A stretch of 64,000 bases of DNA from Tubiluchus corallicola (lineage: Eukaryota > Priapulida > Priapulimorpha > Priapulimorphida > Tubiluchidae), in contig JAQGDQ010000193.1 of assembly GCA_030141605.1 (NCBI GenBank), positions 1 through 64,000 on the forward strand, written 5' to 3'. Numbering within the stretch: position 1 is the stretch's first letter; each line of letters starts with the position of its first letter. Shown here in pieces: positions 1 to 64,000 of this stretch. The notes under the pieces were generated by a model, which did not search any database, was not told where the DNA came from, and saw only the letters and a program-made list of their open reading frames with translations. The position numbers and the translations under genes were made by a program.

Positions 1-135
1 TATCGAGAGTTAAATGTTTCTCGCACAGAAAGGTATTATTATTATTATTTCATATAATTGAAAAGTAGTAATTTGTTCCCATTGAATACGGTACATACAG
101 CAAAATAAACAATTACAACGAGACAACGCACTTAC

Positions 136-315
136 CCGATTCTTCAGGCATGACGCACATGTTCTCACATTCCTCTTTCGTCTCAAATCGGTTATCGTTA
201 CCCTCGCAGCCACCGTACCAGAAGCGCTCGCAGGCACCGACGCCCATGTCGTAGTACCATCTGATTGTGAAGTTCTTGCAGGGGCCATCATCCTTTGCCA
301 AATTACACAGCATAT
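136..315 (-). CDS. Ppn: Papilin exon: Kunitz-type inhibitor domain
   Basis: A complete Kunitz (BPTI-type) domain with all six cysteines: MLC, GPC, GAC, YGGC, EEC, NMC. The hallmark F-x-YGGC-x-x-N-x-x-x-F is present. The P1 residue after the second cysteine (GPC-K) is lysine, which in the family predicts inhibition of trypsin-like serine proteases. It enters in phase 1 (codon TAT for Tyr) and leaves in phase 1 at gtaag, so the gene continues left of the window; papilins usually carry several Kunitz domains. Confidence 0.95.
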
Positions 316-3300
316 CTGAAAAAGTGTGAGCATTAAAGCCTTCACGTTAAAATGTCAACAAGAAATACCTCACAGAAATTATCGTAACTTCTTTGTCAGC
401 AAAGATTACTATTTAACATCGTTAACATCATCTAGTCAAAAACAGACATTGATTTACTATGCGCTTTTGAATTTACATATTTTTCGAAGCTTTTCTACTG
501 TTTATGTAATCCTTCTTAATTCTGAACATTACCCAAATTTCCAACCAGCTAACAATTATTGTTTACCGCAATTTGCTTAGTGACAGTGACTAAAAGTGTC
601 TGTACGGTATTGTAAATGTCTGCTTTAAATATCGAACACATACTATCAATTAGTTATTCAAACATTTATTACTATTTTTTGCTAAAAAACTAAAAAGACA
701 GCAACAAAGTGCATTAACTTCGAAAAGCTATGTTACCAAATACAATGACATGAGAATGGTTCTACGTAGTACTGGAAGTAAAAGCAGAATCTTTTAAATA
801 AGTACGTTGGTAGCACTGCATTGCTTCTGCTGAGCGACTATGTCTAAGACGTGTTACTCTTCGAATATTTCACGGTTTCAGAAAACTAATTACTACCTTC
901 GATACTTTTTAGCCCATAAAAATTTTCACTTGGAAACTTACACTTTGGTGTGGTAGTTACGATACAACCTTCCTTATCTGGTCCTTCAGCCGCAGTTATT
1001 CCATCGTCGCAACAACCGTACAAGGAGTTGAGACAATCTTCAAGTGGGCAACCTTCGAAATCTGGCCCGGTGGCTGGCTGAACCCCATCTAGGCAACAGC
1101 CATACTGGGATTCCGCACACTCGGGTATACCAGTTGTTTCAATTATCTACAGCGAACAATCAAAGAAAAATTAGCTGCTCCTCTGTCAGTGCAAATATGT
1201 CACTAATTCTAGAAGCAAACCCCAGTAAACGCCATACCTTCTATATACATAACAAGAAATATAACAAGTATATTTCATATAACATAACAAGTATATAACA
1301 CATTCATATATATATGAACATGAACATATTCATACATATATATGAACATATTCATATAACATAACAAGTATTTACTTCTTGAGTACCCCACGGGTCATTT
1401 GCGGCTTGGCATCTTGTGCACATAATAATAAATACATTATTAAATACTTTGATGTACAATGCTGTAATGATCATTGTGGATATATTTAATAAATAAATAA
1501 ATAAATAGTTCAATCGGCATTATGTGCGTGTTATATAGATCATTAAGTATGTTTTACATAGTCCACAAGAGCACAAATTAGCAGCTAATGCGTTCACAAA
1601 CTTGAGAACTAACCAAGCTGGCACCAGCAGCACTAAGAAATTATTATGTCTTATTGTCTATTTGTAATTTGTTCAGAATTTTCTGAGAATGTCAGGCATT
1701 CGGTAAATTTGTAGGCATTGCTGAAATTTTACTACTATAAACAGCAGAAGGAAACTAATGCTTTTCAAAAACGTCTCTATAGTATAGAAAATTGTTAGAT
1801 ACAAAATAGCCTGACGAAATATCTAATGATGATCTGGTAAAAAAGAACCCTTGGAGTAAATAAAGACAAGTAAGAAGATTGCATTGAATTGGGTATGCAC
1901 TAAGACTACCACAAGAATCTCCTCTTCCTATGGCATTACGTAACACTCTTGAAACGACAAAAAACGAGAGGAGATCAGCTACTGACATAAATAGACATAC
2001 TGCAAATAGATTTAGCAAAATACAACTCTAGATTTGAGGAATGATGCATTGTGAGCAGTGGCTCAGCAGTGTTTGACTTCATTCAATTACACAATATTTC
2101 ATACAAAAACTACGTTATTTACTTAAGTTTAGTTTTAGTACGGTAAGGTATACGAGTATTTACAAATATATCCTATTTTGTAACCATAATTAAAATTAAA
2201 ACAGCCATACCACAGTAATAGTAGCATTTTCTTCTATCACAGTTGCATTAAGCATCGGCAAAATGGTGGTTACATTCATTTCCACTTCTGTGACATTCAA
2301 CGCTTCTTCCGTCACTTCGGTAACGTTTTCGGGCATTGCTGTTTCCGTAACGTTTTCGGGCATCGCTGTTTCAGTAACGTTTTCGGGCATCGCTGTTTCA
2401 GTAACATTTTCTAGCGCAACGGTCACCTCTGGTGGCATTGTTACATTGAATTCTTCTGTTGACATAACCATGGTAACATTCACTGTCTCAGCAGTGACTG
2501 GAATTTCTGTTAAAACACTCACAAGATTAGTAAAAATCAGTAAAACAATAAGACACAGCCTAATAAGTGTCTACTAAATATCAGTAAAACAATAAGACAC
2601 AGCCTAATAAGTGTCATTCATCCAATTATCCATCCGTACTTATCAATCGTGTGGTTGATATTATTTAAGTAAATTATGTTACATCAACTAATCGCTCCAC
2701 CATAAGCGATTATAATAAAAATTTTGCTTTTAGTTTGCATATTTAGGCAAACATCAATATCATCTTAAGGTAAAGCTGCCCTCCATTAGACTACTACTAC
2801 CACTACCACTACTATTACCACCACAACTACCACTACCACTACCACTACCACTATTACTACTATACAGTACTGTCCACATTACTACCGACACATTAACTTC
2901 TACATAAGAGTCATTTGGAAATACAGAAGAATCCGCTTAATAAATCCGTCTTAGAGTGAAGCTAAAAAACTTTATTGAGCGTCTGGAGTTACAAACAGAA
3001 GAGACCTATAAAGTAGCATTTTCTACGTTAACACAGTATGTGTTGTTTATTTAAAAAGTCAAGATATATACTTAACACACAGTAAACTGTTTGCGTAACT
3101 CACATAAAGTATGTATTGTTTATCTATGATGCCATTACCCTTTATATGTAGGCTATGTGATAAACTGCTTGTTAAGTAAAAAAAATTGCAATACATGTAA
3201 TATCAGCGACAATTCAGCATTCGTCACCGTTTCATTAACGTTCTCACGTGCACAACTGTTTATCAGTTAGAATCGGCACTGTAGTCTAACTTATTACGTA

Positions 3301-6300
3301 TGCAAAATGAGTGTGTATACCATTATGTAGCATGCAATTGAGTTTTAAACCGAACGATATTCAAAGTGGGTTATTTTAGTAGGAATGTTTTTTTTTGATA
3401 ATCAGAATGAAAGATGCTGCTTGCATGAGTTCGGTGAAATATCGAAATTTCTGAATAGTCACCGTGATGCAGTGTTTCCAGCGAGTGTCGTATTCCAACG
3501 GCTGATACAGTAATTTCATTGATGTCGTCACCTCGATCTCATAAAATTGTAAAAAGTGCTTAGAACAATGAAGCTGATCTAGCTCAAGTTAAAACACAGG
3601 CCAATCGTAAAATCTTATGTCACAATTTTGTGTCTTCACAGAGCGCAAATGGATTTATAAACCCAAGTTTGGATTTAACAAACGGCAGATTTTACTAGGA
3701 TAATGTATTATACAGTTACCCAAGTTTGGATTTAACAAACGGCAGATTTTACTAGAATAATGTATTATACAGTTCCGTTCTAGGAATAGTGGCTACAATA
3801 GGTGGCTGGACTTATTATCCATGGATCTATTAAGCGGATGCTACTATAATATAAAAACCGGTTTTAAATATTTGTGGCGATAAAGAAGAAAACTACTCTT
3901 CATACAATAAATGTGCTTCTATATAAATAAGTGTGCAAAATAAAATTGCATTAAGTTGTGCGTTTAGTCATTTCAGACACTGTGTACAATTAACCTTAGA
4001 AACAGGTGTGTGACAATTATTACAACTAACCTTCTTCGCAGCCCTCACCCTCAGGGCCGGTGGCAGCCGTAACATTATCAGGACAGCAACCGAACTCTGT
4101 GTCATCACAGTCAGGAAGAGGTTCGATGGACGAAATGACAGGAATGCACAATTCTCCGCTAGCGCTGCCTAAACCGGATGCGGAGCCCTCGGCAGAGCCT
4201 TCCACAGTTATGCACTCGGTAAACCCTGTAACTATGGCAACAATTTTGTTTAAACGTCTCAAACAAGGTTACAAACCCTGGCAAAAAAATAAGAACTTAA
4301 AACCTAGCGAATTGTGGCTACAAAAACAGATTTATCAAAATGGCTATGTTAGCGTTATGAAGTTAATATGACACAATAATAATGAGGATATACTACAAGT
4401 ACAATACAAATGATATTTTCCATATTTATGTAGCTGGGTTAAAAAATAAAAGAAGTACTTCATTCTAACATTTGATATCGATTCACGCATAAATGTAAAC
4501 ATACAGATATACCATAAAGGTACATAGATATAACATAAGTCACGTACAGTTTCAAAGATAACATGTAATATTTCACATACTGTTTTGAAAAACAACGGAC
4601 AAACTGAGACAACGATACTCAAGACTCACCATCAGTCATGACTTCACAGCCCTCATAGTCGGGACCAGAACAGGCTCTGATGCCATCTGGGCAACAACCG
4701 AACTCCGTGTCCTCACACGGTGCAACGGTGAGGAATTCGCAACCTTCTCCATCAAAGCCATCTGCTGGTGTAAGGCCATCTGGGCAGCATCCAAATTCAG
4801 TAGCATTGCACGGGGCGATCGTGGTGAAGACTTCACAACCTTCTCCGTTGGGCCCGCTGGCTGATGACTCTCCATCTGGGCAACACCCGAATTCACTCTC
4901 GTTACAAGCTATGATGGTAACTGTTGATTCAACCAAACCTTCGGGAACAGTATCCCCAGAAACTTTTTCAGCTGGTGAAGTAACGTTCGCTTCCTCGCTG
5001 ATCAAAGTCACATTATCAGCCTCCTCGGTGACATTCAACAAAGACGTGACCGTTGCATTCACGTCCAAGACTTCTTCTGTAACATTCAATTCCGACTCGG
5101 TCACATTTATTGGCAATTCAGTGACATTCAACGAAACTTCAGTCATGTTTATGTCAGGCTCTGTAACATTTAAGTCTAAGACAGTAACATTAACAATCTC
5201 TTCAGTAACGTTTAGAGATGGTTCGGTCACGTTTGGTGCAGACACTTCCGTCACATTCAAGTCAGCTTCTGTTACATTCAATACTGGTTCAGTTACATTA
5301 ACGTCAAGCTCAGTAACATTCAGTACTGAAACAGTCACATTTGTGTCCAAATCAGTAACATTTGCTATTTCAGTGACATTCACAGCTACTTCAGTAACAT
5401 TCAGTTCTGGTTCAGTGACATTTGAAATCGATTCGGTTACGTTCAGAGCGTCTTCAGTTACATTCAAAACAGACTCAGTAACATTCAATACTGACTCTGT
5501 TACATTCAAAACAGATTCAGTAACATTCAATACTGACTCTGTTACATTTGATTCGATTTCGGTAACATTTAAATCTGATTCAGTCATGTTTGCAACTGAC
5601 TCGGTGACATTCACAGCCGATTCAGTTACATTTGCTTCCGATTCAGTAACATTCATAGCCAAGTCTGTTACGTTTGTTTCTGCTAACTCGGTGACATTAA
5701 CGCTAGGCTCAGTCACGTTTAGTTCTGCATCGGTTACATTCAGTATGGATTCTGTTACATTCAAGTCTGTTTCTGTAACATTCGCTTCTGCCACTGTTGC
5801 GTTTAGTTGTGTTTCAGTCATATTAACTACAGATTCCGTCACATTCAAATCAGTTTCTGTCACGTTCAAGTCCGCCTCTGTCACATTTAGGTCTGCCTCA
5901 GTCACGTTCAGATCCGCTTCTGTTACATTTAATACTGCTTCAGTCACGTTTAATGCAGAGTCGGTAACATTTGAATCAAATTTTGTGACATCTATCGATG
6001 ATTCGGTCACATTTAGAGCCTCATCTGCTAATTCTGTTATGTTCGCTAATTCAACGGTTGCATTTGGTGCAAGTGCAGTAACATTCAGTGCCTCTTCAGT
6101 AACATGCAGTGCAGTAACATTCGATGCTTCCACTGTAGCATCAGGTGCTTCTTCGGTTGCATTAACAGAATGTTCGGTTGCATTAACAGAAGGTTCGGTT
6201 GCATTAACAGAAGGTTCCGTTGCATTCAGTGCAGACTCTACAACAAATAAATAACTGGCATGCAGGAGCTAAACACACACATACATAACATGCTAACGTG

Positions 6301-9300
6301 AAAGTTAAAAAATGTGCCAAAATAATGTATAGCGACATGCATAAAGACATATAACAGACACGTAAAATAGTTCACACATGCTTTTACAAAATGCCGAAAA
6401 TTATTAGCATGTACAGCAACCATCTCTTCCTGAAAGGATTTTTTTATTTTTTATGAATTAAATGAATTTGTTAATCTACAATCTACTTTATTCAAGAGTA
6501 ATGTGTAACAACATTCAAACCAATGCAAAATGACTCCTGTCAGCCATTTGGAAATGTTCAAAACCAGTTAAAACATGGTGCATCAACAATTATTACAAAC
6601 ATCATTCTATGACCAAAAAAACAGGCAAGAGACCAGCTGTGATCAACTGTTAAGATATGATGACCTCAAAAAACAAAATGTGCAAATATTAAAAGCAAGA
6701 TGCTTATTTATAAAGACTCAAGGACAAAAATAAATAAAGGACGAATTATTTGAATCTTAGCTGCTATTTAAATACCTTGTCACTTCCGCCATTTTTTTTA
6801 CAAAATTAGAAAAGTAGCTTTGTGCAACGATAAAAGGATTTTTACAACTAATGCCCATCTGTCATCCAAAAATGGTGCAACTGTTACAAGAAAATATCAA
6901 CAGGCCAAATATAAAAAAGTGCTTTATCTCGAATATTGAAAATTTTTGGAAAGTGGCAGCACAATTATTCTTGTTACTAGAAAGTACTACACCTGCTACT
7001 TATGCTCAGTCTCAAGCTATGAAAAAACATGCACCAATATTTTAACTCATAAAACTTGCAAAAGTGAGTTGCTACATCACTCACAAAAACAAATTGTACA
7101 GATTTCATTCCTTACCTTCTTCTGTCATGTTTTTCATGTCCATAGATTCGGTCGTCATGTCCATTGCTGACACCGTTACCGTCTCCTTCACTTGTTCCTC
7201 TGCCTTACCAACAGTACCTTTGACGATGTATTCTTCCGTCATATTTAAAACGGGCACCTCTGTAGCGTTGACCTCCACAGCCTCCTCCGTTACTTGCGTG
7301 GCGACCACTTCTACGCCTGCCTCAATCTCAATGCCACCAGGCGTTGCCGTATCCGTTATATTTTCAGCCATACCTGTGACATTTTCAGCCATATCTGTGA
7401 CATTTTCAGCCATATCTGTGACATTTTCAGCCATATCTGTGACATTTTCAGCAAAAGCAGTGTAGTTTTCCATGACATCTGTAACAGTGACCATTGTGTA
7501 GTTATCCATGGACTCAGTTACATTCACTAACGCTTCTGTGTAGTTGTCCATTATTTCAGTAACAGTGTCCATTTCTGCTGTGACATTTTCCATCATGGTA
7601 GTGACGTCCACCATGGATGTAACATTTTCCAACACAATTGTGACATTTTCTTCCACAATTGTAATGTTCTGGGGTATTAGTCCATCCGCCATTGTAGCAT
7701 TTAATACAGTTTCCGTGGTAACATTATCGCATCCCTCAAACTCAGGTCCTGAAGCTACGGTTACTTCATCGGGGCAACAGCCATAGGCAGTGTCTTCACA
7801 ACCTTCAATCGTTGGACAGCCTTCCATTGCTTCGCCCTAGATAAACAAATCAAGAAGATATAATCATGGAGAGAAAAGTAAGCAGGGATAACCTGCTTTG
7901 CTTTCTATTCTAACTTAATTTCAATATGATTGAGACATTTTCTATAAGCATGTACAAACGGATTAATTAAAAGACTAGAATTCTTTCTCGCTTTGGATTC
8001 AAGCCAAGATCCTCTGCACCCTAAGCAGCTATGCTAATCATTACACATAGACAAACTTCAATTCCTTAAACACGAGGGCCTTTAACACAAAGACTGTGTG
8101 GGTACACCCCCCTTACAGGCTTCCCTTATATCCCTTGCAGGTCTTTCTCTTATCCCACAAAGGATATTTGCAATTTTTATATTTTTGCAATAGTGTTACA
8201 GTTGTTAATTTTTAAATTTCGGGTTTTTATTTTCCATTCCTTTAGAACGTTACCTGCAAAGAAAAATTGATTAAATTATCTTTTTAAGTAATAATACTGT
8301 AAATACTTAACTGTTTCAACTGCAACAAGTCTTCTAGAACTCAAAAACTGTCTTAAAGTGCTATTAGATGCAATCATAATGTTCTCAAATGCAGTAAAAT
8401 AAGTCCCAACACACCACTGAGGGAGCTTACAGCGCTATGCCGACCTCACAGCTGTTTGTCGGGCCTTGGGTAAACCCCTTATAACAAGTCATTATTTCGT
8501 AAAAAAGACAGTATTAAACACACAAAAATTAGAAGCAAGTTACTCATCATAATAAAATGCCGCACGTAATGGCATACAAACACACAAACAAGCAAAGAAA
8601 CAAACCTTTGCTGGAGTAACTCCATCAGCACAACATCCGTAGGCGGTTTCATTACACTTTTTAACAATAGGACATCCTTTCTTGAATGGTCCCTTTGCAG
8701 GTGTCATTTTGTCGGCACAACAACCAAACCTGAAATTTAAAACAAGTCAAATACAAATGGTTTGGTTTTTTATATAAATATCAACAAAGAAAAAACTACA
8801 TGGTATAAAAACTTTACAAGAGGTGTAGCAAGAAACGAACAGACAGATTTCAAATAAAATAAAAAGTTAAACTAAAGAGGTAAAAGCCTTACTCTGTTTC
8901 ATTACAGTGAATGCCGATTGTTTCATTTTTCGGACAGTTTTTCCTGTTCTTACCGGCAATGGTCAAACCATCTGCACAGCAACCATATTTAGATTTCTGA
9001 CAAGGAGTCATGATTCCATCGGGCTCTAAAAATATGACAAAACTTACTGAAAAAAATTGGCATATAAAGGTAGAAATACAAGACATTTTGCTCTTTTGTT
9101 GTTAAAAGGATGTTGGTTAAGAGCTGTTGTTCTAATTTTTACTATAATAGCAAAAATACGGTGCTTGTGCTTTAAACTCTATCTGGGGAGCTTATAATGC
9201 AAAACGAAAACTTTTTAAATCAAGGTATGACTGTAATGCATATGGCATGTGTACGAATCTTTGACTATCGCGTTTGATCCACTCACGTAGAAAATTGGCA

Positions 9301-12300
9301 TGTAGCCTTAGAAATACAGCTACCGTATTCTCAAATAACACCAGTTATTAATATAGTGAATTCTGTTGTACTATATAAATCAGATATGTTCAAAATGTGA
9401 AATAAGCTTTTAACTTCAAGTCTGCAATTCATTTAAGTTTTTAGTGCCACTTTAGTGAAGTTGTAATCATTTTTATGTCAATTTTATCTTCGGTTTATCT
9501 GTAATTATGTAAATATTTGTATATCGGTCATTTTTGCCCGAAATAAAAGGTATAATAAAGCGTAGTATACAATATCATAATCTTCAACCAAGTTTAACCG
9601 AAATGCACATCTATTTAACAGTTCCTATTCTGTGAGCTGTGACTGTTGCAAATCGAAGAATCCATCCACGTGACAGATAGGATATTATACAGGTATTTAA
9701 TGTTAGTGACTAAAGTTAAACAACACTGGACTTAGTTAGTAAATGGTTGGTATGCCAGAAAAATCGCATTTGGGCCATTTCATCTGTCATAGATTCCTTG
9801 ACTATTTATCTTGCTGAGAGAAGATGCACGTGTATCCAACTGTGTTTACGAGATTTCTGTTGATTCACTTTCTTAGAAGATAAATCTTGATAACGAGTTC
9901 GATTCCGAATGGGCCAAATTGATTATCGGTTTGTAGTATGTCAAAATGTACAGTCAGATCATACAAACCTTCACCACATGCATGTTGGTTACAAGACTCA
10001 TTGTCAATTGGTTTATCATTCATATCACACTCTGAATTGTTCACTTTCTCATTGTTGCTGAAGCACATGACTTCACGACTGCGAGTGCCACCTGCACACT
10101 CCTTGGAACACTAAAAAATGAAATTCAAAAGTCTGAAATTGCAGACCACAATCAAAAATGCAAAAAATGGCCATACACAATGTAACATAAAAATTTGTGT
10201 AGAATAAAAAAATGTGTCAAAGGAACAAACATTTATTTCAAAAAAGTTTTTTTTGTTTGCTTTAATGTTTAAAACATGCTGTCCACACACTAACTGAAGA
10301 CTTAATTCCACAAAAAGTTTAAACAGAAAAAACTCAAAATGCTGGTTTAATTTTTAAAATACAATTGTATTCAAGAGCTTGTTTGGAAATGCCAGAAAGG
10401 GGGTCCTGTTGGTGAGTGACACATGTGCGAGGATTAACCTACTCCATACCTTACCCCCATATCTATTCTACAACTACATGTATTAATGGATGCGAAATGC
10501 CTGCAATTAGAGGCCCAAAATTGTTGTACATATGTTATACACCAACATTTGTAATGTATGCATACATCACTGTATTCATAAATTGGTAGTGATAAAAATT
10601 TGTCATTATTATTACTGTTATAGTTTACCTGTGTAGTTTGACGAATTTTTCATAAAATTCAGTCTCACTTGAATAAACAAAATAGAGAGACCTACATGTT
10701 TGCATAACAGTATTATTGCATAACAACAAAGACTATGGAAATGCAAAAGTGCAATAAATATTACATACCTCCGTCCACGGAGCTGTTAGCCACATATTAG
10801 TACACGCAGCATTCGTGCAGGACCGCTGGTCAATGGGCCTTGTTTCGTTGTTGCACTCGTTTTCCGACAAAATGTTTAAACAAGATTCAGGTGATACGCC
10901 CAGGCACAGCACAACACGCGATTGTATCCCAGATCCACACGATGATGAACACTGCAGTGACAAAAAACGTAAGTAAAATGTATTCAAGAACTTACAGCAA
11001 TAACAATAATGTAACGTGCGTGTCTTCACAATACAGAAATTAATTACAAAAATACATGAAAAATATACTGCAAATTAATATTAGAAACCTTTTTCAGTTA
11101 TTTCCCTGTACAAAATAATTTCGTTTAAAACATAGTCCAAGAATAACACCTCAAGAAACTCGTTACCTATTTGCAAAGTGGTCCTGATTATTATTACCTG
11201 CACGTTACTTTGATAAACACGCAGTTTGATCGAAGAACCAGCGATACCATTTTTCAAGTCTTTGGTATGACTCAGTCGAGAGTTGAACTCATGACTTCGC
11301 GGGTGGCAAACGAGCATGCTACCACAGAGCTACGCCACCAGACACAACAAGTAGGCATTGTGAGCGCCAAGAACAAGACGAATTTTAATCATACAAGCAT
11401 CACAACAGATCAACAAAATCATTCTTAGTTTCTTCCCCAATTATCTGAAAGACGTTTTTGCCTAAACAAAATTCAAAATTTCCCTAAACTATATGCTGAA
11501 AGAATAGTTTTTAGTTTCAATTTTTCCGGATCGTAAATCCGAGCCGCAAATTTACCAAGTTTCTCTTTGAGCCATGCCCAATAAGTAAACTAATTTTTGT
11601 ATAATCCTACAGACACACAAACAAACAGCATTGAAAACATAACTCTTTGGGGGAGGTAACAATCTTAAACACAAAAATGACATGCTTACCGGGCTCCATT
11701 CTGAAGCATACCATGTGATCTCACAGGAGACTTCCATGGTGCATGGCCTAGTCGAGTTGGGTTTTCTGAATTCCTCGCACTTGCTGTCACTATAGATGAC
11801 TCCATTCTTACTGGCACAAAATACATGCCGAGTTTCCAGGCTTTCTCCACAATTATCACACTAACAAAAGAAGCTTATTAATGATTTTAAAATTTTATAA
11901 AAGAAACTCAGAATTGATCCGTTCTTTTAAGAAATGAGTTTTCTCAGATTAAGACAACTCTCTCCTTGCCTTCACGTTGTCTCACACTTTCCATTCTTTA
12001 CCAACCCCTTTTTTCAAATCATCACCTACGTTCATGTATTACGAAGCAATCTTCTGGCACAAACATAGCAGTGATGGTTGCTTCTACTATACTAACTGCT
12101 AAGTGCCTTTCTGTATGATGTACGATAATTTAAATTTAAATTTGATTACAACAGCATGGCAAAGGTTCAAAAAAGATAAACATTGATGGCAAACAAGCGC
12201 ATGTCAACACTATCTCATCTTTCAAATGAATACTGATTATTACACTAAAGATGCTACAGTTTTAAATTTTGCTGGATATCGAGACCAAATTATGAACACG

Positions 12301-15300
12301 GTAAATCTCTTTAGGGTATGTAATGCAGCAAGGATTCAGTTTAACCCTATACAGTTTTTCTCAGTGCATAAGCAGAAAAACAATCATTTACCTATTGGAA
12401 GAAAATAAATGCTCACATTCTTAACTCTTCTAATGTGAAACCTAATGCTCCAAAGAAAAATTGCTGTACCTGGCTCCATTCGGATGTTAGCCATTCTACA
12501 CCGACGCAAGGACCAGCGTTGCACGACCTATTTCGCCCAGGCCGATGTTCCTCGTCGCAAGTTTCTTCGGGTACCGTCTCATTAGCAACAGGGTCACGGC
12601 ATGTCACGGTGCGAAATTGTTCCCCCTTTCCACACATCACGTCGCACTGCAAAGCACAAATATACAAATTAATTTAGCATAATCTACATTTCCTCTCCAC
12701 AACTCAGTAAAAATTTAACAAATGAAACATGCTTTCAGCTATGAACTGCTGCAAACAAACACTATTTGCCAAAAACTACCAAGTTGAATTATAAAAACTG
12801 AACGCCATCTAACATATCTACTTTTTAAACAAAACGGTTTTCTTTAAACACAACAAATAGTGCGAGTGCTCATGATTTTTACTATTACGACCATTCCTAT
12901 TTTTGAGCAAAGTATCAAGATATGTAAGTGATACAGAAACCGTTTTTACATTCAACATTACGTTAAAGATAACTCACAGGGCCCCATTTGCTGGTATGCC
13001 ATTTTGCACAAGTGACATTTGCAAAGCATTCTTGCATGATTTGCGGTCGTGGTCCCTCTGCTTCTATGCATGGCTCTTCGTCAACTCGTGTTGGCAATCC
13101 ACCAAGCTGCTGTTCACAGAAGACGTTACGGAACTGTATGCCTCCCGCACAAGAGCTGCTGCACTCCTCCCATTCACCAATGTACCAACTAAAAAAATCA
13201 ACAATTAATGTCAGTCAATTTCATTTCCTCTTTACAAAATTGCTCAAATGAAACAGCAGACATTTGGCAACAGTTACAAAAATATGGTATTTTCTCTGTA
13301 TAACGAGTACTGGCGTATAAGACACACGGCCGTCCCTAAGGCTGTTTTTGTTTATTATAATGACAGTTCATAATAACTGATGTGATGAAATTAACGAACT
13401 TGATGTAAAAGCAGTAAACAATGGTAGCAGTAAACAATGTAAAAGAACCGATGTTTACACACTATATAGAAAAAACCAGTAGATGGCAAAAGTCAGGAGT
13501 GAAAGTCTGGCTGAACAGCAGCTAAATACAAACTCACTCCGTACTGCTGCAATTTTGCGCATAGAAAAAGTTCATTAGTGTATTCACCTATTACTGGTGT
13601 GGCGATAAAAATTGTGGCCTACATTGGACCACTACATTCAGGGTATAAGACGCAGGCTGTTTTTAGCATCGTTGTTGCTGGAAAAAAGTGTTTTTACTTG
13701 GCAAAAAATATGGTAAAAAAAATGTATCACGTAAAAATGAACAACAAATAACCAATCTGCCAAAATTGCAGCAAAAAGGTTAAAATATTTATAAACATAC
13801 TACCATAAATGAGCTGTGGAAAGAAAGAACCTATTTATCATCATCAGAAATAACCCAGACAATGACTGACAAGATTCAGGTCAACATTTGAAGTAGTATT
13901 TTTCCCATTTCAAACAATGATACAACAATTCCATGCACAACTCTCGAAAATTTCGCAAGATTACACTCAAGTGTCAACACCCAACACTGGTACAGTTCCA
14001 CAAAAAATCAACCCTGGGAAAAAATGCAATGACAACAATGCGAGCATACACACCTAGCCGGACATGCCTGCGTGTTGCACTCCTGGCTGACTGGCGGTTT
14101 AAGCAGCGGGTTACATAAGTAATCACTAACGACCTCAAAACTAATGGTGCGTGCACACTGCACTGTTCTTGAATGTGTTCCTAAAAAATGTGTAATAGTA
14201 AAATTTAATGTGCAAGCAACAGGAAACTTAAGTAAATTAACAAAACAATTCATTAACAACCATCTCGGTCATACTAAAAAGAGACAAGCAATATTACCTC
14301 CTCCGCAAGACTGACTGCACTCCCCCCAATCAGTGTAGATCCAAGAATAGGCATCAGGAGTGGCCATCGTGACGCCCAGTGGAACAGAGTATTCATAAAT
14401 AACACCAACATTTTTCTCTTGCAGTAAGAGCTGAAATATGAGGAAAGAGAATTATCTATAAACACTGCAAATGAGTGCTAGCATTGTACAAGAATAATAT
14501 ATTATTACAGAAGAGTAAGTTTGATATTTAAATTATAAGTTAGGTTAATGACAAAGACAATATTAAAATGTAAACTTACAATTTATATATCTCAGATATT
14601 TAAAAAAATCTGTTTTTAACTATTTTAGACAATAGAAAAACAAAATGCACACCACACTCAAACTTTGACACTTGATAAATGACCTACTTACACCAAGAAC
14701 AAAAGACAGGTCATACTGATCATTGATCACAAACACATACCACAATAAACAATGATTCAGTAGTAGGTCCCAGAGCTTCTAAACTGTCAGGCGCATTGAA
14801 TGCATGAGGTCTGCGTTTGTAGTGGAATGTAGTTCCGGCAATTTTCAGGTCCCTGGGATAGTCAATTTTCCAGTCTCCATTAAGGTAAAAAACTCCATCT
14901 GTGTTTCTAACGGCTAAACAAGGAAATTGTAAAACATACAAACACTTTCTAAATTAATTAGTTCAAATTACATTTCTGGAATAGCTTTAAAATGATATTT
15001 TTTGATCTTTAAAAAACTTTTTAAAAACATATTAATCTGCAAACTGCAGCTAAGAAGTAAGACATTCACTTAATGTTTTATTTGCAACGTATATTAAAAC
15101 CAAGCATGAATGTTCGCACTGAATTTTATACTGAACAGACTGAGTTATTTTAAAACTTGAAGGCCAGTGTGAACCGCCCTTAAGGAAGTTTAATTGTGTA
15201 GCCAAGGTGGCTACATCTTGCTAGTAACTTTTAAAGTGTATGCACTGACCCAGGTATGATGTCACTACGCTGTTCAGTAGCGTATGTGTATGAACTGACT

Positions 15301-18300
15301 TGAGCAAGCAAGCGAAATTTATCATTAGATGTATGTGGTAATGATGTAAGTTTACTTTTGTTAATTTCTTTTTTAATTTATTCGTTGATATATTTGACCG
15401 ATTTATTTAACCAATTCATTCCCTAAAATTGTCGAAATGTCAGTCAATTTGCTCTTAGAGAACTGTTGTAATTTTAATTATTGCAGAAATGAAGGTCAGT
15501 GGTTTACATGAACTTCAGAGAATTTCAAGGTTTTATCATAAATGCCTTCCAGAAGCACTAACATTAACCAATCCAGGGTAATTTATAAACTAACAGAGTT
15601 CATTTTATTTGAACAAAAAACTGAAAAATGAATCATTTTGAGAACGGCGTTTCAATCTTCAGACATTACAGAAATGTTACGTAAACAAGAATTATGTTTC
15701 CTAAGAAGCAAGTCAGAGCGAAGAAAACCAACCTAAAAAGTTGCTAGATGCACGCCGTTCTCGTATGTGGATATTTGTCGCTCCCGGCGGAATCAGAAGC
15801 ATATCTGTGTAACCTGGAAGCAAAAATTTTACATGAAAACTTTAAATTTTATAACTAAAACTGTGCACATAAAAACTATGTTAACAATAATATCATTTAT
15901 AAGTCAAAGCACACCTAGCAGCATAATAAGTACATCATTGATTGAATTTCATTTCATTTCAAGGTACATGACAACAAATTCAGACGAATGTTCAGAGAAT
16001 ATATCCTCTATTACTCTAATTCTTAACTCATGTCTCACTGATATTAATAAGAGAAAGGCTGAAGGGCACCTATAATCGGAAAGGAACCGCTAAAATTATA
16101 TACCTATTTGTAAGTTATCGATGTCGAAGATATCTTCGATGGTTTTGCAAGTGCTGCCGTCTCCACCGCATTCTCGGCAATTGTCTTCTCTGGCGGAAGA
16201 GCCTAAAATTTTGTCACAGCCCACCGTCTACAGCAAAAATAAATAAACGAGACATCACAGAGTGTCCCAATTTTACACGTAAAAAGGCTATAAAGAGAAA
16301 TTTCATTTATTAAATCATTTCAATTCGAGACTTACGAAAGGTAGCTTAAAAATAAAGCCTTAATTTGACATTTCTCAATAGTGACCAATGGAAATTCCTA
16401 CTTCTACTGTCGGAAGGTGTTTTTTGCTGGCTACAAGAAGTGTAGCTTATAGGGCTGCTGTTTAAAAAGTTAAAAATCAATGATATCCTATATAAAGTAA
16501 TAATATGCTATAAAAGAAAGGATGCAATAATATAATTTTGTTGAAGCATTGTGGTATTTGGCTGATAGGCAATAATTACACCATTTCTGTTAAAAATGTA
16601 CAAATACTTTTTACAACCTATATAATAGTATATCACAACTTTGTTAGATAAATTCATTTTTGATAAAGCAGAAGCAAATTTGCAACATCATCAAAAAACC
16701 TTAAGTCTATTGGAAACAATGATGAAAAATGCACAAAAGGCAGACTAAATAATTTAAAAACACAACTAAAAATTACAAAAGTGTCCTTTTTCAGTGCCCA
16801 CCCATTCAAGCACATTCAGAATCTCAATTCACAGGTATCTAACCACTTTAACACCTAACAAACCCACTAAAAGAACTGGAAAATGTCAGCAACAGTGTCC
16901 ACAAGTCAACCAAAATTGTGATCTATAGCAGGAAACCGTACTAACTGGTTTTTAATAATTGTTCCATTGTGGAAAAGAAAACAGAATGCCAAGTTACTTT
17001 AAATTTAATTTATAAAAAAATTGTCTAGTTTTTGAAATAGAGAAATTATCTAAGACAGCCTTATAAAACTCTTTCCTACTAAACAGCATTAATATCCTAT
17101 TGTAATCAATCAAACGTTCCAATGTAATGTAACTATTGTAACATTTCTTAAACACATTAGTCCTAGATATAACAAGCTTGCAGCAGCTGTATTTTCACAA
17201 GTACCAAGATCACTGGGAAGGCTCCTGGTTCCTGCGTTACTCACTTGCGAATTAACTCTAAAGAGGTCTGTCTCGTCATGATGTTGTTTGGTTTCGTTCT
17301 TATTCTTGTTGTTCTTCATGGAGTAAGTTTTATCAGTTTTTAATCTTGTGAGGTTAAAATAGAGTTATTCAGTATTTTATGAAAAAAAGGATCAATGACA
17401 ATCGTAAACAGTGTTCTGAATGTTCTAAATGAAACAGTCACAAAAAACTGATCCATGACAAAAGAGTAGATAATATTCTAAATAATATATCCAGGTAGTT
17501 GGGAAGAAAAAAATCAGTAATGAGTAACATAATGCTTTGCATTTTGGACTGTTTAAACACTTTATTATGTGTATATATTTTCATCCATGCAAACTGCAAA
17601 CTTTTCTAAACAAAATATAAAATGATACGATAGAAAATTCCATGTGTACTACTTTATTAAAAGTTGAAGGGCCTTAAGGTCTCCTAGCGAAAAGTGGCAT
17701 CTTGGTACCTGTGGTTTTAACCCACATCCTAACATAACTCCTCCAGTTAGATGCTGGTCTGGTTATGCTTTTCTTGGGGTTTGGTCTGGCTCGTTGATAA
17801 GTAATGGACGACAAGCCAATTTTTGTATTTTCTAAACACTGTTGTACAAAGTAACTTTGTTGGGAAAACTCCATGAAGAAACTCAGAAACTACATGCATT
17901 GTGCAAACAGGTCTTTAAGGAATCTAATAAATTAATTTCACAACTAAAACAAAATATACTGCTGTCTTACTCGACAAATGCCATCAACGCAAACGTCTGT
18001 AGTATCTGCATTACAGGGCGTACCATCTGCCACCTTTTCCGCAAACCTATAATAAAAGTTCTCCCCTTCCGGCCGACAATTCAACTCACAATCAGTCACA
18101 CCTACAATAAAACAGAAAATTGGTTTATTTATAATTATAAACGTGAAATTCTGGAGAATAAATTAATAAACGTTGAAGCATTCGGCCTCTCTTGTCCATT
18201 TGTCCTCTCTTACTAACACACCACAGATAGTTTATGTAGATGAATATTAAAAATCTAAAAATACTAAAAAGTGACTGATGTCATAAAACATAATAGGTAG

Positions 18301-21300
18301 TGATGATTTTTGAGGAGTCTGACTATTTATTATTAGCACACCACAAACAGTGAATAAAAAAGAGGGTTACAATGAACAAAAAGCACATACTGAGCAAAAA
18401 ATGTCGTGTTGGAACAATAACACATGGCAAATAATTTTGTACACAGGTCGCCAGTGCATACTGCTGGCAAAGAAACTGACGCCAATTAGCATAAACACCA
18501 CACACTGTTTGCTACCCTTGACCTCGGCTCAAATGAGTTAATCCTCTCATCATAAATTAGGGTTTGATACATATATATACGCATTATGTAAAAAAAGTGG
18601 CTGCACCCTAAATATTTGCAAAAATTATTGTAAAGGACAAGAAAAACCCTTTACTTGTAATAAAGCTAAAACATTCGTCTTGAAATTTTATATTACTTAC
18701 ATGCTGTCTTACTGCGTACAGGGTTTGCATTAACAGTCAAGCTGATAAAACTTGTAAATTTAAACTCACGTGATGACCATTAAGTGCAGCCATTTTAACA
18801 ATACGTCGTTTGAAAGAAGTCGAAATAGCATTGCATAAAGTTTGAAAATATAATCACAGCAATCATAGCACACTCTTCGCTAGCTAATAAAAATTATAAA
18901 TGACTGTATCTTGCCAAAAAAAAATTAAAAGTACTTTTTGGTGAGTCAGTGGTGCACCCTGGGAAGGTGAGTCAGTGACATTTTACCAGTTGGCGCAAAC
19001 ATTAAAAATTACTAGGAATTTTCTTTTCTAGTTATATAAGTCTTTCAAGCATGTTGAGTAATATAACTTTATGTAGAAAGTTTTTTTAAGACATATTTTG
19101 AAATTGTCTTTTCTTCCCCTTTAAGACACATAGAAGAAAGAAAACCAAATTTGACAGCATTGGCCAACTCTGTCCAACTCCAACATACACAATGGCTCCA
19201 ACGTCTTGGAGATACATGGGTAAGTTTTTGAAACAAACAGATCAGAAAGAATCATCAACTTTTCTCGACAAAAAACAGATGTTCATTTCAAGACTTCTAT
19301 TCAAAAGATTGGTCAACGAGGAGTCACTAAAAAAAATCATAATAAGAAGAGGTTATTCGGGCCTAACATTTTACAGGTATTACGGATCTCTTTGCCAAAG
19401 CTGTAAAATTAAAATGATATTAATTCAGCCAAGCTGGAAGTTTTAGCAGACATTGGCTATAGTTAAAATGTTTTTAACACACGAGCTGTACTTATGTGTA
19501 AAAGATCGTTAACTCCAGTCAACATCCGTTGATATTTGAAAATTAAAATACCCATAACTTTGTATTGTTTTACACAATAAGCAAAAGAAACAAGCATGTT
19601 AATTATTAAAAAACGTCCAACCCAAAACAAAGGTCATGACAAGGTCACTATTGCCGCACAATAACCATGTGCACATAATTTCCTCGTGCTAATGACAGAT
19701 ACGCCACAAAGAAGAAAATAATAATTTATTTTTAATAACACCAGAAAAAACATTCCCTAATTTTCATTTCATGAATGCATAACTTTCACACGTGCTCCGG
19801 ACATTTGCACGCCATTAAGAAACGAGAAATTCCTGCATGTGCCTGAAAAGTGGAAATTTTTGAAATATTCACCCCTTGCTGGTTGTTGTTATTAGTAAGC
19901 TTATCAAATGCCTCAAATATAATATCAAAATAAATCCACATGTTCGTATTTGTTTACTTTAAACGGATACCCCACGACAGACAGGATGGTGTCACTTTTT
20001 GCATTTAAGGGCGGGGTGAGTGAAAAACATCGGAAGTCCTGGAACGCTTGTGAGAAAATCTGTACGCGGAAAACAGCTGATGTCGTTATGACAAACCTCT
20101 ATTTTTACATGGTGTAAACATGTGGAAAAGCACTGCTAGTTTTTATGGACTAATGCATATTAATGCAAATGCTGCCTGATACCTGAAACAAAATAGCCAT
20201 GTAGCCAAATAACCTAAATGTCAATTTGTAAAACAGGGTATTACATAACTTTTTGCTATGAGGTATAAAAGCAACAAATAATAGCGCAGAACAATTTAAT
20301 ACGTGAAATTCAAAATATTGCTGAAACAAATGGGAAACTGTCATACTCTCGAAATTTAGTGAGGGAGATTTGAGTGGAATCTGTCATACTCTCGAAATTT
20401 AGTGAGGGAGGTTTGAGTGGAATATGTCATACTCTCGAAATTTAGTGAGGGAGGTTTGAGTGGAATCTGTCATACTCTCGAAATTTAGTGAGGGAGGTTT
20501 GAGTGGAATCTGTCATACTCTCGAAATTTAGTGAGAGAGGTTTGAGGGGAATCTGTCGTGCTCTCAAAATTTAGTGACGGAGGTTTGAGGGGAATCTGTC
20601 GTACTCTCAAAATTTAGTGAGGGAGGTTTAAGTGTCTTGCATACCCAGCAATTGGGGGGGGGGACAATCGGAGCAGTGACTCACTCATCATCCAACCCAT
20701 CTTGCAGATGTCTCACTAGATTGTTTGTCAAATACAGATCAACGACAAGTTCTTGGACTATATATGGGAACACACTGTCCTTAAGGATAGTTCGTACGTA
20801 CGTAAGTCACACTAAGACTGTCCCCTTACCATTTAAGTACGGCAGCCAAGTGTAAAATTTTCCCTGAAAACGCTTGTTGTTTTGAGCGGAGCACTGTTCA
20901 GCTCTGAAATCAGCTGAGCTATCCGGGCAATCCTGGAAAAAAGTTGCAACTTGTAACACAGTTGAATCAAAGAAATAACTATCACTGCAAGTCAAAAAAC
21001 AGAAGACATCAACATTTCAAGTGATCTACCTTTTACAATAGTACATTAAGTATAGTTTCATAACATCATACGTTAATATGTAATATCCGCATTATATAAC
21101 GATTAATTAATTATATAATATAACTAATTATATAACGATTAATACGTACGAATTAATATGCTGAGACAGTTATACAGGTAAAACAAAACTGGGCCACCCA
21201 TTATGAAAACAGTTCTAGGTACAAGGAAGATGACGATGATAGAGATGACAATGATAATGACAATTACAGTACCAGTAAATGGTGACAAGATGATGACAAT

Positions 21301-24300
21301 GATAACTGATAATGATGACGGTGACAGTAGTGATGATAATATTCCTGGTGGTGATGAAAGTGATAATGAATTTGAGAAAGAGGCGGCAGTGACAATGACA
21401 ACAAATATGGTGAAGATAATGACGCCATTAGAGTCACAGCTTGCTTTTTTTCAAAATGTGAATTCAGCGCAATTTAGCAGTTTCAGCATCTTTAATCTAA
21501 CATGGAATAAACATTAAACAGAAAGCGAAAAACTGGTTAAGTTAAAACACAATTTAGAAACGGTTTTGTTTATACAAGCAGTGACATGTAATGAAAAATA
21601 TAGTATGATGAAATATACATTTTTAGGTGCATTTGGCTTCTTATATTTGTCAATATGTACTAAGAACGCAAGACTTCGAAAAGCAAACAGTTACTATTTG
21701 TAAGAAGTAACCAGCTAGTCAAATGAAGCCATTTTTGTCTGCATTTCAAATCTGATTACATGAACGGTTAATGTGCAAAGGTGTACGAAGTACTTTTCTC
21801 GTAACCCCAACTGTAATCCCACTTAACTATTCATCCCCTCCTAGTCGTGCATCCACTATTCCACTTAACTATTCATCCCCTCCTAGTCGTGCATCCACTA
21901 TTCCACTTAACTATTTCACCCCCTCCTAGTCTTGCGTACGCCCTCCTCCCCCAGATAAGGCGTATAAAACAGTATTTCTCCACCCCAAAGCTTACAAATT
22001 CAGCGAAAACAAACAGCGGACTGATGTAGCCTGACCGACTTTACCACGCAGGATTTACACAGATGCCTACTTAAGAAACAGGGAAAATAGAGTGGTTTGA
22101 TTCGGTGACGACACCAGAGAGCACCACGTGCAAAAACACTGCCAACACGTGTTCATCAAATGTCATATCAAAATAATTACTGTAACAGCAAAAAAAATAA
22201 AATTGCATTGCAGCAAAAACTGAACAGCCACGTATATCAAACAAATGATAAAACACTGTTACAAAGTTTTTTTACTAGCAGTTTTTTTAAGTAGCTCATG
22301 ATGATGGCAATTACAACGATTTGATAGCAGGGGTTATGTTGACGTTTCAAGATGGTAATGATGACGATGAGTAATGGTTGTAATGATGAGAAGTAATAAC
22401 GATGACGATGATGACAATGACGGCGATGATGACGATGATGATGACGACGCTCATGATGATGATGATGATGATGATAATGACGATGATGCCGGCATTGATG
22501 ATGATGATGAGCTGATCTTCAATGTTAATGATTACGATGCTGACGAAAAAGGTGATGATAATTGTAATGATGATAGTGATGATCATGAATGATGGTGATG
22601 ACGATAATGATAACAACAACGACAAGACTGATTAATGATGGTGACAATGCTGGTGATGTTTAAACCAACAATGTGTATATATATAATCATCAGTGCACTC
22701 CAGCAGCATTACTATGGATAAAAGTTTAATTTGAGTCCAAATACTCATTTCTGTACAGAATACTGCAAACTAACTGGGCCATTAAGCAAATTCACAAGTC
22801 TATATATAAATCATTTTGAACTTTGGCAGAGGAATAACCATAAACACTGCAAACATTACCGACCAACACTATCACATTAACCCATTACCTCTTACCCAAC
22901 GTTAGGTAATCAGTTTACCCAACATGACCAAACATTTATCTAGTAAACACTCAGTTATGCTAATCCATCAGGCTCCAACTGGGCTGTTATATCTGGCAGC
23001 TTTCAAATGTGAAACATCGTTTTCAAACTATATTACACAGAGCTTACAGCTTCTCGGTTAATGAAACACATAAGGTACGTATAATTGTAAAACGTGGAAT
23101 CATCAAGCTAATCAAAGATTTAATGCCTATCCACTTACCTGAATATTACAAGATCTATACACCCGACTGGCACCTATGCAAGCAGGATATCCATCCCACC
23201 TAAACAATCAAACATTATTCATATAAATCCATATACCAATTGTTGGTTAGTAGTCAATTAAATACAGTTAATTAATTATTATTTACTGACTGACTGACTG
23301 ACTGACTGACTGACTGACTGACTGACTGACTGACTGACTGACTGACTGACTGACTGACTGACTGGCTGACTGAATGGGTGGGATGGATGGGATGGGATGG
23401 ATGGATGGATGGATGGATGGATGGATGGATGGATGGATGGATGGATGGATGGATGGATGGATGGATGGATCAATGGATGGATGAATCAATGGATGGATCG
23501 GTGGATGGATGGATGGATGGATGGATGGATGGATGGATGGATGGATGGATGGATGGATGGATGGATGGATGGATGGATGGATGGAGAATAATCAATCTAT
23601 CGATCGATCAATCAAGCGTTAATGAATGTACGAATAAGAAATTAAGTTAATCACGGAGGAATAAGCATAATATGTATAACGATCATGACAGCTTCTATTA
23701 TCCAATTGTTTTCAAAATAATTCTCAAAATCTAAAAATATAATTGCCCTACTACACAATATACACTGTTCTAACGCCAGTGGGACTACTGTTTAAAATCA
23801 CAGGTTAAGGACTTCTATAACTAAAGTTTAGTTAAAACACTGTTTATAAAGTTTAGTTATAGAGGTACTTGCACAGGCATATCAACAGATATACCGGTTG
23901 CCGGTCTCGTTTAATACATGTTGTCATGGGGGACGGACAAAGGGCCACCGCTCAAAGGACCACCGAACAAAGAACCAAAGACAAATGCTAACGGAATATC
24001 GTGTGAGATACATTGCGCTTTGTGTTCAGATATTTATATTAGTAATTTTCAGAGATTAAATGCGAAGTTCTGCATTGTTTATTTTTTGCGTCTTCAGCCG
24101 TTAGCATAGACCTAACTGATAAGAATAATATGAGAAAGCCTAGTTCCTGCTTTTTATTCAGATCAGCACCAAACACCGGGGAACTCACGTGGCTTAGAAA
24201 CAACGAGGTCATTTAGTAACTTTAGTCGCAAAAGCAAAATTTTTCATCTCAAGTTGATAGGAAGTGATATATGGACGCAATTTGCAAGTCATTTAAAGAC

Positions 24301-27300
24301 CATTGGTCAGCACGTGGTCATACACCAGGTGGCCGTCGTGCGTGGACATTAGCTAACTAGGGCAGCAGGAAAAATATCAAAGCGTGGACTGTGCAAGTTT
24401 CAGGGAACTAGATGGGTCGGGATGTAAACGAGTGAACCTCGTGAAATTGTACTTTTGTAGCATTTCAGTAAAAATGTTCTACAGACATTTGAAAGTTTTT
24501 GAAGAAAACAGTTTTTGAAAAGATATTTGTTGGTAGTAATAAAAAACGAAACTGAGAAAACAATGAGAAGAGAAGTTGGATTTAATCTGAATTTGAATTT
24601 AAACTTTTATTTCGGAATTTCTTCTATATAAAACTGGTTAAAAAGGTCTAAATAAAAGACATAGCGTTCAGCAAAAATAAATAAAACACGTGATTTTAAC
24701 CAGGAACTTTTAGTGTTGCGATGCAAGCCAAAACTTTTCAGTTTTAGAAGCTTTTACTTTCCGTGTTACAAAGAATATTCAAGAAGCATCTGACCAGTAC
24801 TGAATTTTGACTATGACTATGATTATACTCACCGAAGGCGCAAAAATATATAAACGTTTGTTTGCTCACGCTAAGAATAATTGCTAATTAAACTGATTTT
24901 GGAAGCTAGATTTTTCATGCCTCAAATGAGTCAAATCCAAAGTCACCAGTAACCGTTATATTCAACTTGGTTTCAAAATAGTTATCAATTCAGGTAAACA
25001 TAATTATATAAAATTTTGCGGCGGTTCAATGTGTATAAGATAAGACCATGACACACGCACTAACCAACTAACTAAGTGACCAAGTTACCATACTATTTTG
25101 CGACGCCTTACCGTGATCCTTCACAACTCCGTTCTTGGTAGGTGATTCCACCTCCGCACGACCGCGAGCAGGGTGTGGGGTTTGACCAGGGACCCCACGC
25201 TCCCCGGTCTGGTTCATTGGAATCGGCAATGTACTCCTCGTTGCTGTAGCGAGGGTCAGGGGCTCGCTTCTGTATATTGTGCACTGCTGATGCATCATCC
25301 TTTCATTAAAATAGAATCGCACAATAAATACAATAAAAAAAATTAAATATAATGAAATAAATGTCAAGTCAACTATCTAATGTCCAGATGACGTTACCCA
25401 AAAACTAAAGCAGTTTATCTATACACCTATTTAACGATGGTAAGTACGTAAAATAAAATATACAACAACAGTACTTGCTGTAATTTATTGGAAAAAAAGA
25501 GATCAGTGTCATGCAATATACGTTAGTAAGTCCCATAAATAGCAACAAGAGTTGATTTGTGGTTAATTTAACATTGAGAAATGTATGATAGTCTTTCATG
25601 CAAGCAAACGAAAATCTATTGCCGGATAAAGTGGACAGGCCACAAACACGGTACTTTTTATTGAGTACTCAACTGCGTATCATAACTTTCTCTATACATC
25701 ATACTGCGCAGTTTTTATTTGCTGAAATTTTTGTACCAATGGGACGCAACAAAGCTTTTCAACAACCATACAATTCTAGTTTGTACACAAAGCTGTTCTC
25801 TAAGGAGAACACAAACTAATACACCTGGTACTGTAAAATGGCTCCTGTAAAGAGGCCATACATTTTGCCCTGATGAGTAATATTACAAGCAACTTTCTTG
25901 ACTAGAATATGAACGGATAAAGGAATGTCCTATTCAGATGTAATCAATCGTAAGTTCCTAACACATGTAAGAAAAATTTGTGCAATTTAATGACTAAAAT
26001 ACGTTAAGATCTTAATTAGCTGGCATTCGCAGACTCTGGTGCACTGTTCAACAAAAGAGAAAGCCAATAGTTTTTTTAAACAACCGAAAAGCTTTCAAGT
26101 CAGGACTATAATTAGTGAAATTAATTAATGACTGGACTCTAATTAGTGAAATATTCTTTTGGGCTCCTATACTTCAGCTAAAGCATCTCCGCAAAATACC
26201 GTAAAAATGACAAATAAAAACCAGTTTCCATGATTAAAAAACGTTAAACTATTACCGTTCCTTCTTAATTTCTGCCATTTTCAATTTTATTTTCATCTGT
26301 ACATTGACTAAAGAAAGCGAATTACATTGACTTGACAACACATTCCATGCTAAACAGCAGTTCGTTAAAGACGCTTTACATTATTAAACTCTTTGTTTTC
26401 ATTTATTTTTCTATTTGTTTTTATTCGGTTTTATTTTGAACGTAATTTTGCGAGGGCTGTATAGTGTAAGCTATGTAATAACTAACAGTAAGTGTGTAAA
26501 ATGATAGGAAGACCGTGACGTCAATTGCACTTCTGTAACAGCTTTTCAAGTTTTCACTGAAATGTTTTAACATTTTTTATACCCCAATGCATTCACAGTT
26601 GAAAAAAGAGTTGAAACTCCCCAAAATAAACAAATTATACTAGTTATCAGCTAACAGAGGTGATACATTCACAGACCATCTTCTAAAAATGTCATTTTTG
26701 CACATTTTCTTTTCATTTGATCAAGTTAGCCACTATGCCTGATTACGTTATTTTTTCACACACAAAAAAGTTCAAACAACAATCTACTAACCCAGCTAAA
26801 GCCCGACATCATCAAATTTAAATTGTGCTTGTTTAGTCTTCCACACCATGCTTTCTTTAGCAACGATGCAAAAACGCTAAATTATTTGTATTAAACAAGC
26901 TGCTTAAACTGATATGGAACAAATTAGAGGGCGGATCTATGGAGGTGTCAATAACATCAACAAAATGGAATAAAAAAGAGACCACACAACGAACGGTAAT
27001 AAATCGAGGATTAAAAAAGGGATAATCGCTAATGGGCTTTCGCTAACTTTGAACTCATAACCGTCAAGGTATTATGCTTGTTTCTTAGCACCCCATAGGC
27101 ACGCCCTTGCATATCAAAACGTGATTGCATACGAAGCCAATACTACCACGCTTGAATGGGCTTGCCTGGACGGCACCTGCAAGTTGTCTACATCCAAATG
27201 TGGTTTCATTTTAGAAACGTCATGTATTCCATTCAGGCGGCACGTAAACCCTGTGATACCTGCTGTGACTGCGCAAAGGTCCCACCCACGCCACTAAACT

Positions 27301-29156
27301 GATGGCAGTTTCAACGAACCGGAAGCCAAGTTTAGTGTGTAATCTAACGTTCCGGAAGCCAGGTTCAGTTTGTAATCTATCGTTTTTAAACTTGCTTTGT
27401 TAATTGAAAAAAGAGGTTCATGTCATCACAATATTGTTTTCTTATAAGCCGTGCAATTATTTATACTGGCAAACCTATCTGGACAGAGTTTTGTCTGGGT
27501 CAATCTGAACAGAAGAACAGAAGCTTGGCTCAAAAGTGAATCCATGTCGACAAAGGCTTGTCTTTGTCAGAGTTTAGCCCTCAAACTGGTTAAGGTCTCT
27601 AGTCTGTCTCTACATTAATTACCAAGCAAAGACGATTAAAACAAAAATTTGTACGTTAAACAAAAGGACGTACGTTTTTCACTTTTATAAAACTTTTTAC
27701 GCCTTTCCACTTTTTAGACACTCAATACCTGTTAAGTAAATCAAAGCTTCCTTTAAGCACGTGGCTTCACTTTGTAATTGCAATTGAACATTAAACAATT
27801 GAACTGTTGTTCGGGTTTAATATAAACAATCGATTCGGTCAAATGTTGTGTAAATAACGGGTCCGCTAGGGGGAGTGTAAATCCGGGTAAGAAACTTTTT
27901 ACAAAATCAAGAAATCTTGAAGTCTGAATAACTCTATACAGTTTACGTAGTTTTAGAACTATTACAGTCGGGGCTAATTAAGAGAAAAAAGGGAAATGAC
28001 TGTGTACAGCCATCAAACTTTTGGGAATTTTTTTACCTAAAATTCCACATTGTGGCCGCAGTCCTCAAGCACTAAATGGCCAGAGATCACAGACACAATG
28101 ACCTACTATTACGGACGAATAGGAAATTACGCGTGGATTTTGAATTGGTGATATCTTAGGCACACACAGAGTTAACCAAATTAGTTTGCTGTGTCGTCAA
28201 TCCCTCATTCAGTTCACAAAATCATGCATTTGTGACTAGAAACCGATTAGTCTGTTTGTTAAATACGCGACAGTAGTCAGTAAATAAATATTGTATTTGT
28301 ACATGTATTTGTATTTGACAGTGTCTTTGTCTTTGTCTTACCTGGCATATATCAGACAGGAATTTAACTGAAATTCAATTTGACGGAACAGTCTTAAAAA
28401 ACTGATTTCTCGTTGCCACACGAATGACCTGCATTAGAGGAATTACCCAATACATTCACTTACACCCAGAAATCGCTTTTCCAGACGACTCTAACATTTC
28501 CAAACAAGTATTTAAAGGATGAAATCTTGCTCAACATTTGCTTATAAAATGACTCGTGCTTACTGGATAAGCCAGAGAATCCACACACACACACGGGACA
28601 AAATTTATCTCTAAACTTCAAGAAAGACAAACAAACCAGACACAAAATCTCTCTAAAAATCGTTTAAATTATGAGATCAACAGCCCCTGTATTTACGACG
28701 ATAAGTCAGTTGTGAGTAACAGCACTGAAAGCTCATGATTTTTATATTATGCTTAGTAATGAATCTCACAGGAGGAGGCAGAGCGGTTTATTTTTATAAA
28801 AACAGGATTTACGTGCGTTTTGAGCACCCATAGATAAACACAAGATGGACCGAATATATACAACGACAAACAGGGCTTGGCAAGCTGGGGAAGTAAAATT
28901 AAACAAATTAAAAATTGAAAGCCAAACAATTGTCTTACACCAATGATAACCCAGCGCCCCCAACGTCGAAGAACACACATTTAGGAACTGTGGCAAAATT
29001 CATGCTGGGCTGAAAGAGGAAAACGCAGAAAGAGATGATACAGACGACGTGGCAAACGAGGAGACAGATGAGCGACAGAAGATAAATTCTAAAGAGTGGG
29101 ACAAGCAGACAGGCAAAGAGCAGACAAAAAGAGATAGACAGAGAGGGAGAGGAGAG

Positions 29157-29195
<39 letters not shown>

Positions 29196-29462
29196 CAGAG
29201 ACAGAGAGAAACAGAGGAGAGACAGAGAGGGACAGAGAGAGACAGAGGAAAGATAGAGAGAGAGAGACAGAGAGAGAGAGAGAAAGAGAAAGAAAGAAAG
29301 AGAGGGGGAGTGGCAGAGAAAGAGGAGAAGGGACAGCAAAAGATAGATAGTGAGGGAGACAAAGAGAGAGATAGATTGTGAGAGAGAGAAAGACGGAGTG
29401 GGGAGTGGCAGAAAGAGAGGATGGGGGAGAGGGGGAGAGAGAGAGAGAGAAAGAGAGAAAGA

Positions 29463-29510
<48 letters not shown>

Positions 29511-32300
29511 AAGGAAGGGAGAGTGCGGGGTGATGTGACAGGAGGGCACAGCGCAATATCGTGTCAGTGTCTAGACCCCGCAATGTTTCTATATAAATTA
29601 CAAGTAATGGATGTTATAAACCACGCAAAGGGTTTACAAGTCACATCGCACAGACAGAGAGAGACAGACATTTATCTAACCCAGGCAGACATAGGAAGTG
29701 ATTCAGATTAAAACAGGAAATTCACGTACAGCAGAAAAACACATTGATACATAATGCGCAGTGAAAGAGTTGAAATGTCGGTCACTTGCATAAATTATGA
29801 TTATATGACCATAAACTAGTGAATGTTTAGTAAGTTTGCATTAGGTCCTGTTTTCTTCTAAAAATATGCATATCTATAAAATTTGTCGTACTGTTTATTA
29901 TGGCTCGCATAGTTACATCTGTAAAATGTATTTTTAATTTACTGCCTAGTAATATGACACTAATTATGCAAACGCTTTATGCGTAAAACAGAAATACATA
30001 AAAACGTTAAAGATGTATACATAAAAAGGAAGCTTATACACGTTTAGCGCGTATGTATCAACATAGCACCTTCGTAACATTAAAGTCAAACTAAACCTTC
30101 GTATTGAAACAAATGTATATTCTTTGTGTAATTTCAATCATATTTAAAAAACTCATTGACTTTTGGAGTTGTACAGGCATTTAATTCCACTTTCAACACT
30201 GAGGCGTGAAACAAAGGTTTTTCCGTTTCAAAAATAATGAAAAATTACACAGAGTGCAAGAACTAATTTCAGTTTTTCACATTTATTTTCGTGCGTTACT
30301 CGTCTAATTAACTGATAAATGTGAATCCAGGACTTAAAAAACTGGGGCAACCGCGGCTAAGTACCTTCGATTTCAATATCGCAAAGAGGCATCAATACAA
30401 CGTAAAAGTTAGGCGACGAGCGTTGAAAAAATGGACCAAAAACAAATGTGTTTTCATTCTAAAACGCAAACACTCGACAGGATAACGTGGCCAATTATTA
30501 GGCGCCCGTTGACCAGGGGCCGCGGCGTGCGCTTAACCCCTTCTCAGACGCTACCGGATTCCGAGACTTTCCCGACCGTCGGTGTCGGATAAACGGGTAA
30601 ACGAAACCCGGTGCCTCAACAAAAACACAACGAGCGCATAAGATACTCAAGCAATGAGACTAATCGAGATAATGTACAGCGGCTGTGCAAGGGATACACG
30701 GCAAAATGTTTAGTAGTTGTACGCCAGGATGTTTGCGCATTGTGCAAATCGGTAACATGTCGTTGCTACTGGGAAAAAATCCGCTGGGAAAACAAGAACG
30801 AGCGATGTTTGTTTGCCTCTCCCGGGGAAGCCTCCACGGGAAGCTGCAGAGGATGCAACATGGCCAGGTTTGATACTTTACCGGGCGTCAACCGGCCCGC
30901 CACACGGGGGTCCTCGGTTCACTGCGTACTAGGGAACAAAAAAATCGCGTAGCTGGTTGGTAAAATGGGCCAGTTCAGGTCACCTAAAGTGAACTCAACA
31001 ACACGGAAAGGGCCTAAAGTATTTATGGCAAATTTTTTACTTCAAAAACCCCAACTCTAAATTACTGCGAATATACATCGAATAAGTTACTAGTACATCA
31101 CTGTACTGTGGAAAATTTATATGTTATTTCAGGGGTGTGCAAATTATCTGACTAGCCGGGCCACATTAAACTTTCCCGCAATTTCTGCGGGCCACGAGCA
31201 GTTTGATCAAGGAACCAAGTACAGAAAGGCCTAATGACGATTTCTTTGCATCCGACCTGCGTACATCATTACTACTACACTCAAGAAACTATTTTAGAAG
31301 TTATTAAAATTTATATTACAAAGCATATAGTTCTACTTTCAGGATAGATAGTGGTAATTTCATTACAGTGCATATTAGTAATGTGTATCACACAGTCTGT
31401 GTAGTACAGTGACATTAAGCTACAACCGTCTTGTAAGGGTTAATGGTATCCGATCTAGTAGAAAAAACTACCCGCACTATCTTTGGGATCGTGGCACGGA
31501 CTTCAGCTGGATACACTCAATTAATCGCCCGGGCCGCACTTTCATTAGGTTGACAAATCTCTTCGCGGGCCGCACATGTTCTCTCGGCGGGCCGCAAGTG
31601 GCTGGCGAGCCGCAATTTGCACACCCCTGTGTTATTTAATGCACATATTTCTTGTAGAGAGGTCAAAAGGCAAAAGCGCTTTATTAAATAGCATCAGAAA
31701 AAGAAGAAACTAAGTAAAATAAATGATACAATCTTACAACAATTTGGCATTATCTTCTTTTTCGTCTGATTGTATTTAATAAAGTGCTTTTGCCTTTTGG
31801 CCTTCCAAACAAAACACTTGCATGGGTATTAAAATCCCGATATTAAAAGTACACGAGCTACTAAAATAAGCATTTCTTTTTTGCTTGATTGCAATTAAAA
31901 AGGAAGGTAGTTTCATTGTTTTAACGATGAACAAGAGAAAAGTAGTTACCATTAAAACATTTATTAGTACAGATCTATAATAATTCAAAATGGGAAGGAA
32001 TTCGGGAAACCAGCTTCAACCACAAATCGCAAGGGAAATGTGATTTGGGACTCTGGGAACCCCCGTAAAACCCAATGACAAGCCCACAGAAAGCAAGAAG
32101 ATTTCATCAAGGTGATTATGTAGGATAAAGCAACAATATAAAAAATACATTCAAAACTAAAACAATTGCTTTTCCTTGATGCATAATTAGGCAGGAATTA
32201 GGAGCAAATGAATGCTGATCAACTTACCAACGATGACGCCAAAATCTGCAGAAATGAAGCTAGTTGTAACGTGGTTAGCAACCGAATTATCATGATGTAC
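136..32300 (-). CDS. Ppn: Papilin-like extracellular matrix glycoprotein, 23 coding exons, 3' end outside the window
   Basis: This is a secreted basement-membrane or pericellular protein of the papilin family, related to ADAMTS and ADAMTSL proteins but without a metalloprotease domain. The exon set, read from high to low coordinates, is 32300-32228, 25299-25112, 23199-23139, 20932-20830, 18101-17971, 16227-16104, 15813-15733, 14913-14741, 14430-14298, 14180-14054, 13188-12978, 12646-12470, 11860-11690, 10951-10769, 10110-9969, 9025-8893, 8729-8606, 7836-7116, 6237-4630, 4225-4031, 2506-2211, 1146-942 and 315-136. Each has AG and GT at its borders, and all 22 junctions agree in phase. The translation is about 1,845 residues with no internal stop. 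Domains in order: signal peptide (1-22), TSP1 (about 50-105), cysteine-rich (106-225), spacer (225-340), six TSP1 (340-690), lagrin modules, N-x-T-rich blocks, lagrin modules, Kunitz. TSP1, ADAMTS core, lagrin and Kunitz together identify papilin (vertebrate PPN, Drosophila Ppn, C. elegans mig-6). The 3' exons and stop lie left of position 1. Exon borders are my reading, without transcript support. Confidence 0.93.
942..1146 (-). CDS. Ppn: Papilin exon: lagrin modules 9 and 10
   Basis: Reads [20 protein letters not shown]...GC and [20 protein letters not shown]...GC. The second is closest to the vertebrate papilin segment just before the Kunitz domains. The exon starts in phase 0 after cgctgtag and ends in phase 1 at gtgtaag. 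Confidence 0.93.
1240..1372. repeat. AT-rich repeat with ATAACAAGTAT and TATGAACAT motifs
   Basis: ATATAACATAACAAGTAT occurs several times with short palindromes (CATATATATATG). In a papilin intron. Confidence 0.75.
2211..2506 (-). CDS. Ppn: Papilin exon: third N-x-T-rich domain
   Basis: About 98 residues with ten N-x-T sequons, including a three-fold ETAMPENVT tandem. The repeat unit is nine residues here, compared with seven in the giant exon. The exon starts after ttttaacag and ends ACT GTG|gtatg, phase 0. The apparent GTG start at 2522 lies in the intron and is not a real start. Confidence 0.88.
2536..2616. repeat. 44-bp tandem duplication
   Basis: ATCAGTAAAACAATAAGACA...GTGTC occurs at 2536 and 2580, directly beside the acceptor of the papilin exon ending at 2506. 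Confidence 0.92.
2785..2865. repeat. (ACCACT)n tract
   Basis: ACT/ACC trinucleotides, imperfect, in a papilin intron. Confidence 0.85.
3661..3774. repeat. 57-bp tandem duplication
   Basis: Two copies of ACCCAAGTTTGGATTTAACA...TACAGTT differ at one base. They are in a papilin intron. Confidence 0.95.
4031..4225 (-). CDS. Ppn: Papilin exon: linker and lagrin module 8
   Basis: Reads [20 protein letters not shown], a Ser/Gly/Glu linker with SG dipeptides that could carry glycosaminoglycan. The module [20 protein letters not shown] then ends in GC. The SG sites in an acidic setting are an inference only. Phases are 1 at both ends. Confidence 0.9.
4630..6237 (-). CDS. Ppn: Papilin giant exon: second N-x-T repeat domain (about 58 sequons) and lagrin modules 5-7
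   Basis: A 1,608-base exon. About 430 residues are a near-continuous series of seven-residue units of the type [ST/AD]-x-L-N-V-T-E, each with an N-V-T, N-A-T, N-I-T or N-M-T sequon. Three lagrin modules follow: [24 protein letters not shown] and [12 protein letters not shown]. The exon begins with [14 protein letters not shown], upstream of the first Met at 6133-6131, so that Met is internal. The acceptor is ttgttgtag at 6238 and the donor gtgagt. The repeat is acidic, nearly free of proline and basic residues, and free of cysteine until the lagrin modules. The long plus-strand ORF over the same bases is a shadow: the reverse of aac-gtg-act lacks stops. Confidence 0.94.
7116..7836 (-). CDS. 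Ppn: Papilin exon: lagrin module 4 and first N-x-T-rich glycosylation domain
   Basis: The exon closes module 3 (GEAMEGC) and carries module 4 ([12 protein letters not shown]...EFEGC). About 200 residues without cysteine follow, rich in Met, Val, Glu, Asp and Thr. I count 18 N-x-T sequons, including a perfect DMAENVT tandem around 7,375-7,450 and DNYT/ENYT variants. The low-complexity acidic composition suggests an extended, heavily N-glycosylated stalk. It leaves in phase 1 (GAA G|gtaagg), matching the large exon at 6237. Confidence 0.93.
8606..8729 (-). CDS. Ppn: Papilin exon: lagrin modules 2 and 3
   Basis: Reads [19 protein letters not shown], then [17 protein letters not shown]. Introns cut modules 2 and 3 internally, once just before FGCC and once just after TPAK, so module and exon borders do not coincide here, unlike in the TSP1 part. 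Confidence 0.93.
8893..9025 (-). CDS. Ppn: Papilin exon: lagrin-type module 1 and start of module 2
   Basis: Reads [19 protein letters not shown], then NCPKN, and ends HCNETE. The module C-x4-[YF]-GCC-x-D-x12-GC-like recurs ten times in this protein and matches the lagrin repeats described for papilins. Module 1 lacks the usual G-P before its last cysteine. Confidence 0.92.
9969..10110 (-). CDS. Ppn: Papilin exon: TSP1 repeat 7
   Basis: Starts [16 protein letters not shown] and ends [10 protein letters not shown]. This is the last of the seven TSP1 repeats visible; the next exon starts the lagrin modules. It leaves in phase 1. Confidence 0.94.
10769..10951 (-). CDS. Ppn: Papilin exon: TSP1 repeat 6
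   Basis: Starts [16 protein letters not shown] and ends with WLTAPWTE. Phase 0 at both ends. It is longer than repeats 4 and 5 by a few residues and contains one NET sequon. Confidence 0.95.
11272..11343 (-). repeat. tRNA-like sequence (tRNA pseudogene or SINE head), Gly-GCC-like
   Basis: Minus strand: TGGCGTAGCTCTGTGGTAG (box A), CTCGTTTGCCACCCGCGA (anticodon arm, loop with GCC) and GAGTTCAACTCTCG (box B with a paired T stem). The acceptor stem does not pair well and B-box bases deviate, so a functional tRNA is unlikely. It sits in a papilin intron and lacks the TTTCTAATTT tail of the other copies. Confidence 0.5.
11690..11860 (-). CDS. Ppn: Papilin exon: TSP1 repeat 5
   Basis: Starts [15 protein letters not shown] and ends with WYASEWSP. 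Phase 0 at both ends. CDNC is shorter than the usual C-x-x-x-C start of its sister repeats (CSSSC, CDVMC): only two residues separate the first two cysteines. Reading and splice borders are otherwise regular. Confidence 0.93.
12470..12646 (-). CDS. Ppn: Papilin exon: TSP1 repeat 4
   Basis: Starts at the first cysteine, [16 protein letters not shown], and ends with WLTSEWSQ, the start of the next repeat. Phase 0 at both ends. Six cysteines are present, as in group-1 TSP1 repeats. Confidence 0.95.
12978..13188 (-). CDS. Ppn: Papilin exon: TSP1 repeat 3 and start of repeat 4
   Basis: Reads [35 protein letters not shown] and HTSKWGP. It holds a whole third TSP1 repeat and the tryptophan strand of repeat 4. 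From here each exon starts at the first cysteine of one repeat and ends just before the first cysteine of the next, a regular modular exon design. It contains one sequon, NVT. Confidence 0.94.
14054..14180 (-). CDS. Ppn: Papilin exon: end of TSP1 repeat 2
   Basis: Reads [13 protein letters not shown], then [20 protein letters not shown]. The (G)THSRTVQC and C...C.tqaCp pattern is the second half of a TSP1 repeat. It enters in phase 1 and leaves in phase 2; both fit. Confidence 0.93.
14298..14430 (-). CDS. Ppn: Papilin exon: end of spacer and start of TSP1 repeat 2
   Basis: Reads [19 protein letters not shown], the last spacer strand, then [16 protein letters not shown], the opening of the second TSP1 repeat. 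It ends in phase 1 (GGA GGA G|gtaat), and the codon is completed by the next exon. Confidence 0.94.
14741..14913 (-). CDS. Ppn: Papilin exon: central spacer domain
   Basis: Reads [20 protein letters not shown] and on to the [19 protein letters not shown] segment. LNG.W and LGPTTE.L are conserved spacer-domain blocks. The spacer has no cysteines, as expected. Confidence 0.94.
15733..15813 (-). CDS. Ppn: Papilin exon: start of ADAMTS spacer
   Basis: An 81-base exon reading [20 protein letters not shown], then ASSNFLA across the junction. IPxGA-x-x-I-x-I-x-E...S-x-N-x-LA is the canonical first strand pattern of the ADAMTS spacer domain. The donor gttggt is weaker than the others, but the phase-1 junction restores LAVRN with the next exon. 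Confidence 0.93.
16104..16227 (-). CDS. Ppn: Papilin exon: end of cysteine-rich domain
   Basis: Reads [17 protein letters not shown], then [22 protein letters not shown] and C..CGGDGSTC close the ADAMTS cysteine-rich domain. The exon ends in phase 1 with LQIG just before the spacer. Confidence 0.95.
17971..18101 (-). CDS. Ppn: Papilin exon: cysteine-rich domain, middle part
   Basis: Reads [19 protein letters not shown], then [19 protein letters not shown] and ICR. C-x-L-N-C-R, KV-x-DGTPC and VCVdG-x-C are hallmark ADAMTS/ADAMTSL cysteine-rich signatures. The acceptor is gttttattgtag, the donor gtaaga, and the exon ends in phase 0. Confidence 0.94.
20339..20638. repeat. Minisatellite, 43-bp unit, seven copies
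   Basis: The unit starts TGTCATACTCTCGAAATTTA and ends GAGTGGAATC. Copies start at 20339, 20382, 20425, 20468, 20511, 20554 and 20597; the last two carry TGTCG and CTCAAAA variants. It lies in the papilin intron left of 20,830. Confidence 0.95.
20830..20932 (-). CDS. Ppn: Papilin exon: ADAMTS cysteine-rich domain, first part
   Basis: Reads [16 protein letters not shown], then a segment ending [12 protein letters not shown]. The CP...DFRaeQCs...Y.WlPy pattern is the conserved opening of the ADAMTS cysteine-rich domain that follows the first TSP1 repeat. The exon starts in phase 0 and ends in phase 1 at gtaagg. Confidence 0.93.
21215..21420. repeat. Imperfect GATGAC/GATAATGA tract
   Basis: Degenerate purine-rich trinucleotides in an intron; the open frame (MTMIEMTM...) is compositional. 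Confidence 0.75.
21818..21938. repeat. Short tandem repeat, about 42-bp unit
   Basis: CCACTTAACTATTCATCCCC followed by TCCTAGTCGTGCATCCACTATT, nearly three copies. Confidence 0.85.
22340..22625. repeat. Imperfect (GAT/GAC)n tract
   Basis: Trinucleotide-rich stretch. The poly-Asp reading frame over it is not a gene. Confidence 0.9.
23139..23199 (-). CDS. Ppn: Papilin mini-exon: end of TSP1 repeat 1
   Basis: A 61-base exon that is too short to stand out as an ORF. It lies between the acceptor tgattgtttag and the donor gtaagt. It reads [11 protein letters not shown] then RVYRSCNIQ and supplies the last cysteines of the first TSP1 repeat. The phases fit both neighbours (phase 2 in, phase 0 out), which is strong support for an exon found by eye. 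About 85 bases downstream on the plus strand lie the large ACTG and GGAT microsatellites, which belong to the preceding intron. Confidence 0.88.
23284..23365. repeat. (ACTG)n microsatellite
   Basis: About 20 near-perfect ACTG units, immediately followed by the GGAT array. Confidence 0.97.
23366..23585. repeat. (GGAT)n microsatellite
   Basis: About 50 GGAT units with a short interruption near 23470-23505. The MDGW and HPSI reading frames over it are repeat artefacts. Confidence 0.97.
25112..25299 (-). CDS. Ppn: Papilin exon: mature N-terminus and first half of TSP1 repeat 1
   Basis: The frame that matters is not the longest ORF here. It reads [12 protein letters not shown] at the start and then [13 protein letters not shown] and YQERSC, the first thrombospondin type 1 repeat of the ADAMTS/papilin core. 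WGPW is a C-mannosylation-type W-x-x-W motif, and CSRSCGGG carries the first cysteines. The exon ends in phase 2 (CG|gtaagg), and the next exon supplies the third base to make Arg. The acceptor (ttttaatgaaag) is only moderately pyrimidine-rich, so the 5' border is the least certain part. Confidence 0.85.
29150..29520. repeat. (GA)n polypurine tract, 370 bp
   Basis: Mostly GAGAGA with AAAG and GGG interruptions. All strands' Ser/Leu- or Arg/Glu-rich frames here are artefacts. It lies in the long papilin intron. Confidence 0.95.
31130..31629. mobile_element. hAT-type MITE, 500 bp, with 8-bp target duplication
   Basis: Perfect 16-bp terminal inverted repeats, CAGGGGTGTGCAAATT and AATTTGCACACCCCTG. 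The flanking 8-bp duplication is TGTTATTT at 31122-31129 and 31630-31637. CAGGGGTG ends and 8-bp duplications are typical of hAT elements. The interior has gcgggccgc-type GC-rich blocks and no transposase ORF, so it is non-autonomous. Confidence 0.92.
31661..31802. mobile_element. Short inverted-repeat element next to the hAT MITE
   Basis: Two roughly 50-base arms, 31661-31710 and 31752-31802, pair as ggtcaaaaggcaaaagcgct and, reversed, ggccaaaaggcaaaagcact, then ttattaaata and tcaga...aaaaagaag. About 40 unpaired bases separate them. This is MITE-like; I see no clear target duplication. Confidence 0.6.
32228..32300 (-). CDS. Ppn: Papilin exon with start codon and signal peptide
   Basis: On the minus strand this exon is flanked by a good acceptor (ttctgtgtactttcag) and a consensus donor (gtaagt). 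ATG is at 32293-32291, after seven untranslated bases. The 22 encoded residues, [10 protein letters not shown] then [12 protein letters not shown], form a classic signal peptide: a basic residue near the start, a hydrophobic core and small residues at the end. It ends in phase 0, as needed by the exon at 25299. The acceptor in front of the ATG implies at least one untranslated exon farther upstream (above 32,300), so the promoter is not located. The link across the 6.9-kb intron is inferred from phase, strand and fit; another coding exon in between is not excluded. Confidence 0.7.
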
Positions 32301-33548
32301 CTGAAAGTACACAGAACTTAACATATACTGGTACTATCTACAGTAACTGTACCCAAGGTAACCACGTCTCAGTATACCTGAAGTGAAATGCAAAAACATA
32401 TTGTGTATGTTTAATTTCTAAATACGTCAAAACTAACCACATAAATGCTGATATCATCTAAATTCTAAAATTAAACACGAGAAACGTAACGTGTTTATTT
32501 ACTTGGTAAATTAGCATCTTCACACATACAGAAATCTTGTTACCAGCATTTTGCATGCTTAAATCAACATTTTGTAACATTCGGCCTTTTAACAAGCCCC
32601 CTACTTCATCTATACTGAAATACGTTCCGAAAATTCACTTAACCCGTCATTAGTAATCCCATTCAAATTAAGCAAAAGATATTAATCAACAACACAAAAT
32701 TTGCTTTTCTAGGACAGAAAGTAGGAGTAAGACATTCCAATTTGATTGGGAGACTCTCGATTTTAATTGTAACCTCCCTTTCTCTAGATTGTGAAATATT
32801 TTTCTAGACTTTCCATATAGTGCATTAGCAGATTATCCATTAGACACTCTAGGGACCCCAAAACTGTCGACAAAATTGAGCCATAATTGCAGCAAAAGGA
32901 AATAACTCGAAAACCAAGCTTTAATTATCTATAAGGCACTCTATAGGCACGTACCTAGGGGCCCCAGTCTAAAGAACTAAACCAAACTTTAGGCTTAACT
33001 CTCTCCAGAAATAGGTGGGTATTTAACGCAGATAGTTTTATATATGTAAGTGTTGCCCAAGATTACACATAATTAAAACTGACGTGTAATACCAAAATCC
33101 TAGCTAACAGGCTGATAATTACATAAATAATTAATTACTCTTATTAATGCCAACGACAATAAAGGTACGAATAAGCTTATGAATAACTGAATAAACGTTG
33201 GTGATCTCGATTGTACAACCGGTATTGATGAGGTATATAATTAACTTGTAACAATGGCCGCGATTCATGTAACGACATAATGAAATCAGAGAACACATAA
33301 AATCATGCTAATCCCGAGAATATAATACAATCATGGTTAAAGTTGGCACTGGCTTGTCCAGGGTACTTCATTTGATGTCAGTGTCTTAACGTGGATGGAC
33401 AGTGAATGTCAGTTTGTTAGTTACAGTAAAAACAGTAAAAGATTTTGACGGTAAATGTGATTAAAGAAATTGTTTGTATCAGTGCTATCTTGTTGTCAGA
33501 TATCAATCAATCCACAGATTTACAAAGCTTTAATACCAAATCGTCGAA

Positions 33549-34622
33549 ATGAACCGAAACTACACTATCTGCACAAATGATTTCAATTCTAATGACACAG
33601 ACTTGTGTTCTGACTTCAATGCAACTATTGTTGACGTGCTGCAAACATTCAATGCGACAGTTGAAGATGTACCAGAAACTATCATCATCTATCAATCTAT
33701 GTACACTGCTATTGTCATAACAGTCTGCTCGGTGTCTTTTTTCCTTAATGCATCGATAATAACCAGCATCCAAGCATTTTCTGCATTAAGAACGCCATCA
33801 AATTTGTTGTTTACAGGTTTAGTACTGAATGCGTTGCTTTGTACAGTAAGAGAACTTTTAATTCACGTTGTGTTACAATCTTTATTTCGTGACAATCAAA
33901 CTTCGGCGCACTGCATTCTAAAAATTGCGCTGCAGTCACTGCCATATGCTCTAGCAATGACATCAGCAATTGCGATAGGAATCGAGAGGTACTTGGCCGT
34001 CATTAACAGGCATAAAAGAATCTCCTTGAAGGCGGCTAAGATCATTCTTAGCGGCTGTATCATCTACTCGATGGCATTTGCATTAGTGGCTGCTTTTCAG
34101 ATGCTTCTTCAAGAGGATAACTTCGACTTGTTTCTTAACTGTGCAATCGATATCATATACTTGGACTGGTTTGCCTACGTTGTCGTCCTTCAGTACGTAC
34201 TCACTACAGTCATATTGGCGAATGTCAGTGCAAAGATGTGTGCATCACTCAGAAGGCAATTCCGTAAGACGGCTCCATTAAACCGCACGAGGATGTTGTC
34301 ATCAAATGTCACAACGGCACGGATGATGATCCGGATACTCCTCACGACCATCATCCTCTACTTTCCTTACATTCTCCATGTCATCCTCTTGCATGTTACC
34401 CACGATCAGTACAGAATGCTCTGGGCAGTTGCCAATGGGTTGTGGATCATCAATACCGTCCTTGTCCCTATCATCTACATCTCAGAAAATCAGGAGTTCC
34501 GCAACTACCTCAAGAATAGTCCAGCTCTCAGCTTCTTGTTCTTCGGTACCAGCGCAGAAAATTCCAGACCGGAACAATCACAGTCTATTTACAGCCTCTA
34601 TCCCTTGCAGCCAAGGTATTAG
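33549..34622 (+). CDS. Rhodopsin-class (class A) GPCR, orphan, single exon
   Basis: A 357-residue plasma-membrane receptor. The 50-residue N-tail has four N-glycosylation sequons (N4, N15, N24, N35). Seven hydrophobic segments lie near 51-72, 84-107, 122-146, 163-183, 206-228, 259-283 and 289-311. C122 at the top of helix 3 can pair with C198 in loop 2. E146-R147-Y148 is the DRY-class motif. Helix 6 has YFPY (P273) in place of CWxP. Helix 7 has V306-P-I-I-Y310, so the Asn of NPxxY is replaced by Val. The short C-tail is rich in Ser. I cannot name the ligand or subfamily. The ORF ends in TAG. It lies about 1.25 kb from the papilin signal exon, divergently oriented, and would be nested in the papilin 5' intron if that gene's first exon lies farther out. 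Confidence 0.9.
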   Translation: MNRNYTICTNDFNSNDTDLCSDFNATIVDVLQTFNATVEDVPETIIIYQSMYTAIVITVCSVSFFLNASIITSIQAFSALRTPSNLLFTGLVLNALLCTVRELLIHVVLQSLFRDNQTSAHCILKIALQSLPYALAMTSAIAIGIERYLAVINRHKRISLKAAKIILSGCIIYSMAFALVAAFQMLLQEDNFDLFLNCAIDIIYLDWFAYVVVLQYVLTTVILANVSAKMCASLRRQFRKTAPLNRTRMLSSNVTTARMMIRILLTTIILYFPYILHVILLHVTHDQYRMLWAVANGLWIINTVLVPIIYISENQEFRNYLKNSPALSFLFFGTSAENSRPEQSQSIYSLYPLQPRY

Positions 34623-34769
34623 CATATTATAGCTAGGACAATTATTTGAACAAAAGTGTTAAGTTTATAACCTATTCACTGCAGTATGAGAACATTTATT
34701 GCACAGGATACATGCATACAAAAAGACCGTTGCGAGAAGACTGTTAGTTTCGGATAATCCTTTTTGTGA

Positions 34770-34775
34770 AATAAA
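34770..34775 (+). promoter_or_regulatory. Probable polyadenylation signal of the GPCR gene
   Basis: AATAAA about 150 bases after the GPCR stop codon, within a T- and A-rich stretch. Further AATAAA-like sites lie near 34,946, so the 3' end may vary. Confidence 0.45.
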
Positions 34776-35861
34776 AATATCATTAATCCCTGCCAACGTA
34801 CAGCAAATTTCGTGGTTTAAACATTAAATGACACTGTTCTAAGTTGCTTCTCCGTCTAAGTGCGTGAACATAGATTAGTAACTGTCATAAATGTCATTAC
34901 CAACTGTATTAATTTTTTGCCACGACGCAATGTCAGGAAGTTGTTAATAAATGTGTAATGAATGTAATAGAATTACTCTTAAATGTAAGTGTGGTATTAC
35001 TGCAATGTAATTTGTTAATTTTTTAAATGATGATCTTGAAATTACCACTTACTAGTTAATATATATATACGTATATTACGTCAGCGCTTAAATTGTTGCA
35101 AATCACAAACCACGAATTTACCCGTATTTATAAAAACAAAGTGACGCTTACGCTTTTTAAAATCTGAGAAACAATGCAGCCAACATTACATAATACGCGC
35201 AAAGAGTTTGTATAAATGTGTGCGCTTAGAAATTAGTCGAGTACAACAATAGTTCTGAGTTCACTTGATACAGTACATGATAATTCTCTCTTCAGGTGGT
35301 AACATCGGTCCTGCTAATTGTTGACAAATCACAAAATCTGATAGCAATCAAGAAGTTCCGGGAGACGCCACAGCGGTTAATCCAGTTATTCCTGTAACTT
35401 GATTGTTTTGGTGTCATCCCCGGACTCGCCCAAACGATTAGCTGGACAGATAAAATTCTTTCCAGAATGACCGGGAGTCATCTAGCAGGATTCACTGGTA
35501 CTGCAAGATTATCAGCCTATTTACACTGTAATTTTACTAATACGCAAGGATTTACTTGCAGCAGGGAAGTTGACAGTAACACGTGCTATCATTACGCCCC
35601 GGTGTAATCCGAGACGCCCTTTTAACTCGTTCACTAATCGACTAACTGATACAGAAAATGCTATTAGTGACATATCTATCCACCATGTAAGCTGTACACT
35701 TACTCCATGCTCACTTTGTTTACATTTGTTACAACATGCAAAAATTAGACAAATTTTAAGTTTAAACATTTGGAAGGAGTTTACAATACCCCACATAATT
35801 TAAACATCCTACCCTAATCCTCACTCTAATCCTAACCCGCCTCACAAACTAGTTTCTTGTG

Positions 35862-36206
35862 TGCGAGAAATTTTAAACTTTAGACAAAAATTTTAATTTC
35901 AAGTTCACCGACGTGTTCACGCATGAGCTCTCAAACGCGTGTGCTACGTCACAAATGAACACATGTGAACTGGGTGGTACCTGATTTTGTGCAACGCGTT
36001 TCCAAGATGCAGGTGCTAGTACCAGCCTAATTAGCAAATGGCGAAAAACATCTAACTGCAAAAAACCAGTCCATTGGTCAAAATTGGGTTTCTGCGTAAT
36101 TATCTTTCACGTAGGCTATTCTTAAAAAACAATGTGTCCCCTTACAATATTTTGTACATTAGATTGCTTTCAACTGTAGTTTAAGATTAGGCTCAGTTTT
36201 CCTTTA
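35862..36206. repeat. Dispersed repeat, copy 1
   Basis: About 345 bases similar, in order and orientation, to 46138-46425. Shared words include TTCACGCATGAGCTCTCAAAC, TAGCAAATGGCGAAAAACAT and TGTAGTTTAAGATTAGGCTC. No ORF or terminal repeats seen. Confidence 0.65.
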
Positions 36207-36309
36207 AATTCGGATTTGCATAGTTTTCATATTTCGTTGTTGTTTTCATATTATATTTTACAACACACTAACCACGCCATTCATATGAGCCACAAATTCA
36301 TTTCACCAT

Positions 36310-36820
36310 CACCACAATCAGCATCATCATCATCACTACCAATAAGATCATTCGTCAACTATCAACATCACTGTCATCGTCATCATCATTACCAACAACG
36401 TCGTTGTCCAATGGTAGCTCAATTCTTTTAAATGTGTGATTACGGACATCACTTACATATGATGGTATAACGAATGGCTATTCAATGATGACAGCATGTT
36501 TACGATGATGACGTGACATCACTACTGCCAACGACAACACGATCGACATCTCCCCAGTTAACAAGCTTTGCTGCCACCACCATTTCCTAGGCATCGTCAT
36601 CATCATCAAACAGCATAACAAACTTCATCATCATTGTCGTCGTCATTATTATTATTATGATTCTTGCCACCACCAACATTCTATTACCATCACTATCATC
36701 ATCAGTCATCACCATCATCATCACCACCACCAGCACCATCTTAATCATCATCACCACCATCATCATGACCATTATCATCACCATACATCATCATCATCAT
36801 CATTGATATCATTAACCTCT
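36310..36820. repeat. (CAT)n / (CATCAC)n tract
   Basis: Degenerate CAT, CAC and ATC trinucleotides over 500 bases of intergenic DNA, densest at 36,590-36,810. Confidence 0.9.
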
Positions 36821-37829
36821 ATGCCATTATTTAGCATTATAAAAAGAGCGTAGTTAACTAGTAACCATTATCATCAACATTACTATGGATTCTGACGTTA
36901 TCACTGCTATCATCATGCGATTGTCAGGGTCAATACCATAACGAATTCCAGGAGACGAAATCTGAAATTTGGAACTTGCTTGTTAGCTAGAAATTCGCCT
37001 GGCCAATACAAAACACATTCCCTTATTTATTAGTATTATAGAGCAGCAACTAAATTAGAAGCTCTGCGACACGCCCGACTGAATAAACAAAAACAACCCA
37101 CTGAGTCACACAGGAACTGTCTTTGACCGAAAATAAACAATATGAAATCAGGCTGAAATGTTTACCCCTTTCCAAGGTAACTTGAGCAAAACGATTCTTT
37201 CCAGGAAGTAAACTCATCACTGGCTTTCAAAAACGAGTCGTAGATTTTAGACGGGTCTTCCTTTTGAAATCGCGGCAAGAAATTAGTTACATTAGTCCAA
37301 AAATGAGCCCAAATTTTAAAATACCTAATGGTCAAAATGATATGAAGACATCTTTATAAATGATCCCGTTTAAGCAAACTGTCTGTGTACCTGTATGTGA
37401 AAAGTTGTCTAGCTTGGGGACGGAAATCTACACTAAGGTAAGTTTTTACAGATAAGCCAGGTACGAAAAGCCGAATCCAACATGTAAGTTAAGTAATCAC
37501 AGTCCTCCTAAGAATGATTAGACTGGAAAATGATACATAAAGCAATCCACTAGAGGTCAAAGGTCACACTTCGAAAAATGCGAAATAACTTCGCTATCTA
37601 GACATATGGCACAATTGGCAGAATACAATACACAGGTAGGAGACCAAAATGTGGGGTTTTCCACTGGCAATGGACTTACGTCTTCCTGATTAACGTTTCA
37701 GGGTCGAATTTAAAATCATAAATTTTGAATGACGGTAACATGAAAATAGTCGCTATTTTTGCACTAATTGTATATGCATATTAACTACTAAGGACATTCT
37801 GCACATGATATCAACAATGCAGAGAACAA

Positions 37830-37940
37830 TACTATATTAGAAAGTATAAAAAAAATTTGACTCAAATAGGGCTCGAACTCAAGACCTATTGCGCATCTTT
37901 TCGCAGCTTCACGATCATGAACAATCAAAGTACTCAGAGA
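37830..37940 (-). repeat. tRNA-derived SINE copy
   Basis: Minus strand: AATAGGTCTTGAGTTCGAGCCC, then an A/T-rich spacer and TATACTTTCTAATATAG, the family tail. Confidence 0.55.
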
Positions 37941-40450
37941 AAGACAGAGAAATTTCCCATGAAATTAACCTCAATCTGTCACGATATCTGCCAGCTTGGA
38001 ACTTATCAGCTGCAGTAACAAACTCCCCGCAATAATAAATGCAACTTCTTTGATCTCTCACCAGACGCCGGCTACTTATCCCAATCGTAAACAGTTTAGC
38101 GTCGTGCGTAGCTTGTTTAAATCAAACGCACGCCTTAAATAATTACAACTCGCGTGCTTCTAGGTAAACGTTGAATATGCAATAAATTAGTAAAAAACGT
38201 GATAAAAAAGTTAGTTCAACTATAAGCATCAACTAAAACGTTTTCGCTAGAAGACTCGCAAATTTCAGACTAAAATACAGTCTGACCATGTCTGACGTCA
38301 CATAGCAGACATAATTAAGAACACTAAAGGGTTAAAAACTATGCGCTATGTCTACAATATCTACTAGGTTGAATGTTTCTTGCTATTTTAATAAATGCAA
38401 ATCGTATTTAAATTTATTTTGCGATAATGAAAGAGGTAAAATGTAATGTTCTATTTTTATTTCGAAAAAAATGTGAATTTATTCCTACTGAATCCTATTT
38501 CCAACTAAAACAATGCTGGAATCTGGATACCAACACTTTCTGCAGTCGAGTTTCAGTTTGTGTATTTGTGATTATTCCTCCATATTTATGCGACACCAAT
38601 AGCTACAACAACAACACACACTAGCGTCCTAACAAATGATTTAACTCATCAAAAGTGATCAATGAACGGTTTATTTCAACAACTAAAAAAGTGTTTGCTT
38701 CGATATTACACATAACAGGCCAGCAAGCACGTTTTGCGGTTACCCGCTTGCGAAGCAACACTATAAAACGGTCTACTTCGCCGTGTTTACAATGTCGTTC
38801 ATGTTCATGTAAGAAGTTTTTAACCAGTTTGTATTTTTATACAACAATAGAGTTACCTCGTATTCTAAATTTTTTTCAAAAACCGATTCCATGTAGCAAC
38901 AGGAAATGACGTTCTAAATGACATATGCAGACAATGGGCACAAAAAACTCACTAAACGAGTAACTCAAAACTTCGCATTACAGACTAGTTTAAACTTGGT
39001 ATATAAATTTTACTAAGCAACGAGGCGGAGCGAGCATTTTATAGTCTGTTATAAATAAATTACATAACTTTGTCTCGCAGTATAGCTATAACAACCCAAG
39101 CTGATGAATACCTATAGAATGCTCTTAGACTGACCTGCAATGCTACAGCTATTGGTTAACAACATCTGTTTGGTGCCATGTAGCAGTTAGGTGCCAAAAT
39201 CCGCAAGGTGCATATTAACATTAACAAAGTCACTTGTTTGGAACATACAGGCCACTTTAATCTACCACCAGACTGGAAGCGAAACTTTCAGCTCCTAGGT
39301 AATTAGGATATTTCGTCTGCAAGCGGCACAGAAAGCAGGTCCAAATATCCCAGCAAACGAGAAAAACGACCTTAAACAAAGCAGAGTAAACGAAACTTAA
39401 CGAACACATACGACGGAATGCCCTACTCACTGCCCCGCGATATCAAAAATTAACCCAGAAAAACTGAAGAAAACGAGAAGAGAAGTTTCCTGCGTTTACT
39501 GGCTTCTAGTGAATTAAGCGAACACTCTCAACTTTCACGATAATTTAACAAACTGAAAAAAGCCAGAAGCGTGCTATGATCAAACGTAAAATGTAGGTAA
39601 CACTGCGCCGGAATGGAAAAAGCACAAAGATACAAAGTACACTTACAAAAATACAGTAACCGGATAAAAAATTCAAATAATTTAAGCACAAATGAATTAC
39701 GATTAGTTATATACATATAACAAAATGTATTTGTGACGGTGTGTTCACTGCAAATACAGTATAAGTATATGTACTGTATAAGCAATTAAACTCCTTAAAA
39801 TTTTAAATAGCGCAGTAAAAGCAAAGTACCTGTACAATGTACGTGTTCGGGCGCCATGACATTTTATGCAAATTTACAACAAATGATACATGCAGGACGA
39901 GGTGTCTTTAATTACGCCGACGGAAATGCAAAGCGATGAAAATCAACGTCTGTCTGACTAGCTTATCTTATCAACTGAATGACAAACTCGTCATATAAAA
40001 TCATCGACTCAAAATAATGACAAAATTATCGTTTACTACAAAGCTACAGCACTAGACACTAATTCAGTAACTTAGCTGTTGCGAATTTAGAAATTACAAA
40101 TTCTTCTATATGTGTTAGCAAAGCGTACGCGTTTAAAATAGCCGACTAAAAATAAATAATATTATATTATGTTACAATGTATGCACTACACACAATTATA
40201 CGTGTATACGCGCTATGAAAGCTATATTAAGATCATAGAATCAGTAGACGTCACAAGGGACTATGCGGCTAAATTGTCATAACCTAGAACTTACAATTAT
40301 AAGGTTAAACATTCAAATGCAGACTTAATCCAGTCGCATTTCCTTAATTTCATTCGGTCAAGTTCAGTTTCAAAATTTCAATAATCGTGGATTAAGCCAT
40401 CCTTAATAAACAATCATGAAGTCAAGATTATAAATGATTAATTACAGAGC

Positions 40451-43400
40451 ACTATGATATTACAGGGCCGGATTATGACCCCTTGGGGCCCCTAGGCTAA
40501 TGAAATTACGGTACCCCTCAGACGAAACCACCCTGTAACTCGCACGTCAGATGAGCTTTATACTAAACAAACCTGGTCTATTCAAGCCGTATTGTAATAT
40601 TTTTTATTCATGTTTAAACTAAACATGGACTGGGACTCCATGATTTACAGCTAGGACCCGAAATTGGGGCCCTTTATCTAAAATAAGGGAGCACAAACAG
40701 AGGCAACTTTTTTAAAATTGGGTTTTCAGGCTTCTAGGCCCCGTTTTTCAAAGCATAAAATGTATTTTAAATTACGTGAAATATTCAGACATACAAAATG
40801 TTAAAATACTATAGTCATTTAACAAAAAAGTTACATTTGAAAATCTTTTAGAAGGGCCTCCCAAGCTTGAAGGTCGCCTATACTAGTGTACAGGGCAATC
40901 CGGTCCGGACTATGACTCAGAAAAGGGGTTCATAAATTTGGGCATCCTACTACCGCACCATATTCATGCGACCATCTCTCAATGTTCTTCTAATATTTGA
41001 TAACAACAGGGATACTTAACATAATATGTAAGTAATTCTGATGAGAAAAATAAAAGTACTTGCAGTAGTACACTTTTTTGCAATTGAATAAAGTTTAATG
41101 TAAAAGTAGACCTTTTCGTAAATCCACCAAAGTAAGAAATAATAATATACTCACTTTTTCTAGTGGCAGACGAATAAATTTACTGTAACTACAGGGAATT
41201 TTGTAAATCTCAAGTCACTGTAATGACACAGCAATTAAGTATAGTATATTCACACAACAAAAAAATCTATCAGCAACTTATTTTTACAAATTTCACCAGT
41301 CTTTTCCCACAAAGTTCAACACGTTCAACTTCTTCGCTTGGACACTGCGTCCTCTGCTCGTACGCGAGCGACGCACGCTACCGGTCAAAGCGTCTGAAGC
41401 TGGGAATATTCCCGGAAAAATCCGCCGGGAAGACGCTAAGCACGATGGGACTCTTGGACCATGCCTTTCGATGAAAATTTAAAGTCAAATTTCAAATAGA
41501 CGTACAATAAAACGTTTTTAATGGCTTTCAAATAGGTCTTTAAAAACTGTCCTAGCAAGCTGTCTTCGCAACTTAGTACTCAGTATCGCATCAGAGTGAA
41601 ATATGAACACGAGCGCTATAAAAGAAGCCTGTGTGCTAGCAGACTAAGACTAAAACACGTGTAGGTCACAAAACTCTTTAAGGCCAGAACGCAAGTACCC
41701 ACAGACCCAATGCATATATCACAAAACCACAACAATTTTACGTATTGACCATGAAGTATTACGTATCAGCGCATATACATACAGTCATTCGATACTGTTC
41801 ATGCTGGGCGCATCATAACAGGCTATCATAACACAACTTTTCTCGGTCCGAACGTCCCGATTCCGAGACCGGATTCCGGTTACCAAAGGGCGCTCGACAA
41901 TCACGCCACGTAGCGGGGACACTCCATTATCAGGCTCGAGTTCGAAACCTAGGCCAGGTGTCTCACCGCGATGCAGCGATGAGTGATAATTGTATCTCCA
42001 ATTTAAAACTAATTAGCACGCACAAAACAAGAAGACACCCGTGAATGGATACGTCCCGGGATACATGAATCAGGCTAAATGTGATCATGTCAGATAACCC
42101 CACCACATCCAGGAGTTATCCTCCTATGTTGATACACAATTCCTATACACACGACGGTAAACTTTGAGGATTAATTGTGCAAAGTGAACCCGAGCCACCG
42201 AGCAGTGTAATGACCCCAACATATGGAACTCCTTCGCACAACAATTAAAACTAAACAGTTAATTGGGAGGCTGCGACGCTGCGGTAATTAAGGCAATAAT
42301 AAGAAGGATAAAATAGACAATTCTACTGTTAGGTAGCGTTTAAGTTGTGAATATAATGTGACAGTCGGGTAAAGGATAAACTTAGCTACTACAGTTTATA
42401 ATAAATCTTACACGACAGAGGTTCCTAACGGTAAATGTGAACGAGCTATTAGTTTCCATGCAGAAACCGATAATCAAATTCGTCAAAACTAATTACAGAT
42501 GCGATTTATTTACAATATTTCATGGAAAATTTCAAATACGAAATACCGATTCACCTCAAAACTGTTCTTACATCTTTTCTCTTACACCCTTTCTTATACC
42601 TACTTTACAGTAGAAATGTTAGATCTGCTATAGTTTTATCAACGCCTACGTAGTCACAATTTACATACAGGGTTATTACCCCACCATTATTAAGGAGCAA
42701 TAATCAGTAAGTCGTCAAGAATGAGAGCTTAAACGCGGTCTAATTTGTGAATCCATTGCAATGAAACCCCTACTAATTGCATGTGTTCTCACTAGTGAAG
42801 TTATTTACTTATTGTCTTGTGAATAAGTAAATTTGAATGTGAAGCAAAACCGAAAAAGTGCGATGCTGCAGCGGCGGCTGATGAAACCGGATGTGGTAAA
42901 CTGTGAGCGGAAGTTATTAAGATCAAGGCCAAGCAGAAACGCCCAGACAAATGTATAGTAAGCAACAGCATAAGCTTAAACCCCAGCGAAGTCAAAATAC
43001 GTTTTTGTATTGAGAATTTGTGTACGAATATGCTGACCACAGCACTGTGCTAATTCTGTATTCACCCATTCAACTGCATTTAACCATACCTCAATATGTG
43101 TGTAATAACATACTATGCAGTATTTTAGCTGAGTGGCCATGCTATGTGCCCGGCGACCAAAGTTCAGCAACACTGAACAGATGGGCGACCACAAGGTTCA
43201 AAAACCGCTCTGGTAGTTCCTTTCACCGTATTGATTTTGGATACTTTTCTTTGTAGAGGACGTATTAACATCCAAACGTGACTGAAACGTTTGTGTGGGG
43301 TCCATTATCTCGTTTCACGGGTTTGTCTTGATAATGAGCCAGATTCTGGTCCTCTCACAAACCTCCACATTAAGTAGGACATTAAGTGCTGGATTCTGTC

Positions 43401-43735
43401 TTGCAAACTTGCACAAAAAGTCTAGAAGAACAAGAACAACATTCCGCATAGCCCACCGACATTCAAGCTAAAATATACCTGTGGCTTTGCACGAGTCCAG
43501 GTCTTCTTTTAGTTTTATGTACCGGGTCAACTGCCAACTACATTCTCATTGGTTTGAAATGTGTCATTAACTCCTTCTCCCTGCTGCTTCCCAGCAGCTA
43601 AAAATATCGGGCCAAGACTGGCTTGAAGATCTGGGCCCATTTGAATTTGTAAGCCTAACTGAATAGCCCTAAGGTAGACCTTTTAAAATGACGTATAGTG
43701 AGATAGAATATAGGAATAATACAAGCACACAAAAA
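40451..43735. other. Intergenic stretch with CpG-richer patches
   Basis: CAGGGC-CCGGA words at 40,463 and 40,891 are followed by the same TATGAC word, suggesting decayed transposon ends. CpG-richer patches lie at 41,330-41,470 and 41,840-42,070. A minus-strand frame from 42,971 begins MLLLTIHLSGRFCLALILIT and looks like a signal peptide, but it has no good donor of the phase that papilin needs. No gene is supported. Confidence 0.4.
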
Positions 43736-43840
43736 TTACTAGATTAGATAATACGAAAAACTTTGACACTTCACTGGGGTTCGAACCCATTACCTTCTGA
43801 ATAACAAGATTTACTTGATGGAGTACTCTTCACCAGGATA
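43736..43840 (-). repeat. tRNA-derived SINE copy
   Basis: Minus strand: CAGAAGGTAATGGGTTCGAACCCC (box B, 43777-43800 region), then GTGTCAAAGTTTTTCG and TTATCTAATCTAG. The tail is a diverged form of the 44.6-kb copy. The box-A side is decayed. Confidence 0.6.
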
Positions 43841-44599
43841 GGGTATTTAGACAAATTTGTAGTAACACAGAATTTAATGTTAATTTCAAAATCACAAGTA
43901 TCATCAGGAACTTAGCAACTTGTGTAGAATTATTCAAAGTCAGAAAATATTTTCTACTGATTCATTTTGACCACCGTTACAAGTAAAAGCTACTAAGTTA
44001 CATATAAAAGATTTAAATATAATTTAGTAATACTGAAAAGGCAATGTCAAACGCATTCCTACTTAATGCAATGGCTAGTAATTACATATTTAATGCATGT
44101 GTTATTTTTCAGAACTTTACCAGGCAGCCATCTTAAAAAACATTCAAGAAAATCCTGGGCAAACAAACTTAAAATTTTCGAAAACTACCTAGGACATTTT
44201 CGACTCTAAAAAAACAAATAAACAAATGTTTACATAATCCTGTACTTACAAAGTGAAAAACAATGAAAAAACAGGCTCCTGTTAATCCAAACTATACATC
44301 ACTACATTACAGATAATTTGAAGAGCGCGGATGCTGTCACAGCACCGAAACAAAATCAGCTCTAGAGATAAACTGGAAGTGGGAGGAAGGCACCTCTTCC
44401 TGTGTCAGATTCGGTACATCCTCCATAGATGCCCTCATTTCAGATGCTGAACTCGCAAAGCTTTGCGGTCAGGTAGTACTCAGCTAAATGTAGCAAATTA
44501 TCTATTTATAATGTGAATCTGGTGCCTTAGTTTAGATACAAGATTTTTTTGCACTTTGCAGTACAACAAATGCAAACAAACAACAATGTGTGAAAGCAA

Positions 44600-44724
44600 T
44601 GCTAAATTAGAAAGTGTGAAAAATGTTACACCACCATTGGGACACGAACCCAAGACCTTCTGCTTTCCGGGCAACTATGCTAACCATTATAGCTAACCAA
44701 TTAAGCAACAGAGCTACTCTGACT
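44600..44724 (-). repeat. tRNA-derived SINE, best copy
   Basis: On the minus strand there is a box-A-like TTAGCTATAATGGTTAG and then a box-B GGGTTCGTGTCCC at tRNA-like spacing. The shared tail TTTTTCACACTTTCTAATTT follows. The tail and the word AGAAGGTCTTGGGTTCG recur in three other copies in this window. Confidence 0.7.
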
Positions 44725-47700
44725 TTTTAGACTCGAATTGATAAAATTGCAATTATTGCATGTTCTAATATCTATATCGTCTTTCTTTTTCCTTCCGTTG
44801 TAAGATTGCCATTGTCCATGTTCCAAGTGGAAGTGGCCCATAGACTAAAATAGTTTTAGTAAAAACGAATTAGTAAAACTAGTAAACAATGTCTTGTGCT
44901 GTATTATATAAGCTGCATGCAAGAAACATTAACATAAATTGCAGCACAGTTAATAAATATCAAAAGGCCGCAACAGACCACAGCAATAAGTACTACATAA
45001 AATTTTCCAATTGCTAATTTTGTTAATTTCTCAAAGTACAGAGTTTACAATACACATTTATGCATTCCAACACTGTGTTACACTGCCAGACCTTAATGAA
45101 CTTTGCAAACCATCCTTTTGGTAATAAGATTCCAAAAGTAAAGATCTTGAAATTTTTCTCTTACTGAAGAAAGATGCCTCCACCTATTTTCTCTTACAAA
45201 GAAACATGCATTATTTATAAACAATTGAACAGAACTAAAACAAACACCAGTGCCTGTTCAATGTCTTATCTTAGGTGGTTAGAGAGCTATCCTTGGTTAA
45301 TGTGGTAAGTTCTGGTCACACCACACTGAGAATTTGAGTAGTGGGCCTGCTGTTTATTGCTAGGTTTTGAGCCAACCTGTCAAAAAAAACATTCTCTCTC
45401 TTTGAAAACTTATACAATTAAACCAAGACCTACTGTCTTGAAACTTATTTATACCATATTAAAACTGCCAATGATACAAAATTATAACTAAAAATATGCA
45501 TGCAGCAAACTCATTGATGAAAACTGACTTGCTACAAACTACGAGAATTGCTAACCTTGATTGATCCCAGATAAACAAGGAAAGGCCTTTTCATGGCAAG
45601 GATATGAGTCCTCATTTAAGCATCGAATTGGAGCAAAATGATCCACATCTCACGCAGAATGTGCCAGCAGTTGTCACAAAATGCGACACAGAATGGGCAC
45701 AGAAAAACAGAAGCATTTGCTTGGTCAGGTCATCCCAAATTGTAAAGTGATTGATGGTAAAATTTCATAATGTTCAGGCAACTTCAATCAGTGCAAAACT
45801 AGGGGCAAGCAGTACTGTGTTTTCGTTTTCACATTGCAAGCAAATCAACCATTTTAATGTTAAAAGAAAACAGTGGGATTGGGATTTTGAATATTGTATC
45901 TCATTTTGAGGAACGGTAAAAAGTACACGTTTGAATATCTATAATAATGCCAAAATGTTTTTGATAATTAAATAATGGGTTAAAAACTTAATTAACACCC
46001 GTCGAGTTCAGCTAATTATGACGTCAAAAATGGACATCATTTTCAAGAGCACAAACATTCCACGAGCGTGTTGCATGTGTTTGCCATAGCGACAATTGAA
46101 GTAAACTGCTACTGTACAACATTTAGTGTGATACTCAAAACTCCCCAAATTTTAAGTTTAAAAGCTTAAATTCCAAAGTTTACCTTTGGGTTCACGCATG
46201 AACTCTCAAACTTGTGCACAACATCACAACTGAACAACGACTGAACTACATACAGCACTAGTGCCCATCTAACTAGCGAATGGCAAAATACATGTAACTA
46301 GCCGCATGAAGAGGAAATTAGATTTCTATAGAAATAATCCTTATATGTAAGTCATTCTTGAAAATCCTTTCAAAACTTTATAGGTTAGAATATTTTAAGC
46401 TATAGTTTAAGATTGGATCCGGTTTTCTATTAGCAATCACTTCGAAGATCACAATCACTTTGAAAGACAAACATTTTTCCATCCTCTGTTTTAATGTAAA
46501 AATTTTTCAGTGTATCTTAGTAGTGTTACGATATGCCTTTAATAGCATATCACATGCGGTAACAGAACTCTTTGTAGTGATGGTATGGTTCTTACAGAAC
46601 AATAGCAGATAAAAATAGCTATGTGGTCACAGTGTGTGCCTATTGCTTAGCAACCAAGGTAGCTATCGCCAGACCAATTAGATAAATGGATGGGTGACCA
46701 CACAAACAACTATTTCTAGGCAGATTCATCGTAAACCACGAAGATGTATAATCATACAAAAGAGCCCGATCCTTGTGCAATTAATATTTATGTGTCACAT
46801 TTCAGAAACTTACTTTAGAAAATAAAGCTAGATCTAGCCTACCATAACAATGCACTTTAAATACGCCTTGCCAATGAGAATCAAATCTTGACTTTCATAC
46901 TTCTAACACGATTTTTTTTTCAATTCTTGTCATGTGTGGCTCATTTACAGGAAGACAAAAAACAGGAAATCATGGTTGTTGAACTGATGACACAATGCAT
47001 CTCGTACCATTAAAACAGAAGTCCCAGAAATTGCTTAATGAGAAAAATTTAACTAATCAGAAATTGTCTAACTGCAATACTGGGACACACATGTTAGTAA
47101 GTAAGTAAGTCATTTATTTATCACCTCTAACACTGAATACAGGACACATAACAACAACATCATTTAGTATGAGGGTATTAGGACTGATATGACAATATAT
47201 TTTACAAACTGTATAAAAAAGATTAAGCAGCTTATGACCAACAATAGACCTCCACAAAATGCACCACAAAGCCTACATTATTATACAAGTTAACTTATAA
47301 AATAGCAACAAACAGCAAAACACAGAAAAAGCAGTTCAGTGTTCCGTGGAGGCAATGGATACACTTAAATCTTTTAAATAAGTACTTGTATCTGGCTTTT
47401 AATATACAGCCATGGCAGCACACTGTAATATAGTCAATTATCTCTTAATTTCTAATTGGGCCTATTGCCTAATGAAGATTACTGCTAGTGTTAAACAATA
47501 ACACAGTGATGCAGCTGGCATAGTTTATACACTAATAAAATCTTAGTGGAAGATGTATGCAGGCTCGAGCAGCTGTTTCCCAAAAAATGGCGATTTAACA
47601 GTTTGCATGGTCACTGATGGCTAACATACAAAGCACACACAAAGGATAGGCTTATGCAAAGCTTGAAATCTCACAGGCCAACTTCACCAGTTATAATTAA

Positions 47701-48149
47701 CTATAAACTTCGAGCATAGTATTACTTGCTTCCACTAACACTATAATATAATATCATATTTACACTACATCATGACAACTTCAAAACGACACAGTCATAG
47801 CCTCTCAACAACCGGCAAACTCTCAGATACAGCAATATTTACAGTACGACAATGTTTACCTCAAACTTTTGCTTTTTAAATCTTTTAAAGCTAACTAAAG
47901 GCAGTCTGACAGAATACAGGAGATCCAGTAATAACTCGTTTGCCCACTATTCCTGCATCCACGTTAACAACGAAATAATGAGGCCATTAAAAGGTTATTT
48001 AAAACTTTGATTATATGGAATAATTAAAATGCATAATGTATAATTACACCGCTACGTGAATAATGTGATTCAGCAAAGCAACTACAGCTTGCAGCTCGCT
48101 GTAAACACGCCGACACGGTTCGCGCTGTTTGTAAGTGTTGATCACGTGA
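44725..48149. other. Intergenic stretch without recognised gene
   Basis: AT-rich, only short frames. It contains the second copy of the dispersed repeat. A GTAAGTAAGTCATTTATTTA word at 47,098 resembles retroelement tails but is too short to call. Confidence 0.5.
46138..46425. repeat. Dispersed repeat, copy 2
   Basis: Diverged partner of 35862-36206: TTCACGCATGAACTCTCAAAC, TAGCGAATGGCAAAATACAT, TATAGTTTAAGATTGGATCC. Confidence 0.65.
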
Positions 48150-48445
48150 TAAATTCAATTTCAATTCAATTTAGTTTTATTGCGCAAATACAAAAATGTA
48201 TCATGGCAAAAACAATTACAAAAAAATCAAAGTACAAGACCAAATACAAAATATAACAAGTACAATTATGCAACGCTGCAAAACCATGAGTTTTAACTTA
48301 TTTAATTTCAACTCATCTCAATTTATATTTCACAAATACAATAGTGTATCATGTAAAAAAGTACAATTACAAAATAAAAAATCAAAGCACAAGAAATGCA
48401 AAATATAACAAATATAATTACGCAACGTCGCACAAATATGAGTTT
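48150..48445 (-). repeat. Degenerate tandem of a retroelement-like 3' end, minus orientation
   Basis: TTCAATTCAATTTAGTTTTA with TTGCGCAAATACAAAAATGT starts a roughly 145-base unit that recurs from about 48,310. Reversed, it ends in AAACTAAATTGAATTGAA, like the 3' tails of many invertebrate non-LTR elements. No reverse transcriptase is visible. Confidence 0.45.
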
Positions 48446-48959
48446 GTACAACTTACTTAAATAACCTACTTAAATCTAATAAGAAACTATGTGCGCTTAT
48501 GAAATAATGCTTTTATGCTACAACTACAAAGAACTAGTAAAAATACTAAACTTTAGTAATTAAAATAATCACAAATGACATTAAACTACACAATCATAGC
48601 ACAAAGCCATTACTACGCACGAGCAGTACTATTAACACAAAACCCGCACACTATCTATCGAACTACCATTACACTGATACAATCTCTGATCTGGTCATCT
48701 ATCTATACATCTACGACATCAATGCAAAAAACTTTTGGCAACAACTTCGATTCCTAGGGAAGAAGAAATCAGCACTTTGGCAGCAGACTCTAACCAATTT
48801 TTTTCAACTTTCATTATTTTGTTTTTATAAGCTTTCATTTAAAAAACTTGTGCTGATACCTAATACTTCTAGGTCATTTTTCTCTTTCCATAGCTAAGTT
48901 ATACCATTTGTATGTAACTGTGATGTTAGTATCAGTATACTGTATCCTAACATTTTATG

Positions 48960-49050
48960 AAATTTTTAACGGGTTATGTAGTATTCACGTGTATTGCTTT
49001 GCCAATGTACATTGTATGTATTTGTGCAAATAAAACTGAATTGAATTGAT
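48960..49050 (+). repeat. Non-LTR retroelement-like 3' end, plus orientation
   Basis: GTATTTGTGCAAATAAAACTG followed by AATTGAATTGA. This is the same type of tail as at 48,150 but pointing the other way, so the two ends face outward from an approximately 900-base block. Confidence 0.45.
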
Positions 49051-51029
49051 CATAGAGTTAGTTAGGCATGATACTTGATGGCGATATACTCTTCTAATTT
49101 CTAAAGCCTTTCCACTATTCTGAAGATCGTGGCTGGAGTGGTTGCCAGTGCCAGGTGACCATTATGTGTGGTCTTTCGCCACCCCATCTCAGTACAGCTT
49201 GTAAAATTTGTGCTCAATCAAATAATTCTTGTAATAATTGTTATACTGATGACATGATGACATCATAAATGACTGGAATGAAACAAATTAGCCTAAATCT
49301 AGCTGTGAAGTTACCACTGCAAAAAGGATTGTTGGTAAGATCTGTGTTGTGCAAGTCGAAAACTTGTGGTGACTTTTCTGATCCTTGGTCGAAGGATTTA
49401 TCTCCCGGAAAACAGGCAATGAGCTGTATTCTGAATGGCCCTACTAACGTCTGCCATTAGTGTTGCAACCAGAATCCTATTCAAGTTGTCAACTGATACC
49501 GGAAACAAACTGAAACCACATACGTTCACCCGAGGCATTGTTGTTATTAATATGTTATATTATGAGCAACTGAGCTATGCACGCTGGTTTTGATTAGTCC
49601 AATTGTATATCATATATTTGCTGGCAACTTGGCATACTAATAATAGTCAGACCTGCATGTATCATCCTAAAAAAACTTCAGTTTGGTGTATCAAGTATCT
49701 GCTTTGAAGCATATCTCATCCTATACTATCCAACATAGAATTTACACTAGATTCATAATATAACATTGAACATCCTTAATCAGCCGTTTTACAGATGTGC
49801 TATGTATGAGGGAGACCATGCCGAAGTCACAAACTCCAATTGCCATCTCATCAGGCTACATTTACCAAATGCCTTTCTAATCAGCTATTGTGTCCTTGAC
49901 ATCTCGGAAGTCACACCTTGAGTCACTTGATTGCAGTAATTGCACCAATGCATTACGCATTAGTGTAGAACATCAATTTTTGAGATTTCCTTGCTTACAA
50001 AGATATGGAAAAAAGGAAATTGAAGATCTTAACATACCTTTGATGGACATGTAAATAACAATATTATCTGCAACCAATCCCACTGTGCATGTTATTCCCC
50101 GTGAAATGTACAGGGAAAATGGTACAGGTCCCAAAACTAAGCCCTGGAATGCACTTCAGGAAAAATCAATGAAAACTCAAAATTCTGTTAACAGATACTT
50201 TATGTATTCACTGTTCAGTTTGATAGGAAGCATCTCATCATGTCCTGGGTGGGACTTTCATCTAATGTTGTAAAACCGCAACTTATACCAGTCCAAAGCT
50301 TGTGATGGCCAACCTCATTGGAGGCTCACTGAAATTCATGTGTAAGGCTTCAGTTTACATCTTTAAATAACGACCTGAGTTTCTCTAGGCAGTAATTCTC
50401 CACACCTAAGTTGATTGTGAATTACCTGCATAGCTGTAGGATAATGCATTTCATAATCTCGCAAGAAACACTGAACTGTAAAATACAATCAAAAAGAACA
50501 ACGGTTGCTTCAGGCTTATAGGTTTTCCGCTTATCCCAGGCACTCGGCAACCTTCCGTTAGATTAGGATTGCTGGAAGGCATGTGTTAACATTGGCATCA
50601 GCTCATCATCATAGTCGTATAGCATTCTAATTGAGTTACATCTGGTCCACTTAGTCTAACCTTATACTAGTTTTTAAAATTATGTTTCAAAAGCATTAAT
50701 ATGCACTCCACTTGGTAGTGTTTCAACTTTCTAAATCCCCAATGCAAGGATATTTTTATTGCCTTGGTTTGCCTGTCCTATAAAAATGCAGGTTAAGTAG
50801 TTCAGTCTGCTTACAGAGTTGAAAATTCTTGGAATACCCAGTGTTTATCAACAATAAAATGTTAAAATCATTTTTCAAGCTGTTTCCAAAAATGTCATTC
50901 ATGTAGCGACTGTGGGATTCTTGTGCTAATCTTTGCAACTATTTTGGATCTACTATGATTGGATGTGCATTTAAAACAGATAACATACATAAATGTGTAG
51001 AGTATCAATTCATATTCCCAGTTATTCTG
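49051..51029. other. Intergenic stretch upstream of TADA2B
   Basis: I see no gene, repeat family or structured RNA here. Confidence 0.5.
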
Positions 51030-51465
51030 GGCTGAGTGTAGCGGAATGCGCAGTGTGCTACGTCAAATCATTAACATTGGACCGTGGCGGCATCGCGCGG
51101 GTGAAGTTTGAAGGAAAATACGAAAATATTTCTTTTTTGGTCTAATAAAAGAAAACTATTGTTCTGTTACATTTTTATATCGAGTATTTGTTAAACGATA
51201 TGAATAAAAACGGCGTTGTATTTAGTCAAGTATTTTCTGTTTTTATTTTTATATTGCGTTAGTCGTTCAAATTTTTGAACTGCCGCCAAACGAACCGGGG
51301 TCAAGATTTGCTGTTTTGACGCGAAAAGGAAGTGAGAAATTACAATGGCGGACAGGGTTTGGTCCGTTGAACTTGATAAAAGTAAAGTCAGTTGAAGCAA
51401 TAAGTGTGTTATGAGGTCTGTAAGCATAGTAATCATATGCTAATCAGCAGAACTGTGGAAATGTT
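51030..51465 (+). promoter_or_regulatory. TADA2B: Probable TADA2B promoter and 5' leader
   Basis: The stretch before the start codon is richer in CpG than its surroundings (gcatcgcgcggg, gccgccaaacgaacc, gacgcgaaaag). It has no clear TATA box. ACAATGGCGG at 51342-51351 resembles a YY1 site of the kind found near start sites of housekeeping genes. Its ATG opens a 16-codon upstream ORF (51345-51395, ending in TGA). Confidence 0.45.
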
Positions 51466-51558
51466 ATGTCTTCTTTAAGGTGCACGTACTGTCAGGAAGA
51501 TATATGTAGTGTAGGATTGAACTGTGTTGAGTGTGACGATTTCAATCTTTGTTTACAA
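51466..51558 (+). CDS. TADA2B: TADA2B exon 1: start and first half of ZZ finger
   Basis: ATG at 51466 gives MSSLRCTYCQEDICSVGLNC then VECDDFNLCLQ, with the CxxC pairs of the ZZ finger. The preceding ATG at 51461 is out of frame. Donor CAA|gtaagt, phase 0. Confidence 0.92.
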
Positions 51559-54500
51559 GTAAGTATCACAACTATATTTTACGTTACAACTATCCTATTG
51601 TAAAATTTGCGATGTCCTTATCTGATAAAAATTGTCAGCCATGGTGGTATTTTATCTGTCTGAAAAGTGTACAAGTAATTACCTTTACCTGTACCTTACC
51701 GTAATCTGCGGTAATGTTTACAGGTTATTGATAGTGATAAATGGTTCTTAGTGTACTTGGAATTGATTCCTTTCTTAACAGATGGCGTCGTCACGTTTCA
51801 TGTGTTATCTGTTCTTTTCTATATCATGTAATGTTTGCAACGCCGGATAGAAAAATTGTTGAACTGTTAACTGCTCACTGTTAACTGTTGATATACTTCA
51901 CAGTATGATATTATTGGCTTTAAAGAAGTAGCTGAGCCACTTAAAAGCTTGAGTAAGTTTGTTTAACGGAACATGTTTCAGAACATTGCAAAATCTAACT
52001 TAAGAAGCATACGGCACTTACATGATTTAATAAGTTTCTAACAGCACACCAGCATAGTTACGAACTTGGTCAAGTTAGATGAGCAGCTGAAATCAACAAG
52101 AAATCTGTTTCTAAACAGGAAGAAAGTCAAAAATTCTCTGCAGCTCGCGTTATAAATGTTTCCTGAGCACGTAGTGATGGTTCTTCAGTTCCACAGTTTG
52201 AAGCTCATTTAGACCGACTCTGTGCCAATCATCCTGAGAACTACATTGATCCTAGATTTCTGCAGTGGCAGCAAAGTGCTTTGTTGAGGGAACCTGACAC
52301 TTCATCATGGTAGAAGAACACAACGATACTGTTTTCCAGATAATATCATTAGTGTAACCACCTACTAGAATATTCAACGTGAATAAAGCATCCAGAGAAG
52401 ATTGGAAGGGTAAAAAGCGATCATTTATGCTTAACTCCTATCCACATGATAAGCTGTAAGCTATAAATTTTTGGGGGTGTAAAAATGGAAGACATCGTTC
52501 ATGATAGCTGTTTCTAAGTGTAGAGCCTTCGATTTTCCGTTTCAAAATTCAGCAAATTCTATTTCAAAGAATTCTTCAATTCTGCTTTACAGAAATTAGA
52601 AGCTGCAAGGCCTAGTATTTTCTTTAAGTTATGCAATATGTGAAAGATGGTAAATAAAAAAATGCACGAATTAAGCATGTAGTCAGACATTTTTTCGTTT
52701 ATATAACATAAAAACACCAACATTTAATTTTCAGTTTTAAAGACAAACAAAATCTATGCTATACACAAAATTTTGAGAATTCTATCCCATCATCTTTGTA
52801 CAAATCGTCGCGAAATTGCCTGGTTCTTTCATGAGCTGTTACACTCACAGCTGGTGCAGATCGTTTTACTTTCTTTTGTCGTACACTACCTTCATCGCCA
52901 ATTTTAAAAGTTGTACTAAATAGGCTTGATTTCTGATCAAAAAAGATAGAGTTTAAATAAATTCTAAAAATAAAGACAAAAAATTCACAGATGTGCTCTT
53001 TGTGGGAATGTGGGAAGTCTTTTTATGCTCATTGTTGATATTTGTTACAAGCTGACGCTAAAGAATTTCCTGTATTTCTCGTTGCAAACACAAAAACAAA
53101 CATAGTGAAAAAATGTAGTATGTGCAGTTTGCACATTTAAAAGCAAATCTCAGAGGAGAGTTTCTAGCAAAATTGTGAAAAACTGAAAAAAATGTTTAAT
53201 TCTGCAAGAAAGTAGCAAGTAAACTTTGTCTTTAGTTAAATTAAGTTTGCAGAAAAGTTTTTGTAGCTATTTTCATTTGTAGTACATTTTTAGGACATAC
53301 AACGTATGGAATTTCAATTTCTTATCCAAGTTGTCAAGCACACTTTTGTAAAGACATCACTGAACTTAGTAGGCCCAGTTGGATCATCAGTACTCAACAT
53401 GTATTTTTTAAATTCATCAACAAATCGAATTTGTAAGCTGTAACAGTCCACTATATATGTGTGTGTGTGCGTGCGTGCGTGTGTGTGAAATACGTATTTC
53501 ACCTTAGAAATAAGTATTGAGTTATTTAAAGGAAAATCGGATGATTGTGTAGAGTTCAGTTCTGAAACACGAGTTCAGAATAAAGAATGCTCTAATATAT
53601 TGAAAACTATGACAGCTTATTTTACATCATAGCTTAGATTAAATAATAATTACCTCGGATACTCAAATTTCGTTATACTTTCAAAGCTACGTGCGGCTCA
53701 GTGAATCTACCAAGATTGGCAGCGACACTTTTTTGTCAAGTGCGCGTGGCCAACAAACAGAAGGCGGTACCGTGTTAACCATGTGTGTTAGTTTCATGAC
53801 GTCATGTGATGTAAAGCCCATTTTCGTGACATCATGCATTTAAGCACAACTGTAACACCTATGCAAATGTGCTTGACGCGCAAATGCAGACGCCTGCCAT
53901 TGCACAAACTGTGGTTAGTTCTGATGTAAGCAATAGCAGTGTTGCCATTAATTAACTTTCTAAGCTAATTATTCAAATATAAGAAACAATTGCTAACTTC
54001 TATAGGCAAGAAAATGTATATTTTAGGCAGTAAATTAAAATCAGATTGAGTCTAAACAATCGTCCGGTCTTCCTTTAAGGTATTATCCCTGGACTATGAC
54101 CTAAACGTAATTATTATTATTATTATCTGCTAGTCTTATATAGACCTAATTACAATTGTGTATAAAATTGTAAACATTAACTTAACTCTTGCAGCAAGAG
54201 CTGACAAGTTTTTTCAACTCTGTGTCCAGTGATACAAAATTTTTTGTTGCCTTGTATTGCAGGATGTGAATTTACAAAGCCCTAATGACATTCTAAGTAC
54301 CACCACAGAGCTATTAATCCTAACTACCACCACAGAGCTACTATGTTGTGAATGTGTGAAGGCATAAGCCTAATGATCAAAAAAATAATTTATATGTAAA
54401 GCTGGCTGATCTCAACAATTTAATTAATTAATATGGTTACTAAAATGACTCTAATATGTCTTTCATCTTTTTATCCACCATGAAATTCATAATGATTCAT

Positions 54501-57500
54501 GATGTTTCGTCTCATTGTATCCATTTTAAAAGATGTTTTAAAATTACGCATTCATTTTCACATCATTCCTGCACCTTAGTTTTGTGAAGATTCACCAACA
54601 TTATTTACTGTTAAACAGAGTTTTTTATTCTTTGCCATTTTTTCTACTGTAATGTTGTAATTCAATTCTGTTTCTTTTACAGTGTGCATCTTGTGGTGTT
54701 GAGGTTGGTGGACATAAGAAGAGCCATGATTACAAAGTTGTGGTGAGTCTAAAAAGTTTAAGCAGTATTTATGAATTAGAAGTAGTTTGGGGCAAGGTTG
54801 GCACTGTCAAGAATTTCTTTTCTTGCGAAAATAATTCCTTCATCGGAAGAGTATGGAGCATCATGATCGTGGAATGGTAACTAAATGTGTACGTCTAAAA
54901 CTTTTGCCTCTGGTCACTTGACCTTATAAGTGAAATTAAAAGCTGCAGTACGTAACCTTATTGATAGACTGAATATAGATATATGTGTATGCAAATATAT
55001 ATATATATATGTGTGTGTGTGTGTATGCTTGTATAGACATTTTTCATCTCATCTGAATGTAGACTTGAAAAAATATTTGTAGTCACTGAACTACCGTGGA
55101 AATTGGTGATCATTTTTAAAACTCTTCATTTGCTTGATGTCATGTGAAAATTGTAGTAATAAGTTTTGTAACTTTGAACCCTGTAACGCAACTGTTTGTG
55201 CGGGTGGACGAGGTGTTTTGATGGGTAAAGCTAAAAAGTGAAGCTAAACAGTGTTTGATTTGCATATCAAGATACCTTGAATTATTGAACTATATTCAGG
55301 AAACTAGAAGGTCTTGGATTCGAGATCCAGTCGAGTTGCAAAATTTTTTACAGACTTTCTAATTTGATCTTGCTCTCCTGTATTTATATGATTTGTTGTG
55401 ACCCACAACATTCTGAAGTTAATGACATTCAACTGTTCATCAAGAGTATAAATTTACATTATATCAACTTTTCCCTTCTCGTTTTTGAAATACACACAGC
55501 AATGTTTATTCAAAAGCACCTCTGGGTCAAAGTGGTGATAAATTTTGAAAAAAAAAATACTGTAAAAAGTGCCTATAAACGATTGACATGCCTGATCAAC
55601 GTCGGGAGATAATAGTGCACTTAAATTAAATCTTGACAGCAGATTTAAGAAAATAATGATCATCAAAGCTTTTATATTTCCAAATTTTCTAAAGTAATAG
55701 TATTTTAACCTTTTCAGATTTCATATGTCCCAGATTTATATAAGACCCAATTCAATGGGTCAATATAGAACAGAGTTTACACATACTAGTAATGGGTGTC
55801 AACACCGATGTCCCAGTCTCCCAGAAAACCAATCTGGACATTTGTTATAATAATATTTAAACATGGCTAACTTGTATGGTAAAACATAAGTCGTGTGGTA
55901 AATACAACTGTTTTCATTTATTAACTAACGTGGACTATATATATAAAGTGTTGCAAGATTACGTGTTTAGCAGAGGAATATAGTTTTGTCATTGATTAGG
56001 TATGATTATTAATAGGGGCTTTCTTATTGTTAGAACTTTTTGAAAATAGTTTGAACCGAGCTACATTGCTTTACGGAGACCTGTAAAAAGTGAAACATAA
56101 AAAATTCATGCTCTTTACACATAATTTTAATGCCCACCATTTCAATGTTAGTTTGTAGCCTTGTCTCCTGTGTATAGCAATAAATTATGTAAAGTAAAAA
56201 AATCTTCATCAAAGTTTTATTTTACAAGTTTCCGCCCTTTCTTCAAAGGCATTTAAAACCCATTTTAAGTACCTTCAAAGTTGTTCTGTTGTGCCGATAC
56301 CTCCACATTTGCACATAAAGAAAATTTTTTCTTTGTGTGTTTTCTGGGCTATTTTGTGCTCAAATGCTGGAATTGATGATTATAATACTGAAGTGTTTAT
56401 AATGTCCATTTAGACTGAAAATGGTTGTGGTGTTACATGCTCACTGATCAACTCCTTTACTTTACTCGGACGTGTGTAGCTTTTATTCCCGTCTTTTACC
56501 ACTCGAATTATAAGATGTCTTTTTGCTTTGACATCTAGGTTAGAAATCTTTCGTATTTTGTCTTTACAGTTAAAAGTAGAGTTTCAGTTCTGATTTGACA
56601 TGGTTGCTAGAGAACGGAAAGTTCAAGAACAACTTGAATATGTTTGCCTCTCTTCTGTACCGCGTGAAACGGTTATGCAACTTCTTTCATGTGACGCTTG
56701 CCAAATTTTCAGCCTAGATGTTGATGGTTAAGGTTGTTTAAAGTGTACTATTTTAAACCTTCTATTGTCTCTTTCTAATTCTATTGTACTGTAATCCTGG
56801 ATTTGGCGTTTTATAATTATGCAACGTAATTATTTGACTGTTTCTATTGAATGTATAATTACAGGAATCCCAGCTTAAATTCTTAGTAAGCCACCGGAAA
56901 TTAATGCAGAAAATGCTACAACAGATGGAATAATTAAGTAATCGCGGAAGTTCTTTCCAGCATTAACACTTTCTCTTCTTTAACAGACATTTCCGTTTAT
57001 AGAATTGAGTTTTTTAAATAAAAGCGTCTGCTATGGTTGTCACGCTTGGCCTGGCAGCTCTGTTCAATACTGTAAGAAGCTAATAACAGGATAGCCAATC
57101 AGAAACTTTAGCTACTACTGTATGTGACGCTAGCGTCATCTCTCGACGGCGTGCCTCTTGCTGTTAGTGACTTGTAAAAGGGATACAGCATAGCATGTGG
57201 AGCAAACAAAGGTCTGGGCCCTGTAGGCTAGTCTCTGTAGACTGTAGATTTTCTGCAATTGATCGCAATGATGCTTGGACTGCACAGGTCATACTAGTGT
57301 ACCAGGTGTATGCCTTTGTTCGGGCGTATTTTATACAGGTTTATTTCTTTGTTTGCTGATTGTACGGAGCTTTGTAAAATGTCTTGTCAGTGTCATATAG
57401 TCGTTTTGCACACATCAAAGTCTCGGGTGACGTTTTTGGAATTCTCGGTAGCTGTGTAATTCATACGGTGCCTGGGTAGAAGCCGTATTTCCTGTGTGAT

Positions 57501-60500
57501 GTTTGTCTCAAGGAGTGTTTTGTGATACAACGTGCTGTATAAACTGGAATTCCGCTCCTCCCGTGATTCGTCTTTTACGTGATGTTTGGCAAGAGGAAGA
57601 AGCGAAAGAAAACGTGGAAAGTATCGAAATTGCAACGACTGAGATCGCTAGGGGTAGGTTTCAGAGATAATATGCGTTAAGGACTTTAGTTCTCATTTTT
57701 TGGTAAGCAAATTCGTTTTATAGAATTTTGATGAATTTAGAATAATTAGAACGCAATTTGAATAACAATGACAATTCGTTCATTGTACTTTGTTAAATTG
57801 TTGGCGTTGTGTCGGTTTCTTCATTTTATATCTTCGAGGAGATTCGCGTATCGTGCTACAGAAACTTGAAATATAAAGCAGCGATTCAGACTAATAACCA
57901 GATCTGTTCGGCAGATGTGCTATCTCTCCCAACTCGTCCATAGTTAAGAAGGTTACTGGTTGCTATGCTGCTAATAGGATTTTTTTCTCAATTAATGCAT
58001 TAAACTTGGTTTTAGCTTTACTGTGCAACAGTAACTACTGTGTGTTTGCTGCTACTGTACTTAGTGTACTTCATACTGTCATAGCATATTTTATTATTTT
58101 ATTTAACCTGATTTAGGTGGGCTCATTTGTGATTTACAGAGTATATTTCCACAGGGATTAACAGTAATATAGGCTCCCTAGCAAAGAGGTGCACTGGGGC
58201 GCCTACCTACACAGTCACTCTCACAAATAAATGGTCCATAAAATTTAAGTATGTATTTGTTGTATTGTTACTTCCAACAAATTAAGTGGTTAAACATTAA
58301 AAACATGCTGTACAGCAAAGACTAATGAACACAAACCTTTGAACAACATAACCTGAGCCTTGAAAAACAATAAAATTCCAGCATATAAATTATACTCAAT
58401 TGGTAAACCATATAGATGGCACAGTATGAAATTACTATGAATTACTTATTAATCAAGCGTTCAATGCAAACATTTGTAACACAATGACAAATACTTGTAG
58501 TGTAGTATAGTATACTATTTTTTATTGACAGCAGGTACAACATATATAGATTAGCATGGGGCTCCTGTGCTCTTGGGGGGGCTCGGGCAGTTGCCCGTGC
58601 TATTCGTGTTCTGAACATCACTGTATATTGATTTTTGATTTCAGGATAATGGTAGATTTCCAGTATTTCAGACGTCCACCGTGTGGACAGCGGCCGAAGA
58701 GATGCTTCTTCTTGATGCCATAGAACAGTATGGTTATGGCAACTGGTGAGCATCTTCCAGAAGTGTTTTATAAATGTACAAGCATAAAGCTTTTTTATAA
58801 TCAATACTTTAGTTCTGTGATTTCCTAGTTGCCTGTCATGATCACATTAAATGGAGCTGATAACCTTGTAATTTTTGTTATTTTAGGGATGACACAAGTG
58901 CATATGTCGGGACCAAAACTTCTCATGGTAAGCTTTGTAACTATAGCCATATTGCCATTCTTTAATCTTTAAATTTTTCAATCTTTTTTTCATTCAGGTC
59001 TTTGTGTTTCAAGCCGTTATCAGCTTGTATTAGCAGTATATTTTAACTTGAGCAAACTTCTCAATGCCGAGAGTTGGCAAATCTGGAAACTTCTAAAAAA
59101 TATTAAACCTCATAACTTTTTCTCGAAAAGTAGTTAAACTAACGTGGTTAAATGTTAACAATTCTATAATAACTTCTAATTCAAAGCTACAAAGTTGTGA
59201 AATGTTACATATGCCTTAAATTCGGTTGATGATCACAGTAATATGGGACACCTTTTCGCGCCATTTTCTTTGAACTTATTAAAGACTGCTTGGCTTGGCT
59301 ACACTCTAAACTGGTTCACAGAAAATATTTTCTTTTTATTTGATAAAGTCGAAATTTGTTGTTGTTTTTGTTTTCCGTGAGAAAGAAAAGGTGTTCTGCG
59401 AGATTGCCGTAAGTGGCTAAGATAGCTCGAAACTCTCGCAAACCGTGAGAGTTGAGAAGTCTGTTCAGCACACAGGAAAAATCTCTTATCTGATGATCAG
59501 TATGTAAGCTAACATACTTGAGACTTCTTACATTACCTGCTGCTTGATATCATTGCCCTAAAAGCCGAAAGTTTCTTGACATCATGAAAATCTCTTTTAT
59601 AAAAATAAATGTCTGTAAGAGTCATAGTCGTTGGTCTGCAGTCAGTATGCTGGTCACGTTTATCGTAGTCAGGGCAAATAGATAAGTCCATACACTAATA
59701 TTTGTCTGTGTAAACCCTGGGGCCAAGACCTGTAGTAAAGACGTGCCTATAATTCCCAGTTGCCAGGAACAGGTTCACTGGTGTGTCATGCCTTTGTGTA
59801 CCTTGCATGGGCCTTTTAAAACTTGATCACTGATCAATGATTATGTCTGAACTCTGTTAAGACAAGGTGTTGATGTTAGTAATTTAGCCTGTTTCCACTG
59901 TATAAACCTTTTGCACTGCAATGTACTTGTGTGTTAAATACTTTCAGAAGGCCATAAGCCTCGGTGTTTATTAATGAAGTTTTCGTGTCAAACTTCGAAA
60001 TAAATTCTGATTTTTTTCAATCAGTTTTAGGTTTGCCAAGTGCATCATTTCGTGGTAGTTTGTTAGGCCCAGTTAATTTAGATTTTAGATTACTATTAAC
60101 ATTTTTAACAATTGTTTGACACCAGTTTTTGAATGGGGCAAGCTTATTTTATTAAGAAGATGGTGAGCAGGCAGGGCAGTGGTAAAGTAAACAGCTGATC
60201 TTTTATTTTTTGTTACCAGCGATTTTACTATTCTTGTTTGAAATATACCCTTCGTTTGCAGCATTTTTGTACCTATATTTGTGATGTGTCCTTATGAATC
60301 ACTAACATTAAATAACGTACATAAATTGCCCGATACAGTATTACAAAACGACTCATTAAAAACCACAAAGATTACATCACTTAGCTGTTTTTTATATCAG
60401 TCTTTCAACTGTATCCCTTGCGTTAGGAATTTACACAGTTAATAATGTTAGTAGTTAGTGTGTTAGTCTTGTAGATTATTAGTTTTGTATTTGTGAAGGT

Positions 60501-63500
60501 CACTGATTTTCAGCATTGTCAAACATTTTTACTGTGTCATTTTTCTGTACGTGTGAGTTTCATAGCTGTCAGTTTTTGTCTAAACTTCAGAAAATAATTA
60601 GGAAATTTACAACCATCTAAGAAGAACCTATTTCTGCTATTTATGCTTTTGGTTTGTCAACTTCACTCACAGTTAATTTAAGAGCTTCTTGAAATTTGTT
60701 GTTTCTTAAAATTTAGATCTTACTTTTACAAATATCTTGTGATACAACATAATGAATGTAATTTTTATTTTTTGTATTTTTTGCTCGATATTGCTAATTT
60801 TAGGTGTTTATAATTTTCAGAAGTGAAAGAACATTACCATTCGTTATACATAAATGGAAATATTGGAAAAGGTTTGTGAAATACTTTTTGCTATCTCATG
60901 CACTATTTATGCACTGTACATCTTAAATTGTACTAGCTCACAAGTAAAATGGTTTTTTATATATTATTAGTTGTTATAGTTAGAAGCAGTGATGTTTTCG
61001 AAATGAAATTTTTTGTTTGGTTTGCCCATAATTGCTCTTTTGGTTTCGATTTCAGCGAAATTCATTAAGTTTCCTTGCTGAAATTTCGGATAATTTTTGG
61101 TAACACTTTTTCAAAGTTTTTCTAGTATCTATCCAATTTACCTTTTCTTTTCTCCTAAATGTCAAAAGTCTTTTCGAAATAGTTTAAATAAAGCGAAAAT
61201 TTCGTTTACATAACAGTTTGTGTCATGCTTTTACCGGTAATGCAATATACTCCAGTGTAACACAATAATTTTTGTTAGGTAAGCCACTCCATCAAACTTG
61301 AGGTTCTATATTATAAAACCTCTTTGTATTTTCTACCTGTAAAATTTTTTACCAGTAATTTTGCATCACACAAAAACAAACAAACAAAAAACAAAATAAC
61401 TTATTTAATTTTTATTAAATGGTTTAGCAAAAATGCTTAGGTTCGGTTTCGTTTCAGTATGGGTTTCCTATGTTTGATAAATTTCGGTTTCCGTTTCGTT
61501 TTGTAAATTCAGTTTCGGTAACATCCCTGGTTAGAAGGTTTTGACTACTTACATGTTGATTGAGTCAGTCCATTAGTGCTTAAATAATCTGCATGTACAA
61601 AAATTAATTCTGCCCTGGCTGATTTGTGATACTATTATTTTTCAAGTTACCACAGCAACTGTGGTGAACATTTACCTTGCATTTTATTCTTTTTGCAGTG
61701 ACACTTCCAAAGGAACATGCAACTGATATTGCGGACCACACCGTCGTTTCTGGAGGTATGTACTGTATTATTGTTTTTGTATACATTTAGATTAGGTTGT
61801 TGCTCAGCATCGCATGGACTTGTTGCTAAATTCTTGCATTTTAGTGCAATGCAAGTGCTAAATACAGTTAAACATCTATTTGTTTTGTTTTGCATAAAGA
61901 GATATAAGAGCATTAGCTGTTCAATAGTTACAAATTTTTTTGAAGGTTTTATGCATTTGTCACTTTAAAAGTATATTATTAGGATGATTGTTTTTAATGG
62001 ACAGTTGTTACTTCATACATTATACACTCATATATCGGTTTGCCGGACAAAAGCGGGGAGACGTCTGTCCGAATTTGCCGATTGTCTGTATTTTCCGATA
62101 CTAAACTATTACAATAGGCGCTGTGTGTTAGATTCATGGTTATGTAAAATCTATTTTATCATATTTTCTCAAAAACGTCTAGTACCGGCCGCGCCTATGC
62201 AAAAGGATGTAAGAATGGTAGGCAATTGACTCAAATAACTCTGCATAATTGATTCTATATTTTAATTCATCGAGATATACCCATGGTTACACTGATGTAA
62301 GTGATGTAAACAAAGTAACGTTCTGCCAACTACCGGTCAGCTCGCGAAATAACGGACTGTGTCCGTATTATGCGGGATCAGATTTTGTCCGAATCTGCCG
62401 ATGTCCATAAAAGCGAGGTCCGGCAAACCGAGATATGAGCTTACAGTATAATCTAATAATGCGTTTTTACAGGACCTTTATCTCCCAGTCTTGCCACTCA
62501 CGATGGTGGTTTGGAAATCACAAGTGAAGATTATCACTTGCTTGGTTACATGCCTCTACGTGATGACTTTGAAAGAGAGTATGATAACGAAGCCGAAACT
62601 CTAGTCAGCGGATTAATGGAAACTCAAGAGGATGATGAGTTAGATGCAGGTATCATGCTAAAACTCCTAATATTCTAAGGACATTTTGAGACTGAAATAT
62701 GGCAACCTGAACAAATAATGTAAACACGTTGTTTAAAGAAATTCTGATACCAATGGTACAAGTTTAGCAATTTCTTGTCGAAAATTTGCCATCCCAATCT
62801 AGAGAGAAACCAATGAAAAGTTTAATTTTCTGCAGCAATTCGACAACTTTACGTTGCATTTCTTTCCTTATGCTCTGTAGGCTTTTCTGTCTAATCTAGT
62901 TAGTAAGGAGGCAGGTGGAGCAGTTCAAATCTTGCGTGTGTCAGTGAAAATGATATTAACATGATGGTGTCCTCGTAGCAATGTGCGAGTGAAAACTTCT
63001 TGTGATTTGGTGTCTAGATGCTCCTTCAGACAACCAGATAAATTGAAACTATGGTGTAAACATCACAATTTTGTATAAGCCGGGCATCACTAGCTGCGTA
63101 CATTGACCTAGAAAAGATATAAGGTTGCAATAATTCGGAAACTTAGTAAACATGGCAAGCTAGTTTGTCGGCCAGCCACACAGACCAGTGCACAGATGAC
63201 TTCTGCCAGTCCTCCGGTAGCTTCACAAAAATTCCTGGGAGGACAGGCATTCAATTTCCACATTAAATAGTATAATTTTCATTTAGAGTACAATTTACTC
63301 TGCATTGGCGAGTTTTTCCTAACATTACTGTGTTAGCATGTAAAAAACCAAAAACTTTCATTCGGTCCTATGTTTTGTTGTTGTTCTCATTTTTAGCTGT
63401 GAAGTTGACTCAAGTGGACATGTATTCACGGCGTCTGCGAGAGCGAGCGAGGCGAAAGCGAATCATCCACGACTATGGGCTAGTGCAAGAATTCTTCAAC

Positions 63501-63837
63501 CTAAACAACGGCAAACAGAAATCACCAGCAAAACGGAAAATTACAAAAGAGGAAAAGTTAGTGTGAATGTAACACTTTGTGAAATTTAATGCAGATGTAA
63601 TTTTGTAGATGTGGTTAGACCATAGGTTTTGCATTGATAGTTTATCTCACTAGTCGGTTATTTCTTTTGTTAAAACTTTGATTTGCCAAATTGTTTATGA
63701 ACATATGTAATGAGAAAAGATATGGATTCTTAATGTGCTACATTTTTTATCTTCTAGGGACTTCCAAGATAAAATGAGAGCATTTGCTCAATTCCAGTCA
63801 GCCATAGAACAAGAACAATTCTTTACTGAACTGCAGC
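51466..63837 (+). CDS. TADA2B: Transcriptional adaptor 2-beta (ADA2b), SAGA complex subunit; nine exons, 3' end outside the window
   Basis: ADA2b is the nuclear adaptor that binds GCN5 and ADA3 in the SAGA histone-acetyltransferase module. Exons: 51466-51558, 54683-54742, 58645-58745, 58887-58927, 60821-60871, 61699-61755, 62473-62649, 63397-63556 and 63758-63837. All have AG/GT borders and matching phases, giving 273 of an expected ~420 residues. The ZZ zinc finger (residues 6-51) has CTYC, CVEC, CASC and two His near GGHKKSHDY. The SANT domain (about 60-112) has VWTAAEEMLLLDAIEQYGYG. Downstream come GPLSPSL, LGYMPLRDDFEREYD and KRKITKEEK blocks. GPLSPSL and LGYMPLRDD favour the beta over the alpha paralogue. 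The SWIRM-side C-terminus would lie beyond 64,000. Exons five to nine are small and easily missed. Confidence 0.94.
53455..53487. repeat. (TG)n microsatellite
   Basis: TGTGTGTGTGCGTGCGTGCG in TADA2B intron 1. Confidence 0.85.
54683..54742 (+). CDS. TADA2B: TADA2B exon 2: second half of ZZ finger
   Basis: A 60-base exon after tgtttcttttacag: CASCGVEVGGHKKSHDYKVV, with the last CxxC pair and the two zinc-binding histidines. Phase 0 at both ends. Confidence 0.94.
54995..55026. repeat. (AT)n(GT)n microsatellite
   Basis: ATATATATATATATGTGTGT in TADA2B intron 2. Confidence 0.9.
55265..55372 (+). repeat. tRNA-derived SINE copy in TADA2B intron 2
   Basis: Plus strand: AGAAGGTCTTGGATTCGAGA, then AAATTTTTTACAGACTTTCTAATTT. 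Box B and tail match the other copies; the 5' part is weak. Confidence 0.55.
57582..57653 (+). CDS. Candidate alternative first exon in TADA2B intron 2
   Basis: ATG GTT-free 24-codon reading frame MFGKRKKRKKTWKVSKLQ then RLRSLG, followed at once by the donor-like GGG|GTAGGT. There is an in-frame TGA 18 bases upstream (57564-57566), so this ATG would be the first. It ends in phase 0, the entry phase of TADA2B exon 3 (58645). Splicing would replace the ZZ finger by a strongly basic, NLS-like tail. No transcript evidence; it could instead be chance or the start of another gene. Confidence 0.3.
58645..58745 (+). CDS. TADA2B: TADA2B exon 3: start of SANT domain
   Basis: Reads DNGRFPVFQTSTVWTAAEE, then LLLDAIEQYGYGNW. 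W-T-a-x-EE-x-LLLDAIEQ-G-GNW is the first SANT helix of ADA2 proteins. Phase 0 in, phase 2 out. Confidence 0.96.
58887..58927 (+). CDS. TADA2B: TADA2B mini-exon 4: SANT domain
   Basis: A 41-base exon reading (W)DDTSAYVGTKTSH(E), the second SANT helix. The split Trp codon (TG|G) rejoins with exon 3. Confidence 0.92.
60821..60871 (+). CDS. TADA2B: TADA2B mini-exon 5: end of SANT domain
   Basis: A 51-base exon reading (E)VKEHYHSLYINGNIGK, the third SANT helix. The donor gtttgt is non-optimal, but the phase and the protein match are clear. Confidence 0.93.
60987..61529. mobile_element. hAT-type MITE, 543 bp, in TADA2B intron 5
   Basis: Ends CAGTGATGTTTTCGAAA and, reversed, CAGGGATGTTACCGAAA. An 8-bp duplication GTTAGAAG lies at 60979-60986 and 61530-61537. 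The interior is rich in ttcggttt/cgtttcg and has no coding frame. It is a different family from the element at 31,130. Confidence 0.88.
61699..61755 (+). CDS. TADA2B: TADA2B exon 6
   Basis: A 57-base exon reading (V)TLPKEHATDIADHTVVSG(G), the linker before GPLSPSL. A hAT-like MITE ends about 170 bases before its acceptor. Confidence 0.92.
62025..62446. mobile_element. pogo/Tigger-like MITE in TADA2B intron 6
   Basis: Inverted ends CTCATATATCGGTTTGCCGG and, reversed, CTCATATCTCGGTTTGCCGG, with further internal pairing of gtccgaat.tgccga. TA lies at both borders. TA duplication and CGGTTTGCCGGAC-like ends resemble pogo/Tigger elements. The outermost few bases differ by a small gap, so exact borders are approximate. 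No transposase is encoded. Confidence 0.7.
62473..62649 (+). CDS. TADA2B: TADA2B exon 7: conserved ADA2b linker
   Basis: Reads GPLSPSLATHDGGLEI, then LLGYMPLRDDFEREYDNEAE and TLVSGL, ending in an acidic DDELDA run. LGYMPLRDD and EAETL(v/i)SGL are signature blocks of ADA2b. A pogo-like MITE ends about 25 bases before this exon's acceptor. Confidence 0.96.
63397..63556 (+). CDS. TADA2B: TADA2B exon 8
   Basis: Reads VKLTQVDMYSRRLRERARRK, then RIIHDYGLVQEFF and KRKITKEEK. The basic helix after VDMY and the KRKITKEEK block are conserved in ADA2b. Donor AA|gttagt, phase 2; the next exon completes Lys. Confidence 0.95.
63758..63837 (+). CDS. TADA2B: TADA2B exon 9
   Basis: Reads DFQDKMRAFAQFQSAIEQEQ then FFTELQ, matching the helical segment after KITKEEK. 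Donor gtaagt in phase 1; the rest of the gene is right of the window. Confidence 0.9.
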
Positions 63838-63978
63838 GTAAGTTTTGCATTTTGAAAATGATTTGGAAGTGACTATCTGCTTGTTTTTCTATGTGCGTCC
63901 ACAGTAAACAACTCGTACTTTGACATTGTTTTTTTATTGTCTGTAGCACATAATAGAGTCATGCTATTGCCTCTGGTG

Positions 63979-64000
63979 CTCTCTCTCTCTCTCTCTCTCT
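63979..64000. repeat. (CT)n at the right edge
   Basis: A pure CT run reaches the end of the window and probably continues. Confidence 0.9.

Follow-up and report, generated by a model that had tools for sequence, protein, structure and literature searches.

A minus-strand gene of 22 exons can be modelled in the window, by which we mean the whole stretch of 64,000 nucleotides of Tubiluchus corallicola DNA that was analysed. The model is stop-free throughout and encodes 1822 amino acids, but both its N- and C-terminal ends are absent. No 5' end could be found for the gene, the core exons of the model running to 25299; at the other end the gene leaves the window after one Kunitz domain. The order of domains is an ADAMTS-like core, lagrin modules and the Kunitz domain (Table 1). 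Pfam matches in the core are PF19030 (six stretches), PF00090, PF19236 and PF05986; among the three closest papilins, the alignment of the core starts at residues 41, 97 and 43. Pfam finds no metalloprotease domain in the 22 exons, a model without its 5' end. Lagrin CC modules number nine by pattern and ten by eye (one with an extra Cys), and Pfam reports no family for these stretches at E 0.001.

Among the 120 relatives listed of 662 matches, most names are papilin or papilin-like, by impression and not by tally, and some unnamed or hypothetical relatives show papilin-type Pfam domains. For many of the matches listed, C-terminal Ig and PLAC domains are given; the gene here leaves the window. 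The ADAMTS-like core, the lagrin CC modules and the Kunitz domain are all present, which supports the assignment of the gene to the papilin kind. A reading made earlier from the letters of the DNA alone (hereafter the sequence-only reading) had named a papilin with TSP1, lagrin and Kunitz modules, and this is supported.

Table 1. Features of the papilin gene and of its repeats, in the order of transcription
Feature	Position	Strand	Details	Evidence
ADAMTS-like core: TSP1, ADAMTS cysteine-rich, spacer 1, more TSP1	9969..25299	-	14 exons	PF19030, PF19236, PF05986
Lagrin modules 1-3	8606..9025	-	exons 9025-8893 and 8729-8606; directly after TSP1 array; module 3 finishes in exon A	splice sites, gene model, lagrin pattern
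Exon A: end of lagrin 3, lagrin 4, stalk tract A	7116..7836	-	tract A ~7728-7116, 204 aa, 18 N-x-T	phase 0 in, phase 1 out; splice AG/GT
Recent-looking repeat	7346-7452		21 bases, 5.1 copies, 93% matches	Tandem Repeats Finder
Exon B: stalk tract B, then three lagrin modules	4630..6237	-	tract B ~6237-4916, 441 aa, 56 N-x-T, heptad xxLNVTE	splice sites, model, sequon count
Recent-looking repeat	6152-6226		21 bases, 3.6 copies, 96% matches	Tandem Repeats Finder
Lagrin exon between tracts B and D	4031..4225	-	phase 1 at both ends	splice sites, gene model
Exon D: stalk tract D	2211..2506	-	99 aa, 10 N-x-T	gene model, sequon count
Recent-looking repeat	2316-2411		27 bases, 3.6 copies, 94% matches	Tandem Repeats Finder
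Two lagrin modules	942..1146	-	downstream of tract D	gene model, lagrin pattern
First Kunitz/BPTI domain	136..315	-	gene continues beyond window start	PF00014, E 2.6e-20

The sequon array and the constraint on it

Exon B encodes 57 N-x-T sequons and one N-x-S, which makes 76 sequons together with the 18 of exon A. The sequence-only reading had given about 18 and 58 for these two exons, with NES in a lagrin module as the only Ser sequon and one sequon per seven residues as the typical spacing. Borders, frame, counts and the lone NES were all confirmed, and the spacing is seven residues in 45 of the 55 gaps of tract B (range 6 to 14) and in 9 of 17 in tract A; it is so in 2 of 9 in tract D. The extent was underestimated: a third sequon-rich exon, D, lies beyond the lagrin exon that separates it from A and B.

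Over the three tracts (744 residues) all 84 Asn stand in N-x-T and none in N-x-S, with V (62), A (11), M (5), I (3) or Y (3) at x. The tracts contain no Cys, have a net charge of -144, and hold 23 Pro, 38 Ser and 123 Thr, 84 of which are the third residue of a sequon. The stalk had been described as acidic and nearly free of Pro and Cys, and this stands (the 645 residues of tracts A and B include 16 Pro and no Cys). One Cys-free stretch, of 648 residues, has 74 sequons and is 20% acidic and 22% Ser plus Thr. Shuffling the residues 2000 times gave a mean of 12.6 N-x-T and a maximum of 23 for tract B, against 56 observed, and a mean of 3.4 and a maximum of 9 for tract A, against 18. When all six frames of the window were scanned for places where 40 residues hold three N-x-T, 77 matches fell in the three stalk exons on the minus strand and three elsewhere. 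The x-Thr pattern occurs without Asn in 9 of 27 matches in tract A and 4 of 14 in tract D.

We compared neighbouring repeat units by pN/pS, anchoring the units on Asn alone or on Thr alone and quoting only the unanchored codon of each. In tract B the ratio is 0.037 for the Asn codon (Thr-anchored, 46 pairs; 5 nonsynonymous and 17 synonymous changes) and 0.000 for the Thr codon (Asn-anchored, 45 pairs), against 0.70-0.96 for the three codons preceding Asn; pS is at least 0.55 at every unit position. Fisher tests against the flanking codons give p 8e-5 (Asn) and 4e-14 (Thr), rough values since they use raw counts, unadjusted for numbers of sites, from neighbouring units that are non-independent. 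Because the Asn and Thr codons hardly change while the flanking codons do, the sequons of tract B, to which the Asn test applies, appear to be themselves under selection. Loss of the sequon Thr is likewise zero in tracts A and D. Position +3 (mostly Glu) and x are also constrained in tract B (0.15-0.20), for which the need for a bare sequon is not a full explanation; in tract A the x position is unconstrained (0.93).

The plus strand over tract B is open as well (4659-6254, 531 aa stop to stop), because the third codon positions of both frames coincide. Antisense coding was rejected: the lagrin modules in exon B fix the minus frame, and where the x-Thr pattern has its Asn, the three tracts show 84 Asn and no Lys, the base that separates the two being the free third base of the plus-frame Thr codon (ACN).

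Other papilins and similar arrays elsewhere

For comparison we fetched 120 papilins, the best of the 662 matches. A Cys-free spacer of at least 150 residues precedes the first Kunitz domain in 87 of them, with medians of 505 residues (151-831), one sequon (0-8), 45% Ser plus Thr (10-60), 23% Asp plus Glu (15-33) and 2% Lys plus Arg. The 648-residue stretch here is close to these spacers in length and charge. In 86 of the 87, however, no lagrin lies ahead of the spacer, whereas the stalk here comes after lagrin 4; hence the two would be analogous at best. No Cys-free stretch in the 120 has more than 8 sequons, against 74 here. The fetched papilins, which come from arthropods, Lingula, Owenia and others, share the ADAMTS-like core (46-53% identity, 25 best by core), the lagrin array and the Kunitz domain, but their spacer is mostly Ser/Thr-rich. 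Those of Trichuris and Trichinella (P0063, P0070) reach 10 sequons per 100 residues, some of them in an insert between lagrin modules; by eye, and unlike the stalk, this insert is short, has Cys and shows no heptad array. When 29 of the 120 papilin cores were placed in a tree with the gene in the window, the gene had no supported sister, and no close relative was found among the fetched papilins or in the stalk searches.

The sequence-only reading knew of no papilin described with such a domain, and such a tract is absent from the 120 papilins. N-glycan enrichment in papilins as such is not new, because the lagrin modules of the fetched papilins are sequon-enriched. A tardigrade papilin is described as N-glycosylated, with data on 2 of its 21 potential sites (PMC12167791). 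MIG-6, the papilin of C. elegans, has the papilin cassette, lagrin repeats, Kunitz domains and 18 listed N-glycan sites; compared by description only, it has no sequon-saturated stalk mentioned in the available parts of its accounts (PMC12721165, PMC11844652). In the titles and abstract openings listed from the open-licence literature on papilins and sequon repeats we found no description of such a stalk, and no paper was found on papilin and sequons together.

A search for relatives of the N-V-T heptads had been proposed with the sequence-only reading. Residues 990-1460 of the model (E 1e-5) gave three matches among 7984 candidates scored, and a second search, with tracts A and B and two lagrin modules (E 1e-3), yielded three among 7992; none is a papilin. 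These searches covered proteins of about 1000-3190 and 390-1240 residues within a capped set of candidates, and a relative may have been missed. The match P0121 (1795 aa, ENA) has 95 sequons (83 N-x-T) and a stretch of heptads of the type LNVTDSTVNVTES, with 38% identity over 69% of the query; unlike the papilin here, it has no listed Pfam domain and no visible lagrin, and is Thr/Ser-rich throughout. P0122 (Woesearchaeota archaeon) and P0124 (JGI) have sequon repeats of NVTEP type, and P0125 (Methanolobus) has GNVTPGD repeats; these three proteins are unrelated and likely convergent. Two others were set aside: P0126, which carries VRDGRLSV repeats, and the fish neurocan P0123, whose heptad tract has few units that are sequons.

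What the stalk might do

The reading that we favour, at roughly two chances in three, is a papilin in which an array of N-glycan sites makes up a Cys-free spacer that links the ADAMTS-like core to the Kunitz end, and this array is predicted to form an acidic N-glycan bottlebrush. STT3A, the translocon-bound transferase, is favoured in mammalian cells by Thr at +2, by the absence of Pro, Gly and Cys at x and by few nearby Cys. Because the residue context of the stalk matches these conditions, most of its N-x-T would receive a glycan during entry into the ER, so that an acidic, extended chain might bear up to 84 N-glycans. STT3A skips N-x-S sites that lie close together, and N-x-T is favoured (PMC7226087, PMC4750078). 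The glycans and the charge might keep the chain stretched and hydrated, so holding the core and the Kunitz end at a distance from each other within the matrix, and the coat could shield the chain from proteases. By analogy, the stalk would on this reading have the role that may fall to the Ser/Thr-rich spacers of other papilins; those spacers presumably carry O-glycans, to judge from their Ser/Thr content.

The earlier suggestion of a spacer is supported by the spacers of those 87 papilins. That of a domain built on N-glycans gains from the codon selection in tract B and from the lack of such tracts in the 120 papilins, the attachment of glycans itself being what we infer. Mucin-like domains are defined by Ser/Thr/Pro-rich repeats. 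The term holds insofar as the stalk, like O-glycan mucin domains, would bear dense glycans on a repeat chain, but not by composition: its sequons are N-linked, and both Pro and Ser are scarce. It can also be suggested that the stalk is an "N-mucin", a domain whose chief conserved feature is a dense ladder of Thr sequons selected for serial co-translational N-glycosylation; that it arose within a single lineage of papilins, taking the chemical place of the acidic Ser/Thr-rich spacer that others have; and that like ladders arose separately in a secreted-type protein and in archaea. We give this broader proposal an even chance.

Dense sugar brushes are usually conceived as O-glycan mucins or glycosaminoglycan proteoglycans. 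If the bottlebrush reading is correct, animals can build them with N-glycans too, all 84 Asn lying in favourable sequons and the codons pointing to selection on the sequon and not on its flanks. The stalk would then provide a naturally occurring substrate on which to measure how many successive sites the translocon-bound transferase can fill, and would offer a frame for comparing papilin spacers of differing glycan chemistry.

Several other explanations can be considered. The array might chiefly be a multivalent ligand, its near-regular N-glycans being recognised by lectins, of galectin type or other, through which papilin is cross-linked to glycoproteins of the cell surface, with the spacing of the ends secondary. 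One study reports that LEC-1, a galectin of C. elegans, has MIG-6 as a major partner, and argues that chondroitin can compensate for a loss on complex N-glycans in distal tip cell migration (PMC12721165). The regularity of tract B fits as well, but tracts A and D are less regular, and we consider this unlikely as the main role. A lectin ladder, that is a multivalent glycan surface, is perhaps an additional role of the bottlebrush spacer.

If instead Thr or the NVTE tetrad were the element kept, for O-glycans, binding or phosphorylation, Asn would be incidental. Thr is indeed retained after every stalk Asn, and Glu at +3 and Val at x are constrained in tract B. However, changes of Asn are rare too, no stalk Asn lies outside a sequon, and Pro, which is common near O-glycan clusters, is scarce. 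This is improbable. About as improbable is a rod in which the heptads fold as a beta-solenoid, Leu and Val facing inward and the glycosylated Asn outward: AlphaFold2 gives tract B alone five-residue strands of period 7, a block of about 170 residues at pLDDT 75-85 and pTM 0.60, but mean pLDDT is 62 (32-62 over five models), no PDB match reaches E 0.001, TM-scores by model length are at most 0.40 among the 50 matches listed, and the spacing of tract B is irregular. A neutral or slippage-driven minisatellite encoding N-V-T by chance, to which the arrays of period 21 (exons A and B) and 27 (exon D), some of them recent, and the 6 of 412 tract B unit pairs at least 90% alike (lags 1-8) might point, can practically be dismissed, as 60 of the 61 DNA units of tract B are distinct (mean identity 0.57), Asn and Thr codons vary almost solely at synonymous sites, and mean identity shows no steady fall as units lie further apart (0.62 at lag 1, 0.58-0.63 at the lags between, 0.60 at lag 8).

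Exon B, like the lagrin exon that follows it, has phase 1 at both ends, and could be skipped in frame.

Gene model and composition of the stalk

The 22 in-phase exons with AG/GT borders (table) give 1822 codons without a stop; first and last exons were not found within the window, and the gene continues past it. Pfam recognizes TSP1_ADAMTS (six stretches), ADAMTS cysteine-rich, ADAMTS spacer 1 and one Kunitz domain in this model. Most of the best 120 of 662 database matches are named papilin or papilin-like, and core identity reaches 53% among the matches listed. Hence, as the sequence-only reading had it, the gene is a papilin in the features tested. In a tree with 29 papilin cores the window sequence stays unplaced.

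Our recount agrees with the 76 sequons claimed for two exons (18 in exon A, 58 in exon B), the NES of a lagrin module being one of them, and exon D carries 10 more. All 84 Asn of the 744 stalk residues (tracts A, B and D) lie in N-x-T and none in N-x-S; x is V in 62, A in 11, M in 5, I in 3 and Y in 3. That the stalk is acidic and almost free of Pro and Cys is borne out by a net charge of -144, 23 Pro and no Cys. Shuffling residues within each tract 2000 times gave means of 3.4 (A), 12.6 (B) and 1.9 (D) sequons and maxima of 9, 23 and 6, compared with the 18, 56 and 10 observed. A six-frame scan of the window for three N-x-T in 40 residues found three places outside the stalk exons, two of which overlap inside the 7TM-like frame; this frame has no Pfam match at E 0.001. 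The antisense frame is open as a side effect: its third codon positions fall together with those of the coding frame.

Features of the window
Feature	Position	Strand	Length	Sequons	Remark
Papilin model	25299-136	-	1822 codons		22 exons
Stalk tract A	exon 7836-7116	-	204 aa	18	lagrin parts excluded
Stalk tract B	exon 6237-4630	-	441 aa	56	lagrin parts excluded
Stalk tract D	exon 2506-2211	-	99 aa	10	lagrin parts excluded
Lagrin exon	4225-4031	-			phase 1 at both ends
7TM-like frame	33534-34619	+	362 aa, 357 from first Met		single open frame; by eye, seven-helix membrane look and sequon-rich N-terminus
Antisense of tract B	4659-6254	+	531 codons		open frame, SVTF repeats
Long simple repeat	28938-29613				open frame, Ser/Leu repeats
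Long simple repeat	23286-23591				open frame, IHPS repeats
Intronic tandem duplication	3661-3774		57 bases per copy
Intronic tandem duplication	2531-2615		44 bases per copy
Intronic hexamer array	2790-2853
Intron stretch	about 11340-11220	-			likeness to dispersed tRNA-like element (GTGGCGTAGCTCTGTGGTAGCATG...), by eye

Exon B is also phase 1 at both ends; judging from phases, it or the lagrin exon could be skipped in frame, while loss of exon A alone or exon D alone would break the frame. AlphaFold2 draws period-7 strands for tract B, a prediction we do not trust given its low mean pLDDT, the lack of a PDB match at E 0.001 or better and the irregular spacing.

Apparent selection within the stalk

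The x-Thr pattern finds 61 units in tract B, five of them without Asn; they have 60 distinct DNA sequences and a mean base identity of 0.57. Comparing neighbouring units 7 residues apart, pN/pS is 0.037 at Asn when anchored on Thr (46 pairs) and 0.000 at Thr when anchored on Asn (45 pairs), against 0.70-0.96 at the three codons preceding Asn under both anchors; it is 0.18-0.20 at x and 0.15-0.18 at +3, the position after Thr. pS itself is close to saturation (0.55-1.27). Fisher tests on raw counts against the flanks give 8e-5 (Asn) and 4e-14 (Thr), rough values since neighbouring units are not independent and numbers of sites are unadjusted. Homogenisation might also keep Asn and Thr constant, but it would keep synonymous sites too, and these vary. 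Because of this, selection in tract B appears, from codon comparison, to act on the sequon itself.

Anchoring on Asn in tracts A and D (17 and 9 pairs), which tests Thr and its neighbours, again gives zero nonsynonymous change at Thr, with 0.45-0.88 at the three flanking codons. There +3 is weakly held (0.63 and 0.59), and x is unconstrained in tract A (0.93). Asn is missing from 9 of 27 pattern matches in A and 4 of 14 in D, some of them out of register. Tandem Repeats Finder detects recent duplications in all three stalk exons; therefore unit turnover is still going on.

Comparison with other papilins

We compared the best 120 of 662 papilin matches, some of them isoforms from the same species. 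Among these 120, a Cys-free stretch holds at most 8 sequons (median 2; window 74 in 648 aa), any 100 aa at most 10 (median 3; window 15), and a whole protein 7-53 (median 18; window 98 from an incomplete model), the 53 belonging to a Tachypleus papilin.

A spacer, taken as a Cys-free stretch of 150 aa or more that lies beyond residue 500 and ahead of the first Kunitz, is present in 87 of the 120, with a median length of 505 aa, Ser+Thr 45% (10-60), acidic 23% (15-33), basic 2% (1-27) and a median of 1 sequon (0-8). The window spacer resembles these in length (648 aa), acidity (20%) and scarcity of Lys/Arg, but differs in its 74 sequons and in Ser+Thr of 22%, half of theirs. It follows lagrin 4, whereas 86 of the 87 have no lagrin ahead of the spacer; our home-made lagrin and Kunitz patterns miss some modules (one lagrin in the window). 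An Owenia papilin has 121 aa after lagrin 3 with 25% acidic, 25% Ser+Thr and zero sequons.

Lagrin modules of the 120 contain 629 sequons in 1708 modules, about threefold what shuffling gives (mean 217, sd 14). They occupy fixed positions relative to the G of GCC, with Asn five residues past it in 341 cases and 5 or 4 ahead of it in 234. Thus papilins, by their sequences, also gather N-glycan sites by a second route.

Searching with the stalk, as had been proposed, among scored candidates of about 1000-3190 and 390-1240 aa did match sequon repeats, but none in a papilin. The matches include P0121 (1795 aa, 95 sequons, a signal-peptide-like start by eye), the archaeal P0122 and P0125, and P0124. 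Such sequon-rich non-papilins suggest convergence.

Potential glycosylation and role

According to work mainly in mammalian cells, STT3A acts on entering chains and favours a Thr in position +2, while it often misses closely spaced N-x-S, N-C-T/S or Cys-near sites and those close to the C-terminus [PMC7226087, PMC4750078]; the review among the two adds N-x-G. The stalk sites are free of these features except tract A's first, two residues past a lagrin Cys, and we infer that they would carry N-glycans. In a tardigrade papilin, 2 of the 21 potential sites are reported to carry N-glycans [PMC12167791]. The C. elegans papilin MIG-6 is listed with 18 N-glycan sites and cited as partnering the galectin LEC-1 [PMC12721165], and extensive glycosylation is mentioned for Drosophila Papilin [PMC12045604]. 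From this literature we suggest that the stalk is probably a hydrated, protease-resistant spacer holding the ADAMTS-like core apart from the Kunitz end, lectin binding being a possible second role. For MIG-6S in neuronal maintenance, a preprint describes rescue by a construct without the Kunitz end and none by one without the papilin cassette and lagrins [PMC11844652].
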